Of a DNA stretch of 64,000 bases, positions 1 to 64,000 are shown one piece after another. The notes beneath the pieces are model-generated. The model was given only the letters and a program-made list of their open reading frames with translations, was not told where the DNA came from and did not search any database. This stretch comes from Norana najaformis (lineage: Eukaryota > Annelida > Clitellata > Crassiclitellata > Hormogastridae), in the NCBI GenBank assembly GCA_964023275.1, contig OZ029928.1, forward strand, positions 20,459,535-20,523,534. Direction: 5' to 3'. Made by a program: the position numbers and the translations under genes. Positions within the stretch are counted from its first letter, which is position 1; each line of letters opens with the position of its first letter.

Positions 1-660
<660 letters not shown>

Positions 661-1114
661 CATAGATGTAAGAGAATAATAGTTGATCTGTTAGACTGAT
701 CTGGAAACGTTCCGCTGTTTCTCACTGGACGCAGGGAAGCAGACTACACGCTCTACAGCAATGCATTCAGATAATTATTCATGACTACGAAGAAGAAACC
801 TGTGCGATTTTCTCGTCGACCATGCGGAAGAATTCGATCTGACTTGCGGTCAGGTTCCTGTAGAAGAACAAGAACAAGATCTAGAAGAAGAACAAAAAGA
901 AGAACAAGAAAAATGACGACGAAGACAAAACATTGCGGATAAAAACAGGAAATCAGACTCCATCGTGTATGTGCCATAAAAAAATTCTAGTTCGGCAGAG
1001 AAAAGGGAGGAATGTCTTCTCTCTTGCTCTAACCCTTCAGCATGGCGAACCTTCTGAACTCTCGACTGACCCTCTGACTTCCCAATTGTCAGTCCGACCG
1101 ACCGACAGGCCGGC

Positions 1115-1193
1115 CGACTCTCTGACCTCTCTACTGACCCTCTGACCTCTCTACTGACCCTCTGACCTCTCTACTGACCCTCTGACCTCTCAA
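1115..1193. repeat. 20-bp tandem repeat, about 3.5 copies
   Basis: A unit reading roughly CTCTCTACTGACCCTCTGAC is repeated head to tail with almost no divergence. No coding or RNA signal is visible around it. Confidence 0.85.
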
Positions 1194-1299
1194 TTACAGA
1201 TTTTCCAGTAAACTTAAGAACAGAGTTATCGCTGAACTCAGAACAACGCCTTGGAGGTTATGTGGCATTAAATACACCAGATGAGAATTGAGACAAAGA

Positions 1300-1595
1300 A
1301 GAGGACAAAGAGTAGGAGGAAGAGGAAGACGAGGAGGAGGAAGAGGCGAAGGAGGAGGAAAATAAGAGGAAGACGAGGAAGAAGCTAAGAATGATGATGA
1401 TTCCAATGAAGAGGACGAGGAGAGATGACAAAGAATTCATATTAACGTGAGAGAAATTTCTCGTACGATAAGTTTGAAGTGAGGCGACTGGGTCGATCTC
1501 TCGTCGTCGTCGTTCGACAGGATCCCACGATGACGGAGGAGGACGAGCAGGAGGACGAGGAGGGAGAGGAAGAGGAGGAGGAGGAGGAGGAATAT
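1300..1595. repeat. Purine-rich (GAG/GAA) tracts
   Basis: Two strand-asymmetric GA-rich stretches, about 1305-1435 and 1530-1593. Serine/leucine-rich minus-strand frames across them are composition artefacts. The rest of 660-1960 shows no gene that I can support. Confidence 0.75.
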
Positions 1596-1844
1596 CGCGC
1601 CTGAAATTAAAATCAACTCCACATCATAGATCGATTAGCAGCCGGATTTTCTAATTAGGTATCTACTCGGATTTTTCGTATGTTTTGATAACTTGATCAA
1701 TTTACTTAACAAGGTCAGCAATTAAACCTATCTTCAGGATTGATTCGGATTGCCTTACCCTGTGATTCGCAACCTACATGCATACAGTGGATGTCACAAA
1801 AGTCATCTAGCACTTAATGAAATGCGCTAAATAAATAGTATGTC

Positions 1845-2351
1845 TTAGAGGGAGACAAGGAAAAGAAGTAATCGGAATAGATGGAGCTGAATCCCAGCAA
1901 CTGTTTGGGACGAGAAATCTGACGTTTTGATTGGAAGATTGAACTCTGATGTTTGCGCTTGTGAAGCGTGTCTTCTCCTTCTGGTTCTCTGCCCTGAGGA
2001 GTGTCTTTTCCTTGTGGTTCTCTGCCCTGAGGAGTGTCTTTTCCTTCTGGTTCTCTGCCCTGAGGCGTGTCTTTTCCTTCTGGTTCTCTGCCCTGAGGCG
2101 TGTCTTTTCCTTCTGGTTCTCTGCCCTGAGGCGTGTCTTTTCCTTGTGGTTCTCTGCCCTGAGAAGTGTCTTTTCCTTGTGGTTCTCTGCCCTGAGGAGT
2201 GTCTTTTCCTTCTGGTTCTCTGCCCTGAGGAGTGTCTTTTCCTTCTGGTTCTCTGCCCTGAGGCGTGTCTTTTCCTTCTGGTTCTCTGCCCTGAGGCGTC
2301 GTGTCTACCTTTGGTAAATTCTTCATCGTCTCGTATCCGGTGACCGATGGG
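1845..2351 (-). CDS. Candidate terminal exon with 11-residue basic repeats (speculative)
   Basis: On the minus strand a possible acceptor (GAAG at 2352-2355, preceded by a pyrimidine-rich stretch) opens a phase-0 frame of 169 codons ending in a stop at 1845. It starts PIGHRIRDDEEFTKGRH, then carries about ten copies of an 11-residue basic unit (ASGQRTRRKRH with A/S and R/T changes), then a hydrophobic tail. The phase fits the upstream candidate exon at 2813-3168, but a 33-bp minisatellite keeps several frames open on both strands. Coding status is therefore very uncertain. Confidence 0.2.
   Translation of the reverse strand, partial: PIGHRIRDDEEFTKGRHDASGQRTRRKRHASGQRTRRKRHSSGQRTRRKRHSSGQRTTRKRHFSGQRTTRKRHASGQRTRRKRHASGQRTRRKRHASGQRTRRKRHSSGQRTTRKRHSSGQRTRRRRHASQAQTSEFNLPIKTSDFSSQTVAGIQLHLFRLLLFLVSL
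1966..2303. repeat. 33-bp minisatellite, about 10 copies
   Basis: Tandem units containing GGTTCTCTGCCCTGAG and CTTTTCCTT, differing at a few positions (GGAGTG, GGCGTG or GAAGTG; CTTCTGG or CTTGTGG). The unit is a multiple of three, so open frames appear on both strands. One of them could belong to a real exon (see 1845-2351). Confidence 0.95.
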
Positions 2352-2812
2352 CTTCAGATGATATGGAGAGTGTGTGAAAGAAGAGGAACTTTGTAAATAG
2401 TTTACTTGTGCATATATACGACGCAGACGATTATGCAAACATCTAGGACATTTTGATATAACAGTATTTTAAAAAGGACAATCCGCGTTGTAAATTCTCC
2501 ATATAGGCGGATGTAATTTTGCTCCTAAGGGAGCACCCTACCGCTAAAGCATTCATTATCTAAAGAGGGTTAGATTCAAAGCCAATAAGACCAGTGGAGG
2601 GGTTGTGACAATAGGCCTAAACTGCAGTACATAGGCCTATCTGCGTGTGTATCTGATACAGGTGGTCATCATCGTTTCGATATATGTTGCGTGTTTGTTG
2701 GAGACATTGATGAAGACTGGAACTGAAAAGACGCAAGGGGCTTTCGACCGACGACGGTGGAGATTTAAGATTCGATCGACTCTTTCGGAGATTCCTTTAA
2801 ACTTCTGCTCAC

Positions 2813-3168
2813 CTGTTTCTCTTGGTTGAAGTCGTTGCTTCGGGCCGGATTTGTCGACAGGCGACTCGTGTCCAGTTGAGCGTGACCAGAAGACAGCACC
2901 GTCTCTTCGCTGGGCATCTGTACTTGGTCCATCAGCCGGACATCATCTTCGTCTGCGCCGTTATCTCTCTTCGCCGACGCAGCAGCAGCAGCAGCAGCAG
3001 CAGCCGGGTATCCTCTTTTGACGGCAGCCGATCCCCCGCTTACAGCGCCACCATCACCACCACCACCGCCAGCTGCAGCAGCAGCCGGACGTTGGGTCGT
3101 CGTCGTCGTCATTGTTGTCGTTGTTGTAGTGTTGTTGGCATTCGCTTTATCTTCAGCGCTGCTGCCCT
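2813..3168 (-). CDS. Candidate internal coding exon, low-complexity protein
   Basis: On the minus strand a polypyrimidine run followed by CTAG (3169-3172) opens a frame that runs to a good donor, CAG then GTGAGC, at 2807-2812. The 356-nt exon starts in phase 1 and ends in phase 0. It encodes a Thr run, a Gly/Ala-rich part, and then a complex acidic/polar segment (ASAKRDNGADEDDVRLMDQV, then MPSEETVLSSGHAQLDTSRL). The complex part looks more like protein than random translation. It joins in phase to the MGCGQSK exon at 4473-4623. I recognise no family, and no complete gene can be shown. Confidence 0.4.
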
Positions 3169-3319
3169 CTAGCGGTGCCGAATTGAATATAAAAACGAAA
3201 GGTTTCGTTCAAAGGAACAATTAAACCATTGCACTGTTCAATTCTCAAAGAAAAAATGCTCAACTTTGGCTTTTCGCCTTAAACTTAGTCCTCGCCTTCT
3301 CTGTGCGTGTAATTGTATT

Positions 3320-3563
3320 TGTAATTGTAATCTGACATTTACAAAGCGCCACTTCAAGAACAGACTCATCACAGGCGCTCCCGACCCGAACCAGTGAGAC
3401 CACTGGCAAATAATACAGACTTCAGGTGCTTGCGAAACTGCGGAAGGGACAAACTGAGGAATGCAAGCCGGAGGCCTCGGGAAAGGCGATTCCAGCTATT
3501 AGGTCCAACATAGGGAAAGCTTCTAGACTGAGCTGTAGCAATGCGCATACGAGGGACAGTCAA
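3320..3563 (-). mobile_element. LINE 3' end fragment, minus strand
   Basis: The minus-strand translation contains a LINE ORF2 C-terminal pattern (YVGPNSWNRLSRGLRLAF, later FRKHLKSVLF), matching the GPxxWNxLP...FRxxLKxxLF signature of L2/CR1-like elements. A 3' UTR follows, with AAAGCGCC in reverse orientation and an AATTGTAATTGTAATC-like tail near 3320. It lies in the putative intron between the candidate exons at 2813-3168 and 4473-4623. Confidence 0.65.
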
Positions 3564-3601
3564 GAGTCCAAGGGAGGCCGACCGGAGAGGCCAATATGTG
3601 T

Positions 3602-3682
3602 GTATTTAAGTATGTATGTATGTATTTATGTATGTATGTATGCATGCATGCATGTATGTATGTATGTATGTATGCATGCGTC
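3602..3682. repeat. (GTAT)n / (GCAT)n microsatellite
   Basis: Tetranucleotide array with GTAT, TTAT and GCAT units. 3690-4380 holds no recognisable gene. Confidence 0.9.
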
Positions 3683-4472
3683 GACCACATCATCATTCAT
3701 ATATGTGTTAAGTTCAGTTTACGTTTTTTGCTTCAATTCGTTAGACATTAACTCGGTCCTAGAATCCAGTCTTGGTCCGATCCACGAGAAGTCAGCCGAC
3801 ATACTATAAGTAATTGGTTTTCCTGCCGATAGTTAAAGTAAATTTTGCCCGATTTGACTGTTTTGCTCGACTGGTTTGACTGAAAAGACCTCAATCTTCT
3901 TATGATCTAACAAATCGAATTCAGTGACTCTGTGGCCAAGCAAATGAATCGCTCAAATTTCTAGCGGCGCTAGAAAAAGCACTAAAGAACCAAGCAGCGT
4001 ACGTCATCGAGATCCTGGGTCCTGGACTCCACGGGACAAGACAATCACCCTTGGCTTCGTGTGGATCCGATGAGATGTTTTAGGTGTACCCCTCCCCACC
4101 CCTGATCGGTGACTCTTGATTCTGCTCTTTCGATGAATACGAGTATCATGTAATAAAGAGTAGCTTATTTAGCCCAAAATGTGTTCCATTTCATGCTAAG
4201 AGCTTCGAAATGCGCTGGCTTCCTGGGTTCCGCCTCGGTCCTCGCTGGAGAAGCTTTCGAAGCTCCACAAATACTCAGACGTCGTGGGCTTCTTGTCACG
4301 GCGCTTGATGTCCAAGACCTCGATTTTCATTTAGGTACGTCGATCTCCACAATCATGTTCACCCTGTGCTCACTCTTTTCCCCTTAGGGGCCAAGGACTT
4401 TGCCTGTATACATACTTACTGTGCGTACGGATGGATGGACGAATGAAAGGAAGAAATGCAAGAGGGTTTGAC

Positions 4473-4623
4473 CTTGAAACGGCGGAGATTTCGAGAGATG
4501 GACGTCCGGACGACGACAACGATGATCGTCGTTGAACTTGGGCTTCCGGTTGTTGAAAGTCTTCGATGCGGCGGCCGCAGAAGAGGAGGAGGAGGAGGAG
4601 GTCTTGCTCTGACCGCAACCCAT
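4473..4623 (-). CDS. Candidate first exon of a dually acylated protein (MGCGQSK N-terminus)
   Basis: The minus-strand frame starts at 4623 with MGCGQSK. That is a consensus N-myristoylation signal (Gly2, Ser6, Lys7) with Cys3 positioned for palmitoylation, as in Src-family kinases. A serine/alanine run and a basic segment (KTFNNRKPKFNDDHRCRRPD) follow, and the frame ends at CAAG followed by GTCAAA, a moderate donor at 4467-4472. The length of 151 nt leaves phase 1, which fits the exon at 2813-3168. If real, the product would sit at the inner face of membranes. The family is not recognised, and the TCC/GGAGGAG runs make chance openness possible. Confidence 0.4.
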
Positions 4624-5389
4624 TGGGGGGGGGGGGGGTCAGCGGCCCCTTACGTGTCTCTGTCCCTCTGCAGGCGCAGATCACCCGATTCTAAGCACAA
4701 CATTTGACAGACAATAAAAAGACGGTCAAAGAATCGTAGACCAAGGGGCATATAGTGTAACTGCCTCCGAGCAGAGATATCTGTAGCTTCGGAAAGCCAG
4801 CTTCCTCTTTGTCTGACTTCAGTTATCTGTTTCTCTTGCACTGACAGATGGAAAGACACTGAAAGAAGAACGGGAACTTAAATTACGTGGCACCCATTTC
4901 TCAAAACGGGCAGCTGAAGGACCTCAGCCGATCGATTCATTGAAAAAAGGAGAAGGGTCAAAGAGGCCACACTGGCGCTATAGAAAACCGTCTACATTTG
5001 CATATTCGATGACTGTATACAGACCCGTTACCATAGAAACGCAGTTCCTAATAGGTTGGTGGATGTCGAGGGAATTGAACAACCACGCTCCTCCTCCCTT
5101 CCCCTCCTCCTCCCCCTCCCTCTCCTCCTGCTGCTGCTGCTGGATCCGATGCAATGCTTTCTCATCTGCTCCTGCCATCCATCATGTTCGGATTGTTTCG
5201 TTAAAAGCCTCCGACTGGTTTTTGCTGATTGACAGAGAGCCACACATTGTTGTTGTTATTGTTGTTGTTATTGTTGATGTTGTTGTTGTTGATGTTCGTT
5301 GGTCGAATGAGTCATTATGTTTTTGTCGCTCTATCGTCGACTCAACGAGGTCAGGCGCCAGCTCTCGTTTGAGCAGGTGTTCTCAGAGC
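4624..5389. other. Gene-free stretch upstream of the candidate acylated-protein gene
   Basis: Contains a G13 homopolymer near 4626-4638, a CCTCC/CTGCTG-rich tract at 5090-5140 and GTT/GTTGTT repeats at 5248-5300. It could include the promoter and 5' UTR of the minus-strand candidate gene. I cannot place a start site. Confidence 0.4.
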
Positions 5390-5475
5390 TTAGGCACCTT
5401 GAACAAGTAGTCCACCACTGCTCAGCGCCATCGACCGATGCTTCGTCATTAGATAGCGGTGCCATATAAACAGAG
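5390..5475 (+). mobile_element. SINE 3' end fragment
   Basis: Carries CACCTTGAACAAGTAGTCCA, then CGATGCTTCGTCATTAGATAG, then a GGTGCCATATAAA-like end. This matches the 3' half of the tRNA-derived SINE at 23434-23625 and the copy at 43918-44030. The tRNA-like head is missing here. Confidence 0.6.
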
Positions 5476-5764
5476 AAACAACGACGACGACGGTGGCGGT
5501 GGTGGTGATGATGATGTTGTTGTTGTTGATGATGATGATGAACAACCGCATATCCACTGCTGCCAGGACCCAACGTACGCACGCACAATCGACGCGACAG
5601 ACAGTGGCTGACAGAAATGATTCCTCTTACCTGTCCTTTGGGCGTCGAACCATAGACGATGACGTCACGGATGATGACGTACGAAGGACAAACGACGCTT
5701 TCATACAAATCGTCAAATTAAGTCCAGAAACAGCTATTAGAAAACATCCATTTCTCTGTCCGTC

Positions 5765-5925
5765 CGTCCGTCCGTCCTTCCTTCCTTCCTTCCTTCCTTC
5801 GTTCCTTCGTTCCTTCGTTCCTTCGTTCCTTCCTTCGTTCCTTCGTTCCTTCCTTCCTTCGTTCCTTCGTTCCTTCCTTCGTTCCTTCCTTCGTTCCTTC
5901 CTTCCTTCCTTCCTTCCTTCCTTCT
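5765..5925. repeat. (TTCC)n/(TTCG)n tetranucleotide array
   Basis: Mixed TTCC and TTCG units with a CCGT-rich start. Long frames on both strands are repeat artefacts. Confidence 0.93.
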
Positions 5926-5987
5926 CTGCGCTGGTCAGTATGAACGTTCAAATTCGCTGATTGAAATTTCGAGCGTCGTCCCCGTCC

Positions 5988-6065
5988 TCCTCTTATACCT
6001 CCTCCTCCTCCTCCTCCTCATTCGTCCTTCCTCCTCCTCCTCCTCCTCCTCCTCCTCCTCCTCCT
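5988..6065. repeat. (CCT)n trinucleotide array
   Basis: CTC/TCC runs, followed to about 6425 by interspersed CAG/AGC trinucleotide clusters (6170-6210, 6275-6305, 6400-6425). This is a trinucleotide-rich block without a supportable gene. Confidence 0.9.
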
Positions 6066-6429
6066 TCTGCTTTTCCTTGTCGTTCTCTTGATCGCTGCCT
6101 CGTTCACTCCTTCCTTCTGTGCGCCCAATCGACGACTACTAGACGCAGTGCATCTCGCAGCCTGGCTTAGCAGCAGCAGCCGAACCAGCAGCAGCATCAG
6201 CAACTGCTGCTTCCTCCCTTTGCCACCAGCCACGTGATCTACATCGGCTGGACGACGTGGGCGCCTTAGGCACCAGCATCAGCACAGCAGCAGTAGTAGC
6301 ATTAGCTAAAGCAATGCAAGACCCAGGCACTGGCTCAACAGATCGATAGCCGCCCAGGTCCATCAATTTCCTCCTCCTCTTCCTCCTCCGCGAAAAAACC
6401 AAACCTCAGCAGCAGCAGCAGCAGCATCC

Positions 6430-8300
6430 TCATAAGAGAAGGTTCGTGTACGCTTAACGATGCGGCAGAAGATAAGGCAAACTTAGCCAGCCACGCTTTG
6501 CATGTTGCTTTCATAAGAACTATCTGGGGTATTTACACATTCACTTCTGTAAATGCACATATGTGTATTTATGTATGTATATTATATATGAATGTCTGGT
6601 TTATAAGATAGCGTAAATAAATGTCTGTATTTGGCCCATAATATATTCAACAGTAGGCTACGTCTCGTGTGGGCTTCATGTTGGTGAATACGAATGTGCA
6701 GAGTGTATGAAGCAGGTCAAGCATTTACATTTGCATGGATGTGTTTATGCGTGTTTATATGTGTCGGCTATAGAGGAAACTGCACGCTAATTATGTTATG
6801 CTCTGACCGAATGCAGCAGGTTGCCGGTATGTGTGCCTTTATGCGTCGGCTTTTTATTGGCAGAGAGGTGCAAGAGCGCACCGCATGAAATCGGCCATTC
6901 AACGGTTTCAACAACCAGTATATAATATACTCTACGTTCGAAAGATTGCAACAACGAAAACAGACTTCTTCCAAGTCATTAATATTCTGATAGTAGGCAT
7001 AAGCAACGACCTCTAGCAGCAAGACGCAATTAATTCTGGCTAAGCGGCTTTTGCCGTAGAAGCCACCGACTGCCTCATGGAAGCCACACATGTAAGAAGA
7101 AAGCGCAAGCCCAGCAAGTCAATGCATGAGAAAGTTCAACTTTCGCGTTCAACTGTAAGAAATTTATGTTAATGTTAGACGTTAATTTACAATAACTGAT
7201 TTTTAGTTCGTTTAAAACCGGGGAGCCCCATATAGGGCCTATAGGCTAATCCTCCCATATTTCTAGGCTTTCAGATAGGTGCACGTCAACGGAGTGGCTT
7301 CACCAAAAACAACGTGACACACTCGGCTAATGTTATCTGCTTATATAGCGCCAACAAAACTGTGCATACAGCGCTTACACAATAAAGTCTTCGCACTGAT
7401 GCTAAAATAACGCGTTAAGACGCCGGGTTATTTCTTCTTCCTGTAAAATGGCGCAGGCTTTGAACTGCTTCGTAATAATGTACACGTATTATCATTAGTT
7501 TGTCGTAACTTAAGACAAATAGGAACACAAGGTAAAGCGAAGCTACCAGCGAAAAACACGATTCCTCTTTTTATTGCGAATCGTTGGAACGACTGAATTC
7601 GGCTTCTGCTGTTGTTCTTCGCTATTATTAGAAATGTCTGTTGGTAGATGTCGCCGCAGTATCATTCATACACAAGATTTTCCATACAGACATTTTATTA
7701 TTTATTATTTTGCATTTATTGCTCGCACAAGGTCAGTAAATTTGAATGAGGCACAAAGCAGTTGTGAGCAAAGGACTTGCTCAAGATCCCTACAACCCTA
7801 AGAGAGTACCAGTGACCCCAGGCCGTTACCCTTGCGCTTTTTGAATTTCTTCACTTTGATATTCAGTCACAGCATAGGTAAGGCACCTCCCTGTTACCTG
7901 AGTGGCCCGGAGCGGGACGCGTGCGAGGAGACTGTCCATAAGGGACTAGTCCAAGCTCCCTATACAGTGACCGTCTAAGGGAAGGTTCGAACCCGTACTC
8001 TCCACGTTACAAGCCAAGATGCTTTACACAGGCTGTAAAGATTCTTTTACTAGGCAAGAAGAGAGATTCCTTTACAACAGTTGGACATTGGTTTTGTCCT
8101 GAACCTATTTTCTTTTGACGAGCTTCATGCATCGAGTTTGTTGATTCTATACAACTGAAAACTTTGTGCAGATGAAAGGATATAGGAAATCAAATGACAA
8201 CACCATATTTAAGCAAACTGATTGTAATTCTTATTTTAATTCTGCTTATTACAATTCCCATTCCGATTTTGCTTGGTCCAGACAGCATCATAATGGCAGC
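6430..8300. other. Intergenic stretch with SINE remnants, downstream of ALG3
   Basis: No conserved coding exon is visible. 7752-7795 carries a minus-strand SINE fragment (AGCAAAGGACTTGCTCAAGA is the complement of the SINE 3' half). 7870-8015 contains GGTTCGAACC, a B-box-like palindrome, and may be another tRNA-derived repeat. The TTTATT clusters at about 7700-7720 are AATAAA signals on the minus strand and could serve ALG3 polyadenylation. Confidence 0.5.
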
Positions 8301-8322
8301 CCAACTGTCTCCGCACCGTGCA

Positions 8323-11300
8323 TCATGGTGCCTTCTGCTTCCGTTGCACCGACACAGTTGTCTCAGATGATGCTGACGACGACGTTCCATGCCAGAGAGC
8401 AGCGAGCATGATCAGGTGACAGACGTGGAGAGCTGCACTGCTCAGCACTGTCGACGGATACTGGTTCCACGCCAGCTCAATCACGCCCAACACCAACAGT
8501 CTAACAGACAACACCAAACACAATTAGCCTAGCGACATTCAGCTCCACAGAATTCTACAGTTTCAGCATTAGCACGTGCAATGTACGACTCTGTTGACAG
8601 TTGTTCCAATTCATACCGTGTGGCATAACTAGTCCTTCACAGCACTATATGTCATCTACTGATACGATACATCTTACGACAGCAGGTAAGACACTGGTTA
8701 CAGTTGTACTAGTAGTTTAACATCGGGTAGTAATCGTAAGTCACCTGTTTCTCAAAACGTCATCAGCATACCTGAACATAACAGGAAGACGCGTAGACCA
8801 TAAGAGGTAAGGCAGGGTGTGGTAATACCAGACGTAAAACTGGTAATGAAGTGAACGACTGAAACAGATGCCGACGAAGTTGGCTGAGAAAAGTGGCATC
8901 ACCACGTCTTACAGTTTGAACTGTTAAGAATCGTCATCGTTACTGTTGGGCCAAAATTATCATGACGCTGGCAGAGACAGGTCAACAAGTTCAGTTCAGT
9001 CGGTCGGTCAGTGAAGACGAAGAAAAATAACCAAGTTAACAGATGTTTATGTTTTGGTCAATATTGTTAACTGGGATATAAAACGTTGAAAAGAATACTT
9101 CAATCTGCCTGCCTTCCAGTGTTTTTCATGAGATACCAAAAAATCCAGGTCTACTACTGTGGTGCAGCTTTTAACAGGCGGCTGTAATTTTAAACCCACA
9201 TTTAGGATGCTGTTTTGGATGATCATCACTGGCTCAATGATCGATACGTCATTTTTCAATATACCCAGCTTAAATGCATGGGATGGATAAGATACAGGTT
9301 CCCCTAATGAGAAATAAACTACACATCACGAAAGAGAATGCACACTGGCTCTCAACTGTAAAGGATACCATTTGCACTGAGATGTAGGGAGATGGCCTTC
9401 AGCGACAGAAGCTGAAATGGTCCTCCAAATTTTCTGCAAGCAGCCAAAACACATCAGGGTTCTTAAACGAAGTGTCACTTTGTGCATATATAACTAAATT
9501 TCAACAGAAATCAACTGTCCTAGTGAAATTTTTAAAAGAAATCTCCCATGGCACAGAGTTAGCCAAACACTCTGGACTTACTGGTAGATGCAACAGTTAT
9601 GGCAGGGGATTAGCTACGGCAGGAACTCGAAGTTGGTAGGAGGAAAAAGGGTTGTCCAAGAAGGTGCTGATAATGGAAATTAAGCTAGTAAAATGTTTTG
9701 GCAAAAACATACAACCTACTTCATTTGTGCCCTTCAAAACTTCTGGATGTCCATTCCCCTCCCCAGGTGCTCTGAAAACCGTGTTGACCCCCTTGACATG
9801 GCGGAAGAGGTTGCAAGTAGCAGGAAGCATAGACCTAAAAGCCAGAGCACAATCTGCCCGACAGCCTGCAGAAATCAGACCAGTTAGTTGCAATTTACTT
9901 GCATCATGCAAGTAAATTTGCTTATTGCAAAGTCTTTTAAATTGGCAGATTTCCCTTCGAAAACATTAGCAATTCATGCAAGGAGTTGGTAACGGACGTA
10001 CATACTTCGACCATCGCCTGCTGAAGAAGAGGGCGAGGACTGAAAGATGAAGAACAAGAAGCACCAGATGAAAGTAACGATTGAGAAAGAATTCCTCTGA
10101 CAGAAATCTCCAGTTGACTGTCCAACGGAAGAGAAACTGTCGACCCAACTCAAAGGACCGATTCAAATACCCCAGTGGGTTGGCGTACAGGAAAGGCAGT
10201 CCAAGCACAACCTTCAAAAGGAAATTAACAGAAAACAAACACAAAGAATTACAGACATTTGGCCAAACTATGTTCATTCAGACAACTGGCTCTTAAAGAT
10301 GTTTTTAAATTAACTCCAAGATTCATAAAATATAAATTGTTGATATCCACTGGAGGTTAGTTAGTCTGGAGGTTCAGTAAGGAAAGTGTTGCATTTTTTT
10401 CACCGTTGTCTTTACATATACTTGTATTTCATCAAACAATTTGGCAAACATGTTGTGTCCTCCACTATCACCCATTTCTTCAACAACACTCTTGCTTTGC
10501 CTTTCAGTTTTGCCTTCTTTCATGCTTCACCTAATCCAACCCCAAAGTCATTTAAAAGACTTATCACTATCCTGGACTTTGGAAATTGGTATCCTACATT
10601 TGCCAGTGTTTAGGTTTATTTTGATTATTTCTACAATTATTAATGGTTAGTATCTACTGTAATAACTAAGCATCAGTTGATGGCTTTGAGCAACTGTGAG
10701 TGAAAGGCTTGCTCAAGGTCCCCACACAATAACCATCTCAGGGGAGGAGGCTTTACCTATGTACCTTGGCCATCATGCCACTCCCTTTCACTTTCTGACT
10801 TTCCCTGAATTCCAATCACTGCTGGAATCCTGGTTTATTTTTCTTCTGAACTTAAAACAATGGGCAAATTCTTTACATTACCACACGGATGTTGTATGTT
10901 TACTGAACTGAAACTGGGCTGAAGAAGATCAAACACTGTCTCCTACACTCTACAGGTCACGAGGTATGCGACCTAAAGAGATGGGAGGCAAGTGAACAGC
11001 CTGCTGACCTGAACAACAGCACAAAGAATCAGATGAAGAACTGTTGCCGGGATTCCGAAACGAAGCAACAGCAGCATCAGCAGCGCAGGCGAAAACAGGA
11101 GGATGTTCATCTTGATAGACACAGCTATGCTACATGACATAGAAACAGAAGAGAAAAGGAGACGACTGAAAAACACAAAGTAAATCTAAGAACAACACAA
11201 TAATCTTTGCTTTGCTTCTGCTCCATTCAGTGCAAAACCAAGACGTTCGTCATGCACATTTCAATCTCAAAGTTATCTTCTCAAAGTCCTGCCCTGACTT

Positions 11301-14123
11301 TCAAGCCCTCAAACAAACAACAGAAACTTACAACCAAAAGTCCTTCTATGTAAGTTTAAAAAGGAAGAACAGACAGAATATTCAAAAGGCCTAAGAGCAA
11401 ACATTTGGATCACAGATCCAATATCAGCTCTGGATGTGAGACAATGTGATCAGTTTACCTGTAGCAGATGCAGCCAATGGTCCATCTGTCATAGACAAAA
11501 AAGTTAATGGCCAGATAGAGAAAGAACATGGCTACAGGATCGTTGAAAAGTCGAAGAACATAGATTGAATGGACTCGGTACGATGCACAGCACATGAAGA
11601 AGAAGACGTACGGAGGCACCTGGCAGAAAATAGACAAGAAAAGGACACACATTGTTGGTCTCTTGTACATTCACAGCCAAAAACCAAACAACATAGAGAG
11701 AATCAGAAAGAGCGGCTCCACACGTGCCAACATCGGGCAGCATACGACACATGCCAACTCCTTGAAGCATAGCATACAACACAAGGAATTCCTTCATTCA
11801 CCCCTGTATGCATGTGTGTACTTGTGTATGTATGTAGGCAGGTATCTAGACAGTAACATAGTGCTTACAGAGATCTTCTCATCAAAGGTACTGATCAACT
11901 GATGAATTTAAAAAGGAACAACTGAAGGCGAGTTGTACGACTGAAACGTTGATATAGAGAAATAAGACCTGACCTTCTGAACTTTTCGATACAGGTTGAA
12001 AACAAGGCCAATCGTACACAGATAGAGCCCAGCAAACAAGTACTGGGCAAGGCGAATGTTCGATCCGGCATTTGTGACGGCATAAAATCCCAGGAAAATG
12101 TAAACAAAACCAGCCGGGTAACTACAACATCAAGTTCAACAAAAGAACTGACAGTGCGTTGGTGCGATTCTTAAAAGGTGCTATATAAATAGCCAGATAC
12201 ATACATACATTACATACACACTGACCTTCAGTCAGGCGCTCATGATTGGCGTCAATCAATCAGCCAATCAGTTTAAATGATAACCATATTAAACAGAAAC
12301 TGAAGAAACAGTTTTTGTCATGAACTTCAAGTTTGTTACTCTACTAAAGTAAAAATCCAACTGACTTCTTTTGCTAGAATTATTATTTTTTAAGTGAACT
12401 GCCTTCTACAATGTAAAGACTGAACTACGCTAAATTACTGCTAGGTTGTCATCGCCAAACAATGCTGCTTTTACTCTAAAAGTTTCATCATATTTCATGA
12501 GTTTGTTCTTAGTTTTGTGATGTTGAGCACAACATGAATTTCTGCCAGAAACAAACAGCAACACAATTACTAATGGGTCAGGGAAGAGAACTTCTATAGC
12601 ACCACTGTAACAATGCTCAAGGCATCCTCAGCTGATGGTCGTTAAGTAAGCAAAATCTGTATGCAAACCAAATTCCAGGGTGAATAAGGACTGAACTGAT
12701 TCTGCGTCCGATTCTTCTAATCTCATGCCATTATCAGCTGATGGCTCAGTGGGACTTACACAAGAGGACCTGTGTCTCCTCCAAGTTTCATGTAGTCATA
12801 AGTTCCATTTATGACTCCTTCCACTTCCTGCATATACGCTATCCAGTCAATTTCTGTATCTAAAGTCAAGGAAACAATAAATAAATAAAGCAAAGGTAGA
12901 GTTAGAAAACCAAAGCTTCAAACACAGCAGCTAAGTCCTTCCCTTTTGTTTCAGTGGCAGCAATTCAGAGAAAGAAAGAATCCGTTTGTGGTAGTAACAT
13001 GTGTTACAAGAAGTAACAGAGTACATATTCGAGTAATGTGTAATGTAAGACATTACAGTTTAAATAAAAAATTAAACAGTTGTTGAAGGCAGCATTAGTG
13101 TCAAATGTCAAAGCAAAATAGCAATACAGAGCTCTGCCGATCTGCATAAGATGCTGGTGTGCTCGCCACATGTGCGTACATGAATGAATTATGGTTACAA
13201 TATTTATATGTGTATCAGTCAATACTTACAATAAAATTTAAAATTAATTTTGTTGAAACTTTACAATAAACTTCCTTTAAAAGCATAACTTAAACTAAAT
13301 TATGAATTCTGACATTGAAATGTAAATTTGTTCAGTTAGATCACATGGATTGTAAACCACAAAAAATCCTGAAAAGGCAGAATTCACAAATTTGGACAAA
13401 TATGTGCAACAAAAGGTTTACCATGGTTACAGTGGTGAAACATTCTGCCTACATCAATGCAACAAATCACCGAAGGAAAAAAGGCAGCTGTGAAACAAAT
13501 GCTGTATGCAAGTATCTAATCTGAATGAAGTAAGTATTCTGCACATTTTTGTACCTCTCAAGTTTTTGCAACACGAAGCTGCGACTTCAAAAGGTAGAAA
13601 ATGTTTCTTTGGGTTTAAGGAGCGACAGCAGTCCTCAGCAGATGACTATTTCTTTCAAGAAATCAATTTTCAGTGTCCAAAGATGTATCTGGTGTGTTGC
13701 TTTCGCTTTTAATAGCACGCATCCAGTCTACTGACTGATTGGCGATCGTAATAAACCGGTGCCTTGCGCTTAGCTTTTAAGCAGCGCTTTAGAAATTGTT
13801 GAGTTTATGATCCACGTAAACGTAATCGCAAATTCCGATTGTGTCTACGATACTACATGACACAGAAATAATATTACTATAATTACTTTATATAAAAATC
13901 GACAACATGCTTGCTTTGCAATGTGAAAGTAAGCTAGAAACATGGCATTGCAAACACAGGATTGTAGCTCACATTTGATATTCCATATAACAAGCACGTT
14001 GACGATAACTTCAAAAACTAGTAAGATCGACATAACCAAGCCGCATTTCCCCGGCACTGTTAAAAACGATACCACATTTTGTGGTTTAAAAAGTTCGTAA
14101 ATCTTTCTCCTGGACGCTGCCAT
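8323..14123 (-). CDS. ALG3: ALG3, dolichyl-P-Man:Man5GlcNAc2-PP-dolichol alpha-1,3-mannosyltransferase
   Basis: ER membrane enzyme (GT58) that adds the first dolichyl-phosphate-mannose-derived mannose to the lipid-linked N-glycan precursor in the lumen. Nine coding exons on the minus strand: 14123-13973, 12859-12760, 12121-11974, 11619-11459, 11129-11009, 10211-10006, 9433-9369, 8907-8772, 8500-8323. All junctions have GT donors and AG acceptors in matching phase, giving 421 aa and a stop at 8325-8323 (human ALG3 is about 438 aa). Family signatures in order are [10 protein letters not shown] (first luminal loop with acidic residues), [88 protein letters not shown] and [11 protein letters not shown]. 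Many hydrophobic segments indicate a polytopic membrane protein. The start is MAASRRK; the upstream codons of that open frame lack similarity. Exon 7 (65 nt, weakly conserved loop) is the least certain. Confidence 0.95.
10669..10725 (-). mobile_element. SINE 3' fragment in reverse orientation
   Basis: CATCAGTTGATGGCTTTGAG followed by GAAAGGCTTGCTCAAGGTCC is the complement of the 3' half of the SINE at 23434-23625. It lies in ALG3 intron 5. Confidence 0.5.
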
Positions 14124-14689
14124 CTTTGTCAAGCACAGGAATCTATGTATAGAAAGTAAGATGAGCACCATAGATTCTATATGTAGACTTCCGATTAACA
14201 CTTCTGTATGTATGCATGTGATCATGGATGGAGATGGGCGACGAGGATGACCTAACAGAAAGGGAATGCTGTTATCAAGGATTGATGAATGAAACTTTAT
14301 TGATTCCAAAAGAAGAACAAAAGAAAAGAACAAATACATTGACCATTGTATATAGATTGTTGGGATACAAACGGTAGACCCAAAAGGAACCTAAGTCCCG
14401 CTAAATTAGGGTCGCCTATTACAGAACGATGCATATGGCGACAAAAATGTTTAACAGATATTAGTACAAGTGAGCTATAAAGAAAGTATCAACTAAAACT
14501 TAATTAAAAAGAAACTAAGAAAGTGGATCTATGAAAATGAAGATGAGTCATAACTGTGACTTCCAGAAACATCAGTAAAAAACTTATAGACTAAACAGAT
14601 ATGAGCATTATAATCAACAGTCTAGTGACATTATTAGGAAATTATGCAGATGTTTTTAACAAATACAGAAGGATTTACACAACAGGGGG
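14124..14689. promoter_or_regulatory. ALG3 upstream region, no defined elements
   Basis: The sequence directly upstream of the ALG3 start codon on the minus strand must hold its promoter and 5' UTR. I see no TATA box or CpG cluster that fixes a start site. The open frame continuing upstream of MAASRRK is chance. Confidence 0.4.
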
Positions 14690-14915
14690 ATGCTCCCCTT
14701 CTTCCTCTTATCTCTCTTTCCGCTCCAATCCCAAACATCACCCACCGTAGCTGCCACGCTGTCTCTCAGCCTAACTTTTGGATCTTGACCTGGAACCGAA
14801 CCCTTTTGCCTATCGATTTTGTTTTGACTGAGCGCCTGTGAATAAGCTGATCCCCGCGGCGCGGCTTTCGTTGGGCGCTGTAGAAATCTTGGAATTACGA
14901 TTACGATTACGATTA
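14690..14915 (+). mobile_element. LINE 3' UTR/tail copy
   Basis: Contains GATTTTGTTTTGACTGAGCG, CCTGTGAATAAGCTGATCCC, CTTTCGTTGGGCGCTGTAGA and a tail of ATTACG repeats. It is nearly the same as the reverse-orientation copy at 18655-18830 and the copy at 53190-53325. No ORF2 remains except short remnants. Confidence 0.7.
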
Positions 14916-14926
14916 TGGAGACAGAT

Positions 14927-14973
14927 GCATTGGACACTTACGGGCTTTCTGCCCATGGATCTTGATGATGATG
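14927..14973 (+). mobile_element. 3' end of a GAT-tailed retroelement
   Basis: ATGCATTGGACACTTACGGG through GCCCATGGATCTTGATGATG matches the 3' end of the complete insertion at 55294-55727 (there on the minus strand), including the (GAT)n tail. It is a heavily 5'-truncated copy. Confidence 0.6.
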
Positions 14974-15221
14974 TATGCATAGATACTTGTGGAAGACTTA
15001 TGTAACTATGAATGTATGTAGGTATGTCTGTACCGTATATATTTATGTATGTACCTCGATATGTATGAATATACCGATATGTAAGTAGGCCTACATGTAT
15101 GTGTGTTTTGAACATTCATATTGCCTTCTAGGGAAACTCAATTCTGTAATTCGTGTGTATCATCCTCATTTGACCAATACGTCTTTTCTTATGGCACCCA
15201 GCTATTTACCTACTTCACGTA

Positions 15222-15230
15222 ATAATAGTA

Positions 15231-15265
<35 letters not shown>

Positions 15266-17825
15266 TAATAATAATTAGCAACTTCTAATGCGCCAGTGTC
15301 TAATGCACAAGGCATCAACCGATGGCACACCAAAACCAAGCCACAATCAGGTCGATATCCAGAAGGTCAATCCGCACGACAGAGAGGCAGCCTATGGTGG
15401 ATAAGCAATTTGAAACAGGTAAGTTTTAAGTTGAGAACGAAATGACAGGAGGGACTGAGCAGAACGAACAGACACAGGGAGGGAATTCCAAAATTTTGGT
15501 CCAGTAACCGAAAATGCTCGTTTACCAAGAACAGTTCTAGCCCAAGGTATGACCAGAGAAAGACAATCAGATGACCTTGCAGAATAATGGTAAGTCTGGG
15601 GAATAAGGATTGATTTCAAGTATTGTGGTTGGCCATAGTTCAATGTTTTATAAACTGTAAGTCCTAATTTGAAACAAATCCTTTGCTGAACAGGAAGCCA
15701 ATGTCAAGATTTAAGCACAGGGGTTATATGCTCATATTTAGAAGTATTTGTTATGGCTCTAGCCAAGGAGTTCTGAACTCTTTGGAGTTTCTGCATGTTT
15801 GATTTAGTGATACCAACAAGAATGGAGTTACAATAGTCAAGACGACTGGAGACCAATGCGTTAGCTAAGGATATTCTGGAAGACATGGGGACATAATGCC
15901 TAATTCTGCGTATGTCTCGAATATACATATATGATGACTTACAAATACCATTTACATAGTTTGTGAGGGACATGGTTGAATCAAAAACAACACCCAAGTC
16001 ACGAGCAGTATCAGTCATCTCAATGAGTGACTCACCCAGTTTTACAGATTTAAGCCATTCGAATTTCTTAAGTTGCTGAGGAGTGCCAAGCAGTAGAAAT
16101 TCAGTTTTCGAGGGGTTAAGGAGAAGTTTATTTGCTGCCATCCAAGACTGCAGCTCTTCAAAGGCATCAGACAACAGCTGCATAGACGAGTGACAAGTCA
16201 AACTGTCAAATGAAATGTAGATTTGGGTGTCATCAGCATAGAAATGATATCCCAGTGAATGATTGTCTAGCAGAGTACCTATAGGTGTGGTGTATAATGT
16301 AAACAAAAGAGGACCAAGTACAGAACCCTGCGGAACGCCACAGGTCAACGAGGCACTAGCTGAATAATGTCCATTTAAATATACAGATTGGGTGCGAGGG
16401 CTGAGGTAAGTAGCAAACCAGTGTAGGGCAGGACCAGAAACTCCAAACCAATGTTGAAGACGATGCAAAAGGAGAGAGTGGTCGACAGTATCAAAGGCAG
16501 CAGACAAATCAAGGAGAACAAGTGCAGTCGCCTTACCCTTATCCATAGAGCACATGATGTCGTTGTGAACAGCAAGCAGGGCAGATTCTGTTGAATGAAA
16601 TTTACGGTATGCAGACTGAAATGGAGAAATTAGTGGGTTGGAAGAAAGGTGAGCTTGCATACGATTCAAAACTACCAGTTCAAGAATTTTAGATATAAAA
16701 TTCAAAGTCGAGATGGGTCTGTAATTAGACAGGTCACTTGGATCGAGAGAAGGTTTCTTTAGCAGAGGATGAACTATGGCATGAGCAAAATCAGAAGAAA
16801 AGGATTCCTCAAGCAATGAGAAATTGATAATTGATGTAATGGTTGGACCAAGGACATCAAAACATTCTTTTAGGTAAGAAGTGGGAATGGTGTCTAGGAG
16901 AGAGGTTTTGTCAGGTGAAGAAAATATGAGTCTGCGGACCTCCGCAAGTGTTGTTGACAGAAAGTAATCCAAGACTGGAGGAGAAGAAATAGGAAGAAGA
17001 AATTTATCACATAACAAATAACCATTAAATTTCAGCCTTTTACCAGAAATCTTATCAGCAAAAAAGGTCAAAAATTTACTGGCTAGCTCTTGGGTAGCAC
17101 AGAACACGCCAAAAGATGAATTTAATTTCTCTCTGTGTAGTAATTTATTCAAAGCCATCCACAGAGTTTTTGGAGATGTAGAACTTTCGGCAATTAAATT
17201 AGTTAAATAATCTGATTTTGCTGAAGAAACAAGTTTGCGCACAAGTTTACACTGTTGCTTAAACCTACTGAGATCTGAGGGAAGTCGAGAGTGGCGCCAC
17301 CAACGCTCTAACTGACTTCTATGACGCCTAGCATCGGAAATGGCAGAGCTGAACCAAGGCTGTGGTGTGCGCTCTACTACTCTTTTAGTTCTAAAAGGAA
17401 TTTGTCTGTCAAGAAGCTCAGATAAAGTAGATTGGAACTGCATAGCCAGTTCATTAGCAGTTTGTGCAGGAGATAACCACAATGGAGATGTTAAGATATC
17501 ATGCTTCAACTTATTTAAATCAATTTTATGCCAAGGACGAAATTTAATAGTTTTATAATTTGAGGGTGGTTTAAAAGGGAAGTCAAATTTTGAGGAAATT
17601 GCAATATGATCTGATAAATACGACTCAAGTGGCGACACAGAATGAAGTGATTTTGAGTCAGAACGAGTTATCAAAATATCTAAGGTGTGGCCTTTATTAT
17701 GTGTAGGAAAGGTAAGTTGTTTCATGTCAAACCCTTCTAACATATCAAGAAATGATGAGGAATAATGACCAGCTGTATCAATATGAATATTAAAGTCACC
17801 CATAATAACTATTTCAGAGGGAGAG
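15222..17825 (-). mobile_element. L2/CR1-like LINE, 5'-truncated, near-intact ORF2
   Basis: Non-LTR retrotransposon on the minus strand. It starts inside the endonuclease domain near 17825, runs through reverse transcriptase and the C-terminal segment to a stop at 15392, has a roughly 115-bp 3' UTR (15275-15391) and ends in an (ATT)n tail (15222-15274). The 5' junction abuts the tail of another element. The near-continuous reading frame suggests a fairly recent insertion. It lies between the divergent ALG3 and eIF4G genes. Confidence 0.92.
15392..17803 (-). pseudogene. LINE ORF2 (endonuclease remnant, reverse transcriptase), one nonsense codon
   Basis: 804 codons in one frame, broken by a single TGA at 15706-15704 within the usual PVLKSxHWLPV motif. 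The first visible residues, MGDFNIHID, are the endonuclease GDFN motif. The reverse transcriptase follows, with SAFDTVDHSLLLHRL, CGVPQGSVLGPLLF and FYADD at about residues 519-523. The C-terminal GPKFWNSLPVSVRSAQSLL and FRSQLKTYLF segments lie after the stop. The FYADDTQIY form fits the L2/CR1/Rex1 group. Most of the endonuclease and any ORF1 are missing, so this copy cannot move by itself. Confidence 0.93.
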
Positions 17826-17915
17826 AATCGTAATCGTACACTCCAAATTTATAAAGCGCTACTTAAAAGCTAAGGGCAGGGCACCAGCTTATTCACGAGC
17901 GCTGTTAGGGTGAGT
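17826..17915 (-). mobile_element. LINE tail fragment, minus strand
   Basis: AATCGTAATCGTAC, then TTTATAAAGCGCTACTTAAA and CCAGCTTATTCACGAGCGCT, is the reverse of the ATTACG-tailed 3' UTR family seen at 14690-14915. It sits directly against the truncated 5' end of the LINE at 15222-17825. Confidence 0.6.
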
Positions 17916-18023
17916 TGTGTTTAATCTGAGATAACTGTTTCACTGACTGTAAGTTTAGATCATCTTCGTACCCTAACACTTCTCCTTCTCTCTGTCTAGT
18001 CTACGTGTTTCACACTTGCATCT

Positions 18024-18470
18024 AAATGGTCAAGATTTATGTAGTTATTTTTAGCTCAACCAATCAGGTCAAACCGGAAGTTCACAATTACCACCAATCA
18101 AAGAAGAGCATTGTGAGTTAAGTTGTTTACGATTTTTATTTTCTAAATTTTCGGTAAAGTTGTTGTCAAAATTTTCTTTGGGCGCCATAGAAATCTCAAG
18201 CTTACGATTATTAAATTAATTCTTTTACGGCGTGCTATATTTTCCAGTAAATTTTACTATTTTTCGTTTTATTTGCAACAGCCATCTTGTCATTATTATT
18301 TTTCGTATTTCTGTAAGCTGCATCTTATATTGTGTTTTCCAATTGTTATTTCAGATTTCAGAGTAAACGAGCCTATTTGTTTCTCTTCTTTGATTGGTGG
18401 TAATTGTGGACTTCCGGTTTGACGTGATTGGTTGAGCGAAAAAATAGCTACATAACTTAGATCATTTAAA
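18024..18470. repeat. Inverted-repeat (foldback) structure, arms about 85-90 bp
   Basis: The left arm, about 18024-18109, includes GCTCAACCAATCAGGTCAAA and CAATTACCACCAATCAAAGA. It is an imperfect reverse complement of the right arm, about 18383-18470 (TTTGATTGGTGGTAATTGTG, then GATTGGTTGAGC). The spacer is about 270 bp and holds a short LINE-tail relic with GGGCGCCATAGAAATCTC near 18180-18215. It may be a MITE or foldback element; no transposase is present. Confidence 0.75.
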
Positions 18471-18654
18471 CGCGTGTTCTTCACTAAGCTCTTGATTTTT
18501 GACTCGGAACTAAACCTGACCCTTACAGCCACCTTCACTTGGCCCATAGATGGTCACCTCTTGCTGGTAGCGGTGGTAAAGGATCTCACCCGATAAATTC
18601 ATCGAAAAATGAGCGGTCGCTGTGGAAAAACGCGCACATTTACTTTTACATACA

Positions 18655-19000
18655 CATATCGTAATCGTAATCTCGAGATTTCTACAGCGCTCAACGAAAG
18701 CTAAGTCGCGGGAACCAGCTTATTCACAGGCGCTCAGTCAAAACAAAATCGATAGGCAAAAGGGTCAAGATCCAGGAGTCAGGCACTCAGACAGTCGGAC
18801 GGCTACAGTGGATGCTGTTTGAAATTGAAGCGAGAAGAGAGATAAGGGGAAGAGGAAGAATCAGGATAAGATTTCTGGAAAAGAAGTGTCTTCAGTCTTG
18901 AGTGAAAGACCTGCGCAGAAACTGAAAGAGGTGAAGTTTTGGTGAGTTCATATGATTGATCAGACAACTGTCGCAATTCTGGTGGGAGTTTATTTGACAT
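18655..19000 (-). mobile_element. LINE 3' end with ORF2 C-terminus, minus strand
   Basis: The reverse-oriented tail CGTAATCGTAATCTCGAGAT and 3' UTR are followed upstream (18803-19000 on the minus strand) by an ORF2 C-terminal remnant (NKLPPELRQLSDQSYELTK, VSAQVFHSRLKTLLF). It matches the fragment at 1-660. A further short tail in plus orientation follows at 19006-19045. Confidence 0.7.
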
Positions 19001-19045
19001 AGCTTATATTGGGCGCGATAGAAATCTCGAGTTTACGATCGCCAA

Positions 19046-19899
19046 TGACCAAGTGGGAGGCCAACTATTTTATAACAAGCATCTGGGGACATACCTCTAC
19101 CTGCCTTATCGTATTAGTTCGATATTAAAAATTTGTGCATTCAATAGCGATACTAGTCAATGTTACTAATCAATTACAAATTTAATTAAGAGTTATTTAA
19201 ATTCTGTGTGGATATCATTTGTGCCGCCGCTTATTATGTTAACTAAAATCGACGGGAGCCATGTCGGATTTTCCTACGTATTTGCTTACGTGTTTGCTTG
19301 CTTACTTAGTGAAGAGCTCAGCCAACAAACATGTAGTCTTTTGTTTGTTTAATCCGAATGTACCTCGGCTCCGGCAAATGGCTGGCAATGGAACTTCATT
19401 TCGTAGGTAACGACAATCGGATCCATCGGACAATTTGTGCGAAGTATTCCATCGTGTAAAACGGATGTGAGTTTTGGCGTTCTTCGCCCATTGTAACAGG
19501 TCCATTATTTTTACTTTTATTTTGCCGATCGTTAGAGTATTTAAGAAAATGTTTGCGGCAATACCGTTCACGCGTTACCCAAAGGCCTGCAGCTCAACAT
19601 GGAGGGCGGCATGGCTGCCATAAGTTTCGATTGTTTTTCTAGTATAGTATAAGTGACTGTGTTTAAAAAATTGCAAAATAAGGCATAGCAGGAACAACGA
19701 AAACGTTTTGCAATATAGAAGAAATGCAGCAGTTTTGACTTGTTCGTAAGGTCACGAGCTGCACGTCGAAGGAATTGAGTCGCAGATGAGTGGGAATTTC
19801 CGCCATATGGATTGCAACAGCATTTTCTTTGTTGGTTTAGTTGTCTTGTGACTGGCCTGTTGGTCAGACACTGAAGTGACGCATAAATTCTAACCATGT
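19046..19899 (-). other. No supportable gene; two weak minus-strand frames
   Basis: Minus-strand frames at 19302-19571 and 19568-19897 are open but show no family signature. Within the second, a methionine near 19632 (MAAMPPSMLSCRPL) runs into a GTAACG donor-like site near 19575. It could be a first exon sharing a divergent promoter with eIF4G, but I find no partner exon. Confidence 0.2.
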
Positions 19900-20433
19900 C
19901 CTGAGAACTCTAGCCATAAAAGTCTGTGGTAACACTGCCAGGGCAGGAATCTTTTGCAGGCGTGTATACCTCTTGTGACCTTGGATCATTGCATGTTGAC
20001 ACGACCAACACGTCATAGGTAAAACGCTCTTTGAAGGGTTTTCTTCTGTAGGTTGTTTACATGTTTACACGAGGATCCACCGACAACCACCACCGTTTCT
20101 CTTGGTTTTGATTTCTTGTGATGAAAAGTGCTTCAGTTGTGCGATTTCTGACACTAGTTGCAAGGAAAGACGTCCATTTAATTTAGAGAATCATATATCA
20201 AGAAGTGAAGTAACATTTGGTTGAAAAATACCTTTTTTTTAGTTGTCTCAGCATTATTTGTGCTTTTGTGAAATAGTTAAAAAGTGTTTTCTGAAGTGTC
20301 TGGTTTCTTTTCAGTCTTGACATCTATTAAAGAAGATTTCTACAACTGCAATCAACAACCATTTCAAACTTTGTCAGTCTGGTAAAAAAACTGAAGCATC
20401 ACCATCAAGAGACTTATTTCTGACTTTGAAAAC
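19900..20433 (+). promoter_or_regulatory. eIF4G promoter and 5' UTR region
   Basis: Sequence upstream of the eIF4G start codon. A pyrimidine-rich TTTCTTTTCAG at about 20304-20314 is a good acceptor, suggesting that the exon with the start codon begins at 20315 and that an upstream noncoding exon exists near 20000-20200. The start context is GAAAACATGA. I cannot fix the transcription start. Confidence 0.4.
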
Positions 20434-23084
20434 ATGAGTTATCACAACCCAAATCCTGTGTTCATGCCGACAACACGGCCGCCATCGCAAGGATACCCAC
20501 CATACGGTGGGCCTGGAATGGCTTCGGGCAAACCTCCTGCGGCCGCTGCTCAAGGGAATGCATATAAACAAATGTATGTAGTTCAGCCTGGACCGTATAT
20601 GAACCAGCAGTGCTATCCTTCCGGTGCTGATGGCAGCTATCCGGGTGGTGGACGTGTGGGAGCAGAAGCCAGTGCAGCTCAGGTCGTCGTTGGATTGCCA
20701 ATGTACCAAGGTCAATATATGCAGTCGGTAAGAAGTTTAATTTCGACGGTCTTGCGCCTTCTGAGCTGTGTGATATGATGCATATTGTCACTGTCCATGT
20801 CATATTCTTTCTTAGTCAGGGTTCTCTTGAACGGTTCATAGCGCAGCTTTGTTTTAAGAAGCATCAGAAAGCCAAGTAGAAAGGCATGTCTAATATTTGG
20901 CACAGTTTCTTATTTTATTTGCCTCTTGGATTTTTTGTCTGCTTTGTTTCACTGGGTGTGTATTATCGCTACAGCTGCACAGTCAAGGCTTTAGTTTTGA
21001 AGGTCACATTAATCAGACAATCCATGATTCGTGCAGTCAGTTCACAGTTACACATGTCAAAATTTTAATTGGAACATTGGGACTTATATTTTGACCAGAA
21101 TCAAAAATGTATTATCTCATTACCGACCGCACGGTACTAATCGGTAGTAACGTCAGCCGACCGCACGGTACTAATCGGTAGTAGATGGGACTAGTCATAT
21201 CGTAACCTCTTGTTTATTTGTAATCCTTATAATGTTAGAATTCTACGTCATTTAGGCAAATAGGTATAATTTTAATCCATATTACATCAGCGGAATCCCT
21301 GGAAAACACCTCAAAAATATAAAAACCAACCAATCAAAATGGGCATTTAAATCGGCCAGCGTGTAGTTAAAAATGGATATTTAAATGTCCCAAAATGGCG
21401 AAGCGTTGTTTACCGGAGGAAGAAATTCGCCGATCGATCGACGAATGGTCGTGTATTAACGAAAGTTGTGATTCTACTGATGAATAAAACGTGTCAGATG
21501 GATCACACGAGACTGTTGGCAATACGAAGTGAACAAGTGGCACACTGATATGGAGTTTGATGACAATGGCATCCTCTATATGCCTGCGGCGATTGTGGGT
21601 CAGTTTTCAGTGAACCAGAAAATGTTGTGTTGAGAAATATAATTATAGATTGGAAAAGAAGGGAAGATAAAATGATAAAGAATGGTGTTTACCTTATGTA
21701 TATATGTCAAACACTGACACAGATATCACAAGTTCAGTTATTTTTGCTTTTAGGCTTTTCCTGTAATTTTCTTCAGTTTTTACCCAACGGTCTAAATACT
21801 AAAAAGATTGTATATCTTTCAGTTTTGAAAATATTTTTAAAATTTCTGTTTGGTTCTATCTGGCAACAATTTCTGCACATTTCTTGTTCCTAGCTACCAT
21901 ATGTTGTCACTTACAATTCTTATGTAGACTGTCTTGAAGGTAAACATATAACAAATTTTTGGAGTATAGTTGGGGGCAACTTTGGATATCCCAAAACAAA
22001 TTTTCCCCAAAAAACTTGACAGATGAATGGGTAGAGGAGATAAAATGCTAAAGAATGGTACTTACCTTATGCCTACATGTCAAAAACCAACAGAGATATC
22101 ATAAGTTCAATTTGTTTTACTTTTATCCTTTTTCCTGTAATTTTCTTCAGTTTTTATGACAACGGTCTAAATACTAAAAAAAATTGTATCTCTTTCAGTT
22201 ATGAAAATATTGTTAAAATTTCTGTTTGGTTCTATCTGGCAACAATTTCTGCACATTTTTTGTGCTCAATTTATATATGTTGTCATTCAAAAATTTTTGT
22301 AGACTGTCTTGAAGATAAAAATATAGCAAATTTTTTGGGAGATATAGTTTGGGGCAACTTGGGGTACCCCAAAATTTTTTATTTCAAAAAACTTGACAGA
22401 TGGTTGGGAAGAGGAGAGAAAATGCTGAAGAATGGTGGTTACCTTATGTCTACATGTAAAAAACTGACAGAGATAAAACAAGTTCAATTTTTTTATTTTT
22501 TGGCCGTTTTTGCCAAAAATGTGCGGTCGTGAGGGGGTAGGTGAAAAAATTTCTGCGGTCGTTAAAGGGTTAATGCTTGATTCACTGATTGCTACGGAAA
22601 GTTTATAGATCAGCCATAATAGCTTGAGACGTCACAGTACGTCAGTTGCTCTTTTGACCAACATCAACTGCAGATTGACAGACATATCACAAATCATGTA
22701 ACCGTTAGATTGTTATGTTTTAGTGTCTTTGTGAGGCTCTTAGAACGCACTGCTTGAGTGCTTGGAGACATACATACAGGTCAGGTCAGAAGCTCTGGTC
22801 TATATAAAAGTTGTATGGTTTTAATGTATTTTAGAGTTCTGGGATTGTTGGGAATGCACCGCAGATGATAAGACAACTTCCAGTGGTAAGTTATTTCTGT
22901 CTTTGTTTCCACTCCACAGACCCTCTGTCTGTCTGTCTGTCTCCTCTCTCTCTCTGTCCCTCTATCTCTCTCTCTCTCTGTCTCTCTCTCTGTCTCTCTC
23001 TCTCTCTCTGTCTCTGTCTTTCTGTCTCTCTCTCTGTCTTTCTCTCGATCTCTCTCTGTCTCTCTTTGTCTCTCTCTGTCTCTG

Positions 23085-23115
<31 letters not shown>

Positions 23116-23969
23116 ATCAGTTGTACATTGTGGACTGCTTCGTATCGTTACTGTCTGGTGAGGAATCAGTCAATTCAAAACCAACACAGTCATCATATCA
23201 TTAGTTGTGCAGAAGAAGGTGTTTTTGATGGATAGAACAAGTTCTCTGACATTGTTCCTTTGCTTTGCTATTCTGATTCCAGTCTCGGCTTAAGACTTTG
23301 TGCTCATGTTCTGCCTGGGTGACCAGGTTGGAGGCTTGTGCTTACTACAGCAGTGCTCTGGAAGTTGTAAGATTTGGTTAAATTAGATGTCCTTGTTCTG
23401 GCTTTCTGAGCAGTATTCTGATTGTGACAATTGCTGGGGCGAGGTAGCCAACTGGCTAAGGCACTCTGCTTGTAATGCGGAGGTTTCTGGTTCGAGCCTT
23501 CATCTCGGAGATGGCTACCATGTAGGGACCTTGAGCAAGTCCTTCACTGACAGTTGTTCTGCACGTTGATTGATGCTTCGTCAGTAGATAGTGGTGCTTA
23601 ATAAATGCAGAAATAATAATAATTTATGTGATTATGTTAGCATAGCAATGACGCTGAACTGATGCAGAGTAGCTGTGGCTCTCGTCTGATCTGATTCCTG
23701 CAGAGATGCAAATGTACCGAACTGGTTTGTCCGAATTTGTGTACGTCAGTGATGAGCCTACAATGATGGTCTGTTGCCTGTTAAGTCTTCATTCAGATGC
23801 ACTGCTTGTGTTATGTGGATCCACTGAGAAATACTTGACTCTTGTTAGGAATCTATACGTATTATGCCTCTGTCTGTGTGTGTTTCAGTATCCAGGTCCA
23901 CACATCCCCCTCGGTGCATCTGCCCAGTCACACACTGCTCCCTACAACATTGCAATTGGCCAGCCACAA

Positions 23970-24000
<31 letters not shown>

Positions 24001-27000
24001 CGTATTACAAAGGAGGTACTTTGTATGTTCTTCAACAGTTAAATGAATCTTATTAATAGCACAGTTGTGAGAAATCTGTGATGTTGTCTTAAGTTGTCTA
24101 TGCTATCCAGTGATATCTTACCAAATTTGTCATAACTGTCTCATTGCAATATTACCTGAGCCACCAGCTGCAAATATCGAATGAAATGCCTGAAGGTCCT
24201 TTTGATTCTCCAAATTATATCTTACGTATTTGCTGGACTGAGATGTATTTGTCAGTTTATTTAGCGCCTGATGATGACTCTTAGTTATTATTACTAAACA
24301 TCTGATGCAAAACCTTGGAATGTGAAGATCTGTCGAATCCAAACTCCAAGTTTCCCTGTTGATATTCTACACTGGAAGGAAATCAGTGGAAGTCATCTTC
24401 TCACAGCTACAACACTATGACATCCTTCGAAAATATGATAAACACTTGCCTGCACCAATCCTAAGGGAATTTTCTAACAACTGGCCAGCTGTGTGGCATA
24501 GCATTTCCAGAGTGCTTTTCCAGTCTACCTGCTTGTTTGAAATGCATACAGAACCATTAGTTGGTTGCACAGTGTCAGTGCGATTGAACAGCAGTATTAT
24601 AAATAATCTTAGCACTGCTATGTTTTTACGCTGGGTTTCCGCTTTGCACGCCACTACGATCACTAAACAGTATATTGTAAATGAGCGCAAATTTCACTTA
24701 GCACAGTTTCTTATGGAATGTTTTTGCTAAAGTTTGTAAGTAAGTAGGAATTTAGAGGATACCAGTGCCACCAATGGACCAGATCTTGAAGCGGACGGTT
24801 ACCAAGGGACAAGCAAGTGCACACATTGGACAAGAGATGTTTTCCGCTCTGGACTTCCCGATGATGTGGCCCTTCTCAGTGAAATTCTGGAGACATTGGT
24901 CCTGTCGTTGGGAATACCAGACGGGCAAGCCCACCAGTTTGGGCTTTAGATCAACTGGGCCAAAACCAAGATTCAAACAACAGTTGCAAGAAACATGGCG
25001 GAACTTGTAGAAGGATTCACCTATCTTGGGTCGGACATGGAATCTGATGGCAGCAGTGGACCTGAGATTCAACGCTGGATAACAATAGCCCATGACTGTT
25101 TGAACAGCCTTGATGGAGGAATCCGGAAAACTAATGTTCGATTTGACTCCAAATCCCCTTGTTTACAGCCTACATACTTCCTGTTCTTGTTTACGGGGCT
25201 GAGACCTAGATGTTCACGGTGGCCCTTGAAGCAGGAACTGGGTGCCTTCCAGCAACGGTGCCTACAACGAATCTTGCGAATTCCATTCACTGTGCATATG
25301 ACTAGTGCAGAAATATACAGACGCACAAACAGTTGCCAATCTCGGAGGTGGTCGAAACACGACGACTCTGTATCTTTGGATTAGGGTTAGGTAACCGCGA
25401 CAGGACCGTGCTGGGGCTGTCTGAACCTTGATTCTTGGCCTTCCTAAGACCTGGAAGAGGCCGGTCGGACGACCCAGACGCACATGGACCCGGACGGTCA
25501 AGGCGGATCTTCGGCTGCTGAACTTTAAGCTGTATGCAACCTGGAGGTGAGTCCAGGACCTTGACGGTTGGCAGAGAATTGCGGAAACGACAACGCTCCA
25601 GAGAGGGGCACGCTAGTGACGACGACGATGATGATGAATGGTGTATCTTATCCTTTGTTATCTTAATTTGTGTACGTTATTTGATGGTTTATAAAGTTTT
25701 GTCTGTTGAGTTAATTCTTCTGGCTTTCTTCTGATTGTGATGAACTATGTACATGCAGGGTACATGCCAGCTCCTCCTCCTCCTTCACAACAGCAGCAGC
25801 AGCAGCAGTCATCAGCGGTGTCTGTGCCAAAGAGGAAGAAAAACATATTAAAAATAATTGATCCAAACACTGGACAAGAAATTAATCCAGTTGCTGGTCA
25901 GGAAAACAAGGCTGCAATGAATGATGTGGAACCAGCTGCTGCTGCAGCGGTGGCACTGGCACCAGCACCGACTGATGTAAGTTATCACCTGACAGATCGT
26001 CATCATCAGTAGTTGTCTGATTCACACAGTTACAAGATTCTCATAGGCTTCTCTTTGTGCTGCAGAAGTTTGCGTAGCCTTGTTTTGTGCCAGCATTCTA
26101 CTGTTGCCCTTGAGTGCGGGTGGGTGCATCCTATTGTCAGCCATTGAGCACACCATGCCTCATGACTGCTGACTCATGACCAATGACTCATGACCTCCGA
26201 CTCGTGACCTATGACTCGTGACTAATAACTCTTGGCTAATGACTCATGACTAATGATCTATGACTTGTAACCAATGACTGACTGAGTGGTCCAGTGAGAA
26301 GAAATCTGAATATAGGAAGCAAACAGGTCAATGCATAGGGGTGGGGGTCTGTTGAACCTGCTAGAGACTGGATCGGCCGATTTCCAGTTTCTTTCTGTTA
26401 TGGTAGAAAGCAGAATATAGTTGGTGCATATGAAATTAATTCTGTGTAATTATCTACTGACCTCATTCCTGCTTTTCTTGAAATGTTCCAGGATTCTCAG
26501 TGGGGGGCTCAGTTCGCTGCTCAAGTTGCGGCAACATTGGATCCGCTGGCTCCAAGAGACAAGTCAACCAAGTCGCGAGCTGCAGCTGACGCTGCTGCTA
26601 CAAGACTTCCACCGTCACCAGATGCCGCCGAAGCAGTGTCGTCCGAAAATGCGCCTGTGGTGACTGAGCCAGCAGCCGATGTAGATGTGTTGCCAGTCGG
26701 CCAAGATCAGCCAGAGTCATCTGTAGCTGAAGCAGCGGCAGCAGCAGTGACCCCAGTGGAAGCAGCTTCTCTTCCGACCTCTGGCAGTGTTCCATCAGAT
26801 GAAAACCAAACATCTACTTGTTTGCCTACAGCCGTCGTCCTCTGTGATGCCGCCGATCAACCCAAGGGCGCTACACAGGCAGACCCACTCCCTACAGCTG
26901 CCTCAGATCAGCCTCTGTCAGAGTCATGCAGTGCTGATGATGATCTGGTGAAAACGAAAGCCGCTACAGCCTCCTCATTGTCAAAGGTGACTACTACTGT

Positions 27001-30000
27001 GAAGAACATTCCACAGCATCCGGTAGCATCTCAGCAGCAGCAGCAGCAACCAAGCAAAGCATCTGGCTCTGCAACTGCTCCAGAAACAACACCAGATAAC
27101 GGTAATTTACTATCAGCTTATGATTACAGGTGATGTGTTTTAGACCCTGCATAAGCACATAAGGTGGTATAAGGGCATAAGGTGGTATAAGGGCATAAGG
27201 GAAGTGAAGGGAGGGAGGACAAAGCATAGGATTTGTTGGCAGTTGATTTGTGCAGGCGGCTTTTGTTAAAAGAAAGTTCTGTTTTGGATGATCCCCATCT
27301 CTGCAGCTCATGCATCTGCTGTGGACGATCTTCTGTTGCGCTGCTGCTCTGCGGGTCTTCGTTGATGGTGGCTGCTGAGCAGATGCTGACGACTGACGAG
27401 TGCATAGATGGTCATCGGTGTTCGTGTGCTACGCTCTGAAGAGGCGTCTTTTTGTTCTGCTGTACGAGACGCCACCTGTCCTTGGAGTGGGAGAAGTGCG
27501 AGTGGCAGGGGGGGGGGCCTCAGTGGCCAGAGTAAAACAGGGCGTCTTTACAGACTGTGCGTGAAAGATGTCGTGGTGGTGGTGGTGGTGGTGGTCTTTG
27601 GTGGTAGACGACTCCAGATAGGAGGAGGGCTGAGGGGGCAGCAAATGAAGGAACTTGAAATCAAGTTCCGTTAACGATAACAATAATAATAACATCATGT
27701 CTGTCGCTGAAGAAATATTTGCTGAAAGTCAAGCAATACCGATAATTAAATAATTCTAAAAGCCAAGAGGCTAACCAAAATAGCTAGAACTAACACAGGA
27801 ATATCGTCCACGGAGAGAGGGAGGTGAGAGGGTTAAACCAAATGCGGATAAGGGGAATAGGGCTTATGCCCAATGTGGAAATCTGCATCTAGATTTGATA
27901 CATTGTTATTTCAGTGTAGACTGTGTCTCAGAAACCAACTTCAGTCAGACAGCAGACTGTGTGTTGAAGTCCTCTTGCTAGTGGCATACGAGTTGAAAAA
28001 CAAATTTTGAAAGGATATTCTCGGTATAAGGAGACTTTTTATCTAAGATCGTGACCTGGAAGTGGACCTGATCTTGCATGTATCAATGAATTTCTTTCCG
28101 ATTGAGCACTTGTGATTAAACTGGTTCCCATCGCATAGCTTTTCTGGGCGCTGAAGAAACACTGATTTTACGATTATGATTATCTTTAAACTGTAATTGT
28201 GGCTTGAAAACTGTTGAAATGAAAACACTCTAAAATAAATTTTGAGTTAGAACTCTAGAAAGCTTGAATCACTGCAGCTGAAAATAACCGAAACTGAGAA
28301 TTAATAACTAAAAGCCAAAGACGGCTTTATTTTGTTATTCAGAGTCGTGAGAACTTAAACTCAAGAACCTATGAGAACCAGTTATAACTGAAGCTCATGA
28401 TGTAAAAGCATAATAAGTAGAACTCTAAACTGAGTGGGTAACTGAAACTTCGCAAAACTCTGACGGATCCCGTAATCGTCGGGAACGTGCGCTAAGAACT
28501 TCTGTGAGCAGACCGAAGAAATGAATGAATGCATAAGTCAGTGAATGAATGTACGGCCTACTTCTGGCCCCACTTGGTAATCAACTGCTCCTTTACTGAC
28601 ATTCGTCATTTGCACTTTGTGGGTCATTTGTTTCTACTGGTTTCCATTTGATTCGCTGTTCGCCACCAGTGCCTATCGTCTTCAGTGTCTATCGTCTTCA
28701 GTGCCTATCGTCTTCAGTGTCTATCGTCTTCAGTGGCATCTGTATTCGTCCGTCGGGTTGGGTCTTGTTTCTATAAATAGACCGAAGTTCAGACGACCTG
28801 CGAACGGCCGCCTGCGTTGCTGTGCCTGAGCGCCTCGTGGGCTGCTAGGTGTGGGTAGCCAGGGCGCCTCTCGGACCGGGGCCTGCCTGCCTGCCTGGCC
28901 GAGGCTGGCGCTAGACTGCGTGGGCTCGGTTGCCTTGTACTATGGTGGTATTTGCTAGAAGACAAGCCGACGAGTTTTAAACGGCGCTGTGCTTGGAATC
29001 GTCTGTGTGTTGTTTGGCTGGAGGGTTAAATGGACTTCAACATTTCGTATTTAGGTCGATTCGGATGGACCTCGTGCCAAGGAAAGCGCTTCCTTCGCTT
29101 GTGTGTGCGGCGTAGCTATGTAGTGGTCGACAGTTCCGGGCCGGCACATGTCAGACGGACTGAAGCGGTTGTTGGTGCCCCCTGGTTGCTTTCGTTGCGT
29201 CAGTCTGCAGGTCGGTCGGTCGGTCGGCCGGCCTTGAGAAGTTGATCGATGTAGTCTGTGGTTGCTTCCTTGAAATAAATTCTTCAAGAGGAGGAGGAGG
29301 AGCAGGAGCAGGAGCAGCAAGAAGTCGAACACCTCGTAGCTCTTTGAGAAAAGCTTGTGGCCTAAGTTTCGATTACTGTTCACTGGCTCCATCTATCGGA
29401 CGGACAGACGGCCGGCCATGGGTAAGCAAGGTCATTGATCAGGTTGCCTGTCGATCTCTTCTCAGATCACCCTCCGACCGACCGTCAGTGTGTTTTCCTG
29501 AACTTCTGTCTAATCATCATAGATAATTACCTCTGCATGTGTTGCTCTTATCAGTGTGTGTCTTGGTATGTTCTGTGATGTATGCCACGGCATCATACAC
29601 AATTTCACTGCAAGTGACCATCAGTTGAAGCCTTGGGCATTGTTATAATGGCGCTATAGAAGTCACTGGATTAGATTGGAGTCAATAAATTCAGAAATTG
29701 CATAAGTTTCTGTGATGCATACAAGACTGTTAGAGAAAAAGTTCTGATGAAATGTGCTTCACCTGACGGACTCCTGCGTAAATGTTGGAAATAAATTGTG
29801 ACTTTTTGTGACAAATTGTCTTTTCAATTTGTGTTTGGCACACATTCAGATGTTTTGCAAGTCTGTCTACTGTCTGACTGTGTGTATGTCAATGTTGTTT
29901 GGAGCTGCTAAGTTGAGTTTTTCTTTAGCATTCTTCTGTGCATAACTGAAGCTTGCATGATTTGTGAATTTATGGACACTGACAAAAGTACTTTGAAAAC

Positions 30001-33000
30001 ATTTGTGTTACTCTGTTTCGTACTGATTACTCACGAATTACTGGAGCAGTTTTTCTCACAATCTTGGGTGACCGTGTTGTTTGCAAGTTAGCGGCCACAA
30101 GGGGGACTGTTTCCACAGAACTGCCTTCGTGTGGCTTAGTTTTCCCTCTGAAAGTAGTTGCTCAAAAGAGTTGCATCTGTGAGAGTGTCAGCAAAGTAAT
30201 TTTCTCCCAGTTGCATTGGTCATTTCCGGCCAGTGTTGTTTGTGTTTCTCAGATGTTACTTGATGTTTAGGTTTGTGTTGTTTAATTTAGGCAACAAGAA
30301 GAAGAATCGCAAGAAAAACAAAGATCTGAATACAAAAGGGAAAGTTCTTCAGGGCAGCGACATGGATGCATTCATTGATGAGGTTAGATGGGAGGCATTT
30401 AGCGGTTCTAGTTTTTATCAGTCATCATCTGTTGTTGCTAAGCCAGGGAAAAATCTGTGTTGCTCTTTGGGTTTCAATAGAGATTTTGTATTTGTGTCAA
30501 AAGTAAGGAGACTAAAAACAAAAGTTTACAGCAAACTGGTCGTTGTCTTGAATTGTAGGCTTCAAAACCTGAAGGTCAGAAGGCAAAGTTGATTGCTGTC
30601 AAGTCAGTTGTCAGCAAAAGCGCTGACACAGCTGGGCCTGAAGTTGTTCTGGAGCCAGAGATGTCAACACAGAATGTCGCTGAGGATACACAAGACAAAG
30701 CTACACCTGAGAACAGAATGCCATCGTCACCTGCAGGGTCAGATGGTGTTGCAGATAGTGCCGCTGTCGCTGACAGCACTGTTGTTTCTGACAACATTGT
30801 TGTTTCTGACAACGCTGTTGTTTCTGACAATGCTGTTGTTTCTGACAATGCTGTCATTTCTGACAACGCTGTTGTTTCTGACAGCTGTGCTGCTGGCACT
30901 AACAGTGCTGTTGTTGCTAATAGTGCTGTGATAGAGAAGACTTCATCACCAGAAGCAGAGAAGACGTCTGTCGAAAGTACAGTCTCTGGTGATGGAAGTG
31001 CATCTGGCAAAGTATCGTCTGAAGTCAGTGATGCTACTGTGGAAGATACTTGCCCTGCTTCGGCAGCTGATGGTGATGGTTTGTCCTCAGACAAGGAGGT
31101 GACCAGCGAGCAACGGCCATTGGACGGTGATGCTTCAGAGAAGACAGCTGCAGCAGCAGGGTTTGGCTGTGATGATGTGAAGACATTCCAGGCTGATCTG
31201 GCCAATGACGAAAGCAAGGAAGATGGAAATGCTGCTGAAGAAGCAGTTGCCAAAAATCGAGAACAAGCGGATGATGCGGAGAGTGACAACAGCGGCAGCG
31301 GGACGGAGATGGAGGCTGCTGCTGCTGTGAAACCAGCCCAAACACAACTGAAGTATACCTATTCCGAAGGTCAGTCATTACCTTTTGTGAATGACGCAGC
31401 TGCTTGTCTGAAATCTTTGCTTTCCATCTCATTATCTTCCGAGCTAGTAGGTTTATGCCAGTGGTACTGAGAGTCTGTTAATGAACATGGGTGTCCGTCA
31501 TTTCAGTTATTCATAACAAGGCCTTAACTGCAATCATCATTGAGTCTCATTGTGCATTGTCTGAGGGGTGATCGATTGAATGTGTTTTGTCTGTGATGAA
31601 ATTTCAGACCAGTGGTCTCCGTTAAATCCAGAAGGGAAAAAGCAGTATGACCGCAACTTCATGCTTCAGCTGCAGTTTGCAAATCCATCAATAATTAAGC
31701 CAACTGGTTTGCCTCAACTGCCAGACATCATACTGAACGAGGTGAGAGTTTGGAAATGTCATCATCTTGGTCCAGTGGGTTCAGGGGTAATGTAGCCTTT
31801 CATCTGCTCTTTCAATACAGTTGGAAAGAACTTGGAGCTGTCGAGTTTATTTAGACGTTTAGCAATGGGGTGAGGGATTTCTGCATTAGGTACTGACGGA
31901 CTTTTAAGAGTTTTTTCTTGTATTTCACCCACACAGTTTGGTTTTCCACTGTTGATCAATTTCTTCCATTATAACTAGCATGACATTCATTGTTAAGCTG
32001 GACGCTTTTGTGATTTATGACGAATTCCAAGAGTGAATGTTTTAAATTGATTTTGCAGCCTAGAGTAAAAGAAGATTTTGCTAGACAGTTGAGCATAGAT
32101 CCAATGTCACCTGTGGATTTCACTCCTGGTTTCATCAAGCAGTCTTTGGGGGGAGGAGGAGGGGGCGGTGGTGGAAACCGGGGACCGCCCCGACGCGGCG
32201 GAGGCGGTGGTGGCATGAAGCGGGTAAATGACCAGCAGCAGCAGCAGCAGCAACAGAGGAAAGTTATTACATTGGAACACAACATCACTCTACATACGAC
32301 GCAGAATGCTTGGAAGCCTGTCGCTACGAAAGCCAAGGAAACAGAAGTAACTACTGAGGAGGTGAGTTGACCTCTTTCTGTCTGACAAGCGGAAACGGTC
32401 TATTCACCGGCCGTCTGATTGAACTGCATTTGAACCTCGGCCAGGTTATGTCCATTGCAAGCACGAAAAACATTGAAACTGGATCATCATCTGTTATGAT
32501 TTAACAAGAATTGCTTTTCTGTCTGCAGTCTACCAGCTTACAGGTTTTTCTGTAAAGAAGGTCTTTACGTAGAAGAGCTTCAAGATATGGTTGCAGGCCC
32601 TTGTTGATTGCAATCTTGAATAGAAAGGGCAGCAGTTGAAGCATTATCTTGTCTAGTGTGAATTTGTTCTGTAGGATGTTTACAAGAAAATCCGCGGCAT
32701 TCTGAATAAGTTGACGCCTCAGAAGTTCACAACTTTGATCCAGAAGGTTCAGGATCTGCCAATTAGCACTGAAGAAAGACTCGCAGGATGCATCAACATC
32801 ATTTTCGAAAAGGTATTCTTTGTCGATTTGGTGCATGTAGAATTAGATGTTCAAATACTGGATGTACATTTTAAAGTGCTGAGAGTTACTCTTGAAGTTT
32901 AGCAGTACAACTGACTCATGAACGTAGCAACTACTGGCCGGTTGATCTGCCTGTGATCAAGGTGGCTGCTCCTTTTTCATTTCATTTGATTGAAACTTTG

Positions 33001-36000
33001 ACAAACATTTGGTACACATGCTTGTTAAAATGTGTTCTGATTTAGGTCAAACTTTATCAGGTTGATTAAGTGTGAAAAGACTTCGTCTCTTACTGCTCGA
33101 TGGTTGTGACTTTCACAAAACATTTTAATTTCTAGCCCTAACACTCAAATCAGATCATAATCAAGTCAGGTGACAGCTTCGTTGCTGACAGCGTAATGAA
33201 TGCTGTACACAGCAGAATGTAATTCTTCTTCTTCTGTTGCAGGCAATCAGTGAGCCAAACTTTTCTGTTGCCTACGCCAACATGGCCAAGTGTCTGATCA
33301 ATGTAAGTTCTTTCACGTTGCTCTCGATTATTTGACTATGAAGTTTGTCTCCACTACATGTTTATTTGATTCTCAGCAGTCGTTCACTGTGTTTACAAAC
33401 AAAGTCAGATGCGCAGGCAAGGCTACTAAAGGTCAGCGTAATATGACCAATGGTTTTCTGGCCTTTACAGGCAGGTAGACGTTGGAGAAACTGTACATAT
33501 AAATTGCCTAAGTTACACTTGGTAGTGCATTGCAAAAGTAACCTGTCAGGTTGAACTTGATGTGCTTTGAAATAATTCCTTAAACTGACGTTAGAATTGG
33601 TTGTTATTTGTGTTGTCAGATAACTGTTCCTCTTGAAGCTGATCCTGATCAGTCGGTTGGTTTTCGGAAGCTGCTCCTTAACAAATGTCAGCAGGAGTTT
33701 GAGAAAGACAAGGCAGAGCAGCTGGACATCGATCATTTACAGAGCCTCATTGATGAAGCAGTTTCGGTGAGTTCCAGCTGTGATGCTTTCTTCCTTTGTC
33801 AGTTTATTTCTGTCTGTCTTGTGTCTTTTCCAGTGTCTGTCTATAAGTGCTGCCTTCCGACATCTTCTGTGCATATTTGCCTCTGTTATCAGTGTTTCTG
33901 TTTTTTGCTTTCTGTCCATCTCTCGTTGTCTGGTAAGTTCACTCGGAGTGTCTGCTCGTATCCGTTCATGAAGAAATAATCTTGTGGCCAATCAGTGCTG
34001 TGTAGCACTTAAACCTAGGAAGACCAAGTACAACACTGGCCACAGAAATCACACCAGTGCAAGTTTTGCCATCCTGTTGTATGTGAGCTCAAATGCTGTG
34101 TAGCTTCGTCTTCTTTTAACTGACTATGACTTGCGCCATTTTGTAGGAGGAAAAGCGAAAGCAACTGACAGTTCAACGTGATGAAATGATGATGAAGGCA
34201 AAGCGTCGTTCCCTTGGCAACATCAGGTAAGAGAATTTGAATGGGGAAGGAGGAGAGGAAGATTGGGTTGGTCTTTGTTAGACTTTTTGTTATATTGTTT
34301 GTCTTTCTGTGCAAGACTGTCAGCTATCTTCCAACAAGTGATTATTGATTGTTTTAATTGTTTTTTTTAACTTGCCGTTGATGCAAAGTGTTGCGTGTTG
34401 CTAGGCCCTAGCAGAAGCCGCTCTGAACTAACGTGAAGGAACATTACTAAATTTTGGTTGAGGTGAATAAGATAACCTGTAATAATCGGTTGGCTGTGAC
34501 ATTGACAGGTTCATAGGAGAGCTTTTCAAACTCAAAATGCTGACTGAGAAAATTATGCATGAATGTCTGAGCAAACTGCTGAGGAGCAGCAACGATGAAG
34601 ACAGCTTGGAATGCCTCTGCCAGCTGCTGACGACGATTGGGCAGGACATCGACAAGAAGCAACAGTCGCAGGTAACGGCAGCAGCAGCAGCAGCCTCTTA
34701 AGCTGCTGCGTTGATGTATTGGTTGGATCATGTGTTGTTAGATGAGTTGTAAGAAGGAATGTCACTGGGGTCAGTTGGTTATGTTTGGCTGTATCTGATT
34801 GTGGAATGCTGTTATAATTTCAAGTTGTGCTTATTTCCAAGGTTGCTGCTGACATCATTTCTAACCTAACGGGATTCTAAGTAGTTAATTTTGTTCAGTG
34901 CTAAAAAGGGTTTTGAGGCTGAAAACTTCTATGTTGAAAATTTCTACGTCTGATATCACGAGGTTGTTTCTACTTTACGAACGTTTCGTTGGTGACTGTA
35001 ACTGTTGCGATCTTTCTTCTGTAGTTGATATTGAGTTGTTCGAAAAGAAATGGAAATAATGAATGATTGGTTGGCTTGATTTTTGCCAGGTCCTTGTGAA
35101 CAAATACTTCACAGAATTACAGGGATTGATGGACCAGAAGAAGACTTCTGCAAGAATCCGGTTTATGATTCTCGATGTCATGGATCTACGAAAGGTGGGA
35201 ACCGTTCAAAGCCTAAATGCCATAATTATGCAGTTCCAGCTGTTTGTGGGTATTTGATGCCCGAAGCTATTCACGACAACAGGAATGTTCCATGGAGTGC
35301 AGTGGTTGTTGGTTTGAATGCATTCTTGGGCCACCCACAGAGTTCACAGTTGGAATTAAAGGCTTCCCACAGATTTGGATTATGGGTTGTTTTTGCAGTC
35401 TTTACAGTTGACATCATCTTAATTTAGTTTGTGTGTTTAATGTGTTGTTGAGCTGCAAAGTAGCGTCGTCTTGTGTTTTTGGTTTGTGTAGAATAAATGG
35501 ATTCCGCGAAGGCAGAACAACAACCCAAAGACGATTGAACAGATTCACAAGGAGGCTGAACAGGAGGTGCAGGAGAAGCAGGTGGCCCTCCAGAAGTTCA
35601 ATCAAGAACAGCGAGGCCGAAGAGGACCGCCCTGTGAGTCTGGCATTTGACCCCTGCTCTTCCTCCTCTGTAGTGCTGAAGAGGACCACGTGTGAATTAG
35701 TTTGACAAATTATGACATCGAGTTATACATGCGTGTGTTTGTTGTGGAATTGGAATTGTATCAGAATGTTTAATGCAGTGTGAATTGGAACGAGTTAACG
35801 GTCAGTCAGTGAGTGACCGTTGTGTGTGATGTGGAAGGAGAAGAATTGTATCTGGGTCTGTCTAGTGACTATGTATCTTGTTGCAGTCGTCTTCTACAGT
35901 GAACAGCGTCTTATGTTTCAGCGCGTGCTGGGCCAGTTTCCTCTGCTGGGTCACATGGAGGTGACGACGGCTGGACGGCCGTCGGCAGAGCGCCAAAGAG

Positions 36001-36738
36001 CATTGTTGATCCGGCCCGAATGAAGCTGACGAAGCAGCCGATGGATGAAAATGTTCAGCTGGGACCCGGTGGAAAGGGCATGAGTGCCTGGCACCGGGGG
36101 AGCAGTGGCGGTTTAAAGACTTTGTCACAGGAGGGCGATAGACCAATGCCAACGCCAAATAGGTAATTGCTTTGGTTTCATGAAGTTCTAAGAAAGGAAG
36201 CTCTGTTCTTACCGACGAAATCCAAATGGTTCATTTGAAATGAAATGTTCATTCGTAACATATATCAGGTGCCAATGTTTGTGTCTGAGAAGAATTGGCG
36301 CAGAATGAAGACCTACGTTTCTAGGAGTCAGCTTTTAGAGGTTTCTGATGTTGGCTCTTGCACAGATTTTCTGCTCTCGGTGGATTTGGATCGGAATCGA
36401 TGGATGCCAGAAGTCGATCTGGAGGCCGAGGCGCTTACACTGGCCGTCTGTCCGGACCACAGGGCAGGGCACCAGTCTCCAGGCAGTCTCAGGAAAGAGC
36501 ATCCAATGAAATGTCATACAGGTTTGTACCATTCATGTCATCCTGTATGGAAGTAATCAGTTTGTAGTCAGGAGCTTCTGCAGTTTAATGTAACGCAGCA
36601 TGCTACAATGCCTGAAATGCAAGAAATGGAGCAGTCAGTTGTGTGAATTAACTTTCATATCAGTGGTCATCTGATGCAATTCTTTGCATCTTTGGTGTGG
36701 CTTTCAGAGGGATAGAGACAGAGAATGACAGCAGAGGG

Positions 36739-36769
<31 letters not shown>

Positions 36770-39700
36770 GAGAAAGAGACAGAGAGATGGATAGCGATGA
36801 CGAGAGCGAGATAGGGAGTAAAACGTTTAGTGCTGTGTAGTTTTGACACTTCTTAGGCATTGTATTTTCTTCTGCAGGACGTCTGGGGCCGGCCGTGCTG
36901 CGCTTTCTCCAATGGGATCCCGGAGTGCAAGTCAGGAAACAAGAAGCACAAAAGACAAGGTGTCGTCAAGAGAGCAGCAGCTCATGGCACCAAATCCAGA
37001 TGATGAAAAGGAAGTTTCAGAGGCTGAGGTCGAAAAGAAGACCAAGTCACTGATGGAGGAATACTTGCATGGCCATGATATCAAGGTAAGCTGTTCTTCT
37101 TTCGTGAGTCCTTTGCACAGTGATGATGTTCAAGTTGGTCTAGCATGTAGTCTAAGGGAATCGAGCTGGTATAATTGCAAATGGTCAGATATTAGAGAGA
37201 AAGCTGGACAGATTGTTTTGTGTGCAGAATGGCTGCATTCATCATCTTTGTGTCTTGTCTCTGTAGGAGGCGGCATTATGTGTCGAAGAGTTGGGTTCAA
37301 AGTCCCTTCGGCATTTTGTCTACCATTCCCTTCTGCAGAATCTGGAGAGAACGACTCAAGCACGAAACTTCACGGGGAAGCTTCATCTCCACCTAGTCAA
37401 AACAAAGCGGATGAAAATTGACCATTATGTCGAAGGTCTTCGTTGCATCTTGGAGTTTGCAGATGAAATGGTGATTGACATTCCGCGCATTTGGGTATAT
37501 CTTGGCGAGCTCATCGGCCCCATGATTGAAGATGGTACTGTGCCGCTGACATTCCTCCGAGCGGCCTGTCACCCTCTGTTGGCCTGCGACAAAGCAGGCG
37601 TTGTTGTCAGTCAGGTGCTGCATGAAGCGTCACGTGTGCTGGTTAGTACGAATTTTCAGTTGACTCTCTCGTCAGGCATCATCAGTTAATCGCAGAAGTT
37701 TCTAAGAATTAGACGTATACATATATACATACATGCATACATACATACGTACATTTGTGTGTGTGTACTTGCGATGAAGCACTTCTTAGAAGTATTTGTT
37801 TTAGGTGTGTCTTGCTGCATGCATACATTCAGAAGAACATCCAGCACTGATAGAGTGGCAAGGCAGACTGGATATTTCTAATGAAAGCTGTTTCATTAGT
37901 ACGTCATCTTTATTCGTGTAGTTTTTTAGCATTATCCTCATGGGTGACTTAGTTCTTGGTGATCCCCTCATGGGTGACTTAGTTCTTGGTGAGCCTCATG
38001 GGTGACTTAGTTCTTGATGTGAACGATGGCAGTTTCTTTTGTAGGGTCATCGTGGAGCAGCTGACCTTTGGCAAAAGTCAGGTCTCCGTTGGACGGACTT
38101 TATGAAACCAGCTTCAGTAGAATCTTTCATCAAGGATCAGGTATTCATCAGTTTTCACGTTTTGCTGCTTATTTGGGTTTTAGTCATTTTGAACCCTTTC
38201 AACATAGACTAACAGTGGGAGTGGGTAGGGTCTAGAGACTTCATAGAGACATCGACGTGGATTTGCTAATTAATCCTGGGAATTTTACTGGCCATTGAAG
38301 TGACTGTTAGGTGTATATTGGACACTGTGCAAGTCCTGGTTTTACCATCTGTGACCAGTTACCATCCTATGCTGAAGGTTGTTGTTCCATGCTGCCAAGA
38401 TCCTTGTTCATTCGGTCATCCTGAAGCTCTTTCACTGTCTCCATCCTTGGAGGCCTGCGAAAATTGTAAGTAGGTTCGTGTCAGTCTTCCTCAACTGTCA
38501 GCCTGCATAAATTCTTGCATTTATTGGTTTTAATTTGAAAAAGATTGTGTCTGCAGTGTCTTATGCTCAAGACAGCTTTGGATTCTTTATCCTCGTGCCT
38601 TTTGAGGACGTCAGTCAATGTGGCCTTGAATTGGGAGACCTGGTCGACAGTCACTGAGTTTTGCTGCTCATGGGGATCAGCAGAAAGAGTGCAAGAAGCG
38701 CTGTGACAATTTCCGGTTCAACTGTTATGAACACATTTTGTTTTGTGTTGCTACAAAGGCAGAAACCAACAGAGGAATGTAAGAAAAGTGTAAAAACTAA
38801 CGAAGAAGAGCATCGCTGCTCAGCAGCCCGTGGAGCTTTAAGTTGCTGTACTCCTGCAGTTGTTACTTAAAATTTAGGTTGGTCTGAAAATTTAATTTTG
38901 CAGAAACTTCAGTTTACGGAAGAGCCAGTGTCAGCAGCTTCTGGTTCCAGTCTTTCTATGGAACAGATTCAGGAACAGCTGACTGAACTTCTCGTTGACT
39001 CCAAAACAGACAAGAAGAAACTGTGTGACTGGGTTGGGGTAAGTCATTATGTTTTAACCCTTGGAATGCCATGCATTTTTATGCACTGATTTCCCCACTT
39101 TTTAGGCTTTGGTCTAAATTTTATGTTTTCCTTAGAAACTGTGCAGTCTTCTCAGCCATGGGGATACGGCTTCAGTGTAAACATGAAAATTAGTTTAAAG
39201 TGAATTTGAAAATCATCATTGTTTTTGGGCAGCCCTCAAATGATGAACCAGCCCCTTCAATGCAGTGAAATTTAGCAGGGATCTCATCTTCCCATGGTTT
39301 CTAGACATGACATCAGAACAGATGCCCTCTAGACTTGAAATGTGTTGATTCATAAATGCCCCAGACCTGACATCGGTCTGTTTCAAAATGCCCCTAGACC
39401 TGGCGTCCTTATGTTCCCAAATACCCTCAAGTTTGAACAACATTGGTCTGTTTGCAAATGCTGCTGGTACCATAACTGGCCTTGAAAGAAGAAACCAGAT
39501 AACTTCTACTGATGCCCATGAGAATTAGCACAGAACTATTTGTCAGATGCCGCTAGATGGCACTTGTTAATATTGATGGGCCATTGATCAGAGCCTGCTA
39601 TGTTCTGTTTTTCCATGAATACTCAGATATGTTCGTTCTTTAGGAGAGGTTTGATGCAGAGACATCTCAGAGCAGTTCATTTATTCGTGCCTTTACAACT

Positions 39701-42125
39701 TCAATCTGCTTTGGTTGTCTACAGAATTGGAAGCCAGGTCGTAAGTAACTTGAATTTCTGTTGTCTTTGCCTGAAAAGGAAATGATGTCTGATGTCAGTT
39801 GTTTAACTGTCCTTGATTTTACCGATAGTCTGTGTTTTGGTCTTTGAATGGAAACTTGTGTTTGTTCTGTTCTTGTAAGTGTTGTTGTGAAAAGGTCTTT
39901 GGCCACAAAGAGCTGCTGAATCTTAGGCAGATCTGAAGAAGGAATTATGCAGCAGATAATGGACTGGGTGCACGTTTGCTGTTTTGAAGGGTTTATTAAA
40001 ATGTGCTTGCTTTTATTTTGTGTTTAGATAATAGAACCTTGTCTGCCTCAACTAACTCATTGATTTCTCTACGCTTACTGACTCTAGTTAGAAACGACCT
40101 TTGATTGATGCTTTGCAAGTAACCCTAACCCTTTGTGATGGCAATGCAGAAGGGTGTATGAGTTAGTCTAGTGGTTAGCATGCTGGCCTGTCAACCTGGA
40201 GGCAGGGAATTCAAAACCCCAACAGGGATGAAAGATGTTTTGAGATATCTGCTTCACTTGTGTCCCTAGCAAAGGTGGCTAAAGAATCTGTACCCTGATT
40301 GTACACCCTCACTAATTGCATATTGCGGTTAGCTGGGGGGACTGGTCTTTTCTCAACTTCTTCTCTGCCTCCTCTGGAAGTTACCAGATTTAGATTTAGG
40401 TTCTTTGTAGAGCTTTCTGGTACAGCCTGGCCGTAAAGACTGTCTGATGTGCAGAGGTAAATTCTTTGGGTTAGGGTTATGATGACTGAGTTTGGGGATT
40501 TTCCTGTGTTGACTGGATGTTGTCTGTTTACTGACAGAGCGACCAGACAGTTCTAAAATCGATGCAGACAAGTTGAAGGAATACGCAAATGTTCTCGCCC
40601 GATACGTCAGACATGAAGTGCAACTTCAACTGCAGGCACTTTATGCTGTGCAGTCTTTCGTCCATAAGTTGGAACATCCGCCAGGTCAGTACTCTGTTTA
40701 GAAACAGAGGTTAGGAAGCTCTTTCGTCCATAAGTTGGAACATCTGCCGGGTCAGTACTCTGTTTAGAAACAGAGGTTAGGAAGCTCTTTCGTCCATAAG
40801 TTGGAATATCCGCCAGGTCAGTACTCTGTTTAGAAACAGAGGTTAGGAAGCTCTTTCGTCCATAAGTTGGAACATCCGCCAGGTCAGTACTCTGTTTAGA
40901 AACAGAGGTTAGGAAGCTCTTTCGTCCATATGTTGGAACATCCGCCAGGTCAGTACTCTGTTTAGAAACAGAGGTTAGGAAGCTCTTTCGTCCATATGTT
41001 GGAACATCCGCCAGGTCAGTACTCTGTTTAGAAACAGAGGTTAGGAAGCTCTTTCGTCCATAAGTTGGAACATCCGCCAGGTCAGTACTCTGTTTAGAAA
41101 CAGAGGTTAGGAAGCTCTTTCGTCCATAAGTTGGAACATCTGCCAGGTCAGTACTCTGTTTAGAAACAGAGGTTAGGAAGCTCTTTCGTCCATATGTTGG
41201 AACATCCGCCAGGTCAGTACTCTGTTTAGAAACAGAGGTTAGGAAGAGGTTATTGCATTAAACCACACCAGCATCGACAGACTGATTCTGAAACTATCAT
41301 CTTGGAAATGAGGCTGTCTTAACTAGGCTTCTGCCAAATGGCAGTTTTACTGTTGGACTGAATACAATTAATTGAGCAAACTATTTGAGCGACTACGAAC
41401 ACAAATAGTAGGACAAAAGTAGGACATGCTAAGAATATCTTCAATTTTTAAACGAGTAGAAACTAGAGACGAGTATTTTTAGAATATTTAGTGTAACTCA
41501 CTTGCCTGCTGTCACTTAACTTTCCAGTGCTTTTAGGCTAATTTTGGGTTATGTCTTTAACTGTAACAGTAGAGAAGAAAAAATTGCCTGGATGGCTTAT
41601 AGTTATGTAAATTTGCTTTCAGAAAGGCTAGAATTCTAAATTTTCACGTGAAAGGCAACTTTTCCTTTCAGGAAAATGGCTGCTGCATTACTGAACATTA
41701 CACTGGTCACACTTGTTAGTAGGTTTGCCAGAAAGGGGGCTTGGGCTCCTGTCCTCGGGTTTGGGCATACTATGTGCCCATTAGTAGATGCATGGAATGT
41801 GGGGATTAAACTTCCTCTACACAACAGAAAAGCCTGGTGGGCCTAGAATGCTAGAATGCAGCTTCTCTATTCTGTTGTTGGAGTAAGATAGTTTAGCTAG
41901 TCTATTGCTTTGTTTGTGTTTTCAGGAATGCTTCTGGCAATTTGGACAGTTCTTTATGATGAAGACGTCATAACTGAAGCTGGCTTCTACAAATGGAGAA
42001 ACAGTTCTGAGCCAAGCGAGGCAGCTGGGAAGGGAGTGGCCCTGACCTCTGTTACTCAGTTCTTCCACTTTATTGATGACCCAGAGAAAGAGGAGTCGGC
42101 AAAAGAAGACGACCTAGACAGCTAA
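20434..42125 (+). CDS. EIF4G: Eukaryotic translation initiation factor 4 gamma (eIF4G1/3-type)
   Basis: Cytoplasmic scaffold of eIF4F that joins cap-bound eIF4E, eIF4A, eIF3 and PABP. Twenty-five coding exons: 20434-20727, 22835-22885, 23889-24015, 25759-25976, 26492-27101, 30291-30382, 30559-31369, 31608-31741, 32059-32361, 32675-32812, 33243-33302, 33620-33766, 34147-34226, 34509-34671, 35090-35194, 35492-35633, 35922-36162, 36366-36521, 36878-37085, 37267-37641, 38045-38140, 38904-39038, 39644-39740, 40538-40684, 41926-42125. Every junction is GT-AG in phase, giving 1709 aa (human eIF4G1 is about 1600). Order: Q/P/A-rich N-terminus; [19 protein letters not shown] motif (about residues 190-210); acidic low-complexity region; eIF4E-binding motif 748-754; Gly/Arg-rich linker; MIF4G about 881-1111; linker with NRFSAL; MA3 about 1338-1517; W2/eIF5C about 1535-1709. 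Exons 3, 4, 5 and 9 encode polyglutamine. The least certain boundary is the acceptor of exon 17, where 35922 and an in-frame AG 15 nt later both fit. Confidence 0.97.
21115..22577 (+). mobile_element. Decayed piggyBac-like DNA transposon in eIF4G intron 1
   Basis: The right edge reads TGCGGTCGTTAAAGGGTTAA, a piggyBac-type end (AAAGGG plus TTAA target). The left edge, with CATTACCGACCGCACGGTAC, resembles its complement but is damaged. Near 21391 a short frame starts [18 protein letters not shown] and then meets stops, reminiscent of a PGBD transposase N-terminus. The interior has about 2.5 copies of a roughly 375-bp tandem unit (landmarks AATGGTG/AATGGTA before CTTACCTTATG near 21681, 22054 and 22431). 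Left of it a CCGACCGCACGGTACTAATC unit is present twice (21124-21183). It is not active. Confidence 0.65.
22922..23120. repeat. (TCTC)n/(TCTG)n microsatellite in eIF4G intron 2
   Basis: Pyrimidine-only TCTC/TCTG array of about 200 bp, starting only about 35 bp after the exon 2 donor. Serine/leucine-rich frames across it are artefacts. Confidence 0.95.
23434..23625 (+). mobile_element. tRNA-derived SINE in eIF4G intron 2
   Basis: The RNA polymerase III A box TAGCCAACTGG at 23445-23455 and B box GGTTCGAGCC at 23489-23498 are spaced as in tRNA genes. A body with GGGACCTTGAGCAAGTCCTT follows, then a 3' part (TTGATGCTTCGTCAGTAGAT) and an AATAAT tail. Partial copies lie at 5390-5475, 7752-7795 (reverse), 10669-10725 (reverse) and 43918-44030. 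Confidence 0.85.
24765..25640 (+). mobile_element. Decayed non-LTR retrotransposon (second LINE family) in eIF4G intron 3
   Basis: In shifting frames the plus strand gives reverse-transcriptase and C-terminal signatures: a damaged FADD region (SALDF, then [15 protein letters not shown], 24840-24900), [59 protein letters not shown] and finally a TTLQRGA segment. The 3' end is a GAC/GAT tail (25618-25640). Several frameshifts and stops make it a pseudogene. The motif set differs from the L2/CR1-like element at 15222-17825. Confidence 0.85.
26165..26285. repeat. Degenerate short tandem repeat carrying AP-1-like sites, eIF4G intron 4
   Basis: An imperfect unit of roughly 7-15 bp built on AATGACTCATGACC. 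Three exact TGACTCA motifs lie at 26170-26176, 26184-26190 and 26240-26246, with near-matches (TGACTCG) between. TGACTCA is the AP-1/TRE consensus. Function is unknown. Confidence 0.6.
27155..27205. repeat. Short tandem repeat in eIF4G intron 5
   Basis: Tandem units containing CATAAGGTGGTATAAGGG, about 2.5 copies. Confidence 0.75.
28135..28195 (+). mobile_element. LINE tail relic in eIF4G intron 5
   Basis: AGCTTTTCTGGGCGCTGAAG followed by AAACACTGATTTTACGATTA matches the end of the ATTACG-tailed LINE family (compare 14840-14915). A further degraded copy may lie at 29645-29690. Confidence 0.45.
28665..28740. repeat. 16-bp tandem repeat, four to five copies
   Basis: Units of CTATCGTCTTCAGTGT/C lie directly upstream of the TATA-like motif in eIF4G intron 5. 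They could act as a repeated regulatory element or be neutral. Confidence 0.8.
28772..28780 (+). promoter_or_regulatory. TATA-box-like motif, candidate internal eIF4G promoter
   Basis: TATAAATAG is followed by a GC- and CpG-richer stretch (about 28800-29240) inside the AT-richer intron 5. A transcript starting about 30 bp downstream would run to a strong donor (GGTAAGC, 29421-29427). Confidence 0.4.
29418..29421 (+). other. Candidate alternative start codon at a splice donor (ATG-G then GTAAGC)
   Basis: GCCGGCCATGG gives a strong start context (G at -3, G at +4). The fourth base is the last base before GTAAGC. Exon 5 ends in phase 1 and exon 6 begins GC AAC AAG, so splicing from here to 30291 would give [12 protein letters not shown], then the rest of eIF4G: about 1277 residues, lacking the first 433. 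Upstream ATGs, for example at 29030, would lie in the leader. This is inferred from sequence only. Confidence 0.4.
30776..30888 (+). repeat. 18-bp coding repeat in eIF4G exon 7
   Basis: About six tandem units encode the hexapeptide VVSDNA (variants VISDNA, IVVSDN, VVSDSC) in the acidic, disordered region upstream of the eIF4E-binding site. Synonymous and amino-acid variation is present between units. Confidence 0.9.
31608..31741 (+). other. eIF4G exon 8, eIF4E-binding motif
   Basis: Encodes [12 protein letters not shown] and then the canonical-position motif Tyr748-Asp-Arg-Asn-Phe-Met-Leu754. The consensus is YxxxxL followed by a hydrophobic residue. Here the usual leucine is methionine, a conservative change. 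The flanking [10 protein letters not shown] is nearly as in vertebrate eIF4G1, which anchors the gene identification. Confidence 0.93.
32675..35194 (+). other. eIF4G MIF4G domain (exons 10-15)
   Basis: HEAT-repeat domain that binds eIF4A and RNA. Visible signatures are [104 protein letters not shown] and [18 protein letters not shown]. Introns interrupt it five times, all in phase. Confidence 0.96.
36735..36790. repeat. (GA)n microsatellite in eIF4G intron 18
   Basis: GAGAGA array of about 55 bp, about 90 bp upstream of exon 19. Confidence 0.93.
36878..38140 (+). other. eIF4G MA3 domain (exons 19-21)
   Basis: Second HEAT-type domain, a further eIF4A contact in metazoans. Visible are [77 protein letters not shown] and GLRWTDFM. 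Confidence 0.95.
37945..38025. repeat. About 29-bp tandem repeat, three copies, eIF4G intron 20
   Basis: Units of CTCATGGGTGACTTAGTTCT plus TGGTGA-type spacers lie just upstream of exon 21. Confidence 0.9.
40140..40335 (+). mobile_element. Second tRNA-derived SINE, eIF4G intron 23
   Basis: The A box TAGTCTAGTGG (40164-40174) and neighbouring GTTAGCATGC resemble a tRNA 5' half. A degenerate B box, GGAATTCAAAACC, lies at 40206-40218. The body differs from the SINE at 23434-23625, so this is a separate family. Confidence 0.65.
40654..41247 (+). repeat. 66-bp minisatellite seeded by the exon 24/intron 24 boundary
   Basis: Nine units with a period of exactly 66 bp start at 40654, 40720, 40786, 40852, 40918, 40984, 41050, 41116 and 41182. 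The first unit comprises the last 31 bases of exon 24 (TCTTTCGTCCATAAGTTGG onward) and the first 35 of the intron. Each later unit copies the exon end and the donor CCAG/GTCAGT (CCGG/GTCAGT in the second unit). Units differ at only a few positions (CATAAG/CATATG, CATCCG/CATCTG), implying recent expansion. Confidence 0.97.
41248..41925 (+). other. Remainder of eIF4G intron 24
   Basis: No repeat or gene is recognised. The intron ends with a strong acceptor, TTGTGTTTTCAG, before exon 25. Confidence 0.6.
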
Positions 42126-42374
42126 TTGCGACGAAACTGAAACAGCTTGCATAGAACATTTGATGATGGTGATGCAAAATGGATTTGTGTACATAGACTT
42201 TAATGCTACACCTTTATGCGAAATCCTGTTGGCATGTAACTGTGCCTAACTATGTTTTGCTGGTTTTGCCCAACCTTAAATCAAGAAAGCCTGAAGATGA
42301 TTTGTGCTCTTATTAGCTTATCCACTGTACATATTTGCTTAACTGAGAAATCGTGGCTGTAGAGTTGGCTGTTG

Positions 42375-42380
42375 ATTAAA
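42375..42380 (+). terminator. Candidate eIF4G polyadenylation signal (ATTAAA)
   Basis: ATTAAA lies about 250 bp after the stop codon. This would give a short 3' UTR (42126 to about 42400). Confidence 0.5.
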
Positions 42381-42399
42381 AATGTGCAAAACCAGAAGC

Positions 42400-45300
42400 A
42401 AACCAGGTTGCAATATTTTTACTTCTGTACATATATGGCGAATTCTTGCGGTTAGGGTTGGAGGTTCCTCCGATCCACAAAGACTTTTATGTTGCTGACG
42501 CCTGGAATGTGTGGATTAGGCACCAGTTTCTTTTCTTGCTCAACGATTATGAATTATCAGTTAATTTTAGCATTTTATAATCTGGGCATAGCGAGACATT
42601 TGGCGTCCCTGTGTTTGTATGGCCTTCTTTCAATTCTGGCCAGAACATTTGCCATCTTAACTGGAGGACAAAGACGAAATTATTGTCCTGGGAGGAACTT
42701 AGTCTTGATTTTATTACAGCAAGAAGGAAAGTGCGTTGGGTGGTTGAGTGTTTTCAGCAGTGCGGCCATTTGGGTTCATCTGGATAGAGATCTGGATAGA
42801 GATAATCTGGCATTTGTAAAGGGTCTCAGTTAAGGTTCAGAAGGCGCCCGTCTTGCTTACCTCTAGAATTGTTGAGTCTGACGTTTTATCCTCCACTTAT
42901 TTGTTTAAGTGGCAGACGTTGAGTTTAGAAACAGAAATCTGTGAAATCGTGAAATTTTGTTTCTGTTTGTGTTTGGCGTTGATGAAGCCCTACCTTGAAC
43001 TTGAAGACATTTTGTTGTTTTTGAATGTAGAGGCTGCATGGAGAATGACTTATTTTGAATAATATTTTGAAGGTTGCTTTTACGAATTGTGTGCTGCGGA
43101 ATCTCGTGGCTCTTGTCTGCGAGGCTGCCTGAATGATGTGCGCCAACATTGGTTGCACAGAGGCAGAGGGTGGTGACTGATGTGGGTTGGAAAGGGGCAG
43201 CCTAGGGTAATTGATGGTTTTCTAAATGAATTGGTTAGCTAACGTTAAGGAGCAACAGGTGCTTGTAATACAGCGTCTTGTACTTTTGATAGTTGCGTCT
43301 GCTCTGTCACCACTGATCTCGGATTTGTACAGCCAGTCTTGCGTTTCAAAATCATGTTTACCTTCTTTTCAAGATCGGCTCAAACTTAGCTTCTCAATTT
43401 TCCTGGGCAGAGAAAAAACAGAAATAATAAATTAATATGTAATAATTCTTGATGTATGCAGTAGTTATATGAGGATTTGTTTCTTATAAGAATTGATAGC
43501 CACAAAGAGTATCAAATGTGCAGGTGCTCTGATGCAAGTGAAGAGCATGCTTTTTAGTCCTGTGCTTTTGCCAGTTTTGACTGTGCCTTCATTTACCGAC
43601 TATAGACGCTCTGTCGTAGTGGACTGATCTTCTGCATATCAACCAGACTGCGGCTTGGGTTCTCCTGTGCAAGTCACTACGGCACTTGATCCAGTAGTAT
43701 GCATTGGGCTATTTATATAAGCGCCTCTGTATTGGGACACACAAATTTTGATAATCTCAAGATGCTTGACAGTCTCAAACGCTGGTTTTGATTTTCAGGT
43801 CCCAGACTCTGCTGCATGGCCATTTACTTAACAGCCGCCTATCTGATCAGTTGAAAGAAGCCTTGTTTGAGCACTGGCTGTCGAGTGGTTACATTATGAC
43901 CAACATCCACAACAGTTCCTGTGTCGGGACCTTGAGAGAATGCTTCACTCACAGTCGCTCCGCACTAACAACTGATGCTCAGTCATCAGATAGTGGCACT
44001 TGATGGCTACATTTAATAATGCAGAACACATGCATTATGCACATGCATTCAGCAGTCTGTTAAGAGCACAGAAGCTTTGGTGCCCACGTTACAGAGTGAC
44101 TGACGAATGGGGACGATTTGCACTGAGGCTAACTCCAAACATTCGATAGAAGTCTTTCAGCTTCTTCTTATTTTCGATTTCCCAAGCTCGTTAATCATGT
44201 ATGACCTTGCAACAGATACTGAGACCAGTGTACGGCAATTTCTCCAGTGCCTACCAATAGTAGTTGACTGTTCGGTCTTTATTATCTAGGGCTGTTCAGT
44301 CTCCCTCAATTCAAAAAGCCTTAATTATAAAATTCTTCAGGACAGGGTGTTTTTACCCTCTACTGTAAATTATCCTTCAAAAATCAAATTTCATTAGAAA
44401 TCTAAAACTGCTGAATTTTGACCTCAAGACTTTTACAGTGCCAAAAGAAAGCCGCATCTTGGAAACAACCAGCTTATTTGCAAGCACTCCTTCAAAACAA
44501 ACCATGAAGAACTTCAAAGTAAGGTAAGGTCTGGTTCAATTCCAGGCTGAGATCCAAGGTCCGGCGGCTAGAAAACGGGGCTCTGTCCCGTTTGGAGAGC
44601 TGAACATCATCCCAGTTCACCATTTCCTGGGAAGTCGGTTGTAACTCGCCATGCCAACTGCAGTTCTACAATTCTTGGCGGCTGGGGTTCTGCCCCGGGC
44701 TCTGCTGCAGGGCCTGCCTCCCTAGGCCCTTGGTAATAAATGGGTGCTTCCCATCACCTCATCGACATGGCCTCATGCTTCTGAACCTATTGTGATTTCA
44801 CTTTGTATTTTGACCACCATGGGTCAACCTTGCACAAATTTTTAAGCTTGTTGGCATTTGGGTTTGTTATCCCGTCACGAAGTACATCAAAACTGAAAAC
44901 CATTTCAAAAATTTGTTCCTTCGCTACGGAAATCATTTCGGCTCAAGTCCCAGCCACAGTCTGAACAGTCTTAGATTCGCCCATGCATGTGATCAGAATT
45001 AAATTTCGAAACCTCCTGTAAGTCTAGTACTTGCAGCCCAACTTAATCGTAGGAAGACTTGAATAACTAGGCCAACAGAAGTCATTCCTGCTGGTCCCAT
45101 CATAATAACAAGGCACAGGACCACACCTTAAACTGTTCCACTGAAATAACTGGAACAACTATCGATGAAATCTAACTTGTGTGCATTTGATCAACAACAG
45201 ACGACCAGGAAAGTTGGTGCTAGCGTCGCTCCTGGTTCTGAAACTTTGTGCCTAGATTCTAAAACTGAATGTACTTCAGAAATAGACCTTCTAAGCAAAT

Positions 45301-46060
45301 GAGCTGCAATTGCATCTTCAGTGCAAATAAATCTAAAAGCCAAGAAAATGCAACACCTTTCAAAATGTGATTTAAACCAACAACAGTGAAAAGGCAAAAT
45401 TAACAAGTCACACATTTTACGTTGCTAGAAATACGACACAACTCGAATAAAGAACAGATCCTAACCCTTTTAGCTGATTTATTTTGCTGCTATTTATTCG
45501 GAACTAAGAGATACGACACACAGAGATAAGGTTTCAGTATTTCTTAATACTCAGTTTCAGCAACCTAGTCTAGCGTGGTAATCGATCCAGTGTTAAACTC
45601 ATGAAACGGACTTCCATTTATCAAATCTTCATTCCGCATTGTCCCTAAATGCCACCAGTTCCAATTCTGAGGAGCAACTAGGTGGGCACGTACAGCTCAC
45701 AAGGTTGTCCTTTCGCTTCTGGCAGCCAACACACCTGTGAAGCTACTGTGGCAAAACGTTCAGGCAGGTGGCAACCAGAATTTATCTTGTGACTATCGAC
45801 GATTCCTATAAACACTGATTCTATGCAGCCAGTCAGTACTTTACTAAATGCGCCTGAGTGCATTTTGTTAAAGGAAGGCTGGCCAAGAGACAACTTAGTC
45901 TCATCCAATTGCAGCAAATGTTGCAAGTTAAAAGATGCAGTGTACACATTGGTTGGGGCAGCGAACTAAACACATCACATAACAAAAGTCGATTTTGGTT
46001 TCAGAAGGCAGACTTACTTCATCTATGCATCTGTTACATCTTCTACAGAGTCAGACAAAT
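42400..46060. other. Intergenic region between convergent eIF4G and PDE6D
   Basis: No conserved exon is visible on either strand. It contains a SINE fragment (43918-44030), a moderately GC-rich stretch at 44540-44780 that may be a further repeat family (CGGCTAGAAAACGGGGCTCT, later GGCGGCTGGGGTTCTGCCCC), and TTTATT near 45480-45500 that could be a minus-strand AATAAA for PDE6D. Confidence 0.5.
43918..44030 (+). mobile_element. SINE 3' half copy
   Basis: GTGTCGGGACCTTGAGAGAA, then CTGATGCTCAGTCATCAGAT and GTGGCACTTGATGG, matches the 3' half of the SINE at 23434-23625. Confidence 0.6.
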
Positions 46061-46064
46061 GACC

Positions 46065-46292
46065 TTAACCCTCTATAAAGCACTAAATTGATGACCCTAA
46101 CCTTAACCCTAACCCTCTATAAAGCACTAAATTGATGGCCTTGACCTTAACCCTAACCCTCTATAAAGCACTGAATTGATGACCTTAACCCTAACCCTCT
46201 ATAAAGCACTAAATTGATGACCTTGACCTTAACCCTAACCCTCTATAAAGCACTGAACTGATGGCCTTAACCCTAACCCTCTATAAAGCACA
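46065..46292. repeat. 38/44-bp tandem repeat containing short telomere-like hexamers
   Basis: CTCTATAAAGCAC recurs at 46071, 46115, 46159, 46197, 46241 and 46279 (spacings 44, 44, 38, 44, 38). Between them lie CCTTAACCCTAACC stretches. The 6-bp length difference equals one extra hexamer. Confidence 0.9.
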
Positions 46293-46729
46293 GAATTGCA
46301 CAGAGTAGTTTACTGCTGTCGTGATGGCTTCCATCTTGTCAAAAGATACAGAAACCATCTAACCAACACACTGTGTTTCAAGAAAGAGGCTTGCAGTATA
46401 CCACCAGCCAAGAGAATCCACCAAGTACTGAAATTCTCCTTGAATTATAGCATTTCGTGGAACAGTTTTGTGCTGAGACAGTTAACCATTACACGATGTA
46501 GGGTGCCTTGTTACTGCAACAGAAGTACTTAGGAAATGGAAGGGGAGCCCCAACTGAATTCCTTGGTGATGAGGGAAATAGGATTGATGCCAGCAATTGG
46601 TAAACACGAGTAACACACTCAGTTTAAATGAAAGTCAGTCCTACTATAAATATCAAGACTCCTCCTCACAGAATCAGCAATGCTGATTATAATCAGTTGA
46701 TAGTAGACTCTTAACACAAGGTTCTGATG

Positions 46730-52398
<5,669 letters not shown>

Positions 52399-52616
52399 TT
52401 TTATAAACGATACGAACAGCTGAGAACAACAGACGAATGGCTAGAACCTATAACAGTTTATTTGCAACGCTTAATTTCCGAAACGAAGGAAGTTAATCAG
52501 AGAAACCAGGAAACCTGTCAACAATGTTTGGAAAGTAGTGCAGCGCAATGGTTTGCCAAGAAGTAGTTCTCGGCAAATTGCAGATAATATATGTTATAAA
52601 TAATTGAGTGAACACT

Positions 52617-52634
52617 TGATGACGTATGTCATCA
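52617..52634. promoter_or_regulatory. Perfect palindromic CRE-like element upstream of PDE6D
   Basis: TGATGACGTATGTCATCA has 7-bp arms around GTAT and includes TGACG/GTCA half-sites like those bound by bZIP factors. It lies about 220 bp upstream of the PDE6D start codon. Confidence 0.35.
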
Positions 52635-53189
52635 GGTGTGTCGCTTCGCCGTTTAAACACGAATCGCTAGCATAGATGTTTTTATCTCTCTCCGGTGGCA
52701 AACTCAGCTGAGCGTAACTGTGTCAACAATACCGCGTCAAACCACTCAGCTCTAGGCCTTCCTCCAAGCGGTGTGGACGCCCATGTTCACAGTCATCAGG
52801 TCTTTCTCTTCGACGCTAGTCCATGTGGTCCTAGGTCGCCCGTGTTGTCTTTTTCAAGCACTTAGAGGATGTTTTGATGCAAACTTTTGCGATGATTTTC
52901 TCCAACAAAAAAAACATTTCCTTTGGACACATCAGCAATAATAAATTACTAACATCATTATGTAATGTAATCATTTAACTAATTATGTAATTTTAAGTTT
53001 TTTTGGTAACCTGCGCTAGCTGATTTGACTAAGCGCCGATAGATTGGTTGGTTCCTAGCTGACATATCTTTTGTGTGGAACTAAGAAATTTTGTCGATTT
53101 GCGTAGCATAGCATAATATAGGAAGGGTTTTAAGTGTTTCAAAAGAGATGGCTGCCTGCCAGGTTTCCTACCTGTCTGCCTGCCTGCCT

Positions 53190-53325
53190 GCCCCCCGGCT
53201 CTCGACCTGGAACCGAACCCTTCTACCTGTCGATTTTGTTTTGACTGAGCACCTGTGAATAAGCTGATTCCCGCGACTTAGCTTTCGTTGGGCTCTGTGG
53301 AAATCCCGAGTTTGCGATGTAATCT
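53190..53325 (+). mobile_element. LINE tail copy, subtelomeric side
   Basis: GATTTTGTTTTGACTGAGCA, CCTGTGAATAAGCTGATTCC and GCTTTCGTTGGGCTCTGTGG match the family at 14690-14915. A short TGCC repeat (53153-53191) precedes it, as the CCTG array does in the copy at 1-660. Confidence 0.65.
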
Positions 53326-54686
53326 GTGTTAGAGCCACTGCATATAAAGCGTTTGAAAACCACGTACCGTGTGTAGTTATCGTGTAGAAATTTCTCAGCC
53401 CAGCCAGAAGCTGGGTCAAAGAGATTAGCTTATTCATCGACCGTTGTCTAGCGAGATCGCATCTGCAAGAGCCAGATTCCGTGGCCAGTTTTCACGCCAG
53501 TTAAAAATTTCCAGAGAGTTGATGCCAATGCGATGTTATGGCATGTTAATGCGATGTTGATCTGCTGTTGAAACGTAAATGGTGTTCCTCTTCTGTGATG
53601 GTTGGACTAAAATTTTAGTCTGATTTTCATTTCTTCTGTGAGCCGTTGTGCTGTCTGATTGAAAAGGGTCGGAAGGAAGATATAAATGTACACGGCTTTA
53701 TACAGCGACTTTGTGGCCTCGACCCTGCTCATTTCGCAATGAATTTATGGGGTGAGATCCTTCACACCGATGTCCGTTTGAATGGGCGCCACGCCACTTA
53801 AGGTCCCCGTGTACGGACCGTGCTATGGGATTACAGCATTGTTGGTTAAAGTGCAGAAAGTGGGTTTAACCATGTGAAGAAGTTGTTTGGAGAATAGTAG
53901 CTGTTGGAACACTGATGTAGCAGCTCTTAGGAACCTAACTGAGGATTCACTGAGGAATTGCTCGCGGGTCAAAATCAGTGTTGGCGTTTAAGAAAGAATG
54001 AGAGGTTTGCATGCAGTCGAATGATGCACGTGATGCTGGAAGGAAATTTCATCCATGGAAGACGGCTAATTTCGGAGTCCGTATTCTGTTACGAATGACG
54101 AATGTAAACACGTTCTGTGCATAGCTAATCTAAAGACTTGTATAGCGTCGTTGTCATAATGCACAAAGAATCAGTCGGTGGTCGCTTCATGGGAAACTGT
54201 AGTCGAGAGTCACTGGAATCATTGGGAAAGTTTCGTTAGAACCTAGACCAGGGAAACCAGAAACCAGGCTACAGTGGAAAGCATAAAGATGACTGTTAGA
54301 GAGTTGAAAAATATGCAAGTACATGTTGTCAATGTTACGTGATGGGCTGGATATCAGCCCATCCCTGTTTTAAGCACACCTGTTAAAAGGCGTAGCACGG
54401 GCAGTCGAATAAAGGACGTCAAACACGTAACAGTCATTTTTACAATATACTTGTGTGCAAGTTCTGTTGGGTGGCAACTGAATATTTGTTTTGCCTGATG
54501 GGCGAACTGAAAGAAGTCGTCGGATTCATTTCTTCTAAGAGTTGTTGTGTTGCCTGACAGAAAGCGGTCAGAATCAAGGTAAGCAATGAACATTCGAGAT
54601 ACGATGCTGACAGGCACAATGAAACGAAGTTAAGCACAGTAGGATTTGAATGATGAACGATGTCGGTGGAAAAGGTGCCTTGTCGG

Positions 54687-54718
<32 letters not shown>

Positions 54719-55148
54719 CACGTTTGCATTACTTGAGCCCTTTGTCCATGGTGCTGAGATGTGCTTATTGTAGAAGTCTTTTTGAACCTACTTGCATGGT
54801 CTTCCTTGTCATGTATAGAAACTGGAACCTCTTTTTAAAAGCAAAACAGCACATTTGCTTTTCACAAACCCTATTCATGGCGGCCGGTGTACAGTTGGGG
54901 CAAATGTCCCTCAGTAGCCGCTACTGTTGATTATATTGGGCAAACCACTCTGCCTCTGACTGTACTGTTCGGTTTTTCTTAAAGCAGATTGTGGGTTTTA
55001 GCAGACATTTAAACAGAAAGAAACCAGTCATCGCTGTGTGATTTCTGTTTATAACCTACAAGGCATGAGTGCATACATACTATTTAAATCATTGACTGAC
55101 AGCTAGTCTAGGGCCTCCTCTGGTAGGCCTTCATTACATGGCACTCTA

Positions 55149-55150
<2 letters not shown>
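53326..55150. other. Gene-free subtelomeric stretch
   Basis: No conserved exon is seen on either strand. It includes a (CTG)n run at about 54688-54718. Confidence 0.5.
54688..54718. repeat. (CTG)n trinucleotide run, about 10 copies
   Basis: Uninterrupted CTG units giving polyleucine or polyalanine in overlapping frames. No gene context is recognised. Confidence 0.9.
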
Positions 55151-55154
<4 letters not shown>

Positions 55155-55187
<33 letters not shown>

Positions 55188-55190
55188 GAC
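55155..55190. repeat. (GA)n microsatellite
   Basis: GAGAGA run at the left edge of the subtelomeric satellite block. Confidence 0.93.
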
Positions 55191-55224
55191 AGAGAGACAG
55201 AAAGACAGAGAGTAAATCAGTTTC

Positions 55225-55990
55225 GTGTTTTTGTCCCATTTCCCGACTTTTTTCGTGTTTTCGACAGTTTTCTAAAGGTATTTCGACTTTGTTCATCATC
55301 ATCATCATCGTCATGATCCATGGGCCAAGAGCCCGTAGGTGTCCATTGCATGCATTGTCGCTTGTCTGCACAGTTCCCGATCTTGTGCTGTTCTTATCTA
55401 TGATTGTCATTGCATTGGATTTCCTTCGTCTGTTTCCTTTATGAACGGAGTATCTGCACCCATCCGTTCGACCCTTGCACTTCTCTATGAAATGAGTTCC
55501 AGGCTTGGGACTGGCTCTGATATCCTTGTGGCAACAGAGGCGGCGTTGCCGCCCACGTTAGCCAGCTGTTTCAGGGTTCCTGCTGAGCCTGTCCACCTCG
55601 CGAAGCGCCCTAGGTGGTACCTCGGCCAAGACCTTCACCACTGATGGCATAGCCTCAGCAGGCATTCCCTTACTTGGCTGTTTTCACCCCCTCACCACGT
55701 TGAAGTGTGAGTCGGACTTTGAGGGGGCTTTGTTACCCATCTCTAAAGCGTTTTTTTCGCGTTTTTGACTCTTTCTAGCGGTTTTTTGATGTTTGTGACA
55801 TTTTGGTAAAGCTTTAACTGTGTTTTTTTAAACCATCTATCAAGGATTTTCGTGTTTTTGACCGCTTTAGAAAGCTTGTTTCGTGTTTTTGACCCTATTT
55901 TAGCGTTTTTTCGATGTTTTTGACCATTTCCTAAAGGTATTTCCGTGTTTGTTACCCATCTATCAAGGATTTTTCGTGTTTTTGACCGGT
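55225..55990. repeat. Degenerate TTTTTCGTGTTTTTGAC satellite, interrupted by an insertion
   Basis: Imperfect tandem units with TTTTTCGTGTTTTTGACC, CTAAAGGTATTT and TTACCCATCTATCAAGGA run from 55225 to 55990, split by the retroelement at 55294-55727. Frames rich in K and N on the minus strand come from this repeat. Confidence 0.75.
55294..55727 (-). mobile_element. 434-bp GAT-tailed retroelement with 7-bp target duplication
   Basis: Flanked by direct repeats CTTTGTT at 55287-55293 and 55728-55734. Read on the minus strand it starts CCCCCTCAAAGTCCG and ends in CATGGATCATGACGATGATG plus further GAT units. No complete ORF is present, so it is a SINE or a 5'-truncated LINE end. A shorter copy lies at 14927-14973. 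A paralogous satellite unit at about 55932-55975 shows the uninterrupted site. Confidence 0.8.
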
Positions 55991-56610
55991 TCGAAATTAT
56001 CCTCTCGGGCTTCGATATGACCATCTCACTTTTCGATATGACTGCGTATGAGATCGATATTACCGTCTCACACTTCGATATTACAGCCTCAGGCATCGAT
56101 ACGACGACATGAAACTTCGATATGACCTTCTTAGACTTCGACACGACCAGCTCAGATTTCGATATGAACACCTCAGACTTCGATAAGACCGTCTCATACT
56201 TCGACTTGACCGGGTCGGACTGCAATACGACAATTTCAGACTTCGATATGACCATATCAATCTTCGATACGACCGCGCCAGACTTCGATATTACCGTCTG
56301 AGACATCGATATGACAGCTTCAGACATCGATACGACCACCGGAGACTACGACTTGACCATTTCACACTTCGATATCATCGTCTCCTATTTCAATATGACC
56401 ATCTCACACTTCGTTATCACCATCTCAGACTTCGAGTTTCCCGGACTTCGATATTACCATCTCAGCCTTCGTTCTCACCATCTCAGACTTCGTTATGACC
56501 ATCTTAGGCTTCGATTTGACCATCTCAGCCTTCGACAAGACCATGTCAGACTTTGATTTGAGCACCTGACACTTCGTTATGACCACCTTAGACTTAGGCT
56601 GTACTATCAA
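55990..56610 (+). repeat. 21-bp satellite, forward half (GACTTCGATATGACCATCTCA)
   Basis: About 30 degenerate 21-bp units. Because the unit is 21 bp, a minus-strand frame (to 56339) stays open with a heptapeptide pattern of the SKSEMVI type. I regard that as a repeat artefact pending transcript data. Confidence 0.9.
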
Positions 56611-57245
56611 AGTCTGAGTCGGTCATTTCGTAGTTTGAATTGCTCATAGCAAAATATGAGATGGTCAGATGGACGTCTCAGATGGTCTGATCGAAGTCCT
56701 ATACGGTCATATCGAAGTGGGAGATGGTCATATCGAAGTCTGAGGCGGTCAAGTCGATGTCTGGAATGGTGATATCGAAGTCTAAGCCTCTTATAACGAG
56801 GTCTTAGATGGTCATATCGAAGTCTGAGGCGGTCATGTCGAAGTACGAGGCTGTCATATCGAATTCTGGGGTGGTCATTACGAAGTCTAAGATGGTGAGA
56901 TCGAAGCTTAAGACAGTCATATCGAAGATGCTTATGTCGCAGATTGTCTAGTCGAACTCTAAGAGGGTCGTATTGAAGTCTGAAACGGTCAGTTCGAAGT
57001 CTTAGAGGTTATGTCGAAGTCTGAGGCGGTGATATCGAATCTGAGATGGTCATGTCGAAGTCTGAACTGGTGATAACGAAGTCTGAGGTGGTCATAACTA
57101 ACTCCGTGGCGGTCATATCAAAGTCTGAGATGATTATATCGAAGTCTGAGATGGTTCAACTCGAACTCATTGAGGTTCATATGGAACACTGACAGGGTCA
57201 TATTGAAGTCTGATATGGTCAATTCGAAGTTGAGGTGATATCGAA
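56611..57245 (-). repeat. 21-bp satellite, inverted half
   Basis: About 30 units with the reverse-complement consensus (GGTCATATCGAAGTCTGAG), so the array reverses direction near 56600-56615. Divergence is similar to or higher than in the forward half, and indels break the period more often. Confidence 0.9.
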
Positions 57246-57545
57246 GTCTAAGGTGCCGTGTACCAACTTTTCCGTGCTCTTGATAACTTCACACCACTTT
57301 CTCAGCGTTTTGACGTACTATATACGAACTTCTCCGTGCTTGTGACCACTCCAAACCCCTGTTTCATCGATTTTACGTACTATATACCGATTTTACGTGC
57401 TTTTGTCCACTCCGAACCACTTTTCAGCATTTGTATGCCCTATATTCCGACTTTTCCCATGCTTTTGACTACTGCAAACCAGTTTTTCAGCGCTTTTACG
57501 TACCATGTTCCGACTTTTCCAATGTTTTGACCACTCCAGACAATT
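57245..57545. repeat. About 66-bp degenerate tandem repeat, 4-5 copies
   Basis: Landmarks ACGTACTATATACCGA, TTTTCCGTGCTTTTGACCAC and CTCCAAACCACTTTTTCAGC recur roughly every 65-70 bp. Confidence 0.75.
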
Positions 57546-57549
57546 TCAT

Positions 57550-58310
57550 AAAATGTAACTTTTTTCGTGTAGTTCTGGTGCATTTTTCGGGAAATGTCAC
57601 ATTTTTCGTGAAATGCCACATTTTTAGCAACATGTGATATTTCGTGAGAAAGGTTATATTTCTCAAGACATGTCACATTTCTCATGTAATGTCATATTTC
57701 TCTAAAAAAAATCACATTTCTCATGACATGTCACATTTTACGTGATGTGCCACATGTCATTTGACATGTGACATCGCATTTCAGAACACATTTCACATCA
57801 CATTTAATATCTCATCCTATTTCATATAACAAATAGCATCACATTTCACGTCACGTTTCACATAATGTCACATGTCACAATACATGTCATATCACATGTC
57901 ACATCATGTCATATAACCCTAACCCTAACCTCAACCCATCACGATTCATCTCACGTCACGTCATATCACAAGTCACCCCACATTTCACACACCATTTCAC
58001 ATAACATTTAATATCACTTCATATGTTACATCACATGCTACTTCGCATCCCTTTATGTCACATTAACATCACATTTCACACAATCTGCCTCATCACATTT
58101 CGCATCACATTTTACATCATGTTTTACATCATGTTTTACATAACATGTCACATTCCATGCCACATTGCATTTCACTTCACATTTCACATCTTATCACATG
58201 TCACTTCACATGTCATATCATATGTCACATCACATTTCACATAACATTTCACATCATATCGTATATTTCATCACATTTCACATGACATTTCAGAAATGAG
58301 AACTATTATT
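57550..58310. repeat. Degenerate ACATTTCACATC satellite
   Basis: Short (about 10-12 bp) imperfect units of CACATTTCACATCA and variants. A small interstitial telomere patch (ACCCTAACCCTAACC) lies at 57916-57931. 58310-58400 continues as TATAGTATACC-type palindromic AT-rich DNA. Confidence 0.85.
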
Positions 58311-58604
58311 ATAGTTTACCATAATGTATAGTATTTCACAGAGTACAGTACACCATGGAGTATACTATAGTATACCACAAAGTATAGTATGCCATATATG
58401 TGGGAAACGGTGCTGGAGGTAGCGAAGGGGTCTGTGGGGCCTCCCATGTGCAACAGAGGGACCAGACTCCGATCAAACCGCTATTTTCCATGTACTATAT
58501 GAATGACTCACGAACGGACAAAAATCGCCGCGGCCATCTGATTTCCATATGTTGATCTATCTGCAACCGTAAGTCGACTGTGAGAGCGCCTCTACAACCA
58601 ATAG

Positions 58605-58650
58605 ACCGACCGACGATCGACCGACCGACCGACCGACCGACGGACAGACA
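58605..58650. repeat. (GACC)n tetranucleotide run
   Basis: ACCGACCGACC array ending in GACAGACAGATCG. Confidence 0.9.
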
Positions 58651-58938
58651 GATCGAACGAACGATATATCTGCTTATAACTGATATGCATTTACACCTTC
58701 TCTTCTGCAATTGTTTTATGCTCATTATTGGCACTTCTGCGATTTAGGTGACTTTCGTGCAGTGTCAAAACCAGTTGCTATAAACTGGAAAAATTTCTAA
58801 CAAAGATATCCAAGCATTCACCTGAGTGATGTCAATTACTTTCACTTTAATAATTTTTAAAACATTGAATAAACTAGTGAACCGACTTGCGATTCACCTT
58901 GCGTAGGTGAACGTTTCTATGTTTGTTTTCTAGAACTG

Positions 58939-59980
58939 CAATGGGATCACGGGATGCTAGCTTGCCAAGGAGGCAAAGAGCAAACAGAAGAAACTGCAGT
59001 GGATGGTTGGATTTGGCTGACGTCAAAAGTGGCCACAGACAAGGTTCCTCTTTCTTGAGACTTCTTTAGATACTCATTTTTAGAAGCTACTTTTTAAATG
59101 CTGTTCATTACTTTCTGAGATTATTATTCCTGTTATTGATATCAATGATGGTTTCAGGCTAGTTGGTAAGGTAGAAGGTGTATAGAATGACTTATGTTCT
59201 GGTTTGGTGAGAGTCGTTTTCTTTTTTGAGTGGTCTTAGGCAACCTAATGGGTGGTGAATGCAATTGTCTTCTTGGAATTGATGTAGCAGTAATTGCTGC
59301 CAATGTGAGAAAATACTGGAGAAAGTGATAAAGATGCACAGCAATGCTATGCATCTCTGAATCTAGTTTGAACCCAAGTAATGAAGCCTTTTGTGTTGCA
59401 AACGCTCTCTCTGCTTCATGGAATGCCGTGAAATACCTCAAGTCAGTAGAGAATGTCAGCTTTCGTTACATTATGAAAAGCACATGACATGCGAACGGTT
59501 AGTAAATCTGAATGTGAGGCACTTAATTTGCGGAATATGGTAACAAATTTGCTTTCTACTTGGTTTTATAAACTTCGCAGGACAGTCAAGTTGACAACAC
59601 TTTTAACTATATATTTTTTATGTTGGTCATAATTTTAGTGATTTATTTTGTGAAGTTCATCGCGGTGAGTAAGAAGTTGTGTTTGTACTTGATCCGTGCA
59701 CAGAAAAGCGAATACAATTGAACATTATTAGATGGTTTGCTAGAGAGAGTAATTTTCCTTTATTTTGATCTCAGTTGCATTGTTGCTTTGAACTTCACGT
59801 ACATACAAACAAGTGATTCTTTCACTTGACTGATATTTAATTTCGGTACAGGTTTTTGTAGATTCTTTTTTGTTTGCAGAAACTGTAAATGGTTTTTTCT
59901 GGAAAAGTGGAGAATGTGTCCTGTCAAAAAAGGCACTGCTGCTGACCAGTTACATGGCGAGCCTCAGCGACAGGAAGTAA
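58939..59980 (+). CDS. Very tentative two-exon small gene
   Basis: A short frame at 58939-59041 (MGSRDASLPRRQRANRRN, later WLDLADVKSGHRQ) is preceded by an acceptor-like TTTTCTAG and followed by CAAG/GTTCCT, a weak donor. A second segment after a strong acceptor (TTTTTTGTTTGCAG, about 59866-59879) opens in compatible phase and encodes ETVNGFFWKSGECVLSKKAL, later MASLSDRK, then a stop. No family is recognised. The joint product would be about 67 residues. Confidence 0.15.
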
Positions 59981-60249
59981 TATGTACAAGCGAGGTTTGC
60001 TTTCTTCTACTCCATCTTCAGTTACTGTGGAAGATGAGGGTGAGTGTTTGCTGTTCTTAAATTCCAATTAGTGGCCTAGAGCAGAAAATACTTTCTCATG
60101 TTGGCGGCTGAATCGATTTACATCACGTAGATTTCACCAGAGACGTTGAGGCTCATTATAGTTGAGATTTCAGATTGAGCTGGTGGAAGTTGATTTGCGT
60201 CAGGGTTAGGATCATATCATTGGTTGATGTTAATGTTATTAGTTATGCT

Positions 60250-60620
60250 AGATATGGAAAGAAATAAATAAGCTGTGAACTTCTATAGTGTCGGTGTAGT
60301 GATGCTTTAGTTGATGGTTGCTGTGAAAGAAATTGTACAAGGGAAATTGCTGGGTGAATCTGGTCACAAGCGAAGAGGGGAATCGGAGAAGATGCAGGAA
60401 CGGCCTACGGAGGAAATAAGTCTTGACTTGGTATCTAAAGGCCAGGACGGACGTTTGAGATAACGTTTGCGAGAAGGGAGTTCCTGATTGTAGGGTGGAT
60501 GACAGAAAACACATGCATGCCACGAGCTGTTCTTGTTCTGGAATAATCAGAAGAAGGCAATAAGGGCAGCATGAAGAGAAAGTCTTGGGAGTCCACGTAG
60601 AGTGAAGAGTCGGCTGAAAT
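60250..60620 (-). mobile_element. Degraded LINE 3' end, minus strand
   Basis: The minus-strand translation, with a frameshift, resembles the LINE C-terminal pattern (HVFSVIHPTIRNSLLANVIS, then a lysine/leucine segment). Similarity to the better-preserved elements is weak. Confidence 0.35.
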
Positions 60621-60837
60621 GTGTATATGATTAGACGGTCTTGAAATTTATTTGCGAGACTAAGTGGAGGCTTGGTGAAGCTTTATGAAATTTTGTGCGT
60701 TAATGTAAGAGTTTTTGTATAATTAGAAATGCCAAAGTGACGCTGTACATATGCAAGAAAGCGGTTGTTAAATTGTTGTTTAGAGTATGAATAACTTTTG
60801 AATAGGCTTTTATAGTAACTAAGTTACATTCACGACA

Positions 60838-61115
60838 TTTCAGTCGTATTGACGTTGACCCTAATCATATTCACATTCGAATGATACATTTCAGTCGTAT
60901 TGACGTTGACCCTAATCATATTCACATTCGAATGAGAATCAGCTGGAGATTGGTACTTATGCTAAGATTGAGATTCCTAATCATATTCACATTCGAATGA
61001 GAATCAGCTGCGATTCGTACTTATATTAAGATTGAGATTCCTAATCATATTCACATTCGAATGAGAATCAGCTGGAGATTAGTACTTATATTAAGATTGA
61101 GATTCCTAATCATAT
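60838..61115. repeat. Tandem repeats of 51 bp (two copies) and about 64-66 bp (three to four copies)
   Basis: The first block repeats CATTTCAGTCGTATTGACGT with GACCCTAATCATATTCACAT. The second repeats TTCACATTCGAATGAGAATC with TTAAGATTGAGATTCCTAAT. They share TAATCATATTCACATTCGAATGA. Confidence 0.88.
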
Positions 61116-61564
61116 TTATTTTAGAATTTGAATCCATTAGAGATTCAAGTTCAGATCTGGTTGACAAGCGCATTAAGTTGAGATGGATATTGATTCCAAT
61201 GAATCTGTGTAACTGACATTAAATTTCGGATTCATACAAAGTTAATTCTGTCATAAAGGTCCACACAACTTCATTGAAGTCAATATCAAGCGAAGTAGTA
61301 GAAATACTGTAGCTCCTGCAAAACCCACAGCTGTATCTAATCGAATTTCTTGTTCTATTTACATTCTCATTGAAATTCATATTCATATGCGATTAGTACG
61401 AGTTGGGGAATCGTTAGTGTTTATGTTAAGATTTGTGTTGATATGCGCATCTAATTGAGATTGAGGTATGCTATTTAATTGGTAACTATGTTCTAAGTAT
61501 CAGGTAACAACACTCCTGAAGTTCGGTGTACGCGAGGGACGCTAATTCAGGAGACGATCTACGC

Positions 61565-62327
61565 CTTGAGCGTCCCCGAACATCCTGTAGGTGTTTCTCG
61601 TAATGTATTAAATACTCGTGGACGCTATTTCCGAACATTAACACAAAATGAAGAAATTTATAATGTGATATGTTATAATTTATTAGACGATACTATATAC
61701 TATACTACGGTGTATTGTATGAATATATTTCTGAATGGGATTTTGAATACGATTCAGCAATTTCATTTCAACGCAAACACTATACTGTAGGGTTATAATA
61801 TGATGAAAATACTTGTAGTGGTAATTACTAATATGTAGGAATGCTTTCGCGCAACTACCGGTGGCAGCCTTTGCAAACGTAGAGTTTTTTAGGAGATTGT
61901 ATCTTGAATCATAATCTGACTTCTGATGGCTCTACAAAACCAACAGTGTAGTGTGACAGCATTGTTTTTCTGTTCAGTTGGAGGTTTCGTTTTTGCTTGT
62001 GCTTGGCTTTTGTTTTCTTATATGTCGTAGAAATGGTATTATCCTTTCAAATTTATATTGAAATTGCGTTGAAATGAAATTGCTGAATCGTATTCAAAAT
62101 CCCATTCAGAAGTATATTCATATTCAGATTTGCATTGATATTTGCATTTAGTCAAGGGTAAAGGAGTATAGCAGTCAACACACATAACACTGGTAAAGTT
62201 AACCGTAGCTTGAGGAACCTAAATAACAAGTTTCTAATGAGATTTGCATTGATTTTGCGGTAATATTCGGAACTAGCGTCCCCACACGTGTGAATCGTAA
62301 TGGAAAAAATTCTACGGGACGCTCAAG
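61565..62327. repeat. Large imperfect inverted repeat (foldback element)
   Basis: The inner arms are near-perfect for more than 55 bp: 61718-61776 (TTCTGAATGGGATTTTGAAT, then ACGATTCAGCAATTTCATTT) against its complement at 62061-62123. The outer ends also match: CTTGAGCGTCCC and GTGGACGCTA...TTCCGAA in the left arm against their complements near 62260-62327. The spacer is about 285 bp. No transposase is present. Confidence 0.85.
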
Positions 62328-62367
62328 CAGCATATAACCCAGCTATCCCATACATAATCCACAGAAT

Positions 62368-63336
62368 ATAACCCTAACCCTAACCCGTAATTGGCAACCC
62401 TAACCCTATTCTCTAACCCTAGCTTCTAACCCTAACCCTATTTTGTAACCCTAACCCTACTTTCCAACCCTAACCCCACTTGCCAACCCTAACCCCATTC
62501 TCGAAGCCAAACCCCACTTTCTAACCCTAACCCTAGTTTCCAAGCCAAACCCTAGTTTCTAACCCTAGTTTCCAACACTAGTTTCCAAACCTAACCCTAG
62601 TTTCCAACCCTAACCCTAGTTTCTAACCCTAGTTTCCAAACCTAACCCTAGTTTCTAACCCTAGTTTCCAAGCCTAACCCTAGTTTCCAAACCTAACCCT
62701 AGTTTCTAACCCTAGTTTCCAAACCTAACCCTAGTTTCTAACCCTAGTTTCCAAACCTAACCCTAGTTTCCAACACTAACCCTAGTTTCTAACCCTAGTT
62801 TCCAAACCTAACCCTAGTTTCTAACCCTAGTTTCCAAGCCTAACCCTAGTTTCCAAACCTAACCCTAGTTTCTAACCCTAGTTTCCAAACCTAACCCTAG
62901 TTTCTAACCCTAGTTTCCAAACCTAACCCTAGTTTCCAACACTAACCCTAGTTTCTAACCCCAGTTTCCAAACCTAACCCTAGTTTCTAACCCTAGTTTC
63001 CAAACCTAACCCTAGTTTCCAACACTAGTTTCCAAACCTAACCGTAGTTTCCAAACCTAGCCCTAGTTTGTAACCCTAGTTTCCAAACCTAACCCCAGTT
63101 TCTAACCCTAACCCCATTCTCGAAGCCTAACCCTAGTTTCCAACCCTAACTCGTGATTCAAACCCAAACTCTTGCTTCTAACCCCAACCATTCCTTCTAA
63201 CCCCAACCCTTCTTTCTAACCCTAACCCCATTTACTAACCCCAACCCCATTTTCTAACCCCAACCCCATTTTCTAACCCCAACCCCATTTACTAACCCCA
63301 ACACCATTTACTAACCCCAACAACACTTACTAACCC
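62368..63336 (-). repeat. Degenerate telomere-like array in CCCTAA orientation
   Basis: CCCTAA hexamers are interleaved with GTTTCC/GTTTCT spacers. A recurring higher-order unit of about 32 bp (CCTAGTTTCTAACCCTAG plus TTTCCAAACCTAAC) dominates 62530-63090. Toward the end the units become CTAACCCCAACCCCATTTA. It is opposite in orientation to the terminal array. Confidence 0.95.
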
Positions 63337-63340
63337 CGTA

Positions 63341-63662
63341 AGGGTTAGGGTTAGGGTTAGGGTTAGGGTTAGGGTTAGGGTTAGGGTTAGGGTTAGGGTT
63401 AGGGTTAGGGTTAGGGTTAGGGTTAGGGTTAGGGTTAGGGTTAGGGTTAGGGTTAGGGTTAGGGTTAGGGTTAGGGTTAGGGTTAGGGTTAGGGTTAGGG
63501 TTAGGGTTAGGGTTAGGGTTAGGGTTAGGGTTAGGGTTAGGGTTAGGGTTAGGGTTAGGGTTAGGGTTAGGGTTAGGGTTAGGGTTAGGGTTAGGGTTAG
63601 GGTTAGGGTTAGGGTTAGGGTTAGGGTTAGGGTTAGGGTTAGGGTTAGGGTTAGGGTTAGGG

Positions 63663-63703
<41 letters not shown>

Positions 63704-64000
63704 GGTTAGGGTTAGGGTTAGGGTTAGGGTTAGGGTTAGGGTTAGGGTTAGGGTTAGGGTTAGGGTTAGGGTTAGGGTTAGGGTTAGGGTTAGGGTTAGG
63801 GTTAGGGTTAGGGTTAGGGTTAGGGTTAGGGTTAGGGTTAGGGTTAGGGTTAGGGTTAGGGTTAGGGTTAGGGTTAGGGTTAGGGTTAGGGTTAGGGTTA
63901 GGGTTAGGGTTAGGGTTAGGGTTAGGGTTAGGGTTAGGGTTAGGGTTAGGGTTAGGGTTAGGGTTAGGGTTAGGGTTAGGGTTAGGGTTAGGGTTAGGGT
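63341..64000 (+). repeat. Telomeric (TTAGGG)n array, about 110 copies, running off the window
   Basis: Uniform TTAGGG units in the orientation expected for a right-hand chromosome end. A single TTTAGGG variant occurs near 63680. The vertebrate-type hexamer, the ancestral metazoan telomere, argues against most insects and nematodes. Confidence 0.98.

Follow-up and report, generated by a model that had tools for sequence, protein, structure and literature searches.

Nine near-identical, evenly spaced copies of one splice donor stand at the start of the last coding intron of an eIF4G1-like gene. As neither the local sequence nor the predicted accessibility separates the donors, the locus offers a natural experiment on the spliceosome taking the first among equals, in a gene that most cells would be expected to express. 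The 64-kb stretch of DNA around it (64,000 nucleotides, hereafter the window) was analysed computationally.

The host gene and its last coding intron

The gene was delineated with a rough splice-aware dynamic-programming model that admitted splice sites scoring above 0 and disallowed introns shorter than 40 nt; because of this threshold, the score ranges of the model are biased upward. Exon 2 consists of low-complexity sequence, and most modelled exon ends draw their support from the model itself and from its alignment with human eIF4G1. In the following lines and throughout, a slash marks a junction.

20434..42125, plus strand: coding span of the eIF4G1-like gene, stop codon included, 27 modelled coding exons, exon 2 doubtful
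40538..40684, plus strand: penultimate coding exon of the model, ending in ...EHPP/G, ungapped to human eIF4G1 over the junction
41926..42122, plus strand: last coding exon, encoding the rest of the W2 domain, with the acceptor GTGTTTTCAG/GAATG

Chain 6zmw_g of the PDB, an eIF4G1, aligns in three stretches with the C-terminal 855 residues of the modelled protein (E 3.3e-147), and the Pfam domains follow in the order expected for eIF4G1, namely the eIF4E-binding region, MIF4G, MA3 and W2; of the MIF4G stretches, those at 32675 and 34486 score above the curated cut-off and the one at 35063 below it. In the 114-aa C-terminus obtained by splicing, W2 (PF02020, E 8.9e-16) occupies residues 30-106. 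When the first donor is joined to the acceptor, the product aligns with human eIF4G1 without a gap across the junction, from LEHPPGMLLAIW to LEQPPNLLRMFF. The original prediction had labelled the exon upstream of this intron exon 24, whereas the rough model makes it 26 of 27 coding exons, and "penultimate coding exon" is the safe description. Because a 660-bp (AGGGTT)n tract closes the window, the gene appears to be subtelomeric; minisatellites are frequent in subtelomeric regions. Neither tRNA genes nor Rfam matches at the gathering threshold were found in the 64-kb window.

A minisatellite across the exon-intron boundary

40654..41247, plus strand: mirage-type array of nine 66-bp units, each made of 31 bp of exon end and 35 bp of intron start
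40685..40690, plus strand: donor 1, GTCAGT, which preserves the reading frame and the W2 domain
40751..41218, plus strand: donors 2-9, GTCAGT, at 40751, 40817, 40883, 40949, 41015, 41081, 41147 and 41213
40699..40701, plus strand: in-frame TAG, reached upon use of a later donor or intron retention
40692..40709, plus strand: perfect inverted repeat, CTCTGTTT and AAACAGAG, just past the donor and present in every unit

For 40654-41246, TRF reported a period of 66, 9.0 copies, 97% matches, 0% indels and a score of 1137, and judged from this score an array of such length and identity is not a product of chance. These values and the unit table bear out the coordinates and copy number of the original prediction, as well as its statement that each unit carries the last 31 exon bases and the GTCAGT donor: nine GTs lie at 40685+66k, within CAG/GTCAGT in eight of the nine units and CGG/GTCAGT in unit 2. 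The description "intronic" holds for the intron part, but the array is also exonic, unit 1 being real coding sequence. Head-to-tail repeats whose unit crosses an exon-intron boundary, with the splice signal duplicated in the copies (GT in 9/9, AG/GT in 8/9), are the hallmarks of a mirage, and both are found here.

The predicted near identity of the units was confirmed, any pair differing at no more than three sites of the 65-bp core (one haplotype), although homogenisation would give the same picture as recent expansion. Units 1, 4 and 7 share one core and units 5, 6 and 9 another, and the variant types run irregularly along the array (a-b-c-a-d-d-a-e-d). Across the nine units, the variable core sites are unit positions 14, 22, 26 and 30, all four of which belong to the exon-derived part (31 bp; p 0.046, calculated post hoc); the intron-derived part is uniform in 9/9 units, apart from the last nucleotide of unit 9. 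Such confinement is not what a purely neutral array would lead one to expect. A copy number falsely expanded or collapsed during assembly is very improbable: one amphioxus globin mirage was seemingly misassembled in a draft genome, whereas here the irregular order of variants and the continuation of the sequence into a long telomere-type tract suggest a long-read assembly.

That the unit spans a boundary is less remarkable than it looks, since a 66-bp segment placed at random in this gene model, which is rich in introns, would cross a splice site in about 16% of cases. Of six hand-listed minisatellite arrays in the gene, the 66-bp array alone contains a modelled boundary, the list omitting shorter-period rows, a period-15 array of CAG type at 23967 and a CT-rich array whose coordinates, 22923-23115, overlap those of the doubtful exon 2. 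Among the matches listed, extra window matches were obtained for 9 of 52 boundary queries, with 60-bp copies just for the array donor; those of the other eight measured 15-37 bp, many of them microsatellite-like.

A 216-aa minus-strand ORF crossing the array (40607-41257) was discarded as evidence of a gene, because a unit of 66 = 3 x 22 leaves any stop-free frame open. It drew four low-scoring Pfam matches, RNA_pol_A_CTD alone lying above its cut-off, and no stretch passes singly. An exact 37-base pattern taken from the unit did not occur in viral_contigs, and the 65-aa last-exon protein returned 413 pattern-matching stretches and 0 confirmed relatives in genome_contigs, as expected from viral and prokaryote collections.

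Donor choice and the fate of the transcripts

Eight of the nine donors score 4.8 bits and donor 2 scores 2.9 bits, on general consensus frequencies rather than ones trained on this species. RNA structure was considered as the cause of a choice of donor 1 and rejected, as accessibility failed to single out this donor at three window sizes (at W=240, 0.052 for donor 1 and 0.012-0.061 for the other eight). Nothing within the donor site itself thus favours donor 1. The inverted repeat is predicted to fold into a 7-bp hairpin with a UAGA loop, and in a longer predicted fold several of its copies pair with other units instead of forming their own hairpin. Folding of the array was unremarkable, both for two units (z -1.39, 18/200 shuffles as good) and for the region (z -1.12, 3/20). 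Beyond the 31 exon-derived bases upstream of a donor, GTGCAG ahead of TCTTT marks donor 1 and GGAAGC ahead of TCTTT the others; as some units share an identical 65-bp core, junction reads need more than 31 nt upstream to be assigned to a donor.

The TAG lies in frame with the exon, as had been predicted, and ends the frame for all eight later donors. The resulting protein would terminate in ...PPGQYSV, having lost most of the W2 domain and gained the foreign QYSV. Truncation of W2 by later donors was therefore correctly foreseen, but 65 rather than 66 residues are lost because the Gly codon is rebuilt. The distance from the stop to the last junction is 49 nt for donor 2 and 115 to 511 nt for donors 3-9, whose isoforms are expected targets of nonsense-mediated decay, donor 2 less clearly so. 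Neither the decay of most truncated isoforms, nor the AG/GT sites permitting neutral unit removal, nor the mirages of lancelets had figured in the original prediction.

We consider a near-neutral mirage with donor 1 in use the probable explanation. A 66-bp segment across the donor of the last coding eIF4G intron would have been tandemly duplicated, then amplified and homogenised to nine copies through slippage or unequal exchange. We infer donor 1 to be the working donor, since it closes the real exon, comes first in the transcript and, among the nine, is the sole one whose direct joining to 41926 spares W2; copies 2-9 would sit within the intron and leave with it. Donors 2-9, where used at times, would yield the truncated frame, which from donor 3 onward should lead to nonsense-mediated decay by the ~50-nt rule. 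Duplicated 5' splice sites can, however, also be selected by how close they lie to the acceptor, and donor 9 would then have the advantage.

The same anatomy could serve as a leaky regulator, in that competition among nine donors would divert transcripts, according to copy number, to decay or to an eIF4G devoid of W2, tuning output or, alternatively, Mnk kinase binding. The C-terminal domain of eIF4G binds Mnk kinase. Such a role, compatible with the near-neutral explanation, appears unlikely. The donors are near-equal in strength and predicted accessibility, the stop-to-junction distances mostly suit decay (donor 2, at 49 nt, may escape), and transcripts keeping the repeats are common in human cases (PMC2812944); lancelet mirages, on the other hand, are reported to give no aberrant mRNAs (PMC3087553, PMC3902484).

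A further reading, improbable yet likewise compatible with a near-neutral mirage, turns on the AG/GT shared by eight of the nine units, which formally turns the 66-bp period into a GT...AG segment, such that splicing between units would restore the reference mRNA. Each AG/GT would act as acceptor or donor, so that the intron leaves partly in 66-nt steps or late-donor mRNAs are re-spliced. The arrangement CCAG/GTCAGT recurs in 8/9 units at a spacing of 66 (unit 2 lacks the AG), and excision in silico from GT(40685) to the AG of a later unit in donor 3, 5 and 9 mRNAs gave exactly the reference sequence in 3/3 tested. Human UBC sets a precedent with splicing between nine ubiquitin units bearing AGGT sites, and introns of this type are in 8.4-fold excess in human tandem repeats (PMC10809524). 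Against this, the in-array acceptors score -0.83 to 0.49 bits, while the true acceptor has 6.41; the unit 3 site (-0.59) is equalled or surpassed by about 21% of the 1533 AGs across the gene span, and 66 nt is close to the model's shortest introns, 56 nt (doubtful) and 74 nt. That the choice of a late donor is put right by excising complete 66-nt units, the minisatellite thus being invisible in the mRNA of a housekeeping gene, is slightly less probable still; if true, self-erasing intron expansion would be a route for mirage survival in essential genes. Given the weak in-array acceptors, the near-neutral mirage with donor 1 dominant is favoured.

An in-frame microexon, in which the GGTTAG/ acceptor of a unit and the next donor would delimit a 36-nt exon adding 12 residues, or a variant of these, is barely credible. 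Its length preserves the frame, and it is open at the 3/8 unit positions listed; but its acceptor has a score of -4.46 bits; AACAG/, which at 1.16 bits is the better acceptor within a unit, shifts the frame at the 3/8 positions listed, and the nearest copy would demand a 30-nt intron. This candidate was dropped on acceptor strength and frame.

Comparison with known boundary-spanning repeats

A literature search by title found no such array in eIF4G, which does not prove its absence from print. For earthworm metallothionein, intronic minisatellites are reported, and the available portion of PMC12783039 describes no boundary-spanning repeat. The kind of structure is already known from amphioxus, where mirages, i.e. 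minisatellites duplicating exon-intron boundaries, occur in Adh3, the globins BflGb6 and BflGb9, TnC (troponin C) and PGBD5 and are reported to leave normal splicing undisturbed (PMC3087553, PMC3902484). The Adh3 mirage has units of 10-72 bp and is unstable in length (PMC3087553, PMC3902484, citing Canestro et al. 2002), while a globin mirage comprises 6 vs 3 units in two haplotypes (PMC3087553, PMC3902484). The array described here resembles them in its boundary-spanning head-to-tail units with a duplicated splice signal, but it lies in another gene, eIF4G, and counts nine units with at most three differences per pair.

In human segmental-duplication genes, boundary minisatellites alter gene structure, and 66% of intron modifications also show repeat-retaining transcripts (PMC2812944); those variable repeats were identified via paralogue comparison, whereas the eIF4G array was recognised from a single sequence. 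In lancelet PGBD5, gene prediction turns mirage repeats into an exon, reportedly without cDNA support. Together, the human transcripts and this predicted exon would seem to weigh against a reading in which donor 1 dominates.

With the dual-specific arrays of human UBC and VCX3A (PMC10809524), the eIF4G array shares AG/GT at a fixed multiple-of-three spacing, so that inter-unit splicing would stay in frame. UBC units are fully coding and retained in varying number, whereas the eIF4G units are exon/intron hybrids with an in-frame stop; keeping them would be expected to do harm, and an mRNA without an extra copy is anticipated. The AGGT model and the near intron pairs of Drosophila invoke tandem duplication over an exon-intron boundary or of a segment bearing AGGT or a proto-splice site (PMC4974935, PMC2891723, PMC3443670); these cases share the boundary-crossing duplication with the eIF4G array, but here an intron is merely lengthened and no new intron position is predicted. 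The array thus informs how splice-site-crossing tandem duplications extend or create introns with the protein unharmed, and, should the host be something other than a lancelet, it would extend the range over which mirages are known.

Array across the donor of the last coding intron

A rough splice-aware model gave an eIF4G1-like gene of 27 coding exons (20434 to 42122), of which exon 2 is CT-rich and doubtful, and the exon number 24 originally assigned to the array-bearing exon was not confirmed. Three stretches within the final 855 residues of the predicted protein align with human eIF4G1 (PDB 6zmw_g, E 3.3e-147). Pfam matched the eIF4E-binding region, MIF4G and MA3 in single-ORF pieces and W2 in the two joined last exons. 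When 40684 was joined to 41926, the C-terminus aligned with human eIF4G1 straight through the junction without a gap, which argues that the first donor of the array (donor 1, 40685) is very probably the ancestral and working one and that the array starts within the penultimate coding exon.

The nine head-to-tail 66-bp units at 40654-41247, each composed of 31 bp of coding-exon end and 35 bp of the next intron's start, are real and had been correctly described (TRF: 9.0 copies, 97% matches, 0% indels), whereas the label 'intronic' suits units 2-9, which fall in the intron, but not the exonic start of the array. The array ends are fairly sharp, as only 8/35 positions of the preceding 35 bp match the intron part of the unit and 12/31 of the following 31 bp match its start. 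Unit-to-unit junctions (GGAAGC/TCTTT) carry an extra C compared with both the left (GTGCAG/TCTTT) and the right flank (GGAAG/AGGTT), suggesting that the join of the first duplication probably lay close to AG, a single base being added or changed. The units vary at four sites of a 65-bp core (at most 3 differences in any pair), and such low divergence can reflect either recent expansion or continued homogenisation. Their type order, a-b-c-a-d-d-a-e-d, fits slippage or unequal exchange and argues against simple assembly stutter. All four variable sites lie within the exon-derived 31 bp; as the chance of this (0.046) was computed after seeing the data, it no more than hints that the portion derived from the intron, which includes the donor and a perfect inverted repeat, may be kept or homogenised. 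On the minus strand, a 216-aa antisense frame (40607-41257) crosses the entire array and is stop-free because the unit length is divisible by three.

Predicted outcome of donor choice

GTCAGT is present at all nine donors, which score 4.8 bits except in unit 2 (CGG/GT, 2.9), on a scale where 26 model donors, donor 1 included, span 0.3 to 7.5 bits. Predicted local accessibility (W=240) does not distinguish donor 1 (0.052) from the others (0.012-0.061). With donor sequence and accessibility alike, donor 1 would have to be picked by exon context, transcription order or distance.

Use of a later donor would truncate W2, as originally predicted: with any of donors 2 to 9 the protein would end in ...HPPGQYSV at a stop (8/8). 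The terminal residues replaced would number 65 rather than 66 and, by count, the 77-residue W2 match would lose 57. The stop lies 49 nt from the last exon junction for donor 2, and 115, 181, 247, 313, 379, 445 and 511 nt for donors 3 to 9. Nonsense-mediated decay usually obeys a ~50-nt rule, which some invertebrates do not follow; under this rule, donor 2 mRNA would be borderline and donors 3 to 9 mRNAs decay targets.

Repeat-rich surroundings

The gene model places 52 boundaries in 21.7 kb, enough for ~16% of random 66-bp segments to span one. A minisatellite arising in this gene would thus include a splice site rather often, and a preference for such sites need not be assumed. Moreover, 69 TRF rows in the window (some describing one array twice or more), together with its telomere-type end, suggest that arrays of this kind may be common in this region as a whole.

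Further repeats and a putative mobile element in the window
278-537: perfect (CTGC)65 tetranucleotide tract (TRF)
1962-2299: 33-bp unit in 10.2 copies with 96% matches, several reading frames staying open on both strands (TRF)
15704-17848, minus strand: 714-aa ORF of what resembles a non-LTR retrotransposon, matching reverse transcriptase (PF00078, E 2.9e-35) and, weakly and under the cut-off, an endonuclease
46062-46298: interstitial array with ACCCTAACCC cores, period 44 or 82 bp, ~17 kb before the telomere-type tract (TRF)

The window ends in ~110 copies of AGGGTT (63341-64000), preceded by degenerate CCCTAA-type repeats (62369-63337); the AGGGTT tract is probably the chromosome end, ~21 kb from the gene. 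A modelled exon of the gene itself holds an 18-bp tandem repeat (30770-30883, 6.3 copies) with in-frame SDNAVV-type units, by the model a coding minisatellite. The intron preceding the array contains a stretch (40150-40340, TAGTCTAGTGGTTAGC...) that we take to resemble a tRNA-derived SINE; ARAGORN found no tRNA gene there.

Possible dual-specific sites and known systems

Absent from the original prediction is that the boundary reads AG/GT in eight of the nine units, the AG being lost in unit 2. Any segment that starts at the GT of one boundary and ends at the AG of a later one is thus formally an intron of 66n nt, and deleting such segments from the donor 3, 5 or 9 mRNA gave the reference sequence back (3/3 tested). 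Actual use of the array as dual-specific splice sites, serving as acceptor or donor, seems improbable to us, the in-array acceptors being weak (-0.83 to 0.49 bits) against the true acceptor (6.41 bits).

By its anatomy, the array is of an already known type, now in eIF4G. Lancelet 'mirages' are tandem repeats across an exon-intron boundary, found in Adh3 (10-72-bp units), the globins BflGb6 and BflGb9, troponin C and PGBD5; reportedly, their length is unstable and regular splicing is undisturbed (PMC3087553, PMC3902484). Evidence against undisturbed splicing at such repeats comes from human paralogues with variable tandem repeats, where 66% of intron modifications are described as also giving repeat-keeping transcripts (PMC2812944), and from a lancelet PGBD5 gene prediction that made mirage repeats into an exon, albeit without cDNA support (PMC3902484). 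The value of the eIF4G array lies in allowing a clean test of how a donor is chosen and of whether AG/GT arrays may erase themselves by the splicing out of whole units. It shares with mirages the head-to-tail units that span an exon-intron boundary and the splice signal duplicated in the copies, and with human UBC, in which nine ubiquitin units with AGGT between them are described to yield a ladder of spliced forms through 'dual-specific splice sites' (PMC10809524), the architecture of tandem units with AG/GT.
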